DNA of 64,000 nucleotides, taken from assembly GCF_026210795.1 (NCBI RefSeq), contig NC_089438.1, forward strand, positions 1,509,501 to 1,573,500, written 5' to 3'. Origin of the DNA: Rhizophagus irregularis. Its lineage: Eukaryota > Glomeromycota > Glomeromycetes > Glomerales > Glomeraceae. The position numbers were made by a program, and so were the translations under genes. The notes under the pieces were generated by a model, which saw nothing but the letters and a program-made list of their open reading frames with translations, searched no databases and was not told where the DNA came from. How positions within the stretch are numbered: the stretch's first letter is position 1; each line of letters opens with the position of its first letter. This document shows positions 1 through 64,000 of this stretch, piece after piece.

Positions 1-62
1 TTTGATCTACATTAAATAATCAAAAATAATATAAGTTTCTTTTCTTTATTCTTTTTTTTTAG

Positions 63-2524
63 ATGCGCTCTTCGTAATACTATCGAAACTACTGCTCTTT
101 CCGTAAGAGATTTAAGAATTGAAGAAGGCTTTAGAGCTGAAATAACTTATCTTTCCGGAACACGGTAAATTATTTTAATTTATGTTATTTAAATAACTTC
201 TCCTAAAATGTTTAATAAATTTTTAATTGATTTACATTAGACCCAAAAGAGTTGTTTATTACCTTGCACAAGTATCAGATAATGCTCGCGTTTATACTAC
301 CGGCGAGGGTCTCAATTTCGCGTGGTTACCCCTTAATCTTGCTATTGAAAAAGCATTATATAAAAGCATGCAAGAGGTTATCAAGAAGGCATCAATTTTT
401 ATTGAAAACAATAAACTTAAAAATACTGAACCTTCACAAAGGTCTAGATCTGATAAACATCAAATCACCAGCGATAGGTTAGATCATAAAATGAAGAATT
501 TAAATTTGGCTTTACCTTTAGATTCTCAACGTCAAGCAATGTCTGAACAAAGGCTTAAGCTTGCACGCAAACAACGTCAGAATCAGAATCAATCCGAAAA
601 AAATAGTAATGGAAATGGAAATGGAAGCGTGAATAATAGTAACGGACTAAACAGTGGTTACGCATCCCCACTTCATTCTCCTGTTATGCAATTTGAAAAT
701 CCGCTTTATAAAACGAGATTATGTGAACGTTTTGAAACCGAAGGGTATTGTCCATATGGAACTAAATGTACTTTCGCTCATGGTACCGTTGAGTTAAGAG
801 AGAGACCAGCAAATGTTGAAGAGAAAACTGATAATTCTTCTACTGTAAAAGATGGACCTGAAAATCCTTTGTACAAAACTCGTTTATGCGAAAGATTTAT
901 GAAAGAAAATTTTTGTCAGTACGGGCCTAAATGTAATTTCGCTCATGGGGAACATGAGTTGAGAGATAGACCAAATGCTATTCGTGGGGATAATGGCAGC
1001 GAACGTGAATCTCCTGAGCCTCATCATCAAAATCAACGTTCTACTAATCAACAGCATCATCAATCTGAACAATATCATGGTCGTTATCAACATCCACATC
1101 ATCAAGCACGTCTTAATGGCGTTAATAATAATGATCTTGAAAAGAGAACTATTCCCGCAAGTCCTGGAATCGGTGGAGGGTTTCGTTCTGAAATTCAGAA
1201 TGGTATTTTAGGGCGTATTCCAACGATAGTGAATACCGATTCGCATTCTACGGGACATAATGGGTAATTTTTTTTTTTTAATTTAATGTTATTAGCATTA
1301 TGTGAACGATTTACATCTTGCAATATATTTTGTAAGAAATTATTGTAGTTAGACGTATATCGAGATATTCGTGCAATGAATCGTATACATATTCTTTGAT
1401 ATATAACACGCATAATAGTTTTTATAATGCCATTGTCCTAATATACTTTTTAAGACTGTTTGTTGTTCTGTCTTTTTAGTACTCATGTAGAAGAATCCAA
1501 ATCCGAAACAGCTGAAGAAGATAAAAAAGTGGAAGAAACGCAAAAAGAAAATAAGGTTGAAAATGAACACGTTAAAGAGCCAAATAATAGACTGAAAGAA
1601 TATGAAGAAAATTCTGAGACAAGGAATAAGGATTCGTCTACTGCATCTTCTACTGTGTCTAAACCTACCAGTAACTCCAAACGTCGTGTTAATGTTAGTG
1701 TAGATGAAAAGGTAATTATTTCCTTGATATATAAAGATTACATTTTTAAATTGTAATTACTTACTTTTTCACTTATTGATGAAGCCATGGATGCAAGTTG
1801 TCGAACTTTCAAATGTTGAACTTGAACGACTAGGAAAGATGTAAATAAATATTTTTATAGTTGTTAGAATCTGTATTTGCGTGAGAAGATCTTACTTTTC
1901 TAAAACTTATTTATTTTTAAACTATATATTGACAAAATTTCCACCATATTCTAGTAAAAAGGCTGATCATGTACCTAGTTCTCCAGATGATAATATTATT
2001 ACAGATTTGAAAAAATTTTTTATTCAATCAAGAGAACAAAATAAATCAATTTCTGACGAAATTAAAGAAATCACTTTAATTGAAACAAGAAAAGATTTAA
2101 CAAAATCTCAATTATTTAATATTTTACTTCCGAGCATGTATGACGATATGTCATTGGAAGTTGTTAATAAAGACTTAGTACAAAAAGAAAAATTATTCAA
2201 AACGGTATGTTGATTAATGAATTCCTAATAGTTATTACGATATTTCTTCTGACTAAAAGTTGCTTTATATATTTTTAGTTTATACGGGGAAGTCAAGATC
2301 AAATCATGTTTTTAAAATCATGGGAAAAATATTTAAATACTCGGAATAGTAAATTATTACCAAAGGCTACTCATATTTTTAAAGCCATTTACGATAAAGA
2401 TTATGTTGATGAAGATTCCGTGTTGGAATGGTATGAACAAGCGAAGGATACTAGTGAAGTAAAGAAAAAATGTGCTGTATTTATTGAATGGTTAAAAAAT
2501 GCGGAAGAGGAGGAAGATGATTAG
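63..2524 (+). CDS. Nudix (Ap4A-hydrolase-like) / tandem CCCH zinc finger / W2 domain fusion protein, 5' partial
   Basis: Exons read as 63-164, 241-1263, 1480-1711, 1785-1840, 1955-2204 and 2279-2524. All junctions are GT-AG and phases agree; positions 1-62 are the end of an intron, so the start lies outside the window. The first part (to about 410) resembles the C-terminal half of NUDT2-type diadenosine tetraphosphatase (EEGFRAEITYL, VVYYLAQV, FAWLPL). Two TIS11/tristetraprolin-type fingers C-x8-C-x5-C-x3-H follow at about 722-783 and 887-948, each led by PLYKTRLCERF. A His/Gln/Asn-rich stretch and a Glu/Lys-rich linker lead to a W2 (eIF5C-like) domain at about 1956-2524 (FLKSWEKYL, LLPKATHIFKAIYDKD, FIEWLKNAEEEE). 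CCCH pairs bind AU-rich mRNA and W2 domains contact translation factors, so a role in mRNA fate is inferred. The Nudix box looks degenerate (RNTIETT where REuxEE is expected). Confidence 0.82.
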
Positions 2525-3107
2525 AGTGGAATTAGAGACCAATATTCATAATAATTTATATATGTGTAAGTCATATTGAAACATTTTTTTTACTAGTCTA
2601 TATTTTAACTTTACTATCCTATTTTTTTTCTCTGCTTTATAACCATTCGTGGTTGATATCCTTATACCTTATCATCATTAAGCAATAATTATATTAAATA
2701 AAATAAGTAATTTTGAATTTTAATAAACCGATCACGATGTAAAAAGTGAAAATGAAATTTAATTTATTAAAACTAATTAATATTGTCTATATATGTATAA
2801 TTAACAATAACACCAACTCTTATTAATCTAAATTACTTTTAATTATAAAATTCTAGTAGATTATTGGTTATTTACAATTAAAAGCTAAAGAAAGCTAATT
2901 ACAATAAATTAATTTTTCTATAGCCAATCAGACAGAATTATACTGTATCAATGTCTCAATGTCTACCCGACATATTACTTTTTAAATCTCTTCTGCTACC
3001 AAATTTAAAATTTTTTTTTTTATTTAAACAATTTTGTTTAATGATAATAAATTACTGTTGTTTTTAAAGAGGATAAAGAGAATTATTACATACAAATGAT
3101 AAACACT
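2525..3107. other. AT-rich spacer between convergent genes
   Basis: This 583-base stretch separates the 3' ends of two convergent genes. I see only AT-rich sequence with short homopolymers, presumably 3' untranslated regions and terminators. No ORF or repeat structure was recognised. Confidence 0.6.
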
Positions 3108-4798
3108 TCAATTTTCATATATAGGTCCCTCTTTAGCAGCACGCCATAACTCATCGTATATAATTTTGATATCTTTCTCCAATTGTAAGTATTTTTGCAT
3201 TAATTTGTTAGCTTGAGAACCTTCCCCGAATTGTTTCTCAATCTCTCTTAATAAATCATGATTGGAACCCTTACTAACATTTTTTATCGAGCTTATATAG
3301 GTATTATAACAACTTTCATATGCACCAAGATCATCAATTACTTCTTGAATGTCATTTTCCATTTCTTCACAAATTTTTCGTGCCTGTTTAAATTCTGTTA
3401 ATATTGTTATAGTTTGTCCAGGTTTCCACTCTGATAGCGCTGGTTGCCCGTTTGTTTTGCCTTTGCCTTTCTTACTAGAGGAAGATGTAGTCCCTTCAGA
3501 CATTGACAGCTGATCGTTATCATTCTTGACAGTAGCAGATGCCTTAAAAGCCGTTGTTGAAGTCCTTGTCGCCATGGTATTGTTAGTTTTCGCGCCACGT
3601 GTTGTCCTATTTGTTACACCAGCAGGTCTTCCCCTCTTTCCTCGAGCGGCCGTCGTCGACTGAAATGTACTTACTTTTTGTGCGTCAGGTATTGTAGTTT
3701 TTGCACCTCGACCTCGTGTTGATTTTCCGCCTCCAGTGGTTTTGCCGCTTCGAGTTACGTTACCTCCTCGAACAGAAGCGGTCGTTATTGTTGATTCGTC
3801 ATTGACGTCAGTCACTTCTGTAACCACGGTTGTACCGATAGACGTCTTTGTTCGACCACCCCTTGTCTTTCCACGAAGAGGCTTACTGCCGCGAGTTATA
3901 TTCGAAAGCTGTGACGAAACTTTGCTTGAAGATAAATAGGCCACCGGTGGCGATTGCTGGACCTTTATTGAAGATCCGGCGTTATTCTTTTGACGCTTTG
4001 ATTTAGTCTTTCCTTGCTCTGAAGGGATCTTGTTAATTTCGAGAACTTGCACCCTAATTAAAATAATCGATTAAATAATGAATTAATAAATAAGATTATA
4101 ATGTAATAATACACTTACCTCCTTTTCCTCTTTGACTCCTCTTCATAACTCTCCTTCATCATCTTTTTGATAGTAAGATCTCTTTTAGCGGCTTCATGTG
4201 ATTCCATCGTAGTGCTAACGCACCCAATAATGTTGCCAATTGGCTCTACAATGTTATCATTTCTAATGTAAATCATCTCGACCTTCTTAGGACTAGAAAG
4301 ATTTAATTGTATTTTCTCGCCTTCGCCGGCATCGATCTCCTATTTAGGGGTTAAATGAAATATAATAAATAAAATACTTGGTCAAATGCAAGATATAAAT
4401 TACTTATAAAAATTTGAACTTACCATTTTGTCGGGAACGTTAGAAACGTTTATTTTCATTTGGATACCTCTTGATTTAGCAGCTATCAATTTCTTAACAA
4501 TTGCATTGGTTAGGCTTACTTTGTAAATCTTCTTTTCGCCTTTTTTTGAACTATTTTTCTCTATACTATCATCTCTAGTGCGAAGTAGTGGGTCCTTTCC
4601 TTTCCCACGGTTCGCCAGACCCCCACGAGCTACTACTGTATTTCTTATTGGTGAAGCATCACTTCCTCCGCGAGCTGTTAATGTGTTTATGCTTTTGGAA
4701 GTTGAGGAACCACGACCTGAAGCACTACCACGAGTTTTGCCTCCGCGAATTGAGGAGTCCCCACGGGTTGTACTTCCACGGACTGTACTTTTTCTCAT
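3108..4798 (-). CDS. basic TRG/RG-rich protein with C-terminal coiled-coil-like segment
   Basis: Three exons read on the minus strand: 4798-4424, 4339-4119 and 4053-3108, with donors GTAAGT and phases 0 and 2, giving about 513 residues. The start is the first ATG of a long open exon. The N-terminal ~100 residues are basic with repeated TRG/ARG/RGG tripeptides. The middle exon is mixed and ends in a basic ESKRKRR run. The third exon has another long Thr/Arg/Gly-rich low-complexity region (GKTRGGRTK, TRGAKT). The last ~100 residues are charged and helical-looking (FKQARKICEEMENDIQEVIDDL) and could form a coiled coil. I do not recognise the family. Composition suggests a nucleic-acid- or chromatin-associated protein (inference only). 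The exons are intact, so this is likely a real host gene. Confidence 0.68.
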
Positions 4799-5175
4799 TT
4801 TATTTTGGGATTCACTACGAAGTCCAAAAAAAAACTCATTTACTTCTCACTCAAAAATTGAAACACAATAGTTACCCTGAAGGAGACAAATTGTGTTTGT
4901 AGATGACCTGAAATGAGGATTTAAATGTCCCTTAGCTTTTAGAATTTCTAGTTTATAGGAAGTTTTCAAGTATTTTATGATAATTGTGATGATTGAGTTT
5001 TGTCAGTAAAGTTCTAACCATTAGATCCTTCGAATTCTTTTATCACAATTAAAACATCACGTGCTGCAACGTGACATTCAAATACACGAATAAAAAAAAA
5101 AATAATTTACAAATAAATAAACATTCTATCTATAAATGTATAAATAAGCATCGCCAAACATATCATTTAACATAT
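4799..5175. other. intergenic region upstream of the RG-rich gene
   Basis: This 377-base spacer contains the promoter side of the RG-rich gene and the 3' side of the F-box gene. A CACGTG-like hexamer (tcacgtgctg) occurs near 5057 but its role is unknown. Nothing else was recognised. Confidence 0.4.
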
Positions 5176-6693
5176 TTAACATTTAGCAATCCTTCTACGG
5201 CTTATGACATCAAAATGTCTATCAGTCATACAAGAACAACGAGTTAAATCCACCTTTTTTAAACTAGCGCGACAAACCGAAAGAAAATGTTCTAATGATC
5301 TCTCAGTAAAAGTCCAACCTCCGATATGTCCATCCCTAATTGTTAAAGAATGCAATGCAGCTGGAACAAGAATCCCTAATTGTGTTAAAGATTCATTTGC
5401 ATCAAAATCATCACCACTAAATGAAAATTCTTTAAGCTGTTTACAATGACTAAAAAGAAGCAAAATTTCATTTATCCACAGGACTGGTAAATGAAGAAAT
5501 GAAATATTTGAACATTGCTTAGCAATCGATTCAATTATTTGCGAACCATCTTTTGGATCCGCTCGAATCCACCATAAGGATATCTTCTTTAAACTACTCT
5601 TTGTATTATAAAATATCTCTTCCCAAAACTCATGTTGCGGAAGTGGATAAAGAGGATTCCATTCGTTGCAAAAGTCAAACTCTTCCAATTGTAGAAAAGA
5701 AGTTAATGGCATTATTCGATCATCGGGAGGAATGAAACAATTATGAATTTTCAGTGATTTTAAATTTTTGCAAGCGGGTAACAACATTATACTACAACAA
5801 TCTTGTTCTTCTCTAAAGTCCGTATACATTAATTCTAGAGTTTGTAAAGTCTTCGATTGAGAAATAAGAGAATCCACTAAGAATGCCACTAAACGTTTGT
5901 ATCCATATAAACAAATACTTTCTAAGCGTGTTTGACTTTCGATAAGAGTAGCGTAACTCATTGCGTCAGAATCATAATGAGTTTTCCACTGTATTGTTAA
6001 GGGAAACCCCACGAAAATCCTACGTAATTCCGAGCAGACCTTTGATATAGCAAGTAAAAGTTCGGATTTGTTGTCACCTAAACAAATAAGCTCCCGTAGA
6101 TTTGCTAAGTAATTCGAACTATCTGAAGTGGAAGGCAAAAAAGGAAAATCACTTTGAATGGCTCTACTATGTAAAAACAGATCATGAAAAATCCTACACC
6201 GATTCTTAAAGAGATTACATAATTCTCTTGCTACAAGAATAGTTTTTCTTTCATTCTCTTCACCGACACAATCTTCGACACGATCCTCTTGGTGTTCGCT
6301 ATCCGGTTTGATTTCTTCCTCATAATTTAAGACACGATATAGCCAACAAGATATTAACCACTGTGAAATCGACCAAAACATGCAATCATAATCGAGAGCA
6401 CGTAAGAAAGAAGCATAATCAAAAATAGGTGAAATTGATGTAAGATGGTATCTAATACCATTATTATACAAGACTTTCTTTGATTCTTCTGGTAAGCAAG
6501 CAACATAGGTTTGAATCAAATTTGTCGCTGAGGTTTGTGTAATCGAATAACGCCAGGGACGACCCCATAAAATGCTGATCGTATTATGACACCAAAAGCG
6601 ATTCACCAGCAAACATGAATGCAACGTTTTGTTATCGTCTTCGTTATATGAAATAATTTGCTGTAAACATTCTGCTGAAAGGCCTTGCGCCAT
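5176..6693 (-). CDS. F-box protein with leucine-rich-repeat-like C-terminus
   Basis: A single uninterrupted exon of 505 residues. The N-terminus (AECLQQIISY, TLHSCLLVNRFWC, ISILWGRPW) matches the F-box, which binds Skp1 in SCF ubiquitin ligases. The remainder has spaced leucine-rich blocks (LKSLKIHNC, LEEFDFCNEW, LKKISLWWIRA, LKEFSFSGDD, LKKVDLTRCSCMTD) typical of substrate-binding LRRs. The start Met lies directly before the F-box. Lack of introns contrasts with the spliced neighbours. F-box proteins of this shape are abundant in Rhizophagus genomes (family knowledge), so the specific substrate cannot be inferred. Confidence 0.85.
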   Translation of the reverse strand: MAQGLSAECLQQIISYNEDDNKTLHSCLLVNRFWCHNTISILWGRPWRYSITQTSATNLIQTYVACLPEESKKVLYNNGIRYHLTSISPIFDYASFLRALDYDCMFWSISQWLISCWLYRVLNYEEEIKPDSEHQEDRVEDCVGEENERKTILVARELCNLFKNRCRIFHDLFLHSRAIQSDFPFLPSTSDSSNYLANLRELICLGDNKSELLLAISKVCSELRRIFVGFPLTIQWKTHYDSDAMSYATLIESQTRLESICLYGYKRLVAFLVDSLISQSKTLQTLELMYTDFREEQDCCSIMLLPACKNLKSLKIHNCFIPPDDRIMPLTSFLQLEEFDFCNEWNPLYPLPQHEFWEEIFYNTKSSLKKISLWWIRADPKDGSQIIESIAKQCSNISFLHLPVLWINEILLLFSHCKQLKEFSFSGDDFDANESLTQLGILVPAALHSLTIRDGHIGGWTFTERSLEHFLSVCRASLKKVDLTRCSCMTDRHFDVISRRRIAKC

Positions 6694-6795
6694 GTTTAAT
6701 GTAAAGAAAAATGGAAGCTCTGAGTTTGACTTTAATTTCGGTTTATAATCTAAATCGTAATTGAATAAACAAACAAGATCGATGTTTCCTATATA

Positions 6796-6917
6796 CAGTT
6801 CACCCTCTCTATAGCGAATTTTTATAAAGTGATATAATAAACTCAGTATAGTGAATTTCTCACTATAACGAATTTTAATCTCCAGCCCATGGGATTCACT
6901 ATAGTGAGGGTGAACTG
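6796..6917. mobile_element. 122-bp MITE with Tc1/mariner-pogo-like ends
   Basis: The ends are inverted: CAGTTCACCCTC on the left and GAGGGTGAACTG on the right. The element is flanked by TA at 6794-6795 and 6918-6919. CAG termini with a TA duplication are typical of pogo/Tigger-type elements. It is too short to code. It sits just upstream of the F-box gene, so it might contribute promoter sequence (inference). Confidence 0.8.
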
Positions 6918-7010
6918 TAGATGGATGATTTTACGAACATTTTATTCTGGACCAGTCAACTTTTGATTGGCTAATCACTTTTATTACATAAACTCCGCGT
7001 TTAATTTTTA

Positions 7011-7192
7011 GCCCTGTTCAAAATCGTTCGGTTGCATTTTTCGATCAGCCAGAAATAAAGCAATCTTATTGGTAGAAAAAGTTCGATCCAAAAAACCTAA
7101 AAAAATATTGGAGGATCGGTCGCGCAAACAAATGCAAGCAGATCCGTCCAATCAAATTAAACCACAACCGACCAAACGATTTTGAACAGGGC
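7011..7192. mobile_element. 182-bp MITE, Tourist/Harbinger-like
   Basis: Terminal inverted repeats GCCCTGTTCAAAATCG and CGATTTTGAACAGGGC bound a 182-bp non-coding segment. Flanking trinucleotides are TTA and TTT, an imperfect 3-bp duplication. This fits PIF/Harbinger-derived MITEs, though the superfamily is uncertain. Confidence 0.65.
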
Positions 7193-8029
7193 TTTTATCT
7201 CACTCTTCCTTTATTATGTCAAAATTTGCATTACTACCACCCTTTATACTACCCTGGTTGGAAGTATGAACCTTCCTCTTCTGGGCTTTTCTGGGATTCT
7301 TCTTTTTTGTGGTATGTTACTAGCACTTAGTATTTCATATTTCATTTCAGTTTGTATATTTTAATTATTATAATACTAAATGTATTTTTTTTTCTTTTTG
7401 ATATTATTCTGGAAATCAAGTATTATTTTTAAAAAAATTTTGGAGTTGAGCAAAGTTGTTCAAAAAAGTTTGTAAATTACACATTTATAACATTACTTTT
7501 AAAGCTAGTATAATACTTCGTACTTTTGTTTTTTAAACAATTTAATAATAAAATTGCAATAAAAAATAATGTAAAGACCTTTTTATAAAGTTATATATGC
7601 AATTTTACTTATTTATTAATAAAGTTTAATGAAATGCACTTTAAAATGATAGTATTAAATACCTTTAAAAAAGGCGTTTCGTAACTTTTTTTTAAGAAAA
7701 CGCGGTTTGTTTTTTCTTGAGACAAATCACAAATGGTACACAAACCAATCTCATCCAATTAGTTTTGCTGGTCCAGGATAAGCATGTAAAAATTCTCTAG
7801 TTCCACATATGTGCTTTTTTGGTTACGTTGAGGAAAGCAAAATTTGTTGTTTAATCGAATCGTCCTGGTTGTGGCAAACAAACTATCTAATTCTTGGCAA
7901 TTTTGTTCGCCTTTAAGCATCTTGGCTAAAGTTAAATTTTAATATATACAAATCAATTAAAAGGGAGTATGAATATTTTCAAATCATAAATAAACTAACT
8001 TTATTAAATATCACATCTTTTTTTTTCTA
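7193..8029. other. AT-rich intergenic region 3' of the GH31 gene
   Basis: No convincing gene. A 60-codon hydrophobic ORF at 7182-7364 overlaps the MITE end and has no homology that I recognise. The rest is homopolymer-rich sequence. Confidence 0.5.
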
Positions 8030-11000
8030 TTAGTTAACAAATTCTATAGTCCAATCTCTACTTATAAGTAACTTTGGGTCTCTAATAATAATGATATCTT
8101 TAGATATTTCTTCAACACCGATTCCAATTGAAGTACTCACAATTCCCTTTATATCATTAATTCCCCCTAAACTAAATTTCAATTCTTTTTTATCGTCTAT
8201 TAAATCATTATAATATCCAATTATTTTCTTTGGTGATTTATCAACTCCAAGAACAATTATTCTTTCTATCCTAACATCATCATTTGATTTAATATAATTA
8301 TTTTCATTATCTTGAACTTGTTCATTATTAAATGAGGTTGATATAAATTTTCCCGATGTAAAATTAAAATTTCTATGAATGTAATGTCCTTTTAGATATT
8401 CATATGTTTTTCCATCGTCTAAATACAATGTTCCAGCTGCTTCTCCCTATATATTTATAATGTAATAATATTAATTATTTTTTTAATATAAATAGTAAAC
8501 TTTAAAAGAGGTTTTTTTTTACCTTTTTGTTTAAAGCAACCAAGAGCGTAAATGGATCCGAATACATAGCTGATGAAGATCTTCTAAATCTTTGTCTTCT
8601 AGGGATAATAGATCCCCCTCTTAAGAACACAGGAATCTTATTCATAAGAATATCCATTTTTAATTTACCAGATCCTTGAACTTTTTTAAATGTATAATAA
8701 TCATAATATAGCTGTAAAAAATAAAATAAAATAAATAAATAAACACTAAAATAATTTTATGCTCAAATGAGATATAATTACATCGTTTCCTGCAAAGTAA
8801 ATTTCAGTAGTAGTTTGTCCTTGACTCGTAATAGGTTTGACAAGAAGAGAATTTCCAACGAAATATTGATCTTCCATTGCAAATGTTTCTTCATTATCAG
8901 GAAAAACTACAAACATCGGTCTAATAATTGGCATTCCATTAGTACTAGCTTCTTGGAATAAAGTATACCAAAAAGGTAACAAAATATATCTTTGTCGAAT
9001 AGCATTTCTTATATAACCAGTGTACGGTTCTCCAAATAACCAAGGTTCTCGACGTTTGGTATCAATATGAGCATGTGCTCTAAAGAATGGTTGAAAAGCA
9101 CCGGTTTGATACCAACGAACTAGTAGTTCAGGTTCAGGATTCCCAAAGAATCCACCGACATCAGCTAAAATTTAAGAACAAGTTAATAATGTGATACCAA
9201 AATATAATAATGATTCTGATTGACTGACCTCCTGAGAATGGCAATCCAGAAATACCAATAGTCAATAACATTGGGGATGAAGCAGCTAGATGGTCCCAAT
9301 TTGCGGCAATATCACCCGTCCAAATTGCACCAAATCGTTGACTTCCAGGAAAAAATGATCGAGAAAGTACAAAAGGACGATGATTCGGACTTGTTCTGTT
9401 AATTAAACCTTGAGATGTCGCTGCATGCTAAACAAATATCAAAAAAATAAGCGACTAGGATATTATTATTAAACAAAACCGTATTCAATAAATTAATATT
9501 CACAAAAGTCATTCCAAAAAGGTTATGTAAATCGCGATGTTCCCATCCTTCATAATGAAGAAGATCTTTCGGCATTGTAATTTCAGGTCCACTAAAAATG
9601 GAGGGCTAAATTGATTTTGAAAAGAAACGAATTGATTATTATATAATTCGTTACAATTTTATAATAATTAATTGGTAAGTTACCTCATTCATATCATTCC
9701 AAATAAATAAGAATTCGGTCGAACCCTTTAAAATAAATAAAGCTATATAAGGTAACTCAAAAGGAATTATTAAAACAAGATGACTTACCTTATATTGATC
9801 AAATGCAAATTTTTTGGCAAACCACTCTTGAGCTTTTGGATTAGTCCAATCAATCCAAACTGAGCTACCAGGCCAACACCAGCCTTCAAATATTTTACCA
9901 TCTTTATCTTTGGTAAGAATATCCAAATCCTTAGCTTCTTTATAAATATAATAATTATCGTCTCTTTTTACATGTGGATCTACGATAACAACCATCTAGC
10001 GGAATAAACACAGATTTATTATTAAATATAACTTAAAATAAATAATTTTTCGCTAACTTGGATATAATTACAATAACATTATACTTAAATAATTTTGTAC
10101 TTACGTTTCTCCCTTTCCTACCAATATCTCTTTGCATTTTTTCAGGTTCTGAGAATTTTACTTTGTCCCATGTAAAGTATCTTTTGTCATCGGTATGCTC
10201 AATATCCAACCAAATTACATCATATGGGATATCATATTTATCAAAACCTTCGTCTACTTCGGCTACATCATCCTGATTAAGATAATTCCAGCGACATTGA
10301 TGATAACCGATTGCAAATGATTGAGGTAGAGCAGTGAATCCGGTAAGCAACCCATATTGCTTGAATATGTCAGATGTAGTTGGTCCAAGAAAAGCAAATA
10401 CATCAATAATACCAGATTCAGAAAACCAATGTGTATGCGTTGAAGTGGGTGTGGATTTTCCGAAACTGAGGAAACCCTAATTAATTATAAGTAAATAAAG
10501 TAACTTAATATTAAAAAAAAAAAATATCACGTTTCAATCATCAGGGTATTTTACTTTGTCATCTTTGCTTTTGACAATATCAATCCACGTTTCAGCTGCA
10601 TTGAGCCATAATATTGCAGTCGATGCTCCCTTGCGATGTGCCAACAAAAATGGAATCGAGCCATACAAAGCTGCTGGACTATCTAAGTCAAATTCAAATA
10701 CATCCAAATTATATAATCGATACGGTTCGTTATATGCGCCATCTCCTCCGCTATAAAATATAAAATAAATAAATATTATAATATACAACTTTTGTTTTGA
10801 TTATTGTGAATATAATACCGTGTTTCCTTTAATGAAAGAGTTGATGCGTGTTCAGGGATACCATATACGTGGCTAAACCCGGGGAATGAGATATCGAGAC
10901 CAATAGACTCGGGCCCTGTTTAAACATACGTTCCCAATTTATACTTGCAAACATAATCATTAATTATAGAATTTAAAATTACCATTTGGTTTTGAATCTA

Positions 11001-11724
11001 ATTTTCCATTAAATGTTTCTTCCCATAAACCTTCCTCCTGCTTTTCTTCTTTTTCTTCCTCGGTTTGTATTTCTACTTCTGCATTTATTTCAGATTGAAT
11101 TGTTAATTCCTCAGGTTGATTGGCTGGATCATCTTTTTTTCTTAAATGTTCAAAATTAAAGAATCCACGATTATTAAATATAATGACTGGCTCATCATTA
11201 ACCAATAATTCAACGTGAAATGGGGTATGATGTATTATAACTTTATGATTCCTATCTACCCCGAAAGAAAGAGATGTAACACCATCCTTTCCAGTTGAAG
11301 GATTTTCTGTGTATTCCAAAGTATTTAAAGGCTCTTGAATTAGAGACCAATATTTTGCCCCATCATATCTTGGTTTTAATGGATATTTTTCATTGATTTT
11401 GATTCTAGCAATATTATTTATTAAAAGATGAATTTCAAAAATAAAAGAGACTTTATTGTCAGTATTAATTAATTCCCCTGAAATAATTCCATTTTCTATA
11501 TTAATTGTGTCTTTAACTACATTATACGGTGAAATAAACGAGCTAGAAGTAGCTTTGTCAGCATATGCACGATTTCTGCGACAAAATGAAGTCTGCGCAC
11601 AAGTTCTAAAGTCTTGTGGCTTCATTGAGACCACTACATTTGTAGCCATAACAATAAAACATATAAATAAGAAAAACTGTACTGTAAAACGATTCGAGTT
11701 TTTTCCGATAATACCAAGGCACAT
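8030..11724 (-). CDS. ROT2: ER glucosidase II alpha subunit (GH31 alpha-glucosidase)
   Basis: Eleven exons read on the minus strand: 11724-10983, 10915-10819, 10750-10555, 10476-10105, 9995-9789, 9725-9684, 9605-9504, 9427-9229, 9164-8782, 8711-8523 and 8446-8030. Phases agree throughout and give 981 residues, the usual length. A hydrophobic signal segment ([16 protein letters not shown]) lies near the N-terminus. Catalytic landmarks are DVIWLDIEH, the nucleophile motif [10 protein letters not shown], the acid/base region IWTGD, and DVGGFF, RAHAH and PFWYTLF. The enzyme trims the two inner glucoses from N-glycans in the ER during the calnexin cycle, working with a beta subunit that supplies ER retention; consistent with this I see no HDEL tail. 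It is intact, intron-rich, and shares its upstream region with the LAMTOR5-like gene. Confidence 0.95.
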
Positions 11725-12012
11725 CTTATATTTTTAAAATATAACGTAACAAAAAATTTGATCTTTATACTTGTATCAGTTGTATGCAATAAAATTTTTT
11801 TATCACGTGTCTATCTATTATCTGTGTACTGTGCGACAATATCTATCTAAATTCCTTTGATCATAAAATTTACATATTCTATTTATTTTCTGATCTCGAT
11901 AATTTTTAATTTCACTAATTTCTTTTCTAACATTTTGTTCTAATTTTGATAATTCAAGCTATCTATCTTCGTTTTCGCAAACCCTGAAAACCTTCTTTTA
12001 TTAATTAAAAAT
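11725..12012. promoter_or_regulatory. bidirectional promoter region between GH31 and LAMTOR5-like genes
   Basis: The two start codons are divergent and only 288 bases apart, so both promoters must lie here. A CACGTG E-box-like hexamer is visible at about 11803 (atcacgtgtc). No TATA box stands out in this AT-rich sequence. Confidence 0.55.
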
Positions 12013-12533
12013 ATGGAATCTGCGGTTGTTTCTGTTTTGGACTCGTTGTAATGTTTCCAAACTTTCGTTAAAGAATTTTATCATGCTATTTTTATTGAAA
12101 TTTTATTAAGCATATATCTTTTTATTTAGGATTAAATCCGAAGAAGTAAAGGGAGTACTAATAGCAGATGAGCATGGTTTGTGCCTAGGAGGTATTTTTC
12201 GCAAGATTTCGAACATTTTTTATTTTAAATTATATATTTAAACTATCTCTAATTTGATCACAAAAACTTTTCTAAATAAGCAAAAGGAATAGTAAATCCA
12301 AATTCAGCAGGATTCATATCAGCAATTGCAACACATGCAAAATCTTTACATGATGATCCAAATATACAAGCTCCTATTATAAAAATTGAGACTGAGAAGT
12401 TGTATGTATTTTAAATAAATATGTTTTTTAATTCATTCTTTTTTTTAAAATTTTAATGGTATATTGGTATATTTAAAATAGGACTATTTTAATTCAAAAT
12501 AATGGAAATTATACATTAGCTGTATTTAAGTAA
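12013..12533 (+). CDS. LAMTOR5: LAMTOR5/HBXIP-like Ragulator subunit
   Basis: Four small exons read as 12013-12047, 12130-12191, 12281-12401 and 12482-12533, coding for about 89 residues. Introns are GT-AG with consistent phases. The translation follows the roadblock/longin fold of LAMTOR5: a start helix (MESAVVSVLDSL), VKGVLIADEHGLCLGAKG, NSAGFISAIATHAKSL, IIKIET, LTILIQNNGNYTLAVFK. The acceptor at 12279-12280 was preferred to one six bases later because it preserves the family's LGxKG motif. LAMTOR5 belongs to the lysosomal/vacuolar Ragulator scaffold for Rag GTPases and TORC1 signalling. Because the exons are tiny, simple ORF calling misses the gene. Confidence 0.87.
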
Positions 12534-13408
12534 ATATTTTATTTCTATAAATTTAATTAATAAATTTTAGTTATTTAAAATCATTTTCTTATAGATATTA
12601 AAAACATTAATTTTATATTTGTTAAATACAATAATTTTAGATAAATAATTAATATTATAAAATTTACATTTTTATAAATAAATCCAATATTTCACTATAA
12701 AAAATTTAATGCAATACTTTTAATTATCACTAATCAGCTTTATAAACTATAATTTAATGATTTTAGCTAAATACAATATTCAATATATGCAAGGATTATT
12801 ATATAATAAATGTTAAACTTAACAACTTAACAAATATTTATTCTTTTTATCCTTTTTTTTATATATATTTTTGCATTTATACTTCTTTTTTAATCAAAAG
12901 TTATATAAACAACTAAAATTAATATACAGCTTATACAATTAAATATATTTAAATTGACATCATTAGTTCATCTGATTTTACCAAATTCCAAATAATTCTA
13001 ATGATAAATTTCTTTAAATATTTATAAATCAAAAAAATTACATATTAATCTATATTATTTTTAGTTAAAAACCTGATTTGATTAATTGGTATACAATTTA
13101 AATTTAAATTTTTTATAAATTATCTTGGTATATTGATGATTTTTGCCAGTAATTTAAGTGGTCATTTTTCTAATTTCAAATAGTATAGTAGTCACAACAA
13201 AATTCAAGGAGAATAATGATAAAATTTATATATTTTATATATAAATGAATTTGATCTATTATATATTTAACAAAGTAAACCAGTAAATGAAAATTTTCAA
13301 TCTACAATAATGTGTTATTGATGTAATTATATATAAGGTTGAGGGTGAATTGATGTAAATAAATCTAAATTGTTCATTAAAGTTTTATTTTAGTTTGATC
13401 CTAACTTT
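12534..13408. other. AT-rich spacer between LAMTOR5-like and P5A ATPase genes
   Basis: Extremely AT-rich sequence between two convergent genes. No ORF, inverted repeat or RNA gene was recognised. Confidence 0.55.
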
Positions 13409-16400
13409 TTATCGTGTTTTTCGAGCAATGTCTTTTGGTTTATTGTTTGCAAATAAAAATTTAAATATAATTTCAATCAACCATGCGCCGAAAAAATCAA
13501 AAAGCATAGTCCCCACAAGTTTAAGTTTGAACTATAAATGAATAAATAATAATTAGTCACAATTATAATAAATTAACATAACAAAACATAAATATTAGAA
13601 TATTAATTACATCATTTATAAGAGGAACCAGTTTTAGCATGCTATTCAGTTCGGGAACAAATTCTGTGGCTCCAGCGAAAGCAATTCCGCCTACAGTAAG
13701 TAAACCATAGTAAAGAGCAGTGTTCTCTTTTAAACTCTCTCTGAAAGGATGTCCCTATTTGATTAAGTTTAATAAGCAATTAGATCGTTTTTCTAATAAT
13801 TCATTATATCGTATCACTATATATAAGTTGTACCTGATAATTGATAGCAAATGTCGAAACTTGCATAGATAACGATATTAAATATACTGCTGTGTTTAAT
13901 AAACTTGGTTCAAATTCACCTTCCAAATCGACGGGTTTTCTCCTAATGAATTGAAGAAGATCAAAATCATATAATTTTAAATAAATTATCTTATCAATGC
14001 TATGTATAAACACTTACTCTTCATGTTTAAATACTAGATCAACTATGAAAATTAGTGAGGCAATGTGGATTGCAAATTGACCCAAAATAGAAAGGATTAT
14101 ATAAAAATTGAAAATGTTGGTTTGCGGTCGTTGTTCGCTAAGTTTTTCCAAAGGCTAAAGTGATTAACAAATAGATATTTTTACTATCAAGTTATATAAG
14201 AATTAATCAATATAAATCTAGGAATAAAATTCTCACCCTAGCTTTAGAAATACAAAGGAAACAAACAGCAAGTAACATTCCAGAAATGGTAACTTGCCTA
14301 GGGATATAATATAAATCACATGATTAGATGCGTATCACTACTGAAATAATAAAATGAAAATATCTTACCAGTCGTCATATTTAATTCCATCTAAATACAA
14401 TACACTAAGAGTATAAGCCGAAATCAAACAGTTTAAGGCCAAAATTTTGTACATTTGTATAGTTGCGACTAATGTACATCGGCCTTGACGTACAATATTT
14501 GCGACTTAAAAAAAATTTAATTTAGTTCCAATATTACACTAAATAACGTGTGAAAAAATATATTTTATCCTTACTAGCAACTACGTTTGAAAGTTTTGAA
14601 GTAAAAGGAGCGGCAACAGATGCATCTCCTAATTTAATAGTCGGAGGCTCATCATCAAAGTCTTGTATTAATTGTTCAGCTATTTGATCAACCTGAGCAG
14701 GTGCACGTCTTGGAGCTGCTGGATTCTGTTGTTGCAGTTGTTGAGTAATATGTGGAAATAAATGGGCAATGGCTGCTGGTGGCGGTGGAGGTGGCATATT
14801 AAATCTCGCAGTAAATTTCAGTTGATTTTCATACATATCTTTAAGTCGTTGCATACGATGATGTTCGGCAATTTTTTTAAGATCTTCTGGCTTCCCATCA
14901 AGCAATGCAACACCTATGTGAGCTTGTTTTAAAGCACCCACGTCATTCGTACCGTCACCACACATCAATGTTACATAACCAGCTTGTTTAAGAACAGTCA
15001 ATATGAATTCCTGACGAATAATAAAGTGAGAATATTTATTTGATACGGATATATTAAAATAGAATAATTCTCTTTCCCAAAAAATATGTAAATATGAACC
15101 TTTTGTCCAGGTGACACGCGAGCATATACCCACGTATGCCTTAGCAATTCTTTAACAGATGGTCTATTTTCATACTGAGATAATGCAGCACCCGTTATAC
15201 AAATATCATAATCTCGGAATATTGATGGTTCGATTGGTTCGACAGGATTTACGGGTATCATAATTTTTTCGTCAACGGATTTCCAGACAAGTTCTGTTTA
15301 TATAATTAAATTAGTTTACATAAAACATTAATAAAATGAAAATAACTCAATAAGAATATTGAAAATACCATCAGGATTCTCTGCGTCTTCCTTAATGTCC
15401 AATATCAATACATCTCTTTCAACAATTGCCACCTCGCGAGCCACATGACAGGCAGTCAAAGGATTGTCGCCAGTAATCATTATGACCTAACATTGAGGTA
15501 GTAAAAAATTTAAATGGAGAATAATTTTACAGTAGTAAACTTACTAGACATACTCGATGTGATGATTCATTTAGCATTTTAAGAGTAGAAACAGCATCTT
15601 CCTTAAGCGGGCAATGAAAGATGAGGAATCCCGCAAAATTAAGTTCGTTTTCAACACTTTCACGTTGAAGATCATTAATCTAAAATTAAATGTTCAATTA
15701 TGAGAATATGAGTGATATTTTAATTAATTTACATTATACCAATAAATACCTCTTCAAGAGACATGTTATCTTGCAAATATTTAAATCCGAGAGCTAACAC
15801 ACGACTCCCACGTCGGGTGAAAAATTTGAAGGTCTCCTCGTAATCATCAGGTACAAAAGCGTACATCTGACGAAGAGTTTCGGGGGCGCCTTTGACAGCA
15901 ATAAAAGTTTTTTTTCCTCGAGGGGTTGTCACCGTGGATACACTTGACATACGTTTGAGAGCAGATGAAAATTGAAATCTACGACGTATTTGTAATTTAG
16001 ATCTTGACTGAAATCGCTGTGATTGTTGGTTGGCAGGAATCACGGTGTCATCTGTTAAAGAAAATGTAATAAAAATATTTATAACAATAAAATGTAAAGA
16101 TGTAAAGATACAAAAACGTTACAAAAACGACTAAAAATGATATTTAATATACCTTTATCAAGTTTCCATTCTAGCGCTTCCAATGTTGCCTTTTCCATTG
16201 GATCACCAACAATGTTGTCATCTAATCGAACCAATGCGTGTGCCGCAGCAAGAGTTTGAATTGTGTCTCGGAGGGCTTCCGGAGGTTTCATTAGTATTTT
16301 AGAATCATCGGGGCTGAATTATGAAAAAAAAGTCGATATAACATTTGAAGTAATATATGACTTAATGACAAACAAATTACATACTGGATACCAGCAACTC

Positions 16401-18596
16401 CTTCAACCACGAGATTTTCTCCTGTCAAAGTACCGGTTTTATCGAAAGCGCACACGTCAATTTTTCCAGCAAAAGGAATTCTAAATGGTTCAGTACAAAA
16501 GATAGCTAAATGCATTCAATTAATGTGAGTAGAATTTTTCTCTTTTATTTGTTTAGAGACAGTGTACAAGAACTATCTTATATTACCAAATTTAGCTAAT
16601 GCAACCAACGAAGTGTTAACAGCTAAGGAAAGTTCCATAGGTAACTCTGGAGGTACAACTGATGTTATGATTAAAATACAATCAAGTAATAACTTTGATC
16701 TCTTACGATCATTTTCAACACCTAAATAGAGATAAGGTAAAAATTCGTATTTTTGCACTTTAATAAATGCAAGTTTAAATTAAATTCAACGTTATATAGA
16801 AACTTACCTTTAACCCAAACATATCCGGCTGCAGAAATAGCAAATATCAATAAAAATAAAATAAATAAGAAGGATTCGAGATTATTTGCAGATACATGCT
16901 CTGTGCTGTAAACCATTGTGCGCACGAGTTTACCCTGCGCAGTTCCGAATCCGGTACGTAGAACATAGGCAATACATCCATTGTCTGATGCTGTAAAGGA
17001 AAAAATTTTTCATTATTATTTGGAATAACGTTTCTTTTGACAAAAGTAGTCAGACAAACCTAGCGCTGCCTCTTCTTTGGAAGGAGGTGTAACTTGAAGT
17101 ACTTTAGTACCACCGAATATAAGACTATTTTTATCAATACCATTAATGTCAAGCTCTTCATTACCCTCACGTAGATGTATTGATTCCTAAATAAGATCAA
17201 ATAAAGGATTCTAATTTTTAGATATTCGCATTGATAGAATAATGTAGTGAACTTATATCCCACCTTCAATAAGGGTGTTGATTCACCAGAAAGCATAGCT
17301 TCATTAACTATACAAGTACCATTCACAAGAACCATGTCACAAGGAACTCCACCATCTTCCTTAGAACGAACTATAAATCAAACAAAATTTGATCAATATG
17401 ATTTTGATTAAAGGTATAAAGTATTAACAAATAAAATTATAATAACCTATAGAAACTAAATCACCAGGTAGTAACTCGTCCGAATTAACGGTTACCCAAC
17501 GGCCTTTTCTCCTTACATAAATTGGGTAAGGTTTAATTGACATTGTTCGAAATTCAGCTAGCGTTTTCAACCTCTAATAATTTAGAGAATTATTAAAGTA
17601 ATTTGCAGATAAAAAATTCGTCATAATTTAATATGTACCTGAAAAACAACGGTTGATTCAAACACGACCAACATGAATAATGTAAATAACGAGTAATACC
17701 AATACTCATCCATAACCCAGAGACCGACACAAAATAATTGAAAAACGAAGAAAGGAGCAACAGCATGTTCCTTAAACAATTCTCGAAATGTTGGTACTGG
17801 AATATCGAACCTAAATTTTTTAAAAAAAATAAATATTTAAATATTTAATATAAACATTTGATTTATAATAAAAAACAATCAAACCTGTTAAATCCATATT
17901 TTTCTTGAACTGATTTAATTTCATTTACAGTCTCGAGACCTTTAGAATTTCGAAAAATCGAAATACGAGAATCCATATCAATGGGATAACGTAGTCTGTT
18001 AAAAACTTTTTTATCATCATCCCATACATATTTTTTCTTTTGATAGAAAAATGAAATTTCTCCATTCTTTATATACGTAATGAATATAAAGATTAGATAT
18101 GACGTTAAAAATCAATAGTCTTAAAAATTAAATTGCGAACAAATCATACCCTTGCGGAATTTAGATCACACAATTCTCCTTTCCCTTTATGTGGTGCAGG
18201 AATAATTTTGATTACTTTGGCTCTTCGGATATCATTTTTCTGTAGTAATTATAAAGCACTTTCAATAAAGAATAAAAATATAAACCAGAAATATGTTAAT
18301 AATAATACGACAAATACCGTTTCACATGTAAAACAAGCTTTCGCTCGTACACTCCACTGACAACTTAGGAATATTAACGCATTCATTGTTATCAAGCTCA
18401 CAAGTGTCAAAAATGTCCATTCTTCTGATGCGAGATATTCTTCATAAGAATAAATATATATATATAGCCATAAACTATATAGACATAAAAAAGGCCATAT
18501 ATATCCATGCCAAAGCAGAGATTTTCGTGTGTGCAATGAAGATTGAATAATGGATTTTGCATTTACAAGGTTCTTAGAAGCCCTAAAATGTAACAT
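13409..18596 (-). CDS. SPF1: P5A-type ATPase (SPF1/ATP13A1 family), ER transmembrane-helix dislocase
   Basis: Twenty-two exons can be threaded from 18596 to 13409 in consistent phase, giving about 1,189 residues, the usual P5A length. The N-terminal exon 18596-18318 holds two hydrophobic segments ([32 protein letters not shown]). Landmarks are the actuator loop [11 protein letters not shown], the P5A signature [12 protein letters not shown], the phosphorylation site DKTGTLTGE, the nucleotide-domain KGAPET, and the hinge [14 protein letters not shown]. The last six membrane segments are encoded from 14504 to 13409. A proline-rich insert (MPPPPPPAA) follows the hinge. The family extracts mis-targeted helices from the ER membrane. 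The start ATG at 18596 is in frame with SKNLV and needs no further upstream exon. One donor (GTTCAT at 15099) is weak but restores frame exactly. The gene is intact. Confidence 0.94.
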
Positions 18597-18656
18597 TTAT
18601 TAGAAAATGTATTATAATACATACATCAAAGAAAAGAATATCTTACATTTTGCATA

Positions 18657-19260
18657 TTAGTTTTTTTTAATCGTAACTAAAATTTCAGTGAGCGCAAATA
18701 AAGCGGTATCAATTTCCTGAAATTCAGATCTGAGAATATTGATCGCACTCAATTTAGTACTATAATCTATGGGCGCCTTTGCATTCTAAAGTATAACAAA
18801 AAGAGTTAAAGAAAAAACAATTACTTACAAAAAAACACTCGATCTATTGAATTACTCTAAATGTTCGAAAGAAAAATTTAATTACTTCTAAACAATCAGA
18901 TGACGCTAATCAGGTTTTTCCAAATTAGTAAACGGCATTATTATTTTTGTTAAATCAAAATTGTGGAATTTTCCTATTGGCTCGATTAGAGATAGAGGTA
19001 GCGCAATCAAAACGCGCGTTTAATACAAATAACTGATGCCGTAGCTTAGTAATAATACATTGCAATTCGAAATCGTAACCTGTATTTATCTGCACACCAA
19101 GCAACTAAGAAACTTGATATCTTGATAATACCACCACCGCTACCACCACCATCCAGTATTTGTTCTCCCTCCATACTATACTCTTTAATGATACGACCTC
19201 TGATGAGCATGAACTTTCCCAGGATATCCTTGCGACCAACACCGTCTTCATCTGTCAAAT
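18657..19260 (-). CDS. possible small spliced gene, structure unresolved
   Basis: Two open segments lie upstream of the ATPase on the same strand. One (18788-18657) follows an acceptor (ctttag) and encodes about 43 codons with PIDYSTKLSAINIL, then a stop. The other (about 19258-19050) follows an acceptor (tttgacag) and contains DILGKFMLIRGRIIKEY and a GGGSGGG linker. I could not find a donor/acceptor pair that joins them in frame, and neither is recognised. They may be parts of one short gene, two genes, or chance. Confidence 0.25.
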
Positions 19261-19440
19261 GCAAGAAAGAAGTGCAGCTATATACTGAAGAAAATGGAAA
19301 ACGAAAGATAACAAAAACAATAAGAACACAAAACAAAAAAAAACAAAAAATTGAAATGAACTGTGAATCGAACATTATCAATCAAAACGTATCTGAATCA
19401 TTTCCAAAAAAAAAGATCTTGAAGATGTCTTGGGCTAATG

Positions 19441-20160
19441 AGATACGCTTATAATACTGTTGTTAAATGGAACAAAAATCAGGTAAAACCTCAAATACTT
19501 AGTGAAAAACTTAAATTATATTTTGATAAAAGAGGAAAAAGATCCTGGCAAAAAAGACGAAAAATTACATGATATAAGTTTGTATCTTTCATTTATGTAA
19601 ACATATGGGATGATTTTATGTCAAAAAAAGATAGACTGGCATCTTCAACCTCAAAATGAAAGAAAAAGAAAGCATTATATTAACCAAGCTGTTTTTTGTA
19701 TGTGATGAAAGATTAGACAATTGCAGAATGAAATTTATCAAAAAACAATCAAGTTCTTAACTGATGAATTTGATATAATTGTTATTCTTCCTTTTGAGAT
19801 TTCTGGCATAATAAATAGAAAAGCACAAAAGATAACAAGAAAAACAATTAGAAAGATATTCATTACAAATTTCAACAACAATTGATTTCAAAAGCAGAAG
19901 AGAAAAAAATCCATATGATAATTCAAAATTAGGCTTACATATCAAAGACATGTAGTTGGTATGAAAACATTCAGAATATATATTGGAGAATTAAAAACAT
20001 ATAAATGTAAAAATTGCAGAATAAAATAAATAGAAAAATGGCTTTAAAATTGATTTTTATAGTAATAGGAATTGTTTCTGCATGCAATTAAAAACTGCCT
20101 TTTTGCATATAAGGATTTTAATTGGAATACTTCATACATCAGGAAATTATATAGTGCGAA
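19441..20160. other. unrecognised AT-rich region, possibly decayed coding sequence
   Basis: Several short lysine-rich open stretches with frequent stops appear on the plus strand. They look like decayed coding DNA but cannot be assigned. No clear transposon ends were found. Confidence 0.3.
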
Positions 20161-20525
20161 AAGTTGCGCAAGTTTACACATCATAATATTTCGTAAGCTT
20201 CCAGATCCGCTGCAAGTTTGCGTAAGCGTAATATTTTGTAACTTTTTAAAATATTCCGAAATATTATGATAGGCAATATTTGTAATATTCTGTAATTTTG
20301 CGGTTCGCAATATTTTGTAATTTTATGTAAGTTTTCAGACCCGCCGCAAGTTTGCGTAAGCATAATATTTTGTAACTTTTTAAAATATTTCAAAATATTA
20401 CTATATGCAAGGCTTCGTAATTTTATGATTCGTAATATTCCGTAATTTTACTGCGTAATACTTTGCAACTTTTTAAAATATTTTGAAATTCTATGATGCA
20501 TAATGCTCCATAATTTGACGATTCG
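20161..20525. repeat. dispersed/tandem repeats of a TTTGCGTAAGC-type unit
   Basis: Two units of roughly 130-150 bases (from about 20190 and 20325) share gcaagtttgcgtaagc followed by gtaatattttgtaac and tttttaaaatatt. A third degenerate copy begins near 20449. They lie just left of the foldback element at 20528. Confidence 0.55.
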
Positions 20526-20527
20526 TA

Positions 20528-21049
20528 CATCAGGAAATTTGTTTAGGCGTAATTTAGTGTAATATTTCGAAGGTGGTGTAAAATTTCGAAACATTACACT
20601 AAAAACGTAATATTACAAAAGTTTACGCTCTTAAATTTAAATAATAATAGTAATTTAAGAATATCTCGCTATCTACTGATCCAATCGAGACGATCTATAG
20701 CTCATTGGAATCAGCTCATCAAGACGAATTGAATGGTAGTAAAATCATATCTCTACATTTGATAGATGACTTTCTATTAATTTAAAACTTTATTGCATAT
20801 TATAGAGCGTTCTATCAACTGTAGAAATGCGATTTTACTACCATTCGATTCGTCTTGATGAGCTGATTCCAATGAGCTATAGATCGTCTCGATTGGATCA
20901 GTAGATAGCGAGATATTCTTAAATTACTATTATTATTCAAATTTAAAAGCGTAAACTTTTGTAATATTACGTTTTTAGTGTAATATTTCGAAATTTTACA
21001 CCACCTCCGAAATATTACACTAAATTACGCCTAAACAAATTTCCTGATG
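20528..21049. mobile_element. 522-bp foldback element, family A (CATCAGG ends), intact copy
   Basis: The element runs from CATCAGGAAATTTG to CAAATTTCCTGATG and is flanked by TA at 20526-20527 and 21050-21051. Each arm is about 240 bases and the loop is only about 40 bases, so the RNA or single strand would form a long hairpin. It has no ORF. A second copy at 42109-55798 is split by the 13-kb element, and this intact copy shows what the uninterrupted site looks like. Confidence 0.85.
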
Positions 21050-21400
21050 TAATATTCTGTGATTTTACACAACTAGTTAATATTTCGTAATGTTTCAAAA
21101 TATTTCGATAAATAATACTTCATTTTCTGTACTATAAGTTTATATAATGTATGTTTTATTAGATATAATTTTATTAAACCATAAAAAATTACAAGTATTT
21201 ATTAATATATACAGAATACATAAAAGTAAAAAAAAGAAAAAGTAAAGAGTAACAATATTATTAGATGTAAAAAGAAGAGAAACAGCTATAATAACGTTAG
21301 TATTAGATATAAAGATAAAAGAAATATTGTTATTATTGTTAGTATTAAGGTAAAAAGAGTTAAAGAAACAGTAAAAGGAGTAAAAGAAACATGGATATTA

Positions 21401-22253
21401 TCATTAGTATTAAAGTACAAGTAAAAAGGAATAAAGGGAACGTAGTTAGTATTGTTAGTATTATGACATAAAGTAACAAAGAGGTAAAAAAAACCACGTT
21501 AATATTAAAATAATTAGTATTAATAAATAAATATTTCTATACCTGTAAAGTAACACAGGTTGAAAAGTGAAAAATCAGGCACCAATCGGTTCCTGATTGG
21601 CATTTTCACCAAATACCGTCACCAATCAGGCAGTTTGCTAACTTTGATCCAGTGATCAGAAAAGGATGAAATATAGCTCATTGGAATCGTCTCAACATGA
21701 CGAATCTAATGGTAGTAAAATCGCATTTCTAGGATTAATACATGATGAGAAATTAAGTAAAATATAAAAATAACAATGTATCATTTATATTTTATTTAAT
21801 TTTTTATTAACTATTAATCCTAGAGATGCGATTTTACTATCATTAGATTCGTCTTGTTGAGACGATTCCAATGAGCTATATTTCATTCTTTTCTGATCAC
21901 TGGATCAAAAGTTAGCAAACTGCCTGATTGGTGATGGTATTTAGCGAAAATGCCAATCGGTCACCAATCGGTCACCAATCAGATATCTGATTTGTGACCG
22001 ATTGGTGACTGATTGATTCCTGATTTTTCACTTTTCGACCTGTGTAATTGAACAAAAGAATAAAGAAATAAAGAGAAAGAAAAAAATAAACATGTTGTTA
22101 GTATCATTAGTATCATTAGTATTAAAGTACAAGTAAAAAGGAATAAAGAAAATATGGATATTATTGTTAGTATTACGATATAAAGTAACAAAGAGGTAAA
22201 AAAAAATGAAAATAATTAGTATTAATAAACAAATATTTCTATACCTGCAAAGT
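21401..22253. repeat. direct duplication (~140 bp) flanking a foldback element
   Basis: Copy 1 (about 21401-21553) and copy 2 (about 22119-22253) share attagtattaaagtacaag, taaagtaacaaagaggtaaa and atatttctatacctg followed by AAAGTAA. The foldback element 21554-22044 is inserted at the end of copy 1. Copy 2 therefore shows the empty site. Confidence 0.7.
21554..22044. mobile_element. 491-bp foldback element, family B (CACAGGT ends)
   Basis: Termini CACAGGTTGAAAAGTG and CACTTTTCGACCTGTG are inverted and flanked by TAA at 21551-21553 and 22045-22047. The long arms include repeated CCAATCGGTCACC-like motifs. The inner arm shares the CTCATTGGAATC and ATGGTAGTAAAATC blocks with family A, although the ends differ. 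The CACAG ends plus a 3-bp duplication resemble the 13-kb element. Confidence 0.82.
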
Positions 22254-22790
22254 AATAAATTATGAAATATATGTAAATATATTGTATATAATTAAAGAAA
22301 TAATAGAAAGAAAAAACAAAAATTAAAAATATTGAACAAAAGAATAAAGAAATAAGAGACAAAAATAAATAAGACAAAAAACGTGTGCATGATTAAATGA
22401 TTAAATCACATGCAAGGATCAGCCTAATTTTGATTGGCCAGAAAATACGATATCGTAAAATTACGGAAATTCACATTTTAAAAAATCATATACATCATAC
22501 AGAAATTGTATATGCACAATTACTAAATATCATCCCCTCATGATAAATTAAAAATTATCAACACAAATTCAACACAAATTTAACAAATTTAATGAAATTT
22601 GGCCAAAATTAACAAATTTTTACCAGAATTATCAACACAAATTAAACACAAATTAAACACAAATTTCAGCCACGATTTATTTATGTCACACCCGTGTTGT
22701 TAAAAATTAATAACCATTTTATTTATTAAAACTATATATTATTATGGTAAAAAAAATGCTATTACATGTGATATATATAAAAAATAATAT
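22254..22790. other. AT-rich spacer with short tandem AAATTAACACAAATT motifs
   Basis: Low-complexity sequence. Between about 22550 and 22670 there are repeated aacacaaatt / aaacacaaatt words. No gene was recognised. Confidence 0.45.
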
Positions 22791-23505
22791 TTATTTCCTA
22801 TGCAACCCATAATTCTCTAATAAACTATTTACATACTGACCTTTCTCCTCTGTGTTATAAGAGTCAATAGAAAGTATATCATTATCAGCTATGCTATCGT
22901 TAGCCGCACCATCATTAGGCCTACCATCGTTAGTCGCACCATCATCAGCCGCATCTGCTCCATCATCAGCTGCTCCATCACCACCATTATCTACATCATT
23001 ACCATCATGGGAATCATCATCCAAATGTGTAAATTTATCCCTATTTTCCAACTTTTGCTAAAAATCAATAAATAAATAAATAAACTGTAATTCAAATAAT
23101 TCATATTTTGCAAATTGTAAATTAGTAAAAACTTATTAAGTTGTTGATTATCATTAACTTCATTATACTTTCGCTCATTTGAATATTTTGATTATTAGGA
23201 TTTAAGTACATTTCACATATGCTAATCGCATACACTATTTGTGTTTTGAGGGATTTTTATTTTCTTTCACAACTTATCAATTATCAGCGACATATATGTC
23301 GTAGGTTGCCCATCTTTAACCTTTTTAAATAGATTATTGTAACATCTTTTTACCTCCGGCTTACTCTTCCATTCCTGAATCTTTGACAGACTAGCTTGAG
23401 TATTAATAGACGATAATTTATGCCCAGTCACTTCAAAAACAGAATACATAACATTTTTGACTCTAAATGTGAACGTCCCTCGTATGCTTCTATGTTGTTG
23501 TACTA
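22791..23505 (-). CDS. hypothetical protein with Asp/Asn/Ala/Gly-rich acidic repeat, two putative exons
   Basis: A 3' segment (23057-22791) follows an acceptor (gatttttag) and encodes KLENRDKFTHLDDDSHDG. It is followed by a repetitive acidic tract (GAADDGADAADDGATNDG) and a normal-looking end. An upstream segment (23505-about 23275) follows an acceptor and encodes VQQHRSIRGTFTFRVKNV and MYSVFEVTGHKLSS. The donor linking the two is weak and the start codon was not found. I do not recognise the family, and it may be part of an old mobile element. Confidence 0.35.
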
Positions 23506-24007
23506 ACTATTAAAAAAAAAATATTAGTATGAAATTTAATAAAATTCATAATTGCTTTAACTTACAGTCGGGCAATTTTTTTTTGAAAAAAATAATCCAT
23601 TGATTTTTTTTGAACTGGCGTACATCACGAAGTTAATCAAATGTTAGACATGTATTCATCAAACACAAATTATTTAATAAATGCTTAAATTTTGTATTTA
23701 CTGAATGCTTAATGTTTTATGAATACCTATTTGTATTTAAAATCAGTATTTAGTTATCATTATAATAGATTACAAATTAAATATTTATCATTAAATACTT
23801 TATGATTGCTGCTTTAACAAAATGCTTAAAAAATATTTTAGATTAATACTTATTAATTGCTATGAAAAAAAATACCAATTAAGCATTTGAATTTATCATT
23901 AAAAAGGTATAAAATATGAGCATTTAAATTTTATTATTTTTTATATTAAGCCTTAGAGGTTTTTCATTGTACCTTTAGTATAATAATATAAACTTTAACT
24001 TAGTGCT
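23506..24007. other. AT-rich region with ATGCTTAA/TTAAGCAT words
   Basis: Repeated short words (aaatgctt, taagcatt) but no gene or clear transposon boundary. Confidence 0.4.
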
Positions 24008-24466
24008 CCGAACAGGTCAGGTAATTCTGGTGATCTGATCAGGTTAACCTATTAATCTGAAAATAAAAAAACGTGGTTTTTCACTTTTTATTTATGAAAA
24101 ATGCTGGGTTATAGCATTTTTCATATTTATTTATGAAAAAAATGCCATTCCGGCATTTTTTTTTATAAAAAATGCTAGTTTATAGCATTTTTTTCATATT
24201 CATTTGTAAAAAAATGCCATTCTGGCATTTTTTCACTTTTATTTATGAAAAATGCCAGTTTATGGCATTTTTTCCACTTTTATTTATGAAAAATAATATT
24301 TTTAATGAAAAAAAGCCAATCGGCGTTTTTCACTTTTATTACCCATCCTGAAAAAATCAGGTTAACCAACTGACCTGACCTATTTAGGTCAAACAGGTCA
24401 GATCAGGTTAGTGCAGTTCGGTACAGGTCACCTGACCTGATTCGACCTGAAAAAAAGTTTCAGGTC
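24008..24466. repeat. hairpin cluster flanked by CAGGTCAGG-type repeats
   Basis: Five short perfect or near-perfect palindromes follow one another between about 24096 and 24275. They have the form aaaaTGCCat..TGGCAtttt or aaaaTGCTa..TAGCAtttt and are separated by tttttatttatgaa spacers. On both sides are inverted and direct copies of caggtcagg / cctgacctg. The region probably belongs to a transposon into which the 4.4-kb element pair inserted. Confidence 0.55.
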
Positions 24467-24564
24467 TATGGCAAAGCCTGGACTGAATTAAACTATCAGG
24501 TAAGATTGGGCGGGTGAAAAATCGAGCGTAATGGATTGACAAAATGTTACACCGTGCCTGACAT

Positions 24565-24990
24565 TTTACCTGTTCATGCTTGATATTCATCTGTCCATGC
24601 TTGATATTTATCTGTACGTGTTTGATATTTTTATCTGTTCATGCTTGATGTTTATCTATCACGTGCTTGATATTTTTATCTGTTCATGCTTGATGTTTAT
24701 CTGTTCATGCTTGATGTTTATCTGTACGTGCTTAATGTTTATCTGTACGTGCTTGATGTTTTATCTGTACCGTGCTTGATGTTTATCTGTACGTGCTTGA
24801 TATTTATCTGTACGTGCTTGATATTTATCTGTACGTGCTTGATGGTTTTATCTGTACGTGCTTGATGGTTTTATCTGACCATGCTTGACATTTTTATCCG
24901 TCCGTGCTTTATATTTTTATCCATCTGTGCTTGATATTTTTGTCCGTCTGTGCTTGATGTTTTTGTCCAACTGTGTTTGATTTAATCCAA
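24565..24990. repeat. CTTGATGTTTATCTGTACGTG minisatellite (four arrays in the element pair)
   Basis: A 20-23-base unit with variants (CTTGATATTTATCTGTTCATG and similar) is repeated about 18 times here. Related arrays lie at about 27170-27500 (same strand) and, reverse-complemented, at about 30990-31400 and 32930-33260. Confidence 0.85.
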
Positions 24991-26749
24991 CTATACTCGA
25001 TAATTTTATCTTTGTCAAAAATTAGTTTTTTTTGTCAGCACAGGGTTGATATTTTGTTGGTCACATGTTTTTAAGTTTAGCGTAGTTTTAAAAAAAATTT
25101 TTTTTTTATTGGCTTTTTTTTATAAACAAATTTTGTAGAGAATTTTTATTTTTAATATAGGCAAAGGCTTTGTTTGGTAGAATTTCTTTGGGAATTTTTA
25201 ATAAGATTTTTTTTGATAAAAAATTTCGTTAGAAAATTTTTTTCATTGATAGGGACATTTCTGAGTTTTTTTTTTTTTGATGATAATTTCGTTAAAAACT
25301 TTTATTTGATAGAAATTTTATTGGAGAATTTTTTTTTAATAAGATTTTTTTTTGACATATACTTAATTTGTTGGAACAATTTTTTTTAACAGGAGAGATT
25401 TTTTTTTTTGATAGAGAATTAATTGAAAATTTTTTTTTTTTTTGTAGAAAATTATTTGAAGAATTTTTTTAATAGGGAAGATTTTTTTTTTTTGATAGAT
25501 AATTTCGTTACTAGAAAATTTTTTTAACTAGTGAGATTTTTTTTGATAGAGAATTTCGTTAGAATTTTTTTTTAATAGGACTGAGGGAGTTTTCCTTGAT
25601 AAAGAATTCTTTTGGAATTTTTTTTAATAGGTGAAAGTATTTTTGACGGAGAATTTTATTAGAGAATTTTTTTTTTTTTTGATAGAAATTTTCAACATAG
25701 AATTTTCTTTTTAATAGGTAAGATTTTTTTTTTTGATAGATCATTTCGTTAATAATTTTTTTAACAGGAGATTTTTTTTTTTGATAGAAAATTTCGGTAA
25801 AGAATTTTTTTTTTAGAATTTTTTTTTAATAGGAGGGAAGTTTTTTTTTGATAGAAATTCTTTTGAGAACTTTTTTAAATAGGTAAGAATCTTTGAATTT
25901 TTTTTTAATAGGGAAAATGTATTTTTTGATGGAAGATTTTCGTTAGAAATTTTTCTTAATCAGGGGATATTTTTTTTTGATTGAGAATTTCATTAGAGAA
26001 TTGTTGGTTGAAAAGTTTTTTTATTTTTTTGATGGAGAATTTTGTTAGAAAATAGTTTTTTTTTTAATAAGGGTATCGAGAATTTTGGCTTGAAATTTTT
26101 TTTTTTAATAAAGAATTTCATTAGAGATTTTTTTTATAAAATTAAAAAATTACTAAATTACATTAATAAGATTAAGATAAAATTAAAAAAAAACTATGAT
26201 AGAATCCTTAATAGCAGTAAATTAAGCAAATTTTATATACTAGTAAAGCTCCGCATGAGCGACATAAATTAAAAAGTTAATAATGTTAACTTTAAGAAAA
26301 GTATATAGCAGAAATTTGTTTGAAGTGTTTCTTCTTTTTATCATTAATTGGAAACATTTTTGAAAATCTACTATTTTAAATACTTTTAATATATAAATAA
26401 AAATTGGGATTGCCTGGGCGATCATCGCCTGGGTTATTTTTTTCAAATATATATGTACTATCTAATTTTTGATCGGTTATTATTAAAAAGATATTTTTTA
26501 AAAAAAATTTTTTGCAAATATATTTATTCAAAATATCTTATTTAATTAAATTTTATTTACAAATATTAAAATTTAAGTCACATTTACGATTTTAAAGAAA
26601 AAAATCACCATATTTATTTTTATTGAAGTGTACAAATAAAAGAAACAATAACAAGAAATAAAAAAGATAAGTAAATTACAATGATCAAGGAAAAAGATGC
26701 TAATAAAAAAATAAAATAACAATGGAGTAATGGAAAGTAATAGAAGATG

Positions 26750-27075
26750 AAAGGGAATAAAAGAGTAATGAGAAGTGATAGGAAACAAAAAGGAGAAATA
26801 GGACATGATGAGAGACGAAAAGGAGTGATGGGAGACGAAAAGAAGTGATTGGAGACAAAGAGGAGTGATGGGAGATAAAAAAAAAGTGATGGGAAGATTA
26901 AGAGGAGTGATGGGAGACAAAAGGAAGTGATGAAAGACGAAGAGGAGTGATGGGAGACGAAAAGAAGTGATGGGAGACGAAGAGGAGTGATGGGTGACGA
27001 AGAGGAGTGATGGGAGATAAAAAGGAGTGATGGGAGACAAAAAGAAGTGATGGGAAGATTAAGAGGAGTGATGGG
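26750..27075. repeat. GAGTGATGGGAGACGAAAAG minisatellite
   Basis: A 19-22-base unit is repeated about 15 times with substitutions. It is also present on this strand at 31492-31750, and in reverse complement at about 28690-29230. ORFs across it are translations of the repeat. Confidence 0.85.
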
Positions 27076-27077
27076 TA

Positions 27078-30000
27078 TGGCAAGCCGAGTTGGACATAAT
27101 TATCAGACATTGTGCGATAAAATATCAAGCATGGCTTGACAAAATGTCACCCCGTGTCTGACATTTTACCTGTTTATGCTTGATTTTCATCTGTCCCGTG
27201 CTTGATATTTATCTGTACGTGCTTGATATTTTTATCTGTTCATGCTTGATGTTTATCTATCACGTGCTTGATATTTTTATCTGTTCGTGCTTGATGTTTA
27301 TCTGTACGTGCTTGATGTTTTATCTGTACGTGCTTGATGTTTTATCTGTACGTGTTTGATGTTTATCTGTACATGCTTGATATTTATCTGTACGTGCTTG
27401 ATGTTTTTATCTGACCATGCTTGACATTTTTATCCGTCCGTGCTTTATGTTTTTATCCATTTGTGCTTGATATTTTTGTCCGTCTGTGCTTGATGTTTTT
27501 GTCCAACTGTATTTGATTTAATCCAACTATGCTCAATAATTTTATCTTTGTCAAAAATTAGTTTCTTTGTCAGCACAGGGTTGATATTTTGTTGGTCACA
27601 TGTTTTAAGTTTAGCATAGTTTTAAAAAATTTTTTTTTTTTATTGGCTTTTTTTTATAAACAAATTTTGTAGAGAATTTTTATTTTTAATATAGGCAAAG
27701 GCTTAGTTTGATAGAATTTCTTTGGGAATTTTTTTAATAAGATTTTTTTTGATAAAAAATTTCGTTAGAAAAATTTTTTTCATTGATAGGAACATTTCTG
27801 AGTTTTTTTTTTGATGATAATTTCGTTAAAAACTTTTATTTGATAGAAATTTTATTGGAGAATTTTTTTTTTGATAAGATTTTTTTTTGATATGTACTTA
27901 ACAATTTTTTTTGATAGGAGAGATTTTTTTTTTGATAAAGAATTAATTGAGAATTTTTTTTTTTTTTGCAGAAAATTATTTGAAGAATTTTTTTAATAGG
28001 GAAGATTTTTTTTTGATAGATAATTTCGTTACTAGAAAATTTTTTTAACAAGTGAGATTTTTTTTTGATAGAGAATTTCGTTAAGAATTTTTTTTAATAG
28101 GAGGGAGTTTTCCTTGATAAAGAATTCTTTTGGGAATTTTTTTTAATAGGTGAAAGTATTTTTTGACAGAGAATTTTATTAGAGAATTTTTTTTTTTTTG
28201 ATAGATCATTTCGTTAATAATTTTTTTAACAGGAGATTTTTTTTTTTGATAGAAAATTTTGGTAAAGAATTTTTTTTTTAATAGGAGGAAGTTTTTTTTT
28301 GATAGAAATTCTTTTGAGAACTTTTTTTAATAGGTAAAGAATCTTTGAATTTTTTTTTAATAGGGAAAATGTATTTTTTGATGGAAGATTTTCGTTAGAA
28401 ATTTTTCTTAATCAGGGATATTTTTTTTGATTGAGAATTTCATTAGAGAATTGTTGGTTGAAAAGTTTTTTTATTTTTTTGATGGAAAATTTTGTTAGAA
28501 GTCTCAATAGAAAATTTTATTGAAAATAGTTTTTTTTTAATAAGGGTATTGAGAATTTTGGCTTGAAATTTTTTATTTAATAAAGAATTTCATTAGGAAT
28601 CTTTTTTTTTTATAAAAAATTGATTGAAAATTTATTGGAAATTTTTTATTAAATTTTACAATTTTAATAAATTTTTACTCCTCTTCGTCATCCCATAACT
28701 TCTTTTAATCTTCCATCGCTTTTTTCCCCATTTCGTCCTTTTCCCATCATTCTTCCTTTTCGTCTCCCATCGTTTCTTTCGTCTCCCTCACGCCTGCTCC
28801 TATCACTCCTTTTCGCTCCATCACTTTTTTTGTCTCCCATCGCTCCCTTTCGTCTCCTATCACTCTTCCCTACGCTTCTTTTCGTCTCCCTATCAACCCA
28901 TCACTTTTCGTCTCATCAACCCTCTTCTTTTCCCATCACTCCTTTTTATCTCCCATCACTCCTCTTCATCACCCATCACTCCTCTTCGTCTCCCATCACT
29001 TCTTTTCGTCTCCCATCACTCCTCTTCGTCTTTCATCACTTCCTTTTGTCTCCCATCACTCCTCTTAATCTTCCCATCACTTTTTTTTTATCTCCCATCA
29101 CTCCTCTTTGTCTCCAATCACTTCTTTTCGTCTCCCATCACTCCTTTTCGTCTCTCATCATGTCCTATTTCTCCTTTTTGTTTCCTATCACTTCTCATTA
29201 CTCTTTTATTCCCTTTCATCTTCTATTACTTTCCATTACTCCATTGTTATTTTATTTTTTTATTAGCATCTTTTTCCTTGATCATTGTAATTTACTTATC
29301 TTTTTTATTTCTTGTTATTGTTTCTTTTATTTGTACACTTCAATAAAAATAAATATGGTGATTTTTTTCTTTAAAATCGTAAATGTGACTTAAATTTTAA
29401 TATTTGTAAATAAAATTTAATTAAATAAGATATTTTGAATAAATATATTTGCAAAAAATTTTTTTTAAAAAATATCTTTTTAATAATAACCGATCAAAAA
29501 TTAGATAGTACATATATATTTGAAAAAAATAACCCAGGCGATGATCGCCCAGGCAATCCCAATTTTTATTTATATATTAAAAGTATTTAAAATAGTAGAT
29601 TTTCAAAAATGTTTCCAATTAATGATAAAAAGAAGAAACACTTCAAACAAATTTCTGCTATATACTTTTCTTAAAGTTAACATTATTAACTTTTTAATTT
29701 ATGTCGGCTCATGCGGAGCTTTACTAGTATATAAAATTTGCTTAATTTACTGCTATTAAGGATTCTATCATAGTTTTTTTTTAATTTTATCTTAATCTTA
29801 TTAATGTAATTTAGTAATTTTTTAATTTTATAAAAAAAAATCTCTAATGAAATTCTTTATTAAAAAAAAAAATTTCAAGCCAAAATTCTCGATACCCTTA
29901 TTAAAAAAAAAACTATTTTCTAACAAAATTCTCCATCAAAAAAATAAAAAAACTTTTCAACCAACAATTCTCTAATGAAATTCTCAATCAAAAAAAAATA

Positions 30001-31490
30001 TCCCTGATTAAGAAAAATTTCTAACGAAAATCTTCCATCAAAAAATACATTTTCCCTATTAAAAAAAAATTCAAAGATTCTTACCTATTTAAAAAAGTTC
30101 TCAAAAGAATTTCTATCAAAAAAAACTTCCCTCCTATTAAAAAAAAAATTCTAAAAAAAAATTCTTTACCGAAATTTTCTATCAAAAAAAAAATCTCCTG
30201 TTAAAAAAATTATTAACGAAATGATCTATCAAAAAAAAAAAATCTTACCTATTAAAAAGAAAATTCTATGTTGAAAATTTCTATCAAAAAAAAAAAAAAA
30301 TTCTCTAATAAAATTCTCCGTCAAAAATACTTTCACCTATTAAAAAAAATTCCAAAAGAATTCTTTATCAAGGAAAACTCCCTCAGTCCTATTAAAAAAA
30401 AAATTCTAACGAAATTCTCTATCAAAAAAAATCTCACTAGTTAAAAAAATTTTCTAGTAACGAAATTATCTATCAAAAAAAAAAATCTTCCCTATTAAAA
30501 AAATTCTTCAAATAATTTTCTACAAAAAAAAAAAAATTTTCAATTAATTCTCTATCAAAAAAAAAATCTCTCCGTTAAAAAAAAATTGTTCCAACAAATT
30601 AAGTATATGTCAAAAAAAAAATCTTATTAAAAAAAAATTCTCCAATAAAATTTCTATCAAATAAAAGTTTTTAACGAAATTATCATCAAAAAAAAAAAAA
30701 CTCAGAAATGTCCCTATCAATGAAAAAAAATTTTCTAACGAAATTTTTTATCAAAAAAAATCTTATTAAAAATTCCCAAAGAAATTCTACCAAACAAAGC
30801 CTTTGCCTATATTAAAAATAAAAATTCTCTACAAAATTTGTTTATAAAAAAAAGCCAATAAAAAAAAAATTTTTTTTAAAACTACGCTAAACTTAAAAAC
30901 ATGTGACCAACAAAATATCAACCCTGTGCTGACAAAGAAACTAATTTTTGACAAAGATAAAATTATCGAGTATAGTTGGATTAAATCAAACACAGTTGGA
31001 CAAAAACATCAAGCACAGACGGACAAAAATATCAAGCACAGATGGATAAAAATATAAAGCACGGACGGATAAAAATGTCAAGCATGGTCAGATAAAACCA
31101 TCAAGCACTACAGATAAAACCATCAAGCACGTACAGATAAATATCAAGCACGTACAGATAAATATCAAGCACGTACAGATAAACATCAAAAGCACGGTAC
31201 AGATAAAACATCAAGCACGTACAGATAAACATTAAGCACGTACAGATAAACATCAAGCATGAACAGATAAACATCAAGCATGAACAGATAAAAATATCAA
31301 GCACGTGATAGATAAACATCAAGCATGAACAGATAAAAATATCAAACACGTACAGATAAATATCAAGCATGGACAGATGAATATCAAGCATGAACAGGTA
31401 AAATGTCAGGCACGGTGTAACATTTTGTCAATCCATGCTTGATTTTTCACCCGCCCAATGCCTGATAGTTTAGTCCAGCTCGGCTTGCCA
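27078..31490. mobile_element. repeat-only TA-flanked element, inner copy in opposite orientation
   Basis: Starts TGGCAAGCCGAGTTGG and ends CTCGGCTTGCCA, with TA at 27076-27077 and 31491-31492. It lies inside the GAGTGATGGG minisatellite of the outer copy. The inner left part (27078-about 28680) is the near-identical reverse complement of 31745-33360, and the inner right part (about 28910-31490) is that of 24469-27060. The inner copy is therefore the reverse complement of the whole outer copy. Differences seen are mainly small indels in homopolymers plus occasional single bases, so the insertion is recent or sequence exchange has kept the copies alike. Confidence 0.75.
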
Positions 31491-33362
31491 TATGATGGGA
31501 GACGAAAAGAAGTGATGGGAAGATTAAGAGGAGTGATAGGAGACGAAAAGAAGTGATGGGAAGATTAAGAGGAGTGATAGGAGACGAAAGGGAGCGATGG
31601 GAGACAAAAAAGAGTGATGGGAGACGAAAAGGAGTGATAGGAGACGAAGAGGCATGATGGGAGACGAAAAGAAGCAATGGGAGACGAAAAGGAGTGATGG
31701 GAGACGAAAAGGAGCGATGGAAGATTAAAAGAAGTTATGGGATGACGAAGAGGAGTAAAAATTTATTAAAATTGTAAAATTTAATAAAAAATTTCCAATA
31801 AATTTTCAATCAATTTTTTATAAAAAAAAAAGATTCCTAATGAAATTCTTTATTAAATAAAAAATTTCAAGCCAAAATTCTCAATACCCTTATTAAAAAA
31901 AAAACTATTTTCAATAAAATTTTCTATTGAGACTTCTAACAAAATTCTCCATCAAAAAAATAAAAAAACTTTTCAACCAACAATTCTCTAATGAAATTCT
32001 CAATCAAAAAAAATATCCCTGATTAAGAAAAATTTCTAACGAAAATCTTCCATCAAAAAATACATTTTCCCTATTAAAAAAAAATTCAAAGATTCTTTAC
32101 CTATTAAAAAAAAGTTCTCAAAAGAATTTCTATCAAAAAAAAACTTCCCTCCTATTAAAAAAAAAATTCTTTACCAAAATTTTCTATCAAAAAAAAAAAT
32201 CTCCTGTTAAAAAAATTATTAACGAAATGATCTATCAAAAAAAAAAAAAAATTCTCTAATAAAATTCTCTGTCAAAAAATACTTTCACCTATTAAAAAAA
32301 ATTCCCAAAAGAATTCTTTATCAAGGAAAACTCCCTCCTATTAAAAAAAATTCTTAACGAAATTCTCTATCAAAAAAAAATCTCACTTGTTAAAAAAAAT
32401 TTTCTAGTAACGAAATTATCTATCAAAAAAAAATCTTCCCTATTAAAAAAATTCTTCAAATAATTTTCTGCAAAAAAAAAAAAATTCTCAATTAATTCTT
32501 TATCAAAAAAAAAAATCTCTCCTATCAAAAAAAATTGTTAAGTACATATCAAAAAAAATCTTATCAAAAAAAAATTCTCCAATAAAATTTCTATCAAATA
32601 AAAGTTTTTAACGAAATTATCATCAAAAAAAAAACTCAGAAATGTTCCTATCAATGAAAAAAATTTTCTAACGAAATTTTTTATCAAAAAAAATCTTATT
32701 AAAAAAATTCCCAAAGAAATTCTATCAAACTAAGCCTTTGCCTATATTAAAAATAAAAATTCTCTACAAAATTTGTTTATAAAAAAAAGCCAATAAAAAA
32801 AAAAAAAATTTTTTAAAACTATGCTAAACTTAAAACATGTGACCAACAAAATATCAACCCTGTGCTGACAAAGAAACTAATTTTTGACAAAGATAAAATT
32901 ATTGAGCATAGTTGGATTAAATCAAATACAGTTGGACAAAAACATCAAGCACAGACGGACAAAAATATCAAGCACAAATGGATAAAAACATAAAGCACGG
33001 ACGGATAAAAATGTCAAGCATGGTCAGATAAAAACATCAAGCACGTACAGATAAATATCAAGCATGTACAGATAAACATCAAACACGTACAGATAAAACA
33101 TCAAGCACGTACAGATAAAACATCAAGCACGTACAGATAAACATCAAGCATGAACAGATAAAAATATCAAGCACGTGATAGATAAACATCAAGCATGAAC
33201 AGATAAAAATATCAAGCACGTACAGATAAATATCAAGCACGGGACAGATGAAAATCAAGCATAAACAGGTAAAATGTCAGACACAGGGTGACATTTTGTC
33301 AAGCCATGCTTGATATTTTATCGCACAATGTCTGATAATTATGTCCAACTCGGCTTGCCATA

Positions 33363-35651
33363 TCAGGTCGAGTTGGCCAGTTGACCTGATTACTTTATTA
33401 AATTAGTATTACGACTTACGAGTATCACGTGATATAGATTATCAAATTGATAATTTTTTTTACTCAACGAAGTTTCACTTTTCCATTTTTCTTTTACCAA
33501 ATTTCTTATAAGCTTATCTATCCATTTACATTACATTTCCTTTTCCCATTTTCCTTCTCTTTTTTTCGTTCTTTTCTTTTATCCTCTCCATTTCCATTTC
33601 CTTCATTCTTTTTCTTTTTTGAGTTTGTTCTTTCCTTTTTTTCATCCTTTCCCTCTTCTGTTTAAAAAAAAAGTTAAAATCACCTACAAAAAAATCCAAA
33701 AATTCTTTTTTAAACGGTTATTTCAGTCTCTCTGGACACATTTCTGGTAAACTATTTTTTTTTCAATTATATTTATTTTAACAAGCTAGTTTCTAATGGC
33801 TCATTTTCTTAATTTTTTTTAGACGGGTTTGTTCTTTTTTCTTATATTTAGACGCGTGGAAATTCAGTTTCATTTTTCATTTTTTTTTAAACGGTCTTTT
33901 GGTTTCTTTTGACGCATGAGTTTTCGGTATATTTTTTTTATTTTCTTTAATTTAACTACTTTGATGAACTGTTATTAACAGTTCACTTTTTTTCTTTTTT
34001 AGAGCACTTCAAATTTTTGTCATATTCCTTTTTATTAAAATAATTGATGATGGCTTAGAAATTCGGTAAGTCTTAATTTTTTTTACTAAATTTTTTATTT
34101 TTAACGAACTATATTAATAGTTCATTTCTTTTTCTTTTTTAGGCAGATCTTTCTGGTTTCTGGAGTTTGGATGGCTTGAATTTGAGTACTTGAATTTGGT
34201 AAGAAAGGGGCTGTTTTTATAATTCTTTAATGAAACGTTTACTAACGTTTCATCTATTTTTCTCTTTTTAGATGGCTTCTTTTTCTTCAAGTCTTTGTAC
34301 ACGCAAATTACGGTATATATTTTAGTTTTTTTTTGTTTTTTAAACATCTTTATTATAACGAAATGTTAACCTAATAATTTCGTTTTTTTTTTGTTTTTTT
34401 TAGGTGGGTCTTCGGCTCTTTGAACATGACTTTTTGATAAGTAATTTTTGTCTTTTATTTTTTTATTTATTTTAATGAAACGTTTATTAACGTTTCGTCT
34501 TATTCTTTTTTTTAATCAGCTTTTTCAAAACTTTTTTGACGTGAATTCATAAGTTTATTTCTTTATTTATTTTATTTATTTTTTGTTTATTTTAACAAAA
34601 CGTTTACTAACGTTTCATTATTTTCCTTTTTTTAGGTGGATCTTAGATTCCGGTAAGAAATCAGAAGAGATTTTTTAATTTATTTATTTAACGAACTGTC
34701 TTTAACATTTCGTTTTTAGACGGCTTGCTCTTCAGACTTGGATAGCGTGCATTATTTAAATAAAATTATTTCATTACAATAAAGAGCACGAAAATTGTAG
34801 AAAATGTAGTGGATATATCCACAAAGGTTTAAAAAAAAGTTTGGTTAAAGCTAATAAGACAATAGATTCGCGACTAAAAAAAAGATTATTGATGAAAATC
34901 AAAATCATGGGATTTTTTGTTGGTAAAATCAATATTACATTGACAAGTACTCTTCAAATCTGAACACATTGGATTTCTTCTCTTTTTTTTTTAGACAACC
35001 AGTTTATTGGATACAGATTTTGGCGAATATTGGAGTTTTCTTTGATTTATTTCTTTTAATAAAATATCTTACTAACGTTTTGATTTATATTTTTTTTTTC
35101 TAGATGATCGGATAACCAGGTCTTTAGAAGCGTAGAATTTTGGTAAGAAGAATCCAAAGTATTTTTTTGAATATATTTCTTTTAGTAAATTACTTTAATT
35201 TCATTCTTTTTTTTATTAGATAACCTGGTTTCCAGATGCATGAAAATTCATTAAAAAATTAGAAATCTTTTTAATTTTAAATAGCAGGGAGGGTCTTTGG
35301 AAGTGTTAGAAATTTAATTAATCATAATTTAAAAGATGTATCATATGTAATATAACAAAACAATATGTATAATAAATATAATAATAAAATTGAGTAGTAA
35401 AATAATATCAAAATATCAGTATTAAAATAGTGTAATATACTATTATTTATTATATAATTAATTTAAATATTTGAATTATACTAATTTCTAATGCAAAATT
35501 AATATATAATATTATTAATCTGTTAGTAATAAAAAAATAACGCTTATCGAATACAAGCTGCGTTGAAATTTGTTTAATAAGCACTTAAATTAAGTATTCT
35601 TAAAGCATTTAATAAATGGTTGGTAAATGCTTAGTTTAACTTGGTGATGTC
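33363..35651. repeat. array of ~120-bp units: short hairpin, pyrimidine tract, AG
   Basis: At least seven short inverted repeats recur at about 33966, 34106, 34232, 34359, 34477, 34597 and 34691 (for example GAAACGTTTACTAACGTTTC), spaced mostly 117-140 bases. Each is followed by a T-rich tract that usually ends in TTTTTAG, then 20-60 bases and often a GTAAG-like donor. Weaker units extend to about 35220. The rest of the region (35300-35651) is AT-rich without genes. Two similar hairpins occur at 45805 and 45925. Confidence 0.7.
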
Positions 35652-36696
35652 ATGGATACAAGAAGTAATCAAAGTAGTGAATATAAAAATGATAAAGTTA
35701 AGATAATTATATATTCCAGATTATTCTTTTTAGAGCTTTTAAGAAAAAGCTCAGATATACTAACTCATTTAGCTTATAATTTTAGGTGGATGATGATAAT
35801 GATGCACAAAACATGTCTTTTAACAGTATTGGAAGTGCAATATCAGTGATGAGTCTTGAAGATAACTTTGAAAATATATTAGATTCTTCTAAAGAGCCTG
35901 AAATTTTTGAAGAATCTGAAAATCCTAATTCCAAAACTTGCACAGAATTTCCTAATGACACTGGTAAAAAAATGGTCTATCCTACACATATCCTACACAT
36001 ATCTTACATATATCGGGTACTCAAAATGTAGAAAATCATACACAAATAATACACATATCATACACATATCGGGTACTTATATATATAGTATACCTATCAG
36101 GTACCTGATATATGTATGATATATATATTAGTACCCGATATGTGTATGATATGTGTATTATTTGTGTATGATTTTCTACATTTTGAGTACCCAATATGTG
36201 TAAGATATGTGTAGGATAAATCATTTTTTTACCAGTGTGATGCTTATAAAGATCTAATGTTATTAGTAATAAAATACAAAATAAACAATAAAGGTGGTAA
36301 TGAAATAATACACTTTTTTAATAAACATTCAAATCTTACAGAATCACCATTACCAAAAAATATCGAACAAGGATGAGCATTTATGAATAACATGAAGTTT
36401 TCTAATTTAGAATTTAGTAAAGTCCTTATAACAAAACATAAGGATAAAGATTATTTTCTTTATTATCAAAATTTAATACAGTGCATCAAAAATATTTTAG
36501 CTATTCCTGACATAACACAAAATTTTGCACTATCTTACAAAAACTTTGAAGTAAATGCCAAATATTATTTAATTCAATAATTTAAATAATATTTATTTTA
36601 ATTTATTTATATTATTTTATAGTATAATGGAAAAAGTATTTACAGTGAGTAAAACACTGGAAAATAGTGGAAGACTACACAAGAATCCTTACCAAT
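35652..36696 (+). pseudogene. Plavaka-type transposase, N-terminal part, broken
   Basis: Putative exons 35652-35697 and 35787 onward encode an acidic N-terminus followed by YKDLMLLVIKYKINNKGGNE, FFNKHSN and SPLPKNIEQG, then IPDITQNFALS. This matches the N-terminal region of Plavaka-type transposases as I know them from Rhizophagus. A MITE (35959-36237) interrupts the frame between FPND and AYKDL, and its removal with one TGA copy restores frame. Further damage: TGA at 36374, TAA at 36650 and TAG at 36665. The segment ends at 36696, where a CACTG element begins, and continues at 41532. It cannot be functional. Confidence 0.72.
35959..36237. mobile_element. 279-bp MITE with CACTGGTAAAAAAATG ends
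   Basis: Perfectly inverted ends CACTGGTAAAAAAATG and CATTTTTTTACCAGTG lie between TGA duplications at 35956-35958 and 36238-36240. The inside is a near-palindrome rich in ATATCGGGTAC and TACACATATC words. The same words form the subterminal repeats of the 13-kb element. The CACTG end and 3-bp duplication suggest CACTA-type mobilisation. Confidence 0.88.
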
Positions 36697-37222
36697 CACT
36701 GGAAATGTCACAATAAAAAAAGGCAAATTTTTTTTATTAGGTCGAGAAAAAAAATTTATGGCGCAAAGATTCCTCTTCAAATGTATAATACAAATATATA
36801 ATTAAAGTTGGCCAAAATTAATTAAATCTGGTTAAATTTGCCGATCAACAATTTATAATTCTGGCCAAATTTTTGTTAATTCTGGCCAATTCCGTAATGC
36901 CGGCCTAAATTCCGTTAAATTAAAAAAAATTAAATCATATGTAACACCAAATTTACACAATATGATCGATCTAACTTAAATAATAAAAAACGAACATATT
37001 GACCGCTTCTATAACCTTATTAAAAAAAATCTCTCATACTCTTTGTTATTCAACTTTAACCTTCGCTGGAAGTTGTTGTATTTTTGATATTAAAAATAAT
37101 AAAAGGTAAGAAAAACTTGAAATTTACCAAAGATAACAAGAAATTTAAAGTTTTAAACAAAAACTAGTAAAATATAACGTGTTTTTTTCTTAAAAAAAAA
37201 ATTTTTTTTTTAGATTTATATA

Positions 37223-40200
37223 ATGGATTTAGAGAAAAGCTTAGAATATGAGAATTTAGAGGAAAGTTTAACGGATAAGAATGAAACTTTTTATAGTGAA
37301 TATGATGAAAATGAGAGTTTCGATAATGTAGAGGAAAATGAATCTTTAGAATCTTTATTTGAATTAGATTTTAATATGCTTACAAATGCAAAAAAATTAG
37401 TTCAACAAAATATTTCAGAGGAAGAAGACAATTGGGAGGATCTGAGTGATATAGGAAGTAATTTTTCTGAGACAGAATCTGATAATGAGCGTGATGAAAT
37501 AATTACTAAAGTACCAAATAATGAAAATTTAACTCCATGCGTTGTAATTGATATGTTAGATGGTAAAATTAAGCGGTGCAACTCTAAAAAAAAATTGAGA
37601 CGACTTTGGCAAATGATTGGAACTTGGCAAATTGACGATGAAGAAGTTAAAGCAAAAAATTTTTTAATTGAAGATTTAAATGTTTGTTATTCGCATTTTT
37701 TATATGATCAAAATCAATTGCATTCATCAAATTTAAAACAAACTAAAGATTATATGGAAAGTATTATTCATAGACGCAGATGTTTATTTTGTAATAAAAA
37801 TAAAATTTTTTTTAGTCGTGGTCCTAATTGTGAAAATCACTCATATAAAGTTATAGGTAAAAATATTCAGGTACCTTGCATATAGGGCAAATGAAATGTG
37901 GTGCATTGCAAACATACCATTCTTTTGTAATTCCAACAAATTCGAGTAAACATGCACGATATATATGTATGAATTGTTATGAAGAAAAGGGTGGGCATAT
38001 TTATCAACGTGTTGGACAAGGTATAAAAAAAGATCCAAATTGTGATAACCTGTCACATCATAAAAACGATACCAAAAAGGCATTAGAAGTAATTGGATAT
38101 TGGATTCTTAATATTGCTAATTCTGATAATTTAGCATTTCAAGAAAAAATTTTAGCACATTTAGCTCCTATTTTATGTATTATTAATACTCAAGAAAAAT
38201 CTGAGACTACATCATCAACGCTACTATCAGTACAAAATATAAAAAATGAAGTACCTTCTTTATTTATAATTCTTATTATTCTTATTTTAGTCAAATTTAA
38301 TTACAATTTTGATAAAAAATTAAATCCTAAGAATCTTACGTCAAAACATTTTTTTGAATTTGGAGAAGCATTAGCACATTCAATAATACTCGCGAAAAAT
38401 GAATTAAAAATTCACAAAAAATTACTTGAATCACCTACTTCTATAGAAGAATATCGTTCTATATTTCCTTCATGTTTAGTACAATTTTATGATGGTCTTT
38501 TAAAAACTTTATATGAAACAAAAAAAAAATAATAGATAGACAAAGAAAATATCGTAAAAAACCATTAAAACCTTTAAATTATGAAAAAATTACTAAACAA
38601 ACCACATTTTTTATTTCAATAATTTTAAACATTGCATTTAAAGGATGGAAAATTTGGTTACCTCGAACAATGGCAAGTCTTTGCCGAAAACCAAAACTTT
38701 TGTCATCATTGCAGGGAATTTTAGAAGTTGTTAATATTACAAGCCACTCTCAAAGACATGAACGAAATTTGGAAAAAATTCGTGCTTTCTCTTAGTAGAT
38801 CCAACTGATCGAATTTGCCATGAAAAGAATATTTGGAATCTTGGTATTATTGATAATGTGGATTTTAAAGAAACTACATTTGGTTATGGAAACATTTTTG
38901 ACGCTGTTAGAGGAAATTCACACGCTACATTACGGATGCTCTTTCAATACCAACTACCTAATGAATTACCTGAAATTATTGAAATACAAGACGAAAATAA
39001 GCAAAAACTTTTTGGGCAAAATAATTTTTCACAACAAACATTTAATATTTTTAATTCAGTTTTTGAACAATTACTTACGTTTAATGAAAATCTCACTCCT
39101 AATTATCGTTCAGATTTTAATGAAGATGATATACGTAATCAAATTATGACACATTTTGAAGTTAGTTTTAATCTTCCGCCTCCCAATGTTATAATTCTTG
39201 ATGCTGGAGATCCACCATCAAGTGATTCCGCTGTGCATAAATGTCTAGAAATGTATAAAAATGAAATTGGTATGGAAAATAATGAATATATTAATGTAGT
39301 TGCGGATGAAGCTATTTTTAGACGAGGTATTAGTTATTGTAAAACAAATCAAAAAAACAAAAATGATCCTTGGACAATGGCATACCAATAAGGATATGAT
39401 GATGGCATTAATTACAATTTTTTCTGGTTACAGAATATTCAATATGGCAGGAATATTAGGTGTACGATTTCTAGATAAATTAGAGAAAGGTGTAGATTTC
39501 AGAGCAACTTCAAGAGTATTGGAATTGATTTGGATTTCCGTAGGAATAGCAATTCATATATATGTAAAAAAGAAAAAACAGACATTAGATAATATTTTAA
39601 AAGAAGAAAATAATTGTGTAAAAGTTTGGTATTTATATTTTCAATGGGCTAGTTATTGGCGTGCACATTGGTTTGGTATTAGATGGGGAATATTTGATTT
39701 ACAACATGAAAGTTTAAAAGCTTTTTCACCTTTATTTCCCATTGCCGGTAAATCAAATTATGCTAGATCTGTAACGTATCATATACATTGCATAGAAAAT
39801 AATCCTCTACTTCGTAAAATGCTTCGTACAGCACCATCCATTAATTTAACAAGTCCTGGACATTTTTTTGCATATGACGAAGCACTAGAAATATTTGGAG
39901 TAAAATTTGTAAAACAAAATGTAACAAGAATTCCGGCAGATGGGGAAGAGTTGAAATTAAGAATAAAAGCTACTCAACTAGAAAAGGAACAAACAGAAAT
40001 GCTGATTTGTGATTACATTGGAGATTCTGTTCAAAGTTCCCGACCACGTAATGTTCAATCTCGAAAGGAAAAGATTTGGGAGCTCGCACACTTATTGATA
40101 AATGCTTTTGAATCTTTAAATCCTCTTGAAAATCCAGTATTTGAATTCTGTAACAATTTAAATGATGATGGAGTTAATCAATTAATTATTGCGTATGATA

Positions 40201-40486
40201 TTGGAATTAAGAGATTACAAACAATAGCAAATCAAGAAATTTTTTTAACAGAAAGTTATACAACTATTGGAAGAAGAGCAAGAAATATCACACGGGTTAC
40301 AGTTGCTGATATTACTAAAATGAAAAAAGAAAAAAAAATAGAAATAAGAGAAGAAAAAGAAAAAGAAAAAGGGAGAGGAGGGAGAGGAAGAGGAAGGAGG
40401 AGGGGGAGAGGGAGAGGGAGAGGGAGGGGAGGGGAAGAGGGAGGGGGAGGGGAAAGAAGAAGAAACAAACATGCTATCTGATGATG
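37223..40486 (+). pseudogene. large broken gene of the CACTG element, candidate transposase (possibly DUF6589-like)
   Basis: A 5' UTR intron (about 37090-37212, GTAAG...TTTTTAG) precedes the ATG at 37223. The coding potential runs to 40486 but needs frame changes near 37870, in the A-run at about 38520-38531, near 38790, and near 39388. The order is: an acidic N-terminus (DEN-rich, to about residue 95); a region with paired cysteines (CLFCNKNK..CENH, CMNCYEE); then VIILDAGDPPSSDSA, NVVADEAIFRRG, SGYRIFNMAGILGVRFLD, GKSNYARSVTYHIHCIEN and SPGHFFAYDEALEIFGVKFV; and a purine-rich tail (RGRGRG). I recall this pattern as a fungal transposon-associated family, possibly DUF6589. Acidic residues in the DAGDPP and VVADEA blocks could be catalytic (inference). 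Confidence 0.6.
40340..40475 (+). repeat. almost pure purine strand encoding Arg/Gly repeats
   Basis: Over about 135 bases the plus strand is nearly all A and G, first A-rich then G-rich (ggaggg, gagaggga). It encodes a KEKEKEK then RGRGRGRGRG tail. Such polypurine tracts can form triplex or G-quadruplex DNA. Confidence 0.7.
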
Positions 40487-41531
40487 ATGATGAAGCAACT
40501 GATACTTAAATCCCAAACTATTATACGTTCATGCTATAGTAATTTGTAAAAAAAATAAATTATTTTTAATTAAAATATTAAAAAAAATTTTGATGGCAGC
40601 ATAAAATATTTAAAAAAATAAATTTATATTTATTTATCTATGAAAATTGATAAAAAAATTTCTATTATACACGAAAAAATAATTGTTCTACATAAAAATA
40701 AATCTATCCTATATGAATACAAAATTATCTATGCAAAAAATAAACTCACATGAATAATCAACTTGTTTTCATCTGATTAATTAATATTATTTGACGTCCA
40801 TCACGAAAATTAAGAAATCGTCAAAAATAATTTTTAACTACTATTAAACCTACATAAAAAAAAGGACAAACAATCCATATTAGTTATAAAATAAGTAATG
40901 GTAGTATGAGAAAAAAAATAATTATCTTTACTTTAGGCAAAATTTCTAAGCTGAAAAAATAAGAAATTCCAAATCATCAAAAATAATTCCAGACCGCCTA
41001 GAGAAGAGAAATTAGTATTAGCATATAGTATTGTATAACTAACAAGTATAATTGAAGAGTTGTAGATACGAGAGGATATTGATAACTTACAAAAATAAAT
41101 GATTTTAATATACTTTTTTTTCGTTTTTTATATTAAAAAGCTCCTTATAATAAAAAAAAATCCAATTTTTTACGTTTTACACAAAAACTACCTAACTGAC
41201 CGTCATTAATAACTTAGAAAAACATTTTCTTCTCGTGAATTTGCATATATTACTATTGTTAAAAATATTTTTTACTCCATTTCTCAACTTTAATCTCGAA
41301 GAAAAGCTTTTTTTAAGGGTTTTTTGCACGAAATGTAAAACGAAAAAAAAAATTACTAAAATGGAAAGTAATGATAAAATTTATAGAACACATGATTATC
41401 TATAAATTTTGTAATTTACACAAGCGTGGTACATTTGGAATTTGACGTTTAATTATAAAATAAAGTTGTTGGATTAACGTTACACAAAATCGATTTATTA
41501 TGAAAATGATCTGCATGTGACATTTCCGGTG

Positions 41532-42106
41532 ACTGTTACCTACTGGTTCCAAATTATTATCAATTATTTTATATTCGGATGCAACAACTACAGATACATT
41601 AGAAAAAAGTCAATTGCATCTGATATACATTACATTAGATAATATCCCAATATAGCGTCATAATAAACAGAATGTAAAGCAACTTTTGGGATATTTACCA
41701 ATTTTAGAAGCTGCAAACAAAGATCTGGTTCGTAATACCTTTCATAAATCTTTACGTCATTTACTAGAACTGATTATTTTATTAAAAGATGGTATAGACC
41801 TTCTTATAAATAATGAAAATACCTGGTTTTATTCTAGAGTTTCAACTATTATTGCAGATTGGCTGGAGGCCGCAAGTTTTTGTTTAGTTTATAAATCCTT
41901 TAATTCAAACCTTCCATGTCACTTCTGTTTAGTTAAAAAGGAAAATCTTGCAAATATAGACTTATCGGTTAACGATGTAATACTAAGAACTTATGATGAA
42001 ATGCGTAAACATTTTGAAAATGATACATAAAGATCTGTTTGCATAGAATCTGTACATAATTTTTTTGGGATTTACCGTATGTATGCAAAAGTAGAAATAA
42101 TTATAA
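41532..42106 (+). pseudogene. Plavaka-type transposase, central part, broken
   Basis: Encodes KLLSIILYSDATTTDTLEK, QLHLIYITLDNIPI, KQLLGYLPILEA, FHKSLRHLLELI, IADWLEAASFCLVYKS and LPCHFCLVKKE, the conserved core of Plavaka-type transposases. An in-frame TAG lies at 41653-41655 and a TAA at 42028-42030. The last recognisable block (HNFFWDLPYV region, about 42050-42080) has a frame change or an intron donor (GTATGT). At 42107 a foldback element begins. The C-terminal part resumes after 55800. Confidence 0.75.
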
Positions 42107-42229
42107 TACATCAGGAAATTTGTTTAGGCGTAATTTAGTGTAATATTTCGAAGGTGGTGTAAAATTTCGAAATATTACACTAAAAACGTAATATTATAAA
42201 AGTTTACGCTCTTACACAGGTCAAAATCG

Positions 42230-42520
42230 AGGCTATCGGTTGCATATCGGGTACCAGATATATGTAGGATATGTATATGATATGTATACGATATGCAACA
42301 ATTACACACATATCGGGTACCTGATATCTGTAATGTTTATGCAGAAGTTCGGTGATATATATTATAGATATCGTGCACATATTACACATATATCGGGTAG
42401 TATAATATCGGGCACATATCTTATACATGTCGTATAAATATCATATAGATATTGGTCAGTATAATATCGGACACATGTTATATAGATATCGGGTAAATAT
42501 AGGATACATATCGTACATTT
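42230..42520. repeat. left subterminal repeats of the 13-kb element
   Basis: At least ten occurrences of ATATCGGG(T/C)A or its complement, often extended to ATATCGGGTACC, occur within 300 bases. The right-end counterparts are at about 55150-55350. The same word fills the MITE at 35959-36237. Confidence 0.8.
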
Positions 42521-43780
42521 ATCTGACAATACGATAGATAATTTTTTCATATAATATTATAATTTAATCTGGGCAAAATTATAATTTCAGATTAATTTTT
42601 AATTTTAATTCGGGCTAAAGTAAAATTTTATTACACAAATTTTATTCTTATTTTCAATTAAATTAAAAGTTTTATTGTTTTTTAATTAATAATAAAAAAG
42701 ATTACAAAAAAATATATTATTCTATATAGCTATATAAATAATTAGATATCTGTTATCTACAAATGGCGCTTATTTTTATCTGTTTAATATTTAAAAGAAA
42801 GAAATAGTATTTTAGTAATAAAGATATTAGTATGAATAATGTATTCGTAAAAGAAAAAGAATAGTATTAAAAAAATGTTAGTAAAAAATGGTTAGTAATA
42901 GAAAATGTTATTAGTATGTTTAGTAGTAAAATATATTAGTAAAAACAAACGTTAGTAGGTTAGAAAAAAAGAAAATATAAATAAAAATTAGTAAAAAAAT
43001 ATACCTTTGTATTTATTTCACCTCTTTTTTTGAAGTTTGCTGTTTAAAGAGAAAATAGATTTTGTTAATTATTTTTCTTTAATAAATAAAAAAAATAAAT
43101 ATTTAAATTACCTTGATGTGCGTTACTCTCATATTCTTCTGAAGATATATGATTAGATCTTCTTTTTCTTGAGTTTACTATATATAAACCAAATTAATTT
43201 TTGATTAAATTTTTTTAAAAAGAATGCTTAGATTACCTTGATATGTGTTGCTTCCAAATTCTTTTGATTTAGAGTTTTTTTTCTTGAATTCGCAGATATA
43301 GGATTACCACCTCGACGCACAGTATCAAAAAATGTCCGCCCTTGATGTGGAAGGTACTTAGGAACCACCTCATCTCCCGATTAATGAGACCTTAAGTCAG
43401 GAGGCTAGCCTATCGGGTACAAGTACCCTACAACTTCATCCCTAGGTAGTCAAAAATCTCAGGTGGTTCCAGACCACAGCGTACTACATGATTAGTCTTT
43501 GGACATGTTGGGATTTGATAAGTGAGAGAAAAAATACTCCAGCGCCAGCGTTTTGTAAAGAATAATAAAATAATATTTTTAAGTTAGTTCTTTCTTTATT
43601 AAATTTTTGAAAAAGTTTTGTTTCTTAAAATCGTAAAAAAATGCTGGTTGCTACAACTGACGGACAACGACAAATTGTCAGGCTACCCCCGGACAAAGTA
43701 ATTGGAAGGCAGAAAATGTCATAAAATATCCAGCCCTATTTCATAACATTTTCCTCCAGGCTAAAGCAAATATTACAAAA

Positions 43781-43940
43781 GAAATTGCAAATATATTTAA
43801 CAAGCAATAGATACATGGCCGTTGAAAAATATATTCACACTTCATATTGTAATACCACAGTCTAACAAAGAAAGACAAGAAATTGCAAATATATTTAACA
43901 AGCAATAGATACATGGCCGTTGAAAAATATATTCACACTT
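43781..43940. repeat. 60-bp direct repeat, 98 bp apart
   Basis: The segment starting gaaattgcaaatatattt and ending atattcacactt occurs at 43781 and again at 43879, essentially identical. The two starts are 98 bases apart, so this is a recent local duplication. Confidence 0.85.
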
Positions 43941-45699
43941 ATACCACAAAGAAAGACTCAAACCACTATTGTAAAGAAAAATATGAAAAATACGCGTATA
44001 TCCTATTTTCATACCTTGCTTAACAGTTCCACTATTTATTTAAAAGAGAATTTTCTCTTTTTTGTATGTGGGTAGGGGTACATTTTTTCCTTTTTTTATT
44101 CTTTTCTTTTGTATATAGTAGATGAGTATGTCTTACTATATTAAATATATAAACTAAAGTGCCAAAGTATTGTTAATATTGTAAAAGATAAGTAAAGTAT
44201 ACTTGGATAAAAGAGAAAAGAAGAGACGAACCGTAAAGCGTTAATAAAAGATAAGTAAGAAGAGAAAAGTGTATTTTTGAAAATAAACAAAAAAAATCGC
44301 GCATTAATTTTAGATATCACATGTAATCAAAGCGATTTTAATTGGTTATTAATATACATGCATAAATGTCATGTGATTTTAGTGACGAAACTGTAAACCT
44401 GCGTAATATTACGGTTAAAATATTTTGAAAATTTACGAGACTGTAAACCTGCGTAATATTATTACTATTTGATCGTTAAAGCTGCGTATGCAGTAGAACG
44501 TATACAAGGGCATGTGATACTATTGAATAATCAAAAATAATATTAACACCTTTTCTTTTAAGTTTGGGAAAGCAGATTTTTTTATTATTTACAATTTTTA
44601 TGTTAAAAATTAAAGTAAATTCTAATTTTTATTATAACTTAATAAAAAATACACATTTGATACTTGTTCGCTACTATTTTACTATAAAATAGTATCCAGG
44701 CTGTACGGCATGAACGTCAGTATCAGTTACAGCCCAAAAAAACGTAAGTCTCCAGCCGATATTTGGTACGGACTGGGCCTAGCTATTCACTTAATAAATA
44801 AAAAAATAAAAATAATTATCTTCTTCTACGATACGTAGGTAAGTTTCTCCTTCTCCTACGATTGTCACGCGTAACTAAAATTGATCAAATTTATCAAATT
44901 TAAAATGTGAACGTAAAATAGAATGTAATATTAATTATAAAATTTTATTATAATATAATTACCTGGCCTCTTCCAAAATCTTGTTCTAAATTCATAATAA
45001 TATTTTTGGCCAGTACTCATTCACAGCTACTGCCAAATGTGGCAAAAAACTGGCTTTCTGTACAAGTTACAGCAACAGCTTTTGATCTGGTTTTGGTGAA
45101 GTGATGAATTTGAAAAAAAACCAATATTTTTTTGAATTCATTTATAAACATTTTTGGGAGTTTATACAAATCTTTACAAAAAATATTATATATACGTATT
45201 ATTGTATTACGCTAATTTAAACCTTTACATGTAAAACATTGGAAGATATCAACACTACTTAGATTTGTTGGTAAAATTGGAGTAGACAGTAAAATAATAG
45301 ATATTATATGAGAAAAATTTCAAATAATAAAAAAAACCAAATAAGAAATATACACAAAATATTAAAGATAATTTCTTTTTTTTTAAATATAATTAAAAAA
45401 AAACTTACTAAATACTCGGCTTAATATTTAACCAAATGGTTTGTTTCTCTATAGGAGAAATAGGTTTTTTATAAGAAATTTTTATATTTTAATAATATAT
45501 ATATATTTATACAATAATATCATTTTGATATTTTTTTGTAAAAATATTATCAATAATACCGGTTGAAGAATATTGTTAATATTGGTCATGAATCGTCACA
45601 CTATTGACCAACGGTAACGAAGAATCGGCTGATCGGACTAGTCAATTATGGTTTGTGTGCCAAATGATAATCTTTTTTAACTTTTTTCTTTTTTACTTC

Positions 45700-45965
45700 T
45701 TTTTTTTGTAGATATCGGCTTTTTGGATTGGTAATTTGAACGACCAGGCTCTTAAACGAACGAACCAAAATAAAGTTCGTTCTTTTTCTTTGTTTTTACT
45801 TCCAGGGAACGTAATTAACGTTCCCTTTTCTTTTTTTAGCGACCTGACGAACGAACAAGCCGAACACCCAGGAACTTGAACGAAACAAAGGTATGTTTCG
45901 TTCTTTTTTTTTTTAGACTTCAAGAGGAACGTAATTAACGTTCCTTTTCTTTTTTTAGCGATCTG
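45700..45965. repeat. two hairpin plus pyrimidine-tract plus AG units
   Basis: GGGAACGTAATTAACGTTCCC at 45805-45825 and AGGAACGTAATTAACGTTCCT at 45925-45945 are 120 bases apart. Each is followed by TTTTCTTTTTTTAG and then gcgaYctggacgaacgaac-type sequence. The design is the same as the array at 33.9-34.7 kb. Confidence 0.75.
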
Positions 45966-46195
45966 GACGAACGAACAAAAAAATTGGTGTATGGCAGTCT
46001 GCCAGATGATCAGTAATTGAAAGGGACCAATAAATTAATTAGCATAACGAAAACAATTTTTAAGAGCATTGGATATCATTTAAGGATCTTATAGAAAAGG
46101 CTTTAATTTTTAGCGGCGCTGAAAATTTTGATGATAGTCATGTATCAATTATTAAGTATTATTTGATTCTTGCATCAAATCATACTAATTTTATA

Positions 46196-46279
46196 TAATT
46201 ACAGAGATTTGTTGGGAAGATTTTGAAGCTCCGGAATGGTGCGTACCTATTAAAGCTAATGTATTAACATTTGAATGGG
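46196..46279 (+). pseudogene. isolated exon-like fragment
   Basis: An acceptor (ataattacag) is followed by an open stretch encoding ICWEDFEAPEWCVPIKANV and FEWD, then a good donor (GTAAGT). The reading sense looks protein-like (cysteines, tryptophans), but no flanking exons were found. It may be captured host or transposon sequence. Confidence 0.35.
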
Positions 46280-46908
46280 ACGTAAGTACCAAAATACAAG
46301 ATATTCAAAATTTTAGAATTACCACAAATATTTTTTGCTTGTAATTCTTATCAAAGTTACAGTTGCTAATAGAGCTCAAATTATTAATAATTATACATTT
46401 TAAAAATATTCCGCATTAAGTTTAGCATTATTTGAAGACTTTTTTATTTGGTAATACCCTCCCCTTAACTTTTCCTCGCCACTTTCATAAACGATAATAA
46501 ACGATTGTGAACAATAATAAGTGATATGATAGATTGAGGGTTGATCGGGTGGTGTGTGTATTAGTGATATTATAATCAATGGTGTATAACAAAAAGCTAA
46601 CAAATGATAATAAAATGATAATGATAATAAATGATAATAAACAATTGTGAAAAAATGATAGAAAATAAAAACTCATTCATTATTATCATCATCGACTAAA
46701 AAAGGAAAAGAAATTAATAAATTTTGTATTTACGACTAAAAAAGAAAAAAAAATTAATAAATTTTGTACTTACCATTTCGATCTTCTGTATTTTGAGTAT
46801 TCGTATTCGTATTTTGAGTATTCCGGCTCCCACGTGCTATAAAATATTAAGAAAATCAATAAAAATTTATAATTTGATTAAACTTTTATACTTTACATAC
46901 CATTCCTT

Positions 46909-47585
46909 CTATTGTTTCGTCTGAAGTTGAGTTTTATTAACACCAATTGAAGCCTGTACAAACTGATCGTCTAGAAACATATTAAATCATATTAAATAAA
47001 ACAATTTACCTCTTTAATATAATCATTTTGTTGATTATGTAATGTTGTTAGATTTAAAAGTTCTTACCTGGTTTTTCCCAAAACCGTGTATTCATGACTT
47101 CAAAATAAATGGCACCAGCACGGCTTCTTGCCCCTCTCGGATCGTTTGCAATCACTAATAATTGATCCTAAAGTATTAAGTGTTAAATAAGTATTAAAAT
47201 TACTATTACAACAAATTTTTATTAATATTTAACTCACGTGATAACTGGTCACTAATCCATTGAATTTTGTTTGGCACTGTTTGCCCGAATAATTGCTTCC
47301 ACACCTCTCATTTACTTTATTCGCAACGGAATTCCAGAATCTTTTTCTACTTCTTCCTGCAATTTGATAATGGTACTCGAAGTTTCTTGATCTCCGCTGC
47401 TCAATCAAAACTGCGATTTGGTCATCCGACCACTCCACCCGGCCGGAAGAATAAGTTATAGTGTCGAAAATGGAGGTAGTATTGACATTGATGGTATTGG
47501 TATCATTGACGGTGGTTGAATCAGTTGAAGATGAGGACATTGTTTGAAATTTTGTTAAAAAATTGTTTAGAATATTTGGAAACAT
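46909..47585 (-). CDS. SANT/trihelix (Myb-like) DNA-binding protein carried by the 13-kb element
   Basis: Three exons read as 47585-47238, 47167-47068 and 46970-46909 in consistent phase, giving about 170 residues. The N-terminal ~45 residues are Ser/Thr/Asn-rich. A second ATG at about 47540 could be the true start. The Myb/SANT-like fold is visible as VEWSDDQIAVLIEQRR, then YHYQIAGRSRKRFWNSVANK, then QCQTKFNGLV, with the spaced tryptophans/aromatics of a trihelix. A C-terminal block (AIYFEVMNTRFWEKP) parallels the FW block of the hAT-borne protein at 59713-60387. It lies ~0.6 kb downstream of the transposase on the same strand. Unlike its neighbours its frame is intact. A role in binding transposon ends is inferred. 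Confidence 0.72.
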
Positions 47586-48181
47586 ATTTGATAAAAAAAA
47601 ATATGTATTGATTATAAAAAAAAATATGTATTGATTATTAATTAGTATTGATTATCAAAAAAATGCGAGAAAGTTCTTGTAACAATTCTAATTATGCCAT
47701 TCAATTATCATGATATTACATCATTTCATTTTTTAATTATTAGTACAATTTTTAATGTAACACCATTTCAAAATGATTTTGTTGATTCATGATATTATAT
47801 CATAAAATTCACAAAACAGAGAATTCGTAAAACTCCGTCTCTTGTCCATTAAAAGTGATTAAAATGTCGATCTTCCATTGTTTTCCATCGTACAAAAAAA
47901 AAAATTAGCCATTAAAAGTGATTAAAAATTTTGTAAATTAGGTCCGGTATTATTCTTACGTAAAAATTAACATTTATTTATTACGACTTACTAATGCGAA
48001 AAAAAATTAATTAATTTTATTAATTTTACATCTTGGATTGATTTAATGTTAATTTTCAAAAGTTGAATTAATGTTGAGCGCGTTAAACGAATTCGTTGAG
48101 CAAAAATTATGCTTATGTAATACGCGATTAATAATTTTTCATTTGATGAAAGTCACGAGACATACTATCTTCTTGCTTATA
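47586..48181. other. spacer between SANT gene and transposase
   Basis: AT-rich spacer of about 600 bases with a duplicated aaaaatatgtattgattat word near 47600-47640. It should contain the SANT gene promoter and the transposase 3' end. Confidence 0.45.
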
Positions 48182-51100
48182 TTATACACGATTATCACTA
48201 AGCTTGAAATGGAAATCAAATGTGTCATCATTTTCTTTATTTGGTGTGGCATACTACAAGTTAAATCTTCTATTCAAAGGTATAATCGACAAATATTTTT
48301 GTTTTCCTACCGTAATATTTCTAAATTTTGTAGCTCGACATAATATCCTATGAACCGCTAACAGGGAATCACAACCTTCTTGAAAGTATTCAGCTTTCCA
48401 TAATTCGGTATTTGATATTTCTGGCTCCATAAAACTATGTTTAAACCGAATACTAAAAGAAGGTGCAGGTTTATACCACTTGACATATGCTAGGAGGTGA
48501 GTTTTCGTTCCTTCTGGAAATCTAAGGGCATGCTCGAAATAATATTGGACTTCACCCGGATAAGTGTCAACTGAATCATCATTAGCTGCTTTCCATTTTG
48601 CAAATATATTCGCATTTTTTTCATGGCGACCAGAAATCATAGATCCAAATATTTCGGCGCCAATTTGTAGTCTTGCATGCTGATTCATATGCAAATCCAT
48701 AAATCCTAACACATCTTCTTTTTCCTTTTCATATAATATTGCATACCATTCACATAGAAATCCTCGCAACTCCAAAGGCATAACGACATTGATATATGAT
48801 GGGTTAAGCATTTGGCCAGGTAATGGTTCAGTGCCATATATTTTGGAAACCATAGACGTATTATGTCTCATGAATAGAAAATGCTGCAGTTCCTCCCTTT
48901 CTGCTGTGATTGCTAAACTTCCTACAGCTTTTTTTGGTACAAGAAGATGGAGAGATTCATCTAGAAGGCCAGATGTCCATTTACATGATAAGTGATAATC
49001 CACCAAAGTGTTTTTAAGAACAATTTTCATTAATTCGGGTTCTATTTGTCGGTTACTATTAGGATATGATCCTAAATAACAGGAATTTTTTTAATAAAGG
49101 TACTAAAGACAATTGAAAGACACTGAAGTAAATTTACCTATATATCCATTAAGTCTTTCAAACGGGAAAAGCCAAAAACTATATATAGGACCATAATCAC
49201 GACAGCAATCAGGGATATGAAGTGCGAGATGTATATTGCTTGTTATAAATTCTGGTCCATATGTATATTCTATAAGGTAGGCCATATCTTTTAACCTCTC
49301 TTCGCCTCCTTCAAATCATCATCTGTAATAAATCTTGCTACTAAAAGATTACAAGCTCGAACAAAATGCCCCTAAGATCTTTCTATCATTATCATCTAGC
49401 ATATCCCATAATATAGATGTAGAATAAATCATAATAAAGGTCTTCCATTGATCAGCAGTTAAGTTAGAAAACCCATCATTTCCGATTGCAATCTTTGGAG
49501 GAATTACCAATGTCGAAGGTAAATCAATATTATCCATTCTGTTTTGTGCTACACGAAGTTGTTCCATAGTTAATTTTTTTTGGTTTACAAAAATGGATTT
49601 GATTATCCATTTTGCAACACCGAGAAAAAGACAATGCATAGGATCCACTACAGCAAATCGTATAGGATCCATGTATGGTAGGCGAAGCACTTCAGTCCAT
49701 CTTATACCATGTACTTTAAAATGTGCTTCTCTGGAGGACTTTGAGTTACATTGCAACCATTCGCGAGCATATTGTCTATGTAATAAAAGATCTGCAGGCT
49801 TTGTTACCCATTCATTATAGTCTTGCATTCCTCCGTAATGAGTTTTTCTAAATTCCTCGCTATAAGTGGTACGTTTATCACACCTATAGCATTTCATTAC
49901 TGCAGATCCATGACCAAATAACTTTCGTGTAGCTGGAGTATCAGATGATCCAACAATTAACGCAACTTTTATTTCTAAACCATTGGAAAATTGGTGAGTT
50001 TTTGGTACTTTCCACCCCTTCCAAAGTTCTAATAACTCATCTACAATAGGAGCTAGATAATGATTAATGCGTTCCAACCCTGCCGCTCTTTTGGTCCTGG
50101 TAAGAAACCCAAATATATAATATTTTCGGGCTTATTCCTTTCGACCTTGGAAGATTGCAAATAGACGCATAAATAGCGCCAGTACTATGCTGCGTGTAGG
50201 AGAATGGTTGGAACCAATCAAGATTAAGGAGAAGACCTAGATGGGTTGTGGCAGTCTCTGTTGTAAAAAAGGTACTACCATCAAATGGAAAATTTTTCCA
50301 TACCTTACCATCGTAAATATCTGAATAGATATTATTTTCGTTTCTTTGAGTCCCTGATAATTTTAACATGTTCTCAAAATCTGGTCATTGATATAAAATG
50401 CTCAATTGCTGACGAATGTTTGGCTTAGGATAAACCATGCGAGGTACCGCAATTGTTGCATCTTTATTTTTTTTGAGAATGGAAAGTGGATTATTGCATT
50501 GGTGATTACGACTTGATATTGGATTATTTGGATACTCTTTATACGGGCAATTCATTATAGCAACTTTTCCTTCTTCCTTATATGCAATAATATCTTTAAC
50601 ATTATGCAATTTATGGCAATCGGTACATGCAGCTAATTGCATTTTCGGTTGAAAAATGTTTAACCATATTTTTGCCATATATAATGAGGTAGGAAAATTT
50701 TCAAATTGCAACTTATCAAAGCGCATAAGAATTATATGAAAAAATTTTATTAAGGATTCAAGTGCAATATCAGGCAATCGAAATCTTTGTTGAAATTTAA
50801 ATAGCCATATTATAATCTCAGTATTAATAGAATCACTTAAGCTTTCCACTATAAATGCTTCTTCATTGTCATTGTCAATCTTAGGAGATGCGAAAAAATC
50901 TTCTACATCATCATTCTCCTCTCCTTCATCCACATCATCATTCTCTTCCTCATCCATATTATCTACATCATCATTCTCCTCTCCTTCATTCACATCATCA
51001 TTCTCTTCCTCATCCATATTATTTACATCATCATTCTCCTCTCCCTCATCCACATCATCATTCTCTTCCTCATCCATATTATTTACATCATCATTCTCTT

Positions 51101-51633
51101 CCCCCTCATTTATATTATCTACATTATAATTCTCACCAAAATAATTGATTTCATCATTATTTTCATCAATTGTAGGTGCTGGAATACGAAAACATGAAGG
51201 TTTTGATGAAAATAATGTTATATTTTCTTCAATATATTGGAAAGAAGGACCAGGATGGGAAGAGTCCTGATCTGGACTAGATGTACCGGAGTAATTATTT
51301 CTTTCTCGCTTTTTTGATATATTCAATTTTATTTCTGTATTTATATATGTATTATTAACAGATGATGTTTTTTTCTTTCTTATCGATGATGGTATTTTCC
51401 TGATTTTTTCTAGAATCTTTTGATCTCGATTCCCACAAACTATCATCATACGTATGTTTCTCTTGAGTGCGAGAATCAACTTCTGCACCTTTGCAACGAG
51501 CACAATTGCAAATATACAAATACTTTTTTTTGGGCTTTATTAAATCAGCCACAAAGGTTTCGGAGGTTTCAACTTTACGTTTTTTATTACTCTTTATTAA
51601 TCCAGATACAGAGTTACATTTTTTATTATTCAT
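48182..51633 (-). pseudogene. Tnp2/EnSpm-CACTA-type transposase, multiply frameshifted
   Basis: Read from 51633 down. The N-terminus has a Cys cluster (YICNCARCKGAEVDSRTQ), then an acidic minisatellite (50905-51120), then CTDCHKLH..CPYKEYP. Next come PFDGSTFF and LGLLLNLDWFQPFSYTQHS, then NHYLAPIVDEL. The core includes VALIVGSSDTPATRKLFGH, MKCYRCDKRT and FAVVDPMHCLFLGVAKW. C-terminal blocks are FITSNIHLALHIPDCC and FPFERLNGYIGK (49285-49103, an exon) and 49030-48254. Frames change near 51480, ~50385, ~50130 and ~50090. TAG at 48254 is followed by 23 further in-frame codons to a stop at 48182, suggesting a nonsense mutation. Domain order fits CACTA transposases. It is probably inactive unless the shifts are sequence errors. 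Confidence 0.77.
50905..51120 (-). repeat. acidic minisatellite inside the transposase
   Basis: A unit of about 60 bases is repeated between three and four times and encodes NNMDEEENDDVDEGEENDDV-type sequence. The complementary strand gives serine- or histidine-rich shadow ORFs. Confidence 0.85.
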
Positions 51634-51946
51634 TTTTATTAAAATGTATAAAATATATTTTTTATTCTATCACTTTTAATAGTTAGTAATCAAGACGTTC
51701 GAAACGAGCTTTTAATAATTCTTATCATACATAAGAATTGCACAAGAATTTTATGAGCGCGTTACTTTTACCTGGTGAGAATTGCGCAAACGCGTTGCTA
51801 CCTCTGAGCCCTTGATCTGCATCCTGAAATCTCTGAAATCATTATAAATTTGCACACAAACAACTTTTCTCGCGTTCTGAAATCTCTACTTTATACGGGA
51901 TTTTTTTATTTTACAAAATAACAAAAAGATTTTATACTTCGTAACA

Positions 51947-53130
51947 ATGAATAGTGATAATGTATCATCTAGTGATGAATCATCCTCCTCCTCCTCCTCC
52001 TCCTCCTCCTCTTCTTCTTCTTCTTCCTTTTCTAAAAGTTCTTATAACACGATAAAAGCAAGTATTTGATTATTTTATATATTATTTCTGCTTTTATCCT
52101 ATTTACATTTATCTATTATTTTACAGAAAGAAGTGTTTATTTGGAGCCGACTCCGAGCTAAAAGACGTATACAGTATTAACTATGAGCTCACATGGGCTG
52201 AGCAAAAAGATAACATAGTCACCAAGTTGCTTCCACCACTTTACAAACTCGTAAATAAAAAATATAAAGTCTCAAATAGTGATTTATTAAAGATGTTATA
52301 TGGACGTTGGTGATCTCGCCATCGCGTTAGTAATATTAGAAAGCAAGGGGAAGCCCAAATAAAACGTAACAAAAGAAGAGCAATGAAGAATTCAAGGATG
52401 CAGGATGTAAATTATTTAATTAACAGAAGCTATTAAATTTAGTTTTTTTTTTAAATTAATTATATTGTGCTTTATAATTAACATTGTTAGAAAAAAAAAG
52501 AAGAACAAACGCGGCCAATTACCTAATACAAAACAAAGATAAGTACATTTGCCGATATCCTGAAAAGGATCTAGTTCAAATTTTAAAAGATTCAGGCTAC
52601 CATTCCGAAGAATGGGAGGAAACCGACGAAGATGATGAAGATGATGAAAATGATGAAGAAGAAGTAGTCACAAAAAAAAATTCGATATATATTTATGAAA
52701 GATGGTGGAGATCTCCTGCTGTATGTATATTTTATTATTTTTTATCAAAGTATAAACACTAATTTATAGTTTAATTTCTTTATTTAAGCTTCAACGTTTA
52801 TTACATAATCGTATTGATCCAACGGTAGAGTTATTAAGGAAAAAACCACCAAACTTAAAATGTAAAAGAGTTCTAGACAAAACAGAAACAGTTAGTGTGC
52901 CACCTGCCGGCGCACCAAGCTGGTGTTTGAATAGAGAAGCACTTGAAAAATTCAACCGTTTAACCAAAAATATCCCGGTTTATGATTATGATACTGATGA
53001 AAGCATCATTCAAGACAACAATGGTGCCGATGATGATGTTGATAATAACGTCGTAAATAACAAAAATAACAACAAAAGGAAAAAAAAGAAAAATAAATCT
53101 AAATCAAAAAATAAAAAATCAAAAAAATAA
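51947..53130 (+). pseudogene. TnpA-like accessory protein of the 13-kb element
   Basis: Divergent from the transposase with only 314 bases between starts. Putative exons are 51947-about 52070 (MNSDNVSSSDE then a long serine run), about 52125-52406, about 52484-52720 and 52791-53130. The second encodes ELTWAEQKDNIVTKLLPPLY and SNSDLLKMLYGRW. The third encodes NAANYLIQNKDKYICRYPEK and an acidic DEDDEDDEN block. The last encodes PPAGAPSWCLNREAL and a Lys-rich tail. I recall such Ser-rich/PAGAPSW proteins beside Rhizophagus transposases. In-frame TGA at 52311-52313 interrupts RW.SRHR, and the first splice does not hold frame, so it is probably broken. Confidence 0.55.
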
Positions 53131-54105
53131 ATTTTACAATTATTACACTTTTGCCTAAATAGGTTTATCGTCAAAAATACTAATCAGACTTTAATAAAAA
53201 TCAGAATTCAAACATTTTCATTTAATTTTTTTAAAAATTGATTGATTAAATTAAAAATATCATGGTTTGATAAAGCTATAGATTACAGTTTATTTTTATT
53301 AATAAACAAGTTACGGTATTGATTACTTTATTACAGTAACAATTTAATTACGGATAAGGTATTTAATAAGATATCAAAAACTGATTAATAAAATTTTCTA
53401 TATTAACATACGATAAATTAGATTAATAAGCTAAATACGATAATATTATTTTTTCAAAAAAATTAAAATGAAAATATACACAAATTTTTGTTTTTGGTAT
53501 GTAAGTCAAATTAAATTACTATATGCTTAAATCATAACTCATAACCCAAAGTTGAGGATTAACCGGGTACCTTGCTTTAGATTCAGCGACACTTCCCAAG
53601 TCAGATGAGGTGCCAGCAGGTACGCTTTAAGAAAACTCGCTATGATAATAAGGATAAGTATATTCGAAAATACCAGATATGAATAAACATAGGATACGAT
53701 GAATAATCTCAAATAGAAAAATAAAAAATAAAAAAATAAAATAAAATAAAATAAAAATATAAAAAATAAAATAAAATAAAAAAAATATTTTCAATTAGAC
53801 AAAGCATCCTCGTTCCTTCCTGGAATTCTCATTTGACTAAATTATTATTGTTTGTAATTTGATCCATTTGAATCCACCATAAATTGCCAGACAGGGCGAA
53901 CCCTTATTAGACAATTATAGCTTCATCACCAAATGGCTGCGATGTGTTTAATGATATGGCAACCTGTTTAATTCATTTTTAAATGAGCAAACGTGGCCAT
54001 AAAACTCATTAAAAAGGTAGGCTACAGAGTGCAATGCAACCTACCTAACCTAACAAGTAGGTAAGGGTTAGGGAATAAAATACACCCTAAACCCATGCAG
54101 TTGGT
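53131..54105. other. non-coding right part of the 13-kb element
   Basis: AT-rich, with a simple (AAAAT/AATAAA)n stretch at about 53716-53790. Around 54030-54095 there are taacctaac / ggttaggg words, too few to be a telomere repeat. No gene was recognised. Confidence 0.5.
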
Positions 54106-54369
54106 ATGGAAATAAAAGTTTACAAACGGAAGTTTCAGACTGTGCCTGACGACAAAATGGGTGAGGTGCAATCAGGACTTTTTCCTCTAATCCAGCCCGG
54201 AATTATAGAGGCAACATTGTTATCGTACAAAGCACATCGACGAAAACGTCTCTCAAAGAAATTAATCAATAAAGAGTATACTTGGGCAATAGCCGATCTT
54301 CATCGTCACCCTATAAACTCCAAAAGGACAGGGATCAGCGCAGGCATTTTGGCTTACGTATCTCTTTAA
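54106..54369 (+). CDS. small ORF of unknown function
   Basis: An 87-codon ORF (MEIKVYKRKFQTVPDDKMGE...) with less AT than its surroundings and many Lys/Arg/His residues (YKAHRRKRLSKKL). No relatives are recognised, no introns were seen, and it lies inside the 13-kb element. It could be a captured gene fragment or chance. Confidence 0.3.
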   Translation: MEIKVYKRKFQTVPDDKMGEVQSGLFPLIQPGIIEATLLSYKAHRRKRLSKKLINKEYTWAIADLHRHPINSKRTGISAGILAYVSL

Positions 54370-55149
54370 AGATTAATTAAATTGAAAGATAGGATCCAAA
54401 TTCAATATGACTGAATCGATCGCCTCCGGTTATCAAACTTCCATCAGAAGTGATCGCTAGAATCAAAGATACCAATAATCACCCTTATCAGTAACGATCG
54501 AACTAAAGATGTTAGAGAAATAAAATCCGTCATTTATATGGAATTAGTTTGTATTACAATTTTATTACGATTTGGGTAAAAAAAATATCTCCTTAAAATT
54601 TATTTTTTTTCAGGTATCCTGGCTATATGGAAAGATTCCTAATATGGTAATAGTACAATACACCTTATACGCCATTTTGCAAATTCAGTGTAATAGTTTA
54701 CAAAGAAAAAAAGGGGAACGTATTTATTTTTTTGCCATGAGAAATTTAATTACAATAAGTGGATTTCAGAAAATCGCGGTAATTTGAATAATTTGTATAT
54801 GCTTTTGATAACGGGTTTGAAGTTTAGGTATTCTCTGGCCGCACTCTTGTATTACTATGATCACTGAGAGTTGGCTTATATAATAATCTTATCATTCAAT
54901 ATTTCCTAAAAAAGTAAATAAACATCATCTATTTATAAGTATTCATGATTTGGAAAAACTCCGTATGAAGTTGTGAAGATAAATGATACTTGGATCAAGC
55001 ACTCCATAGCAATTATCTTTTTTCGTACACTGTATTACATTTTTACAAAGTACAAAGCGTACAAAGCCAATACCAAATAGACAGAAATCAGTAGCTGTTT
55101 TCTATACTACGATAATATTAAATAAACACACAAATTTTTTTAAAGATCG
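54370..55149. other. non-coding stretch inside the 13-kb element
   Basis: Short AT-rich open stretches without recognisable homology (for example 54572-54787). No repeat or RNA gene was found. Confidence 0.45.
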
Positions 55150-55360
55150 TACAAATATCGGTGACCGATATATATTAGATAACGGATCGGTGACTAATAG
55201 TTTGGATATCGGACACTTGGTAATTTACATTTTTTTAACCATATTTGAAATTTGCGCATTATGTGACAAATCGGGTACCCGATATGTTGTTAATATGTAA
55301 AAATGCCCGATATGTACCTAATTAGTCACCGATATATAGGTACCCGATATGTGTGAGATA
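55150..55360. repeat. right subterminal repeats of the 13-kb element
   Basis: Multiple ATATCGGTGACCGATAT, TCGGGTACCCGATAT and GGTACCCGATATGTG words lie just inside the CACAGGTC end, mirroring the left end. Confidence 0.78.
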
Positions 55361-55878
55361 GATCGTTTTTTGACCTGTGTTAAATTTGAATAATTATAGT
55401 AATTTAAGAATATCTCGCTATCTACTGATCCAATCAAGACGATCTATAGCTCATTGGAATCAGCTTATCAAGACGAATCGAATGGTAGTAAAATCGTATC
55501 TTTACGTTTGATAGATGACTTTCTATTAATTTCAAACTTTACTGCATACTATAGAGCGTTCTATCAACTGTAGAAATGCGATTTTACTACCATTCGATCC
55601 GTCTTGATGAGCTGATTCCAATGAGCTATAGATCGTCTTGATTGGATCAGTAGATAGCGAGATATTCTTAAATTACTATAATTATTCAAATTTAAGAGTG
55701 TAAACTTTTGTAATATTACGTTTTTAGTGTAATATTTTGAAATTTTACACCATTTTCGAAATATTACACTAAATTACACCAAAACAAATTTCCTAATGTA
55801 ACATATATATATTAATTATAAATATTTAATATATTATCAAGGAACGTAAATATCTATTTAATTACTGTTTTCAATAGA

Positions 55879-56537
55879 ATGCATCATTTAGATTTGGATT
55901 TATTTTGTTATCAAATTATCTTCACATGCGACATCTTAAAATTGCAACATATTAATGGTAATAAATTAGTTGAAGAAGTAAATCGCCATCTAGCAACAAT
56001 TTCACGTTTTCTTGGCATTAAAATTTTTTTCAATGGACTGCAGTCAATTGCAAGATTAACTGCTAATGAATATCGAAGTTTGATGAAAGTTATGGTATTT
56101 GTTATTGATAATTTATATGATGAAAATAATAACGAAGCAGATAATTTTGTAAATAATGATGATCTTGCGAAATTGTATAAATATTGGAATAAAATGTATA
56201 TTTTAAGTAGACATGAAAAATTTAGTGAAAGTAACTTAGAGAAATTTAAAGTATGTGTTAAAATTTTAGTAAAATTGAAAGTTTAAAATAATAAATTAAA
56301 TTAACGTTTAAAATTTAGGATGCAATACATAGATGGGCCCAGATGTTTGTTAAGGCTTTTAAATTTGTTTCTCCTTCCAATTTGAAGTTGCCTAAATTGC
56401 ATTTATGGGTTTATTACATTATTGACTCAATACGATCTTATGGTGCAATAAATAGCTATACCACAAAAACTTACAAAAGTCTTTACAAATATTTCGTTAA
56501 AATACCTTACCGAATTAACAATAAAAACGATGCGTAG
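55879..56537 (+). pseudogene. Plavaka-type transposase, C-terminal part
   Basis: Encodes MHHLDLDLFCYQIIF, ISRFLGIKIFFNGLQSIARL, NEYRSLMKVMVFVIDNLY and LAKLYKYWNKMYILSRHE. After a break at about 56284-56310 it continues with MFVKAFKFVSPSNLKLPKLH, SIRSYGAINSYTTKTYKSL and FVKIPYRINNK. These are the conserved C-terminal blocks that follow FWDLPYV in intact relatives, so this is the continuation of 41532-42106. It ends in a stop at 56535-56537. It is separated from the central part by 13.7 kb of nested insertions. Confidence 0.72.
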
Positions 56538-56541
56538 AATT

Positions 56542-58010
56542 TTGGAGAGGTTTAAGCAGGCAACCTTAATATATGTGATAATATTTTTTTAATTGACTAC
56601 TGCATGATTAGTAGACACAAGATTCTGGACATTACATATATAATTCATAACTAATCTGCATGAATTTAGCACTTTTTACTTATGCTAAAATAAACTTAAT
56701 TTGCTAAAAATCAAATTATCCCATTTTAAATTTATACTAATTTGCTAAAACTCAAAATATGAGTTATAGTAAAATTCTAAATAATATAGGTTTAAATTTG
56801 CTTAATAAAATATAATTTCAGTTTATTCAAATTATTTGTAAATTAGTAAATTTAATTGTTAATTTACTGAAATTAACAGTCTTTTTTTTTTATTATCAAT
56901 AAAAAAATAAATAATTAATATAAATTAAACTGGCAATTTTTATAATTTATAATTAAAAATATGTAGATTATAGATAAAAATAATAATTAATAAAGATAAT
57001 AAATTAAATATAAATAATTATTAAAAAATAAAATGTTGCAAAATTAATCAAACGGGTTTTGACCTGCATTATGCTTAATTTTGGCTAGAATTATACTTAA
57101 TTTTAGTCAAAATATAACCTGAACTCCAAAACTTATATTTTTAAAAATATTATCTATAAAAGTTAATAAAAAAAATTTTAAAAAAGAATTTGCTCAAATA
57201 TAAAATATGACTTTGTAAAATTAACACAATTTGCTAAAATTCATAATTATGACTATTAATTAATTTTCAATCAATTTGCTCTATCTAAAATTATGAGTTT
57301 AACCTAATTTTGATTGAATTTGCTAAAACTCAAATGTGAGTTATATATGTGATATCCAGAGTTCTGTAAATACATATGTCCAGAATTTTTGATTAATACT
57401 TACTAGTGGACATGCATGTCTAAAATTTTTCTTATAAAACTATAAGTGCTGTATGACTGCTTATCAAATAAATTAAACTGTCTCTCATTGATCATCTTGT
57501 AATTTGAATATTGCTAAAGAACTAGAGTGATACCTGTGATACAAATTTTATATATACATTAGACGATATAAAGTTAAAAATTCAATTCTCATATCAAAAT
57601 TTGCCTCAATTTAATGTGGGCGTGTGGATTTTAATTTTATAAAACAAAAAATTTTAAACCAATAAAATTTGAGATTTTATATTGTAAATTGTATTATGTA
57701 TTTATTATGTATTGATTTACATATCAAGTTAATTCAAGTTTTTAGTTCAATTTTCATACTACGATTTATGAACAATTTAATAAATACAATATGAATTAAG
57801 CGTGAGAATCATTTTTAAATATATAAGTCATAAAGATCTTTGGCAAAAAAAAAATACTTCTTAAATGAATTTATAAAGCAAATATGCATATTGTATATAT
57901 TATGATATTAGAAATTAAACAATCATTTCGATTTCCTTTTTTAACTGCACCTCTTATAGAAAATTGCATATATGAAAAATTTAAAAAACGCGTTAAAATA
58001 TATTTTCTTC
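56542..58010. other. AT-rich region with AATTTGCTAAAAYTCA-type repeats
   Basis: Between about 56690 and 57330 the word atttgctaaaa(t/c)tca recurs with tatgagtt. No gene or transposon ends were found. Confidence 0.45.
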
Positions 58011-58800
58011 AACTTTGTATGAATTCATTTTTTTCTTGAATATACCATTTGCAAATATTTGCATCTCTAAAAGGTCACGAGTACTCCATGATTGGTATAT
58101 CCATTTTCTTTCTAGTTATGAAATGTCATTAAAAGATTTTTTTATAAAGCTTGTTAATAAAGAAATATCTTTTGAATGCAATATTACTGTGACAAATTCT
58201 GAAGAAATAGAACGTATCGAGTTAAGTGAGGCACTAACTGTTCCTGCAACTTAAACTAGTCTTAACTAGTTAACTGTAATATTATAGAACTTACGAAGGA
58301 TGTAGGAATATATATACATTACCAACTCAAAACTGATATTACAACAACTACTCCAGCATCACAAAACGGCTTTGCAATTTTGATGCAAAATGTATGCAAA
58401 TCTAAGTTGTATTTGGCAATATTTTCACAATCAGGAAATCATAAGCAAACACTGCGTAATGATCTTGTTGATTGAATTTACAATAATGGTGAAGGATAGT
58501 CTACTTAATCATATAATAACACACAAAAAAAGGAATTTATTGTTAGCTTAACTGAAGCAATTTAGTATATTGATATGCGTAGTCACAAGAAACTTGAAGA
58601 ACGTAGTTTTCATATACCTAATATCTTCCTTGAGTTTTTGACTGTGCAAATCCTAAATCACATAAGCATTTCTGAAAACTCTTTGATGCAAATGAATTAA
58701 ACTTACATTACTAATCTCTTGCTCCATTTGCTACATCGTCATAAATACTAATAGCGAATTTTGACTAGCTCTGTGGTGCATTTGACAATTTTATTGTTAC
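58011..58800 (+). pseudogene. degraded coding sequence, family not identified
   Basis: The longest open part (58015-58254) encodes SLKDFFIKLVNKEISFECNI and EIERIELSEALTVPAT. The following ~500 bases keep protein-like blocks in shifting frames (ITNSKLILQQLLQHHKTAL, CKMYANLSCIWQYF, NHIITHKKRNLLLA). This looks like an old gene, possibly transposon-associated, that has lost its frame. Confidence 0.45.
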
Positions 58801-59377
58801 CATTTCAAATTATACTGGATATCTTCAATGATGTCATCGTAATTAAAGCTGCCACCTGAAACTATTTCCTAATTCCGAAATAATTTTGGCCAAAATTTTA
58901 TTTCTGAAACTAATTCTGAAATTCCAAAATTCTTCCAAAATTCCAAAATCTTTTCAAAACTCCTGAAATTGTCTGAAACTTCTAATTGGCCTATTATAAA
59001 ATCATATGACTATATGGGCTGATTTGTCTTGTATTTGACTTAAGGTAAAGATTCATATTTAAGAACCTATTTATAGCTTGGTAGTCCAATGTTGACCAAC
59101 GACTACCATCCAACTGGTGTCAGTAGGCCAAACCTTTTTATCACTACAACTGCCATTTTAGTTTGACCTCAGAATAGTCCCTATCCATCAACGGAATACT
59201 AATTGGCTAGCTATAACCCCTACTCATCCTATATCCATATTAGAGGCAAGACAAGCTCGAATTTATATGCCACCCTGGCATGTCTTAGTAATGGAAGACT
59301 TTCAGTGCAGGTGTAATGGCAATCATCTAGAAACCCTTCCGTACCAATATTCACACTTCAGAACTGAACTAAGGCTC
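58801..59377. other. repeat-like flank of the hAT element
   Basis: A TTCCGAAAT / CCAAAATT word-rich part (58850-58985) is followed by a less AT-rich part. That part continues beyond the hAT element at 63879-64000, so it was one unit before insertion. It is perhaps part of another transposon, with no ORF recognised. Confidence 0.4.
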
Positions 59378-59712
59378 ACTCAAGGTAAGGTTGCTTGCCG
59401 AAACTAGAGGATTTCGGCAGAATGGCGTACGCGAAACTGCCGAAACTAGTTTCGCAAAATCATCAAGAAATGCCGAAACTGCGAAACTTATCAAAATCGT
59501 GAAACTGCCGTAACTTGCCGAAACTGTTTCGGCGTTTCGGCAATACTTTCTATATGATTTAATTAGAGTTTCGGCATTTAAACAATTTATAAGAATAAAG
59601 ATTAAAGACAATATGATTTTTTGTATGTAAATATTTATTTTATAATATTTAATATTAAACTAATAAAATACACGATTAAAAATATAATAAAAATTAAAAT
59701 TTAATAATATCT

Positions 59713-60387
59713 TTATCTTCTATGTGGGGACCTGCTTCTACCTTTTCTTCTATCTCTACTTCTGTCCCGTCTTCTATCTCTACTTCTATCTCGTCTTCTA
59801 TCTCTACTTCTATCTCGTCTTCTATCTCTACTTCTTGATCTACTTCTTAATCGAGACCTAGATCGCGACCTTCTTCTTTCCCTTCGCAATCTATATTCAT
59901 ATCGACGTCGATCATGCGCAGCATGCTGCCGTCGATATTCTCGTCTAAACAGATCTAAAATCCAATAAAAATATTAATGAATTGAATGAATTGCCTAAAT
60001 AAAATTAATTTAAAATAATAATTAATAATAATTACCGGTTTGTAACCAGAATTCATCGTTCATATCAGCAAAACACGCTCTATCGAAACTATTTGGGCTT
60101 ATAATAGGAATGTCGTCATCATTATTATTTATTATTTTACTGAGGTTTTCATAACCTCGTTTGAAGGCATTCCATTTTGTTTGGCATTGCCTGGGTGTCG
60201 CTGCAAATCCCGTTGCAACGAACACCCTATTTGCTATTATTGTCCATGCATTTACATGATGACGGTTTGCAATTCTTTCGAATTGCTGATGTAAGTTTCT
60301 CCGCTCCGCGATTAATTGCCTAGCTGCGTTAATCGTCCATTGGAATACTGGTGGTGGCGGTGGGACAAAAGGTACTAATGCTGCCAT
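59713..60387 (-). CDS. SANT/trihelix protein with RS-rich tail carried by the hAT element
   Basis: Two exons, 60387-60036 and 59954-59713 (donor GTAATT, acceptor TTTTAG, phase 1), give about 197 residues. After a proline-rich start (PFVPPPPPVF) comes a Myb/SANT-like trihelix: WTINAARQLIAERR, FERIANRHHVNAWTIIANRV, RQCQTKWNAFKRGYENL, then DEFWLQT. The second exon encodes a basic segment and a run of RSRSRSR and RDRRRDRSRD repeats like the RS domains of splicing factors. It shares layout and key residues (RR, A-R, W..IANKV, QCQTK, FW) with the SANT protein at 46909-47585. The frame is intact, unlike the transposase. Binding to the transposon ends or coupling to RNA/nuclear speckle factors is inference. 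Confidence 0.78.
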
Positions 60388-61056
60388 TTTTTATTTTTAT
60401 GATTTTTTTGTAACTTGAAATTTGAAAATTAAATACAATTTGAAAATTAAAATACAATTTGGTTTTGAATTGCGAAAAAAAAATTCAAATTTCATAATAT
60501 TTATAATAATTTTAAAATTCGTTATAATGTTTAAAACATGAACTGATGAACATAATAACATTCTACATAATTAAAGTATTTGTAACAAAATAAACACAGT
60601 TTTGATTCTAATGTAATAAATTTAATTAACGCAGTTCTAAATTTTTTTTTGTAACGCAGTTCTTAAAATTTATTGATCTAATGTAATAAATTTAATTAAC
60701 GAAGTCCTTAAAACTTATTGATTCTAATATAATATGCTTATCCTTATTCCTTAATTAAATTGCACTATTTTTAAAATATAATATGCTTATCCTTATTCCT
60801 TAATTAAATTGCACTATTTTTAAAATATAATATGCTTATCCTTATTCCTTAATTAAATTGCAATGTTTTAAAATATAATATAAAATTACAATTGCCTGCA
60901 TTGCCTGCATAATTATATGTTAACTGGACTTTGATCGCGAATATTTTGCCCTGCATAATTACATCATTTATTTCCTAAATAGTATCATTATTTAAATCAC
61001 ATGATATTAGAATTAATTCTCATTGGATTAACTATTGTAATTATTTCTCATTATTA
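60388..61056. repeat. spacer in the hAT element with a ~57-bp tandem repeat
   Basis: AT-rich spacer between the two hAT genes. Between about 60730 and 60880 the unit ataatatgcttatccttatt followed by ccttaattaaattgca recurs three times in tandem. An earlier word (ttaattaacg(c/a)agt) also repeats. The SANT-RS promoter should be here. Confidence 0.7.
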
Positions 61057-63356
61057 TTATTCCTCATTATCATCATAATTATCGTCATTATTATCACCGT
61101 CATCCATACCTAATACATCATCTATATCATAATCATAGTCACCTTCTCCGGGTCTCTTGTTATTACCACTATCATCAACTTCATCATCTTCCGCATTATT
61201 TTCATCTGAATCATCCAATATATCTCTTGGAATATCGCCGATTTCACTAGTAATTGAATCATGCGATAAATTAACAAATTGATCAATCCATAGACTTTCG
61301 ATTACTACACGGCAATTGTCTTCAGGTATTGTTTCGCCGCTTGTAGTTAATCTCTGAGTAGAAGCTTACTCCTCATTATATTCCTCATCGTCATCTTCTG
61401 CAAAAGCTTCTGCAATACGTATATTGATCTCATCATCACTAAGACGAGTATTCTTTTTTTGATCAATTCCATAAAATCCAAGTTCAGTTTTTGAATTGGA
61501 TTTCCAATACAAAATTAATTTGCACATGGATTCTAGTTTATCCACATTAAGATTTAAGCGACGTTTATGAAATAGCCATCCTAAAGTCGAAAATCCACGT
61601 TCGCAAGTTGCTGAGTTAGGACATATTGCAAATAGATAACTTGCAATTCTTGGCAGGACATCTGGTTCTGGTTCGGTATTAATATATTTCCACCAATTCA
61701 CGGGATTATCTTTAGCAAAACCGATATCTAGGTCAAATGGCTCTTGCTCATTAATATATTTCTGTATTTGATCACATAAAGTTTCAGCTTCGTAACGGTC
61801 GAAACCTAAATTTTTCCCGATTGAAGCTACACATTTGATAATTCTCATGAGGACGCATTTTTTAAGTGGCGCGTTTCTAAATCTGGGATCCATAAAAAAA
61901 CAAGTAATATACTTATCATCATCGAATTCATCAAATCTTTCATTTATTACTTTGATACAATGACTTCGGAATGCAGGATTTAATGATTTGGGTAACTTTT
62001 TTAATGTAGCTGCAAGTCTTGCCAAGCTCAGGAAACAATCTGCAAGTGTAGCTCTTCTCGATTCTAATGAAAGTACCGCTTTTTTTAGAGGATCCAGAAC
62101 AAATCCAAGAACTCGTAAATTTGAAAAAAAATTTCTCGATTGAATAATCAGTTTTATTTTATCATTTGTTAGCACTTTATCGTGATCGCTGGCCATTTCT
62201 TCTAGTGCTAATTCCAAATTTATTACTGAATTTACGGATTCACTAGCAGTAGTCCAGCGTGTCTTGCAATATAATTTTAATCCTCCTCCACTAATTCCTT
62301 TTTCTTTAATTATTTGAGCAAGTTTTGCATTAGCCTGATGAGAACTTCTAAAAAAGGTTGTCAAAATATTAACACGTTTTAATAAACGTTCCCCAAACTT
62401 CTCCTTGACGATGTCGCATGCAATTAAATTGATAGAATGTGCAACGCATCGCACATTCTCAATCTTTGGATGATTCTCATGTATAATTTTTCGTGCATTA
62501 CGAACATTGGCCGCATTATCGGAAACTACAGCACATATTCGATCTTCTCCAATACCTTCTATAACCTTTTCAATTACCGTAACTAGATATTCTGCAGTGT
62601 GCGAATTTTCAGACAAATCAGAAAGTTGATAAAGATATTCTTTACGCGACGGAGTCATTACAATGAAGTTCCAAATTGAACGATGTGTACCAGACGTCCA
62701 ACCATCAAAGGCTAAATTATAAATTAATATTATATAGTAAGTAAGATTAAATAAAAATGACGTATGATAGCCTATTTAATTTAACAAACCTAACGTTAAA
62801 TTCGTTTCCTTTTCAAGCTCAGAATTAACTTTGAAGTTCACTTGAGCTAATTCACGTTCAAGTAGTTGATTTACTAATACTTCCCTTGTTGGTGTATTGT
62901 ACCCGGCATTAAGCTCTTTTATAAAATTGATGAAAAAGGGATGTTCCACTACTCTAAACGCAATTCCGCACGCAATAAAAAATTTAACTAATGCACGATT
63001 AATTCGTGTACATCTTTGTTCGTTAAGCTCTGTTGAATCATGGTAATCATCCATGTTACTTTGACCTTCAGAGTATTTTCTTTTTTGACGACTTGGACTT
63101 GATCTTGCCGTTCCATTACTTTAGTCATATACCTTCTAACAACTGCTACTGGCGCATCTGGACAATGGTTTGAAAGATGCTCTTCGAGCTTTGAAACTTC
63201 ACCGCATGACCATGTATTCTTACAGTACTTGCAGGAGGCGGCAAATTTGCCAGAACCAACAGCTTCTCCTTTATTAATATCTTCCCAAATGCTATTAGGT
63301 GGCCGACCTCCTCTATTTTTCATTTTAATGGGTGAATCTTCTATGTGATCAGTCAT
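61057..63356 (-). pseudogene. hAT transposase with BED zinc finger, one frameshift and one internal stop
   Basis: The start ATG is at 63356. A BED-type finger (FAASCKYCKNTW, KLEEHLSNHC) is at about 63150-63260. The frame changes in an A-run near 63118-63121, and the second frame supplies a basic SRQKRK segment. An intron (62792-about 62713) leads to the catalytic exon with FDGWTS (first Asp), CAVVSDNAANVRNA (second Asp region), VRCVAHSINL, KTRWTT and the dimerisation/glutamate block NSATCERGFSTLGWLFHKRR. A TAA at 61366-61368 is followed by 103 more in-frame codons, strongly acidic, to a stop at 61057. The original protein was therefore probably longer. Length and motif order fit hAT/Ac transposases. 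Confidence 0.88.
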
Positions 63357-63870
63357 TTGAAACAGTTTATTATTAATATTATTATTAAGAAAACGGAAGA
63401 AAGTAAAAGAAACTTTAGTTCGGTGTTAAAGGAGATGACGGAATTGGGTTTATTAAATGCATGTTACGCATTTTCCTTTAATGAATATAAGCCCCTTAAA
63501 AAAAAACTGTAAAAACGTGTAATATCATAATATTAATATGGGAGTTAGAAATGAAAATTCTAACACTAGATAAAGCTTAAAAGAACTAAGACGACGGTAA
63601 AATATTGAAGTTTAATCTTTTATCTGTAGATTATTTGATCATCTAAATTATATTATTAATTGGTGTAACTTAGCGTAACTATATGCAAATCTTATGATCC
63701 AACTACGTCCGAACTACGGAGAAAACCTATTATATAGGTTTGCTTTGGCATGTTTCGGCAGTTTCGCAATTTCGACAGGTTTCGCAGTTTCAGCGTTTCA
63801 GCGTTTCGGCACTATATAAGAGGTTTCACCTTTCGGCATTAGGCCAAACAGGTTTCGGCAAGCAACCTTA
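63357..63870. promoter_or_regulatory. hAT right-end region: transposase promoter and subterminal repeats
   Basis: Upstream of the transposase start. The distal 130 bases carry eight or so TTTCGGC / GTTTCGCA words reaching the terminus. No specific promoter box was recognised. Confidence 0.55.
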
Positions 63871-63878
63871 ACTCAAGG

Positions 63879-64000
63879 TCACTACAGCCCTATGATTCCT
63901 TAGCCCCAAGGTATAGTTGTGAATCCCCCAATGGTATAATAGTGACCACTGAGATAGAGAGAACATAAGATAGTACAGACTCGCTTATTTGGAATTATTC
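63879..64000. other. right flank of the hAT insertion
   Basis: Sequence with less AT than average, continuing the pre-insertion unit seen left of 59378. No gene was recognised in the 122 bases available. Confidence 0.4.

Follow-up and report, generated by a model that had tools for sequence, protein, structure and literature searches.

Trihelix (SANT) genes in a hAT and a CACTA transposon family of Rhizophagus irregularis as candidate exchangeable regulators

We find that one hAT and one CACTA transposon family regularly carry SANT/trihelix genes; both families are represented in the window, i.e. the whole 64,000-nucleotide stretch of Rhizophagus irregularis DNA analysed here. Among the papers listed by a literature search, none was seen to describe a SANT/trihelix gene as a regular component of hAT or CACTA elements, in keeping with the earlier note on this DNA, which had put the arrangement forward as a candidate for an undescribed system. 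The joint explanation we consider best, with a probability of roughly 0.7, is that these genes encode a selected, exchangeable, transposon-borne DNA-binding regulator, which would be kept in its element and swapped as a cassette across superfamilies; as part of this explanation, both window genes would belong to a genome-wide pool of transposon-borne trihelix accessory genes. Each gene would be retained in its transposon as a sequence-specific DNA-binding helper beside the transposase, while the cassette, comprising the SANT gene and flanking non-coding DNA, would be gained, lost and replaced across superfamilies. We infer that the protein binds DNA and acts in trans, and that exchange proceeds via capture or recombination. 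The features of the window are as follows.

42215–55379, minus strand: CACTA-type element of 13165 bp, CACAG...CTGTG, from its ends and TSD TTA
46909–46970, minus strand: SANT-A exon 3, from translation
47068–47167, minus strand: SANT-A exon 2, FW block, from translation and A/B comparison
47238–47540, minus strand: SANT-A exon 1, trihelix domain, clade A (PF13837, E 2.2e-10 for the spliced protein)
48254–51666, minus strand: CACTA tnp2 transposase region, broken in the window copy (Transposase_21, E 1.5e-7)
52478–53130, plus strand: second, divergent CACTA accessory gene, present too in the relative L010
59378–59385, no strand: left TSD of the hAT element, ACTCAAGG
59386–63870, minus strand: hAT element of 4485 bp, TIR TAAGGTTGCTTGCCGAAAC at 59386 and 63870, TSD ACTCAAGG on both sides
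59713–59954, minus strand: SANT-B exon 2, RS-rich tail, from translation
60036–60387, minus strand: SANT-B exon 1, trihelix domain and FW block, clade B (PF13837, E 3.3e-9)
60726–60881, no strand: 49-bp tandem repeat, 3.2 copies, separating hAT transposase from SANT-B
61057–63425, minus strand: hAT transposase gene, broken in the window copy (weak BED finger match, DUF659, Dimer_Tnp_hAT)
63871–63878, no strand: right TSD of the hAT element, ACTCAAGG

The Transposase_21 match, CACNN-type ends and a 3-bp TSD place the first element in the CACTA superfamily, and Pfam matches to DUF659 (4e-21) and Dimer_Tnp_hAT (2.4e-5), together with short TIRs (19 bp) and the 8-bp TSD of the window copy, place the second among the hATs. 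SANT-A lies inside the CACTA and SANT-B inside the hAT element, both downstream of the transposase and, like it, on the minus strand, so that the earlier note's placement is borne out by gene positions within TIR/TSD-bounded elements. Its gene ends at 46909 and 59713 likewise agree with our models of three exons (47540–46909) and two exons (60387–59713), for which splice sites were predicted from GT/AG and relatives. The contrast it drew between intact SANT genes and broken transposases applies to both window copies but not to the families, in which other transposase copies are open, as in the 854 aa frame of the CACTA copy L009 and in other hAT copies of the genome.

Both proteins match the trihelix family Myb_DNA-bind_4 (PF13837) above its curated cut-off of 27 bits, with 37.5 bits for SANT-B exon 1 and 41.3 bits for spliced SANT-A, and both display the conserved blocks listed earlier from the letters alone: W, LI..RR, AN(K/R)V, QCQTK(F/W)N and, in the next stretch, the FW block. 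An AlphaFold2 model of SANT-B exon 1, built on a two-row alignment with SANT-A as second row, predicts four helices (19–43, 47–59, 65–87 and 100–111) at a mean pLDDT of 62, and Foldseek with this low-confidence model turned up no convincing match in the PDB (best E 1.4). By sequence, the best PDB chains for SANT-B were those of GT-1, 2JMW and 2EBI, at weak E-values of 0.09 and 0.13, with the trihelix aligned.

The two window genes do not form the pair common to two superfamilies that had been envisaged. They split over two trihelix clades, with the CACTA gene in clade A and the hAT gene in clade B; both clades combine trihelix and FW block, and both span several transposon types. The hAT SANT-B is nearer to other clade B genes, namely the sister-CACTA type (44%, E 9.8e-22), the L011 type (37%, E 5e-16) and L013 (31%, E 5e-16), than to the window SANT-A (29%, E 1.8e-4); this hAT version also occurs in a Helitron-linked repeat (L037/L045), and further loci fall into clade A (L017, L034, L044) and clade B (L039, L032). 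Tree support is moderate for both clades (75/94 for A, 91/83 for B), and A and B as one clade are neither shown nor rejected by the AU test (p 0.154). The host-like SANT genes sampled lie across a 95/98 branch from the transposon SANTs; A is joined by the GT-1 domain of plants and by a Harbinger SANT on a long branch, which stand apart from the host-like SANTs, and the two Harbinger SANTs sampled from the same genome, one on a very long branch, lie outside both clades in the best tree. SANT clade does not track the transposase.

All seven hAT copies read, being the window copy and six others picked from open copies, carry SANT-B between the TIRs and are flanked by perfect 8-bp TSDs at seven sites. 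Locus counts were obtained by grouping the rows of the search lists by identity band and merging neighbouring rows; the lists cover part of the candidates (e.g. 91 of 949 scored), so that counts of "none" may hide genes. Among the matches listed, 61 of 65 hAT transposase loci with at least 68% identity have SANT-B on the same strand no more than 9 kb downstream, and SANT-A lies downstream on the same strand, mostly about 1.8 kb away, in 23 of 25 CACTA loci at 83% or more. The earlier expectation of a linked gene in other copies thus holds for these two families and stops short of the hAT relatives at 45–66% identity, where a SANT gene was found in none of eight among the matches listed. One hAT copy, L007, has an open transposase without SANT, which implies that the gene is dispensable in that lineage. 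The sister CACTA group (70–82%) carries clade B in 11 of 25 loci, on the same side and strand, clade A in three, and none seen in 11; no CACTA locus has A and B together (0/50, additional B places included; all among the matches listed). From L010, which has no SANT within the stretch examined, this group had appeared SANT-less, a reading ruled out by the clade B genes of other sister loci.

The dN/dS check proposed earlier gave low values for clade B, 0.02–0.16 at dS of at least 0.19: 0.11–0.16 between the hAT and the Helitron-linked copy, 0.12–0.16 for L011 or L012 against L040, and 0.02–0.06 for sister-CACTA genes (four pairs over 50 codons, computed from exon 2 alone). Transposase pairs with dS above 0.4 range from 0.08 to 0.24. 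Close pairs, with few changes each, run higher, as seen for SANT-B (window/L001 0.51 with three changes, L011/L012 0.25 with ten), sister-CACTA SANT (0.24 with four, 0.49 with six) and the L014/L040 transposase (0.41 with 13); two more SANT pairs were saturated. The sole clade A pair gives 0.65 (eight changes). At the level of substitution patterns, purifying selection on SANT is clearly established for clade B alone and not for clade A. It is very improbable that the genes are passengers, i.e. host trihelix genes captured by chance and functionless for the transposon. Gene capture by transposons is common, SANT-B also sits in the Helitron-linked repeat, and the evidence for selection is limited to clade B; such a chance origin is nevertheless opposed by the linkage in the hAT and CACTA loci listed, by the low clade B dN/dS, by the replacement of one SANT by another, and by the position of the sampled host-like SANTs beyond the 95/98 branch.

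That replacement is seen in a 13-kb family (L011, L012, L014, L040) which, from its sequence motifs, we provisionally take to be Plavaka-like. The Plavaka family PF18759 had no match in the L011, L014 and L040 transposase, the joined pieces are without any Pfam family, and L014 gave only a weak BAH match in a Pfam search at E up to 10. The L011/L014/L040 element has a common start CTTTACAG and a common end CAGCAAAG, with the last base differing in L011, and a 2-bp TSD fits three of four copies (AT in L014, TT in L040, TA in L012, but not L011). Its DNA is more than 90% identical in flanks and ends with either B or A in between. Among the matches listed for 45 copies of the transposase with at least 84% identity, B lies upstream on the same strand in 24, A upstream on the opposite strand in ten, no SANT was seen in 11, and none carries both. 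Clade labels were assigned by the query that found the match, or by hand at six B places listed for PF13837; sequence confirmed the label of all 10 A copies and of 5 among the 24 B copies. L014, an A carrier, and L040, a B carrier, match at 96.8% along 2.9 kb and at 93% along 2.3 kb, with a middle segment of 2.3–2.9 kb that is not alignable; a second A/B pair shows identical break points. In the flank tree, A copies form one clade (100/99) adjoining the B copies, with an outgroup that is all B, which indicates a single B-to-A change.

Taking flanks and tree together, this family underwent one clear replacement of B by A, and the sister CACTAs present a second A/B difference. An ancestral element with both A and B, each lineage losing one, would account for the difference in the sister families and render exchange unneeded. 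We regard this as unlikely, since copies with both number 0/45 and 0/50 among the matches listed for the Plavaka-like and CACTA loci, the whole middle segment differs between L014 and L040, whose SANT genes lie on opposite strands, and the flank tree implies one change only.

The ends of the elements bear on what the protein might do. In the Plavaka-like family, L014 and L040 share 98.5% identity along the 600 bp of one end and 93% at the opposite end, and the SANT-less hAT L007 has the identical 19-bp TIR and GCCGAAAC repeats. Ends that stay unchanged while SANT swaps or is absent argue against SANT setting terminal recognition, so that binding to terminal repeats finds no support in the two groups whose ends could be compared, the hAT and the Plavaka-like family. 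This argument fails for CACTA, where the sister ends are homologous to those of the window element and 82–86% identical, a divergence close to that of the transposase (79.8% identity); one sister copy starts CACTG instead of CACAG. In the sister copy C1, a 97% match of the terminal 1.9 kb to the window had been considered its own end, which two further sister copies ruled out: the 97% piece is an additional segment of window type, the adjoining stretch is a sister-type end (98% to L070), and on the other side of C1 no terminal repeat was found.

It is rather doubtful that the SANT protein acts as a cofactor that binds the ends and recruits the transposase as in PIF/Harbinger, where a Myb-like protein binds TIRs and aids nuclear import (PMC9179366). 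The trihelix domain, a fixed place next to the transposase in every family and a SANT gene within 2 kb of six Harbinger transposases of the same genome (match rows compared by eye) speak for such a role, and the CACTA ends, diverged between A and B carriers, are compatible with it. However, the ends of the Plavaka-like family are constant whichever SANT is present, those of the hAT are constant whether SANT is present or not, and proteins A and B are so dissimilar that one common site is improbable. Because of these constant ends, regulation of the element, at its own promoter or chromatin as for TnpA or VANC, is favoured over the setting of terminal-repeat specificity.

One form of such regulation, possible though short of even odds, is an anti-silencing or activating function of the VANC/TnpA kind, with its target in the non-coding DNA of the swapped cassette, e.g. 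upstream tandem repeats. The exchanged segment does take in flanking non-coding DNA, and tandem repeats of at least 60 bp occur within 500 bp upstream in 6 of 11 loci compared to 15% of 680 control windows, an exploratory result with a threshold chosen afterwards. Transposon-encoded VANC of VANDAL elements binds non-coding tandem repeats of its own family, targets that diverge fast (PMC10398659), and transposons of R. irregularis reportedly bear CG methylation (PMC8647823). On the other hand, the loci are few, one of the six repeats (L016) is a repeat within the reading frame, the scan upstream of L021 covered 230 bp, and simple repeats abound in the genome. Slightly more speculative is the wider notion that trihelix genes and their own non-coding target repeats might be self-contained regulatory cassettes that circulate within one genome between hAT, CACTA, Plavaka-like and Helitron elements.

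If exchange of the regulator is true, a transposon could keep transposase and ends and change its regulator, for example escaping host silencing or separating from sibling copies. Similar helpers are found here in hAT, CACTA and Plavaka-like elements, with one family having swapped its helper while its flanks are still more than 90% identical. Confirmation would mean that accessory genes of transposons can behave in evolution as modules that different superfamilies exchange. The A and B forms of a single transposon, each present in several copies in the same genome, would offer a natural pair for studying helper function.

Among known systems, plant GT-1 is a host transcription factor, and the SANT-B stretch matched by its structures stops before the FW block. 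TnpA of En/Spm, which binds subterminal repeats, is not known to belong to the trihelix proteins; the likeness is that of a second gene product encoded by a CACTA element, the difference being that here a separate Myb_DNA-bind_4 gene is present. TnpA activates Spm, correlated with demethylation (PMC10398659). VANC is likened to SANT by description, the function of SANT being putative here. TET/JBP dioxygenase genes are an accessory kind borne by several fungal DNA transposon lineages (PMC12730594); the pattern of one accessory kind in several lineages recurs here, with a DNA-binding protein instead of an enzyme. Closest in layout is PIF/Harbinger (Nuwa, Pangu), which combines a DDE transposase gene with a separate trihelix Myb/SANT gene (PMC9179366, PMC4482050, PMC12730594), as the elements here combine a transposase gene with such a gene. 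Its transposase is of the DDE_Tnp_4 type (PF13359), for which none of 42 genome matches listed falls in the window, in contrast to the hAT (DUF659/Dimer_Tnp_hAT), tnp2/CACTA and Plavaka-like transposases. Myb/SANT helpers are known for Harbinger-type elements, and in fish the trees of the two genes are largely congruent (PMC9179366) and fit one old association, whereas here the histories of SANT and transposase are incongruent.

We searched 146.7 Mb of genome sequence (32 contigs) for relatives of two trihelix (SANT) genes, which the earlier note had placed 3' of the transposase, on the same strand, in two transposons of the window, a stretch spanning 1509501-1573500 of contig C10. This placement is correct, and each gene additionally lies inside the ends of its element:

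42215-55379, CACTA element, CACAG/CTGTG termini, TSD TTA
46909-47540, minus strand, SANT-A, within the CACTA element
59386-63870, hAT element, TIR TAAGGTTGCTTGCCGAAAC, TSD ACTCAAGG
59713-60387, minus strand, SANT-B, within the hAT element
52478-53130, second CACTA accessory gene, divergent orientation
41656-42030, 42097-42214, 55380-55810 and 55822-56286, nested insertions (by-eye reading)

Both SANT genes matched PF13837 above cut-off in a profile search, and exon 2 of SANT-B contains many RS dipeptides. The second accessory gene has a conserved SIYIY..WWRSP motif and a counterpart at 7163-7903 of L010, a copy from a sister CACTA group (L-numbers denote other genome stretches read for comparison). 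A MITE-like repeat with 118-bp inverted arms and a 149-bp foldback surrounds the CACTA element, and Plavaka-like coding pieces, a label given here from sequence motifs, lie on both sides and are similar to adjacent pieces of L007; it seems that a single Plavaka-like gene was interrupted by the MITE and the CACTA.

By all-against-all comparison and alignment, the SANT genes split into two groups, clades A and B, named after SANT-A and SANT-B; in both, an FW block comes after the trihelix wherever the second part was read.

Carriers of the two clades
Clade B: hAT
Clade B: L011, L012, L038, L040, L043; 13-kb Plavaka-like element, no Pfam match
Clade B: L013; Transposase_21
Clade B: L018-L023; sister CACTA group
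Clade B: L039, L032; further loci
Clade A: window CACTA
Clade A: L014; same element type as L040
Clade A: L015; Transposase_21
Clade A: L016; weak tnp2 match
Clade A: L017, L034, L044; further loci

Clades A and B obtained tree support of 75/94 and 91/83, respectively. The earlier note regarded the two genes as a related pair, a view that would fail if other trihelix proteins resembled them as closely as they resemble one another. For host-like genes of this genome this objection does not apply, since a branch of 95/98 parts both clades from host-like SANTs and one Harbinger SANT; for trihelix proteins at large it may apply, as plant GT-1 and a second, long-branch Harbinger SANT are placed on the clade A side, and A and B as a single clade are neither rejected nor shown (p 0.154). 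Among 42 listed PF13359 (Harbinger) matches, in part fragments of a single gene, by-eye comparison of match lists gave six cases of a SANT gene at most 2 kb from the transposase. Three trihelix genes or domains stand in tandem at L042 2619-3643, with no transposon recognised around them.

The SANT genes are components of the hAT and CACTA families. SANT-B lies between the TIRs in all seven hAT copies read (the window's and L001-L006, picked among open-frame copies), and these occupy seven sites, each with a perfect 8-bp TSD. Genome-wide, among the matches listed, a same-strand SANT-B lies at most 9 kb downstream of the transposase at 61 of 65 hAT loci of at least 68% identity, and four have none; for CACTA tnp2 loci of at least 83%, likewise among the matches listed, SANT-A follows on the same strand in 23 of 25, mostly about 1.8 kb away, and one of the other two (contig C29) has clade B in place of A. 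Chance capture, for which the earlier note expected other copies to lack the gene, is thus not borne out for the families themselves, but absence was found in hAT relatives at 45-66% identity, where none of the eight matches listed has a downstream SANT-B. Two of these (L007, L008) have TIRs and TSDs with no SANT inside, and L007 retains an open 559-aa transposase frame. On the minus strand of L007, at 208-780, a clade-A-like SANT gene lies outside the TIRs of this hAT, some 1.3 kb to its left.

Conversely, for 22 of 86 SANT-B loci among the matches listed, no transposase was matched within 9 kb. In the two that were read, L037 and L045, one hAT end is retained together with the SANT gene inside a repeat, 97% identical between the two places over 5.6 kb, and an adjoining 3.7-kb stretch, 99.6% identical, encodes the greater part of a Helitron_like_N protein (E 1.5e-16). 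The stretches with this arrangement of SANT-B, one hAT end and an adjoining Helitron_like_N gene are L037, L045 and L052. This Helitron-linked repeat is a possible vehicle for SANT-B, and the remaining transposase-less loci may be of the same kind.

The SANT gene is retained and replaced, not merely lost. Among 45 listed Plavaka-like transposase copies at least 84% identical to L014, the upstream SANT belongs to clade B in 24 (same strand) and to clade A in 10 (opposite strand); in 11 no SANT was detected, and in none do A and B occur together within 7 kb. Clade was confirmed by sequence for 5 of 24 B copies and for all 10 A copies, of which L014 and L055 were read directly and the others are 75-95% identical to the L014 SANT. 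B is carried by 15 of 18 matches listed in the 72-82% group, and three have no SANT. Between L014 (A) and L040 (B), the transposase flank is 96.8% identical over 2.9 kb and the other flank, which holds the second accessory gene, 93% over 2.3 kb, and the middle between these flanks contains no alignable DNA. The same breakpoints recur between L055 (A) and L056 (B), except that a 72-bp piece near the right junction still aligns at 78%; the middle segments of L055 and L014 are 96.7% identical. A flank tree of six B copies and two A copies, with the all-B L011 group as root, places A copies in a single clade (100/99) next to B copies (99/97). Flank identity, shared breakpoints and flank tree together indicate a single, recent replacement of B by A, after which the A form multiplied. 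Another accessory gene of this element lies at L011 6804-7457 and L014 1235-2363, and its transposase in L014 matches BAH weakly (E 0.049).

An A/B difference also separates the window CACTA from its sister group, whose tnp2 is 70-82% identical, with A and B, respectively, on the same side and strand; among the matches listed, 25 sister loci comprise 11 with B, three with A and 11 without detected SANT. Similarity between the window and L010 ends with the transposase, at 48255; the sister transposase is 79.8% identical in DNA, the SANT part is not alignable in this comparison, and the ends of sister copies L070 and L071 are homologous to the window's (82-86% over 1.5-1.9 kb). Since the more distant tnp2 relative L016 carries A, B may be the newcomer in the sister group. 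Behind a sister CACTA on contig C1 (L050, L021 and L051, joined, 11203-14979), two CACTA terminal-region copies adjoin, one matching L070 at 98% and the other the window CACTA at 97%. Transposase pieces of L013 (B) and L015 (A) are 40-56% identical. For hAT, a gain of SANT would fit, because its relatives lack the gene and SANT-B shares 44% identity with the sister-CACTA gene and about 37% with that of L011.

The comparison of dN/dS (Nei-Gojobori) between SANT and transposase, proposed in the earlier note, was informative for clade B, which is under about the same constraint as the transposase, because the main figures are 0.02-0.16 for SANT (pairs at dS of at least 0.19) and 0.08-0.24 for transposase pieces (dS >0.4). 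The former comprise hAT versus Helitron-linked copies (0.11-0.16), L011 or L012 versus L040 (0.12-0.16) and sister-CACTA exon 2 (0.02-0.06; four pairs, 50 codons). Close pairs with few changes scatter, at 0.13, 0.24, 0.25, 0.26, 0.49 and 0.51 for clade B and 0.41 for the L014/L040 transposase; the single, close clade A pair gave 0.65 on 8 changes.

We infer that the SANT proteins bind DNA. If they set terminal specificity, element ends should follow the gene. At one end of the Plavaka-like element, L014 (A) and L040 (B) share 98.5% identity over 600 bp, and at the opposite end 93%; in hAT, the same TIR and GCCGAAAC repeats are present with or without SANT; since these ends do not follow SANT, they speak against a specificity factor and for a regulator whose target could travel with the gene. 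CACTA ends do not decide, because they diverged in step with the transposase. Tandem repeats occur upstream of the SANT gene at 6 of 11 loci, one of the six being coding, versus 15% of 680 windows; in this exploratory comparison they are reminiscent of the tandem repeats that VANC proteins target (PMC10398659).

The words SANT and Myb are absent from the main text of the R. irregularis transposon studies PMC11075540 and PMC8647823, and in the literature searched, with subscription papers and Repbase reports outside its scope, neither hAT or CACTA elements bearing SANT genes nor an exchange of these genes were seen described. Within that scope the parts are known, the distribution is new and the replacement process is without a description. 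A Myb/SANT second gene is reported as typical of four groups in the Harbinger superfamily (PMC4482050), in fish Harbinger elements the trees of both genes are described as congruent and recombination as rare (PMC9179366), and a TET/JBP gene is carried by several lineages of fungal DNA transposons (PMC12730594).
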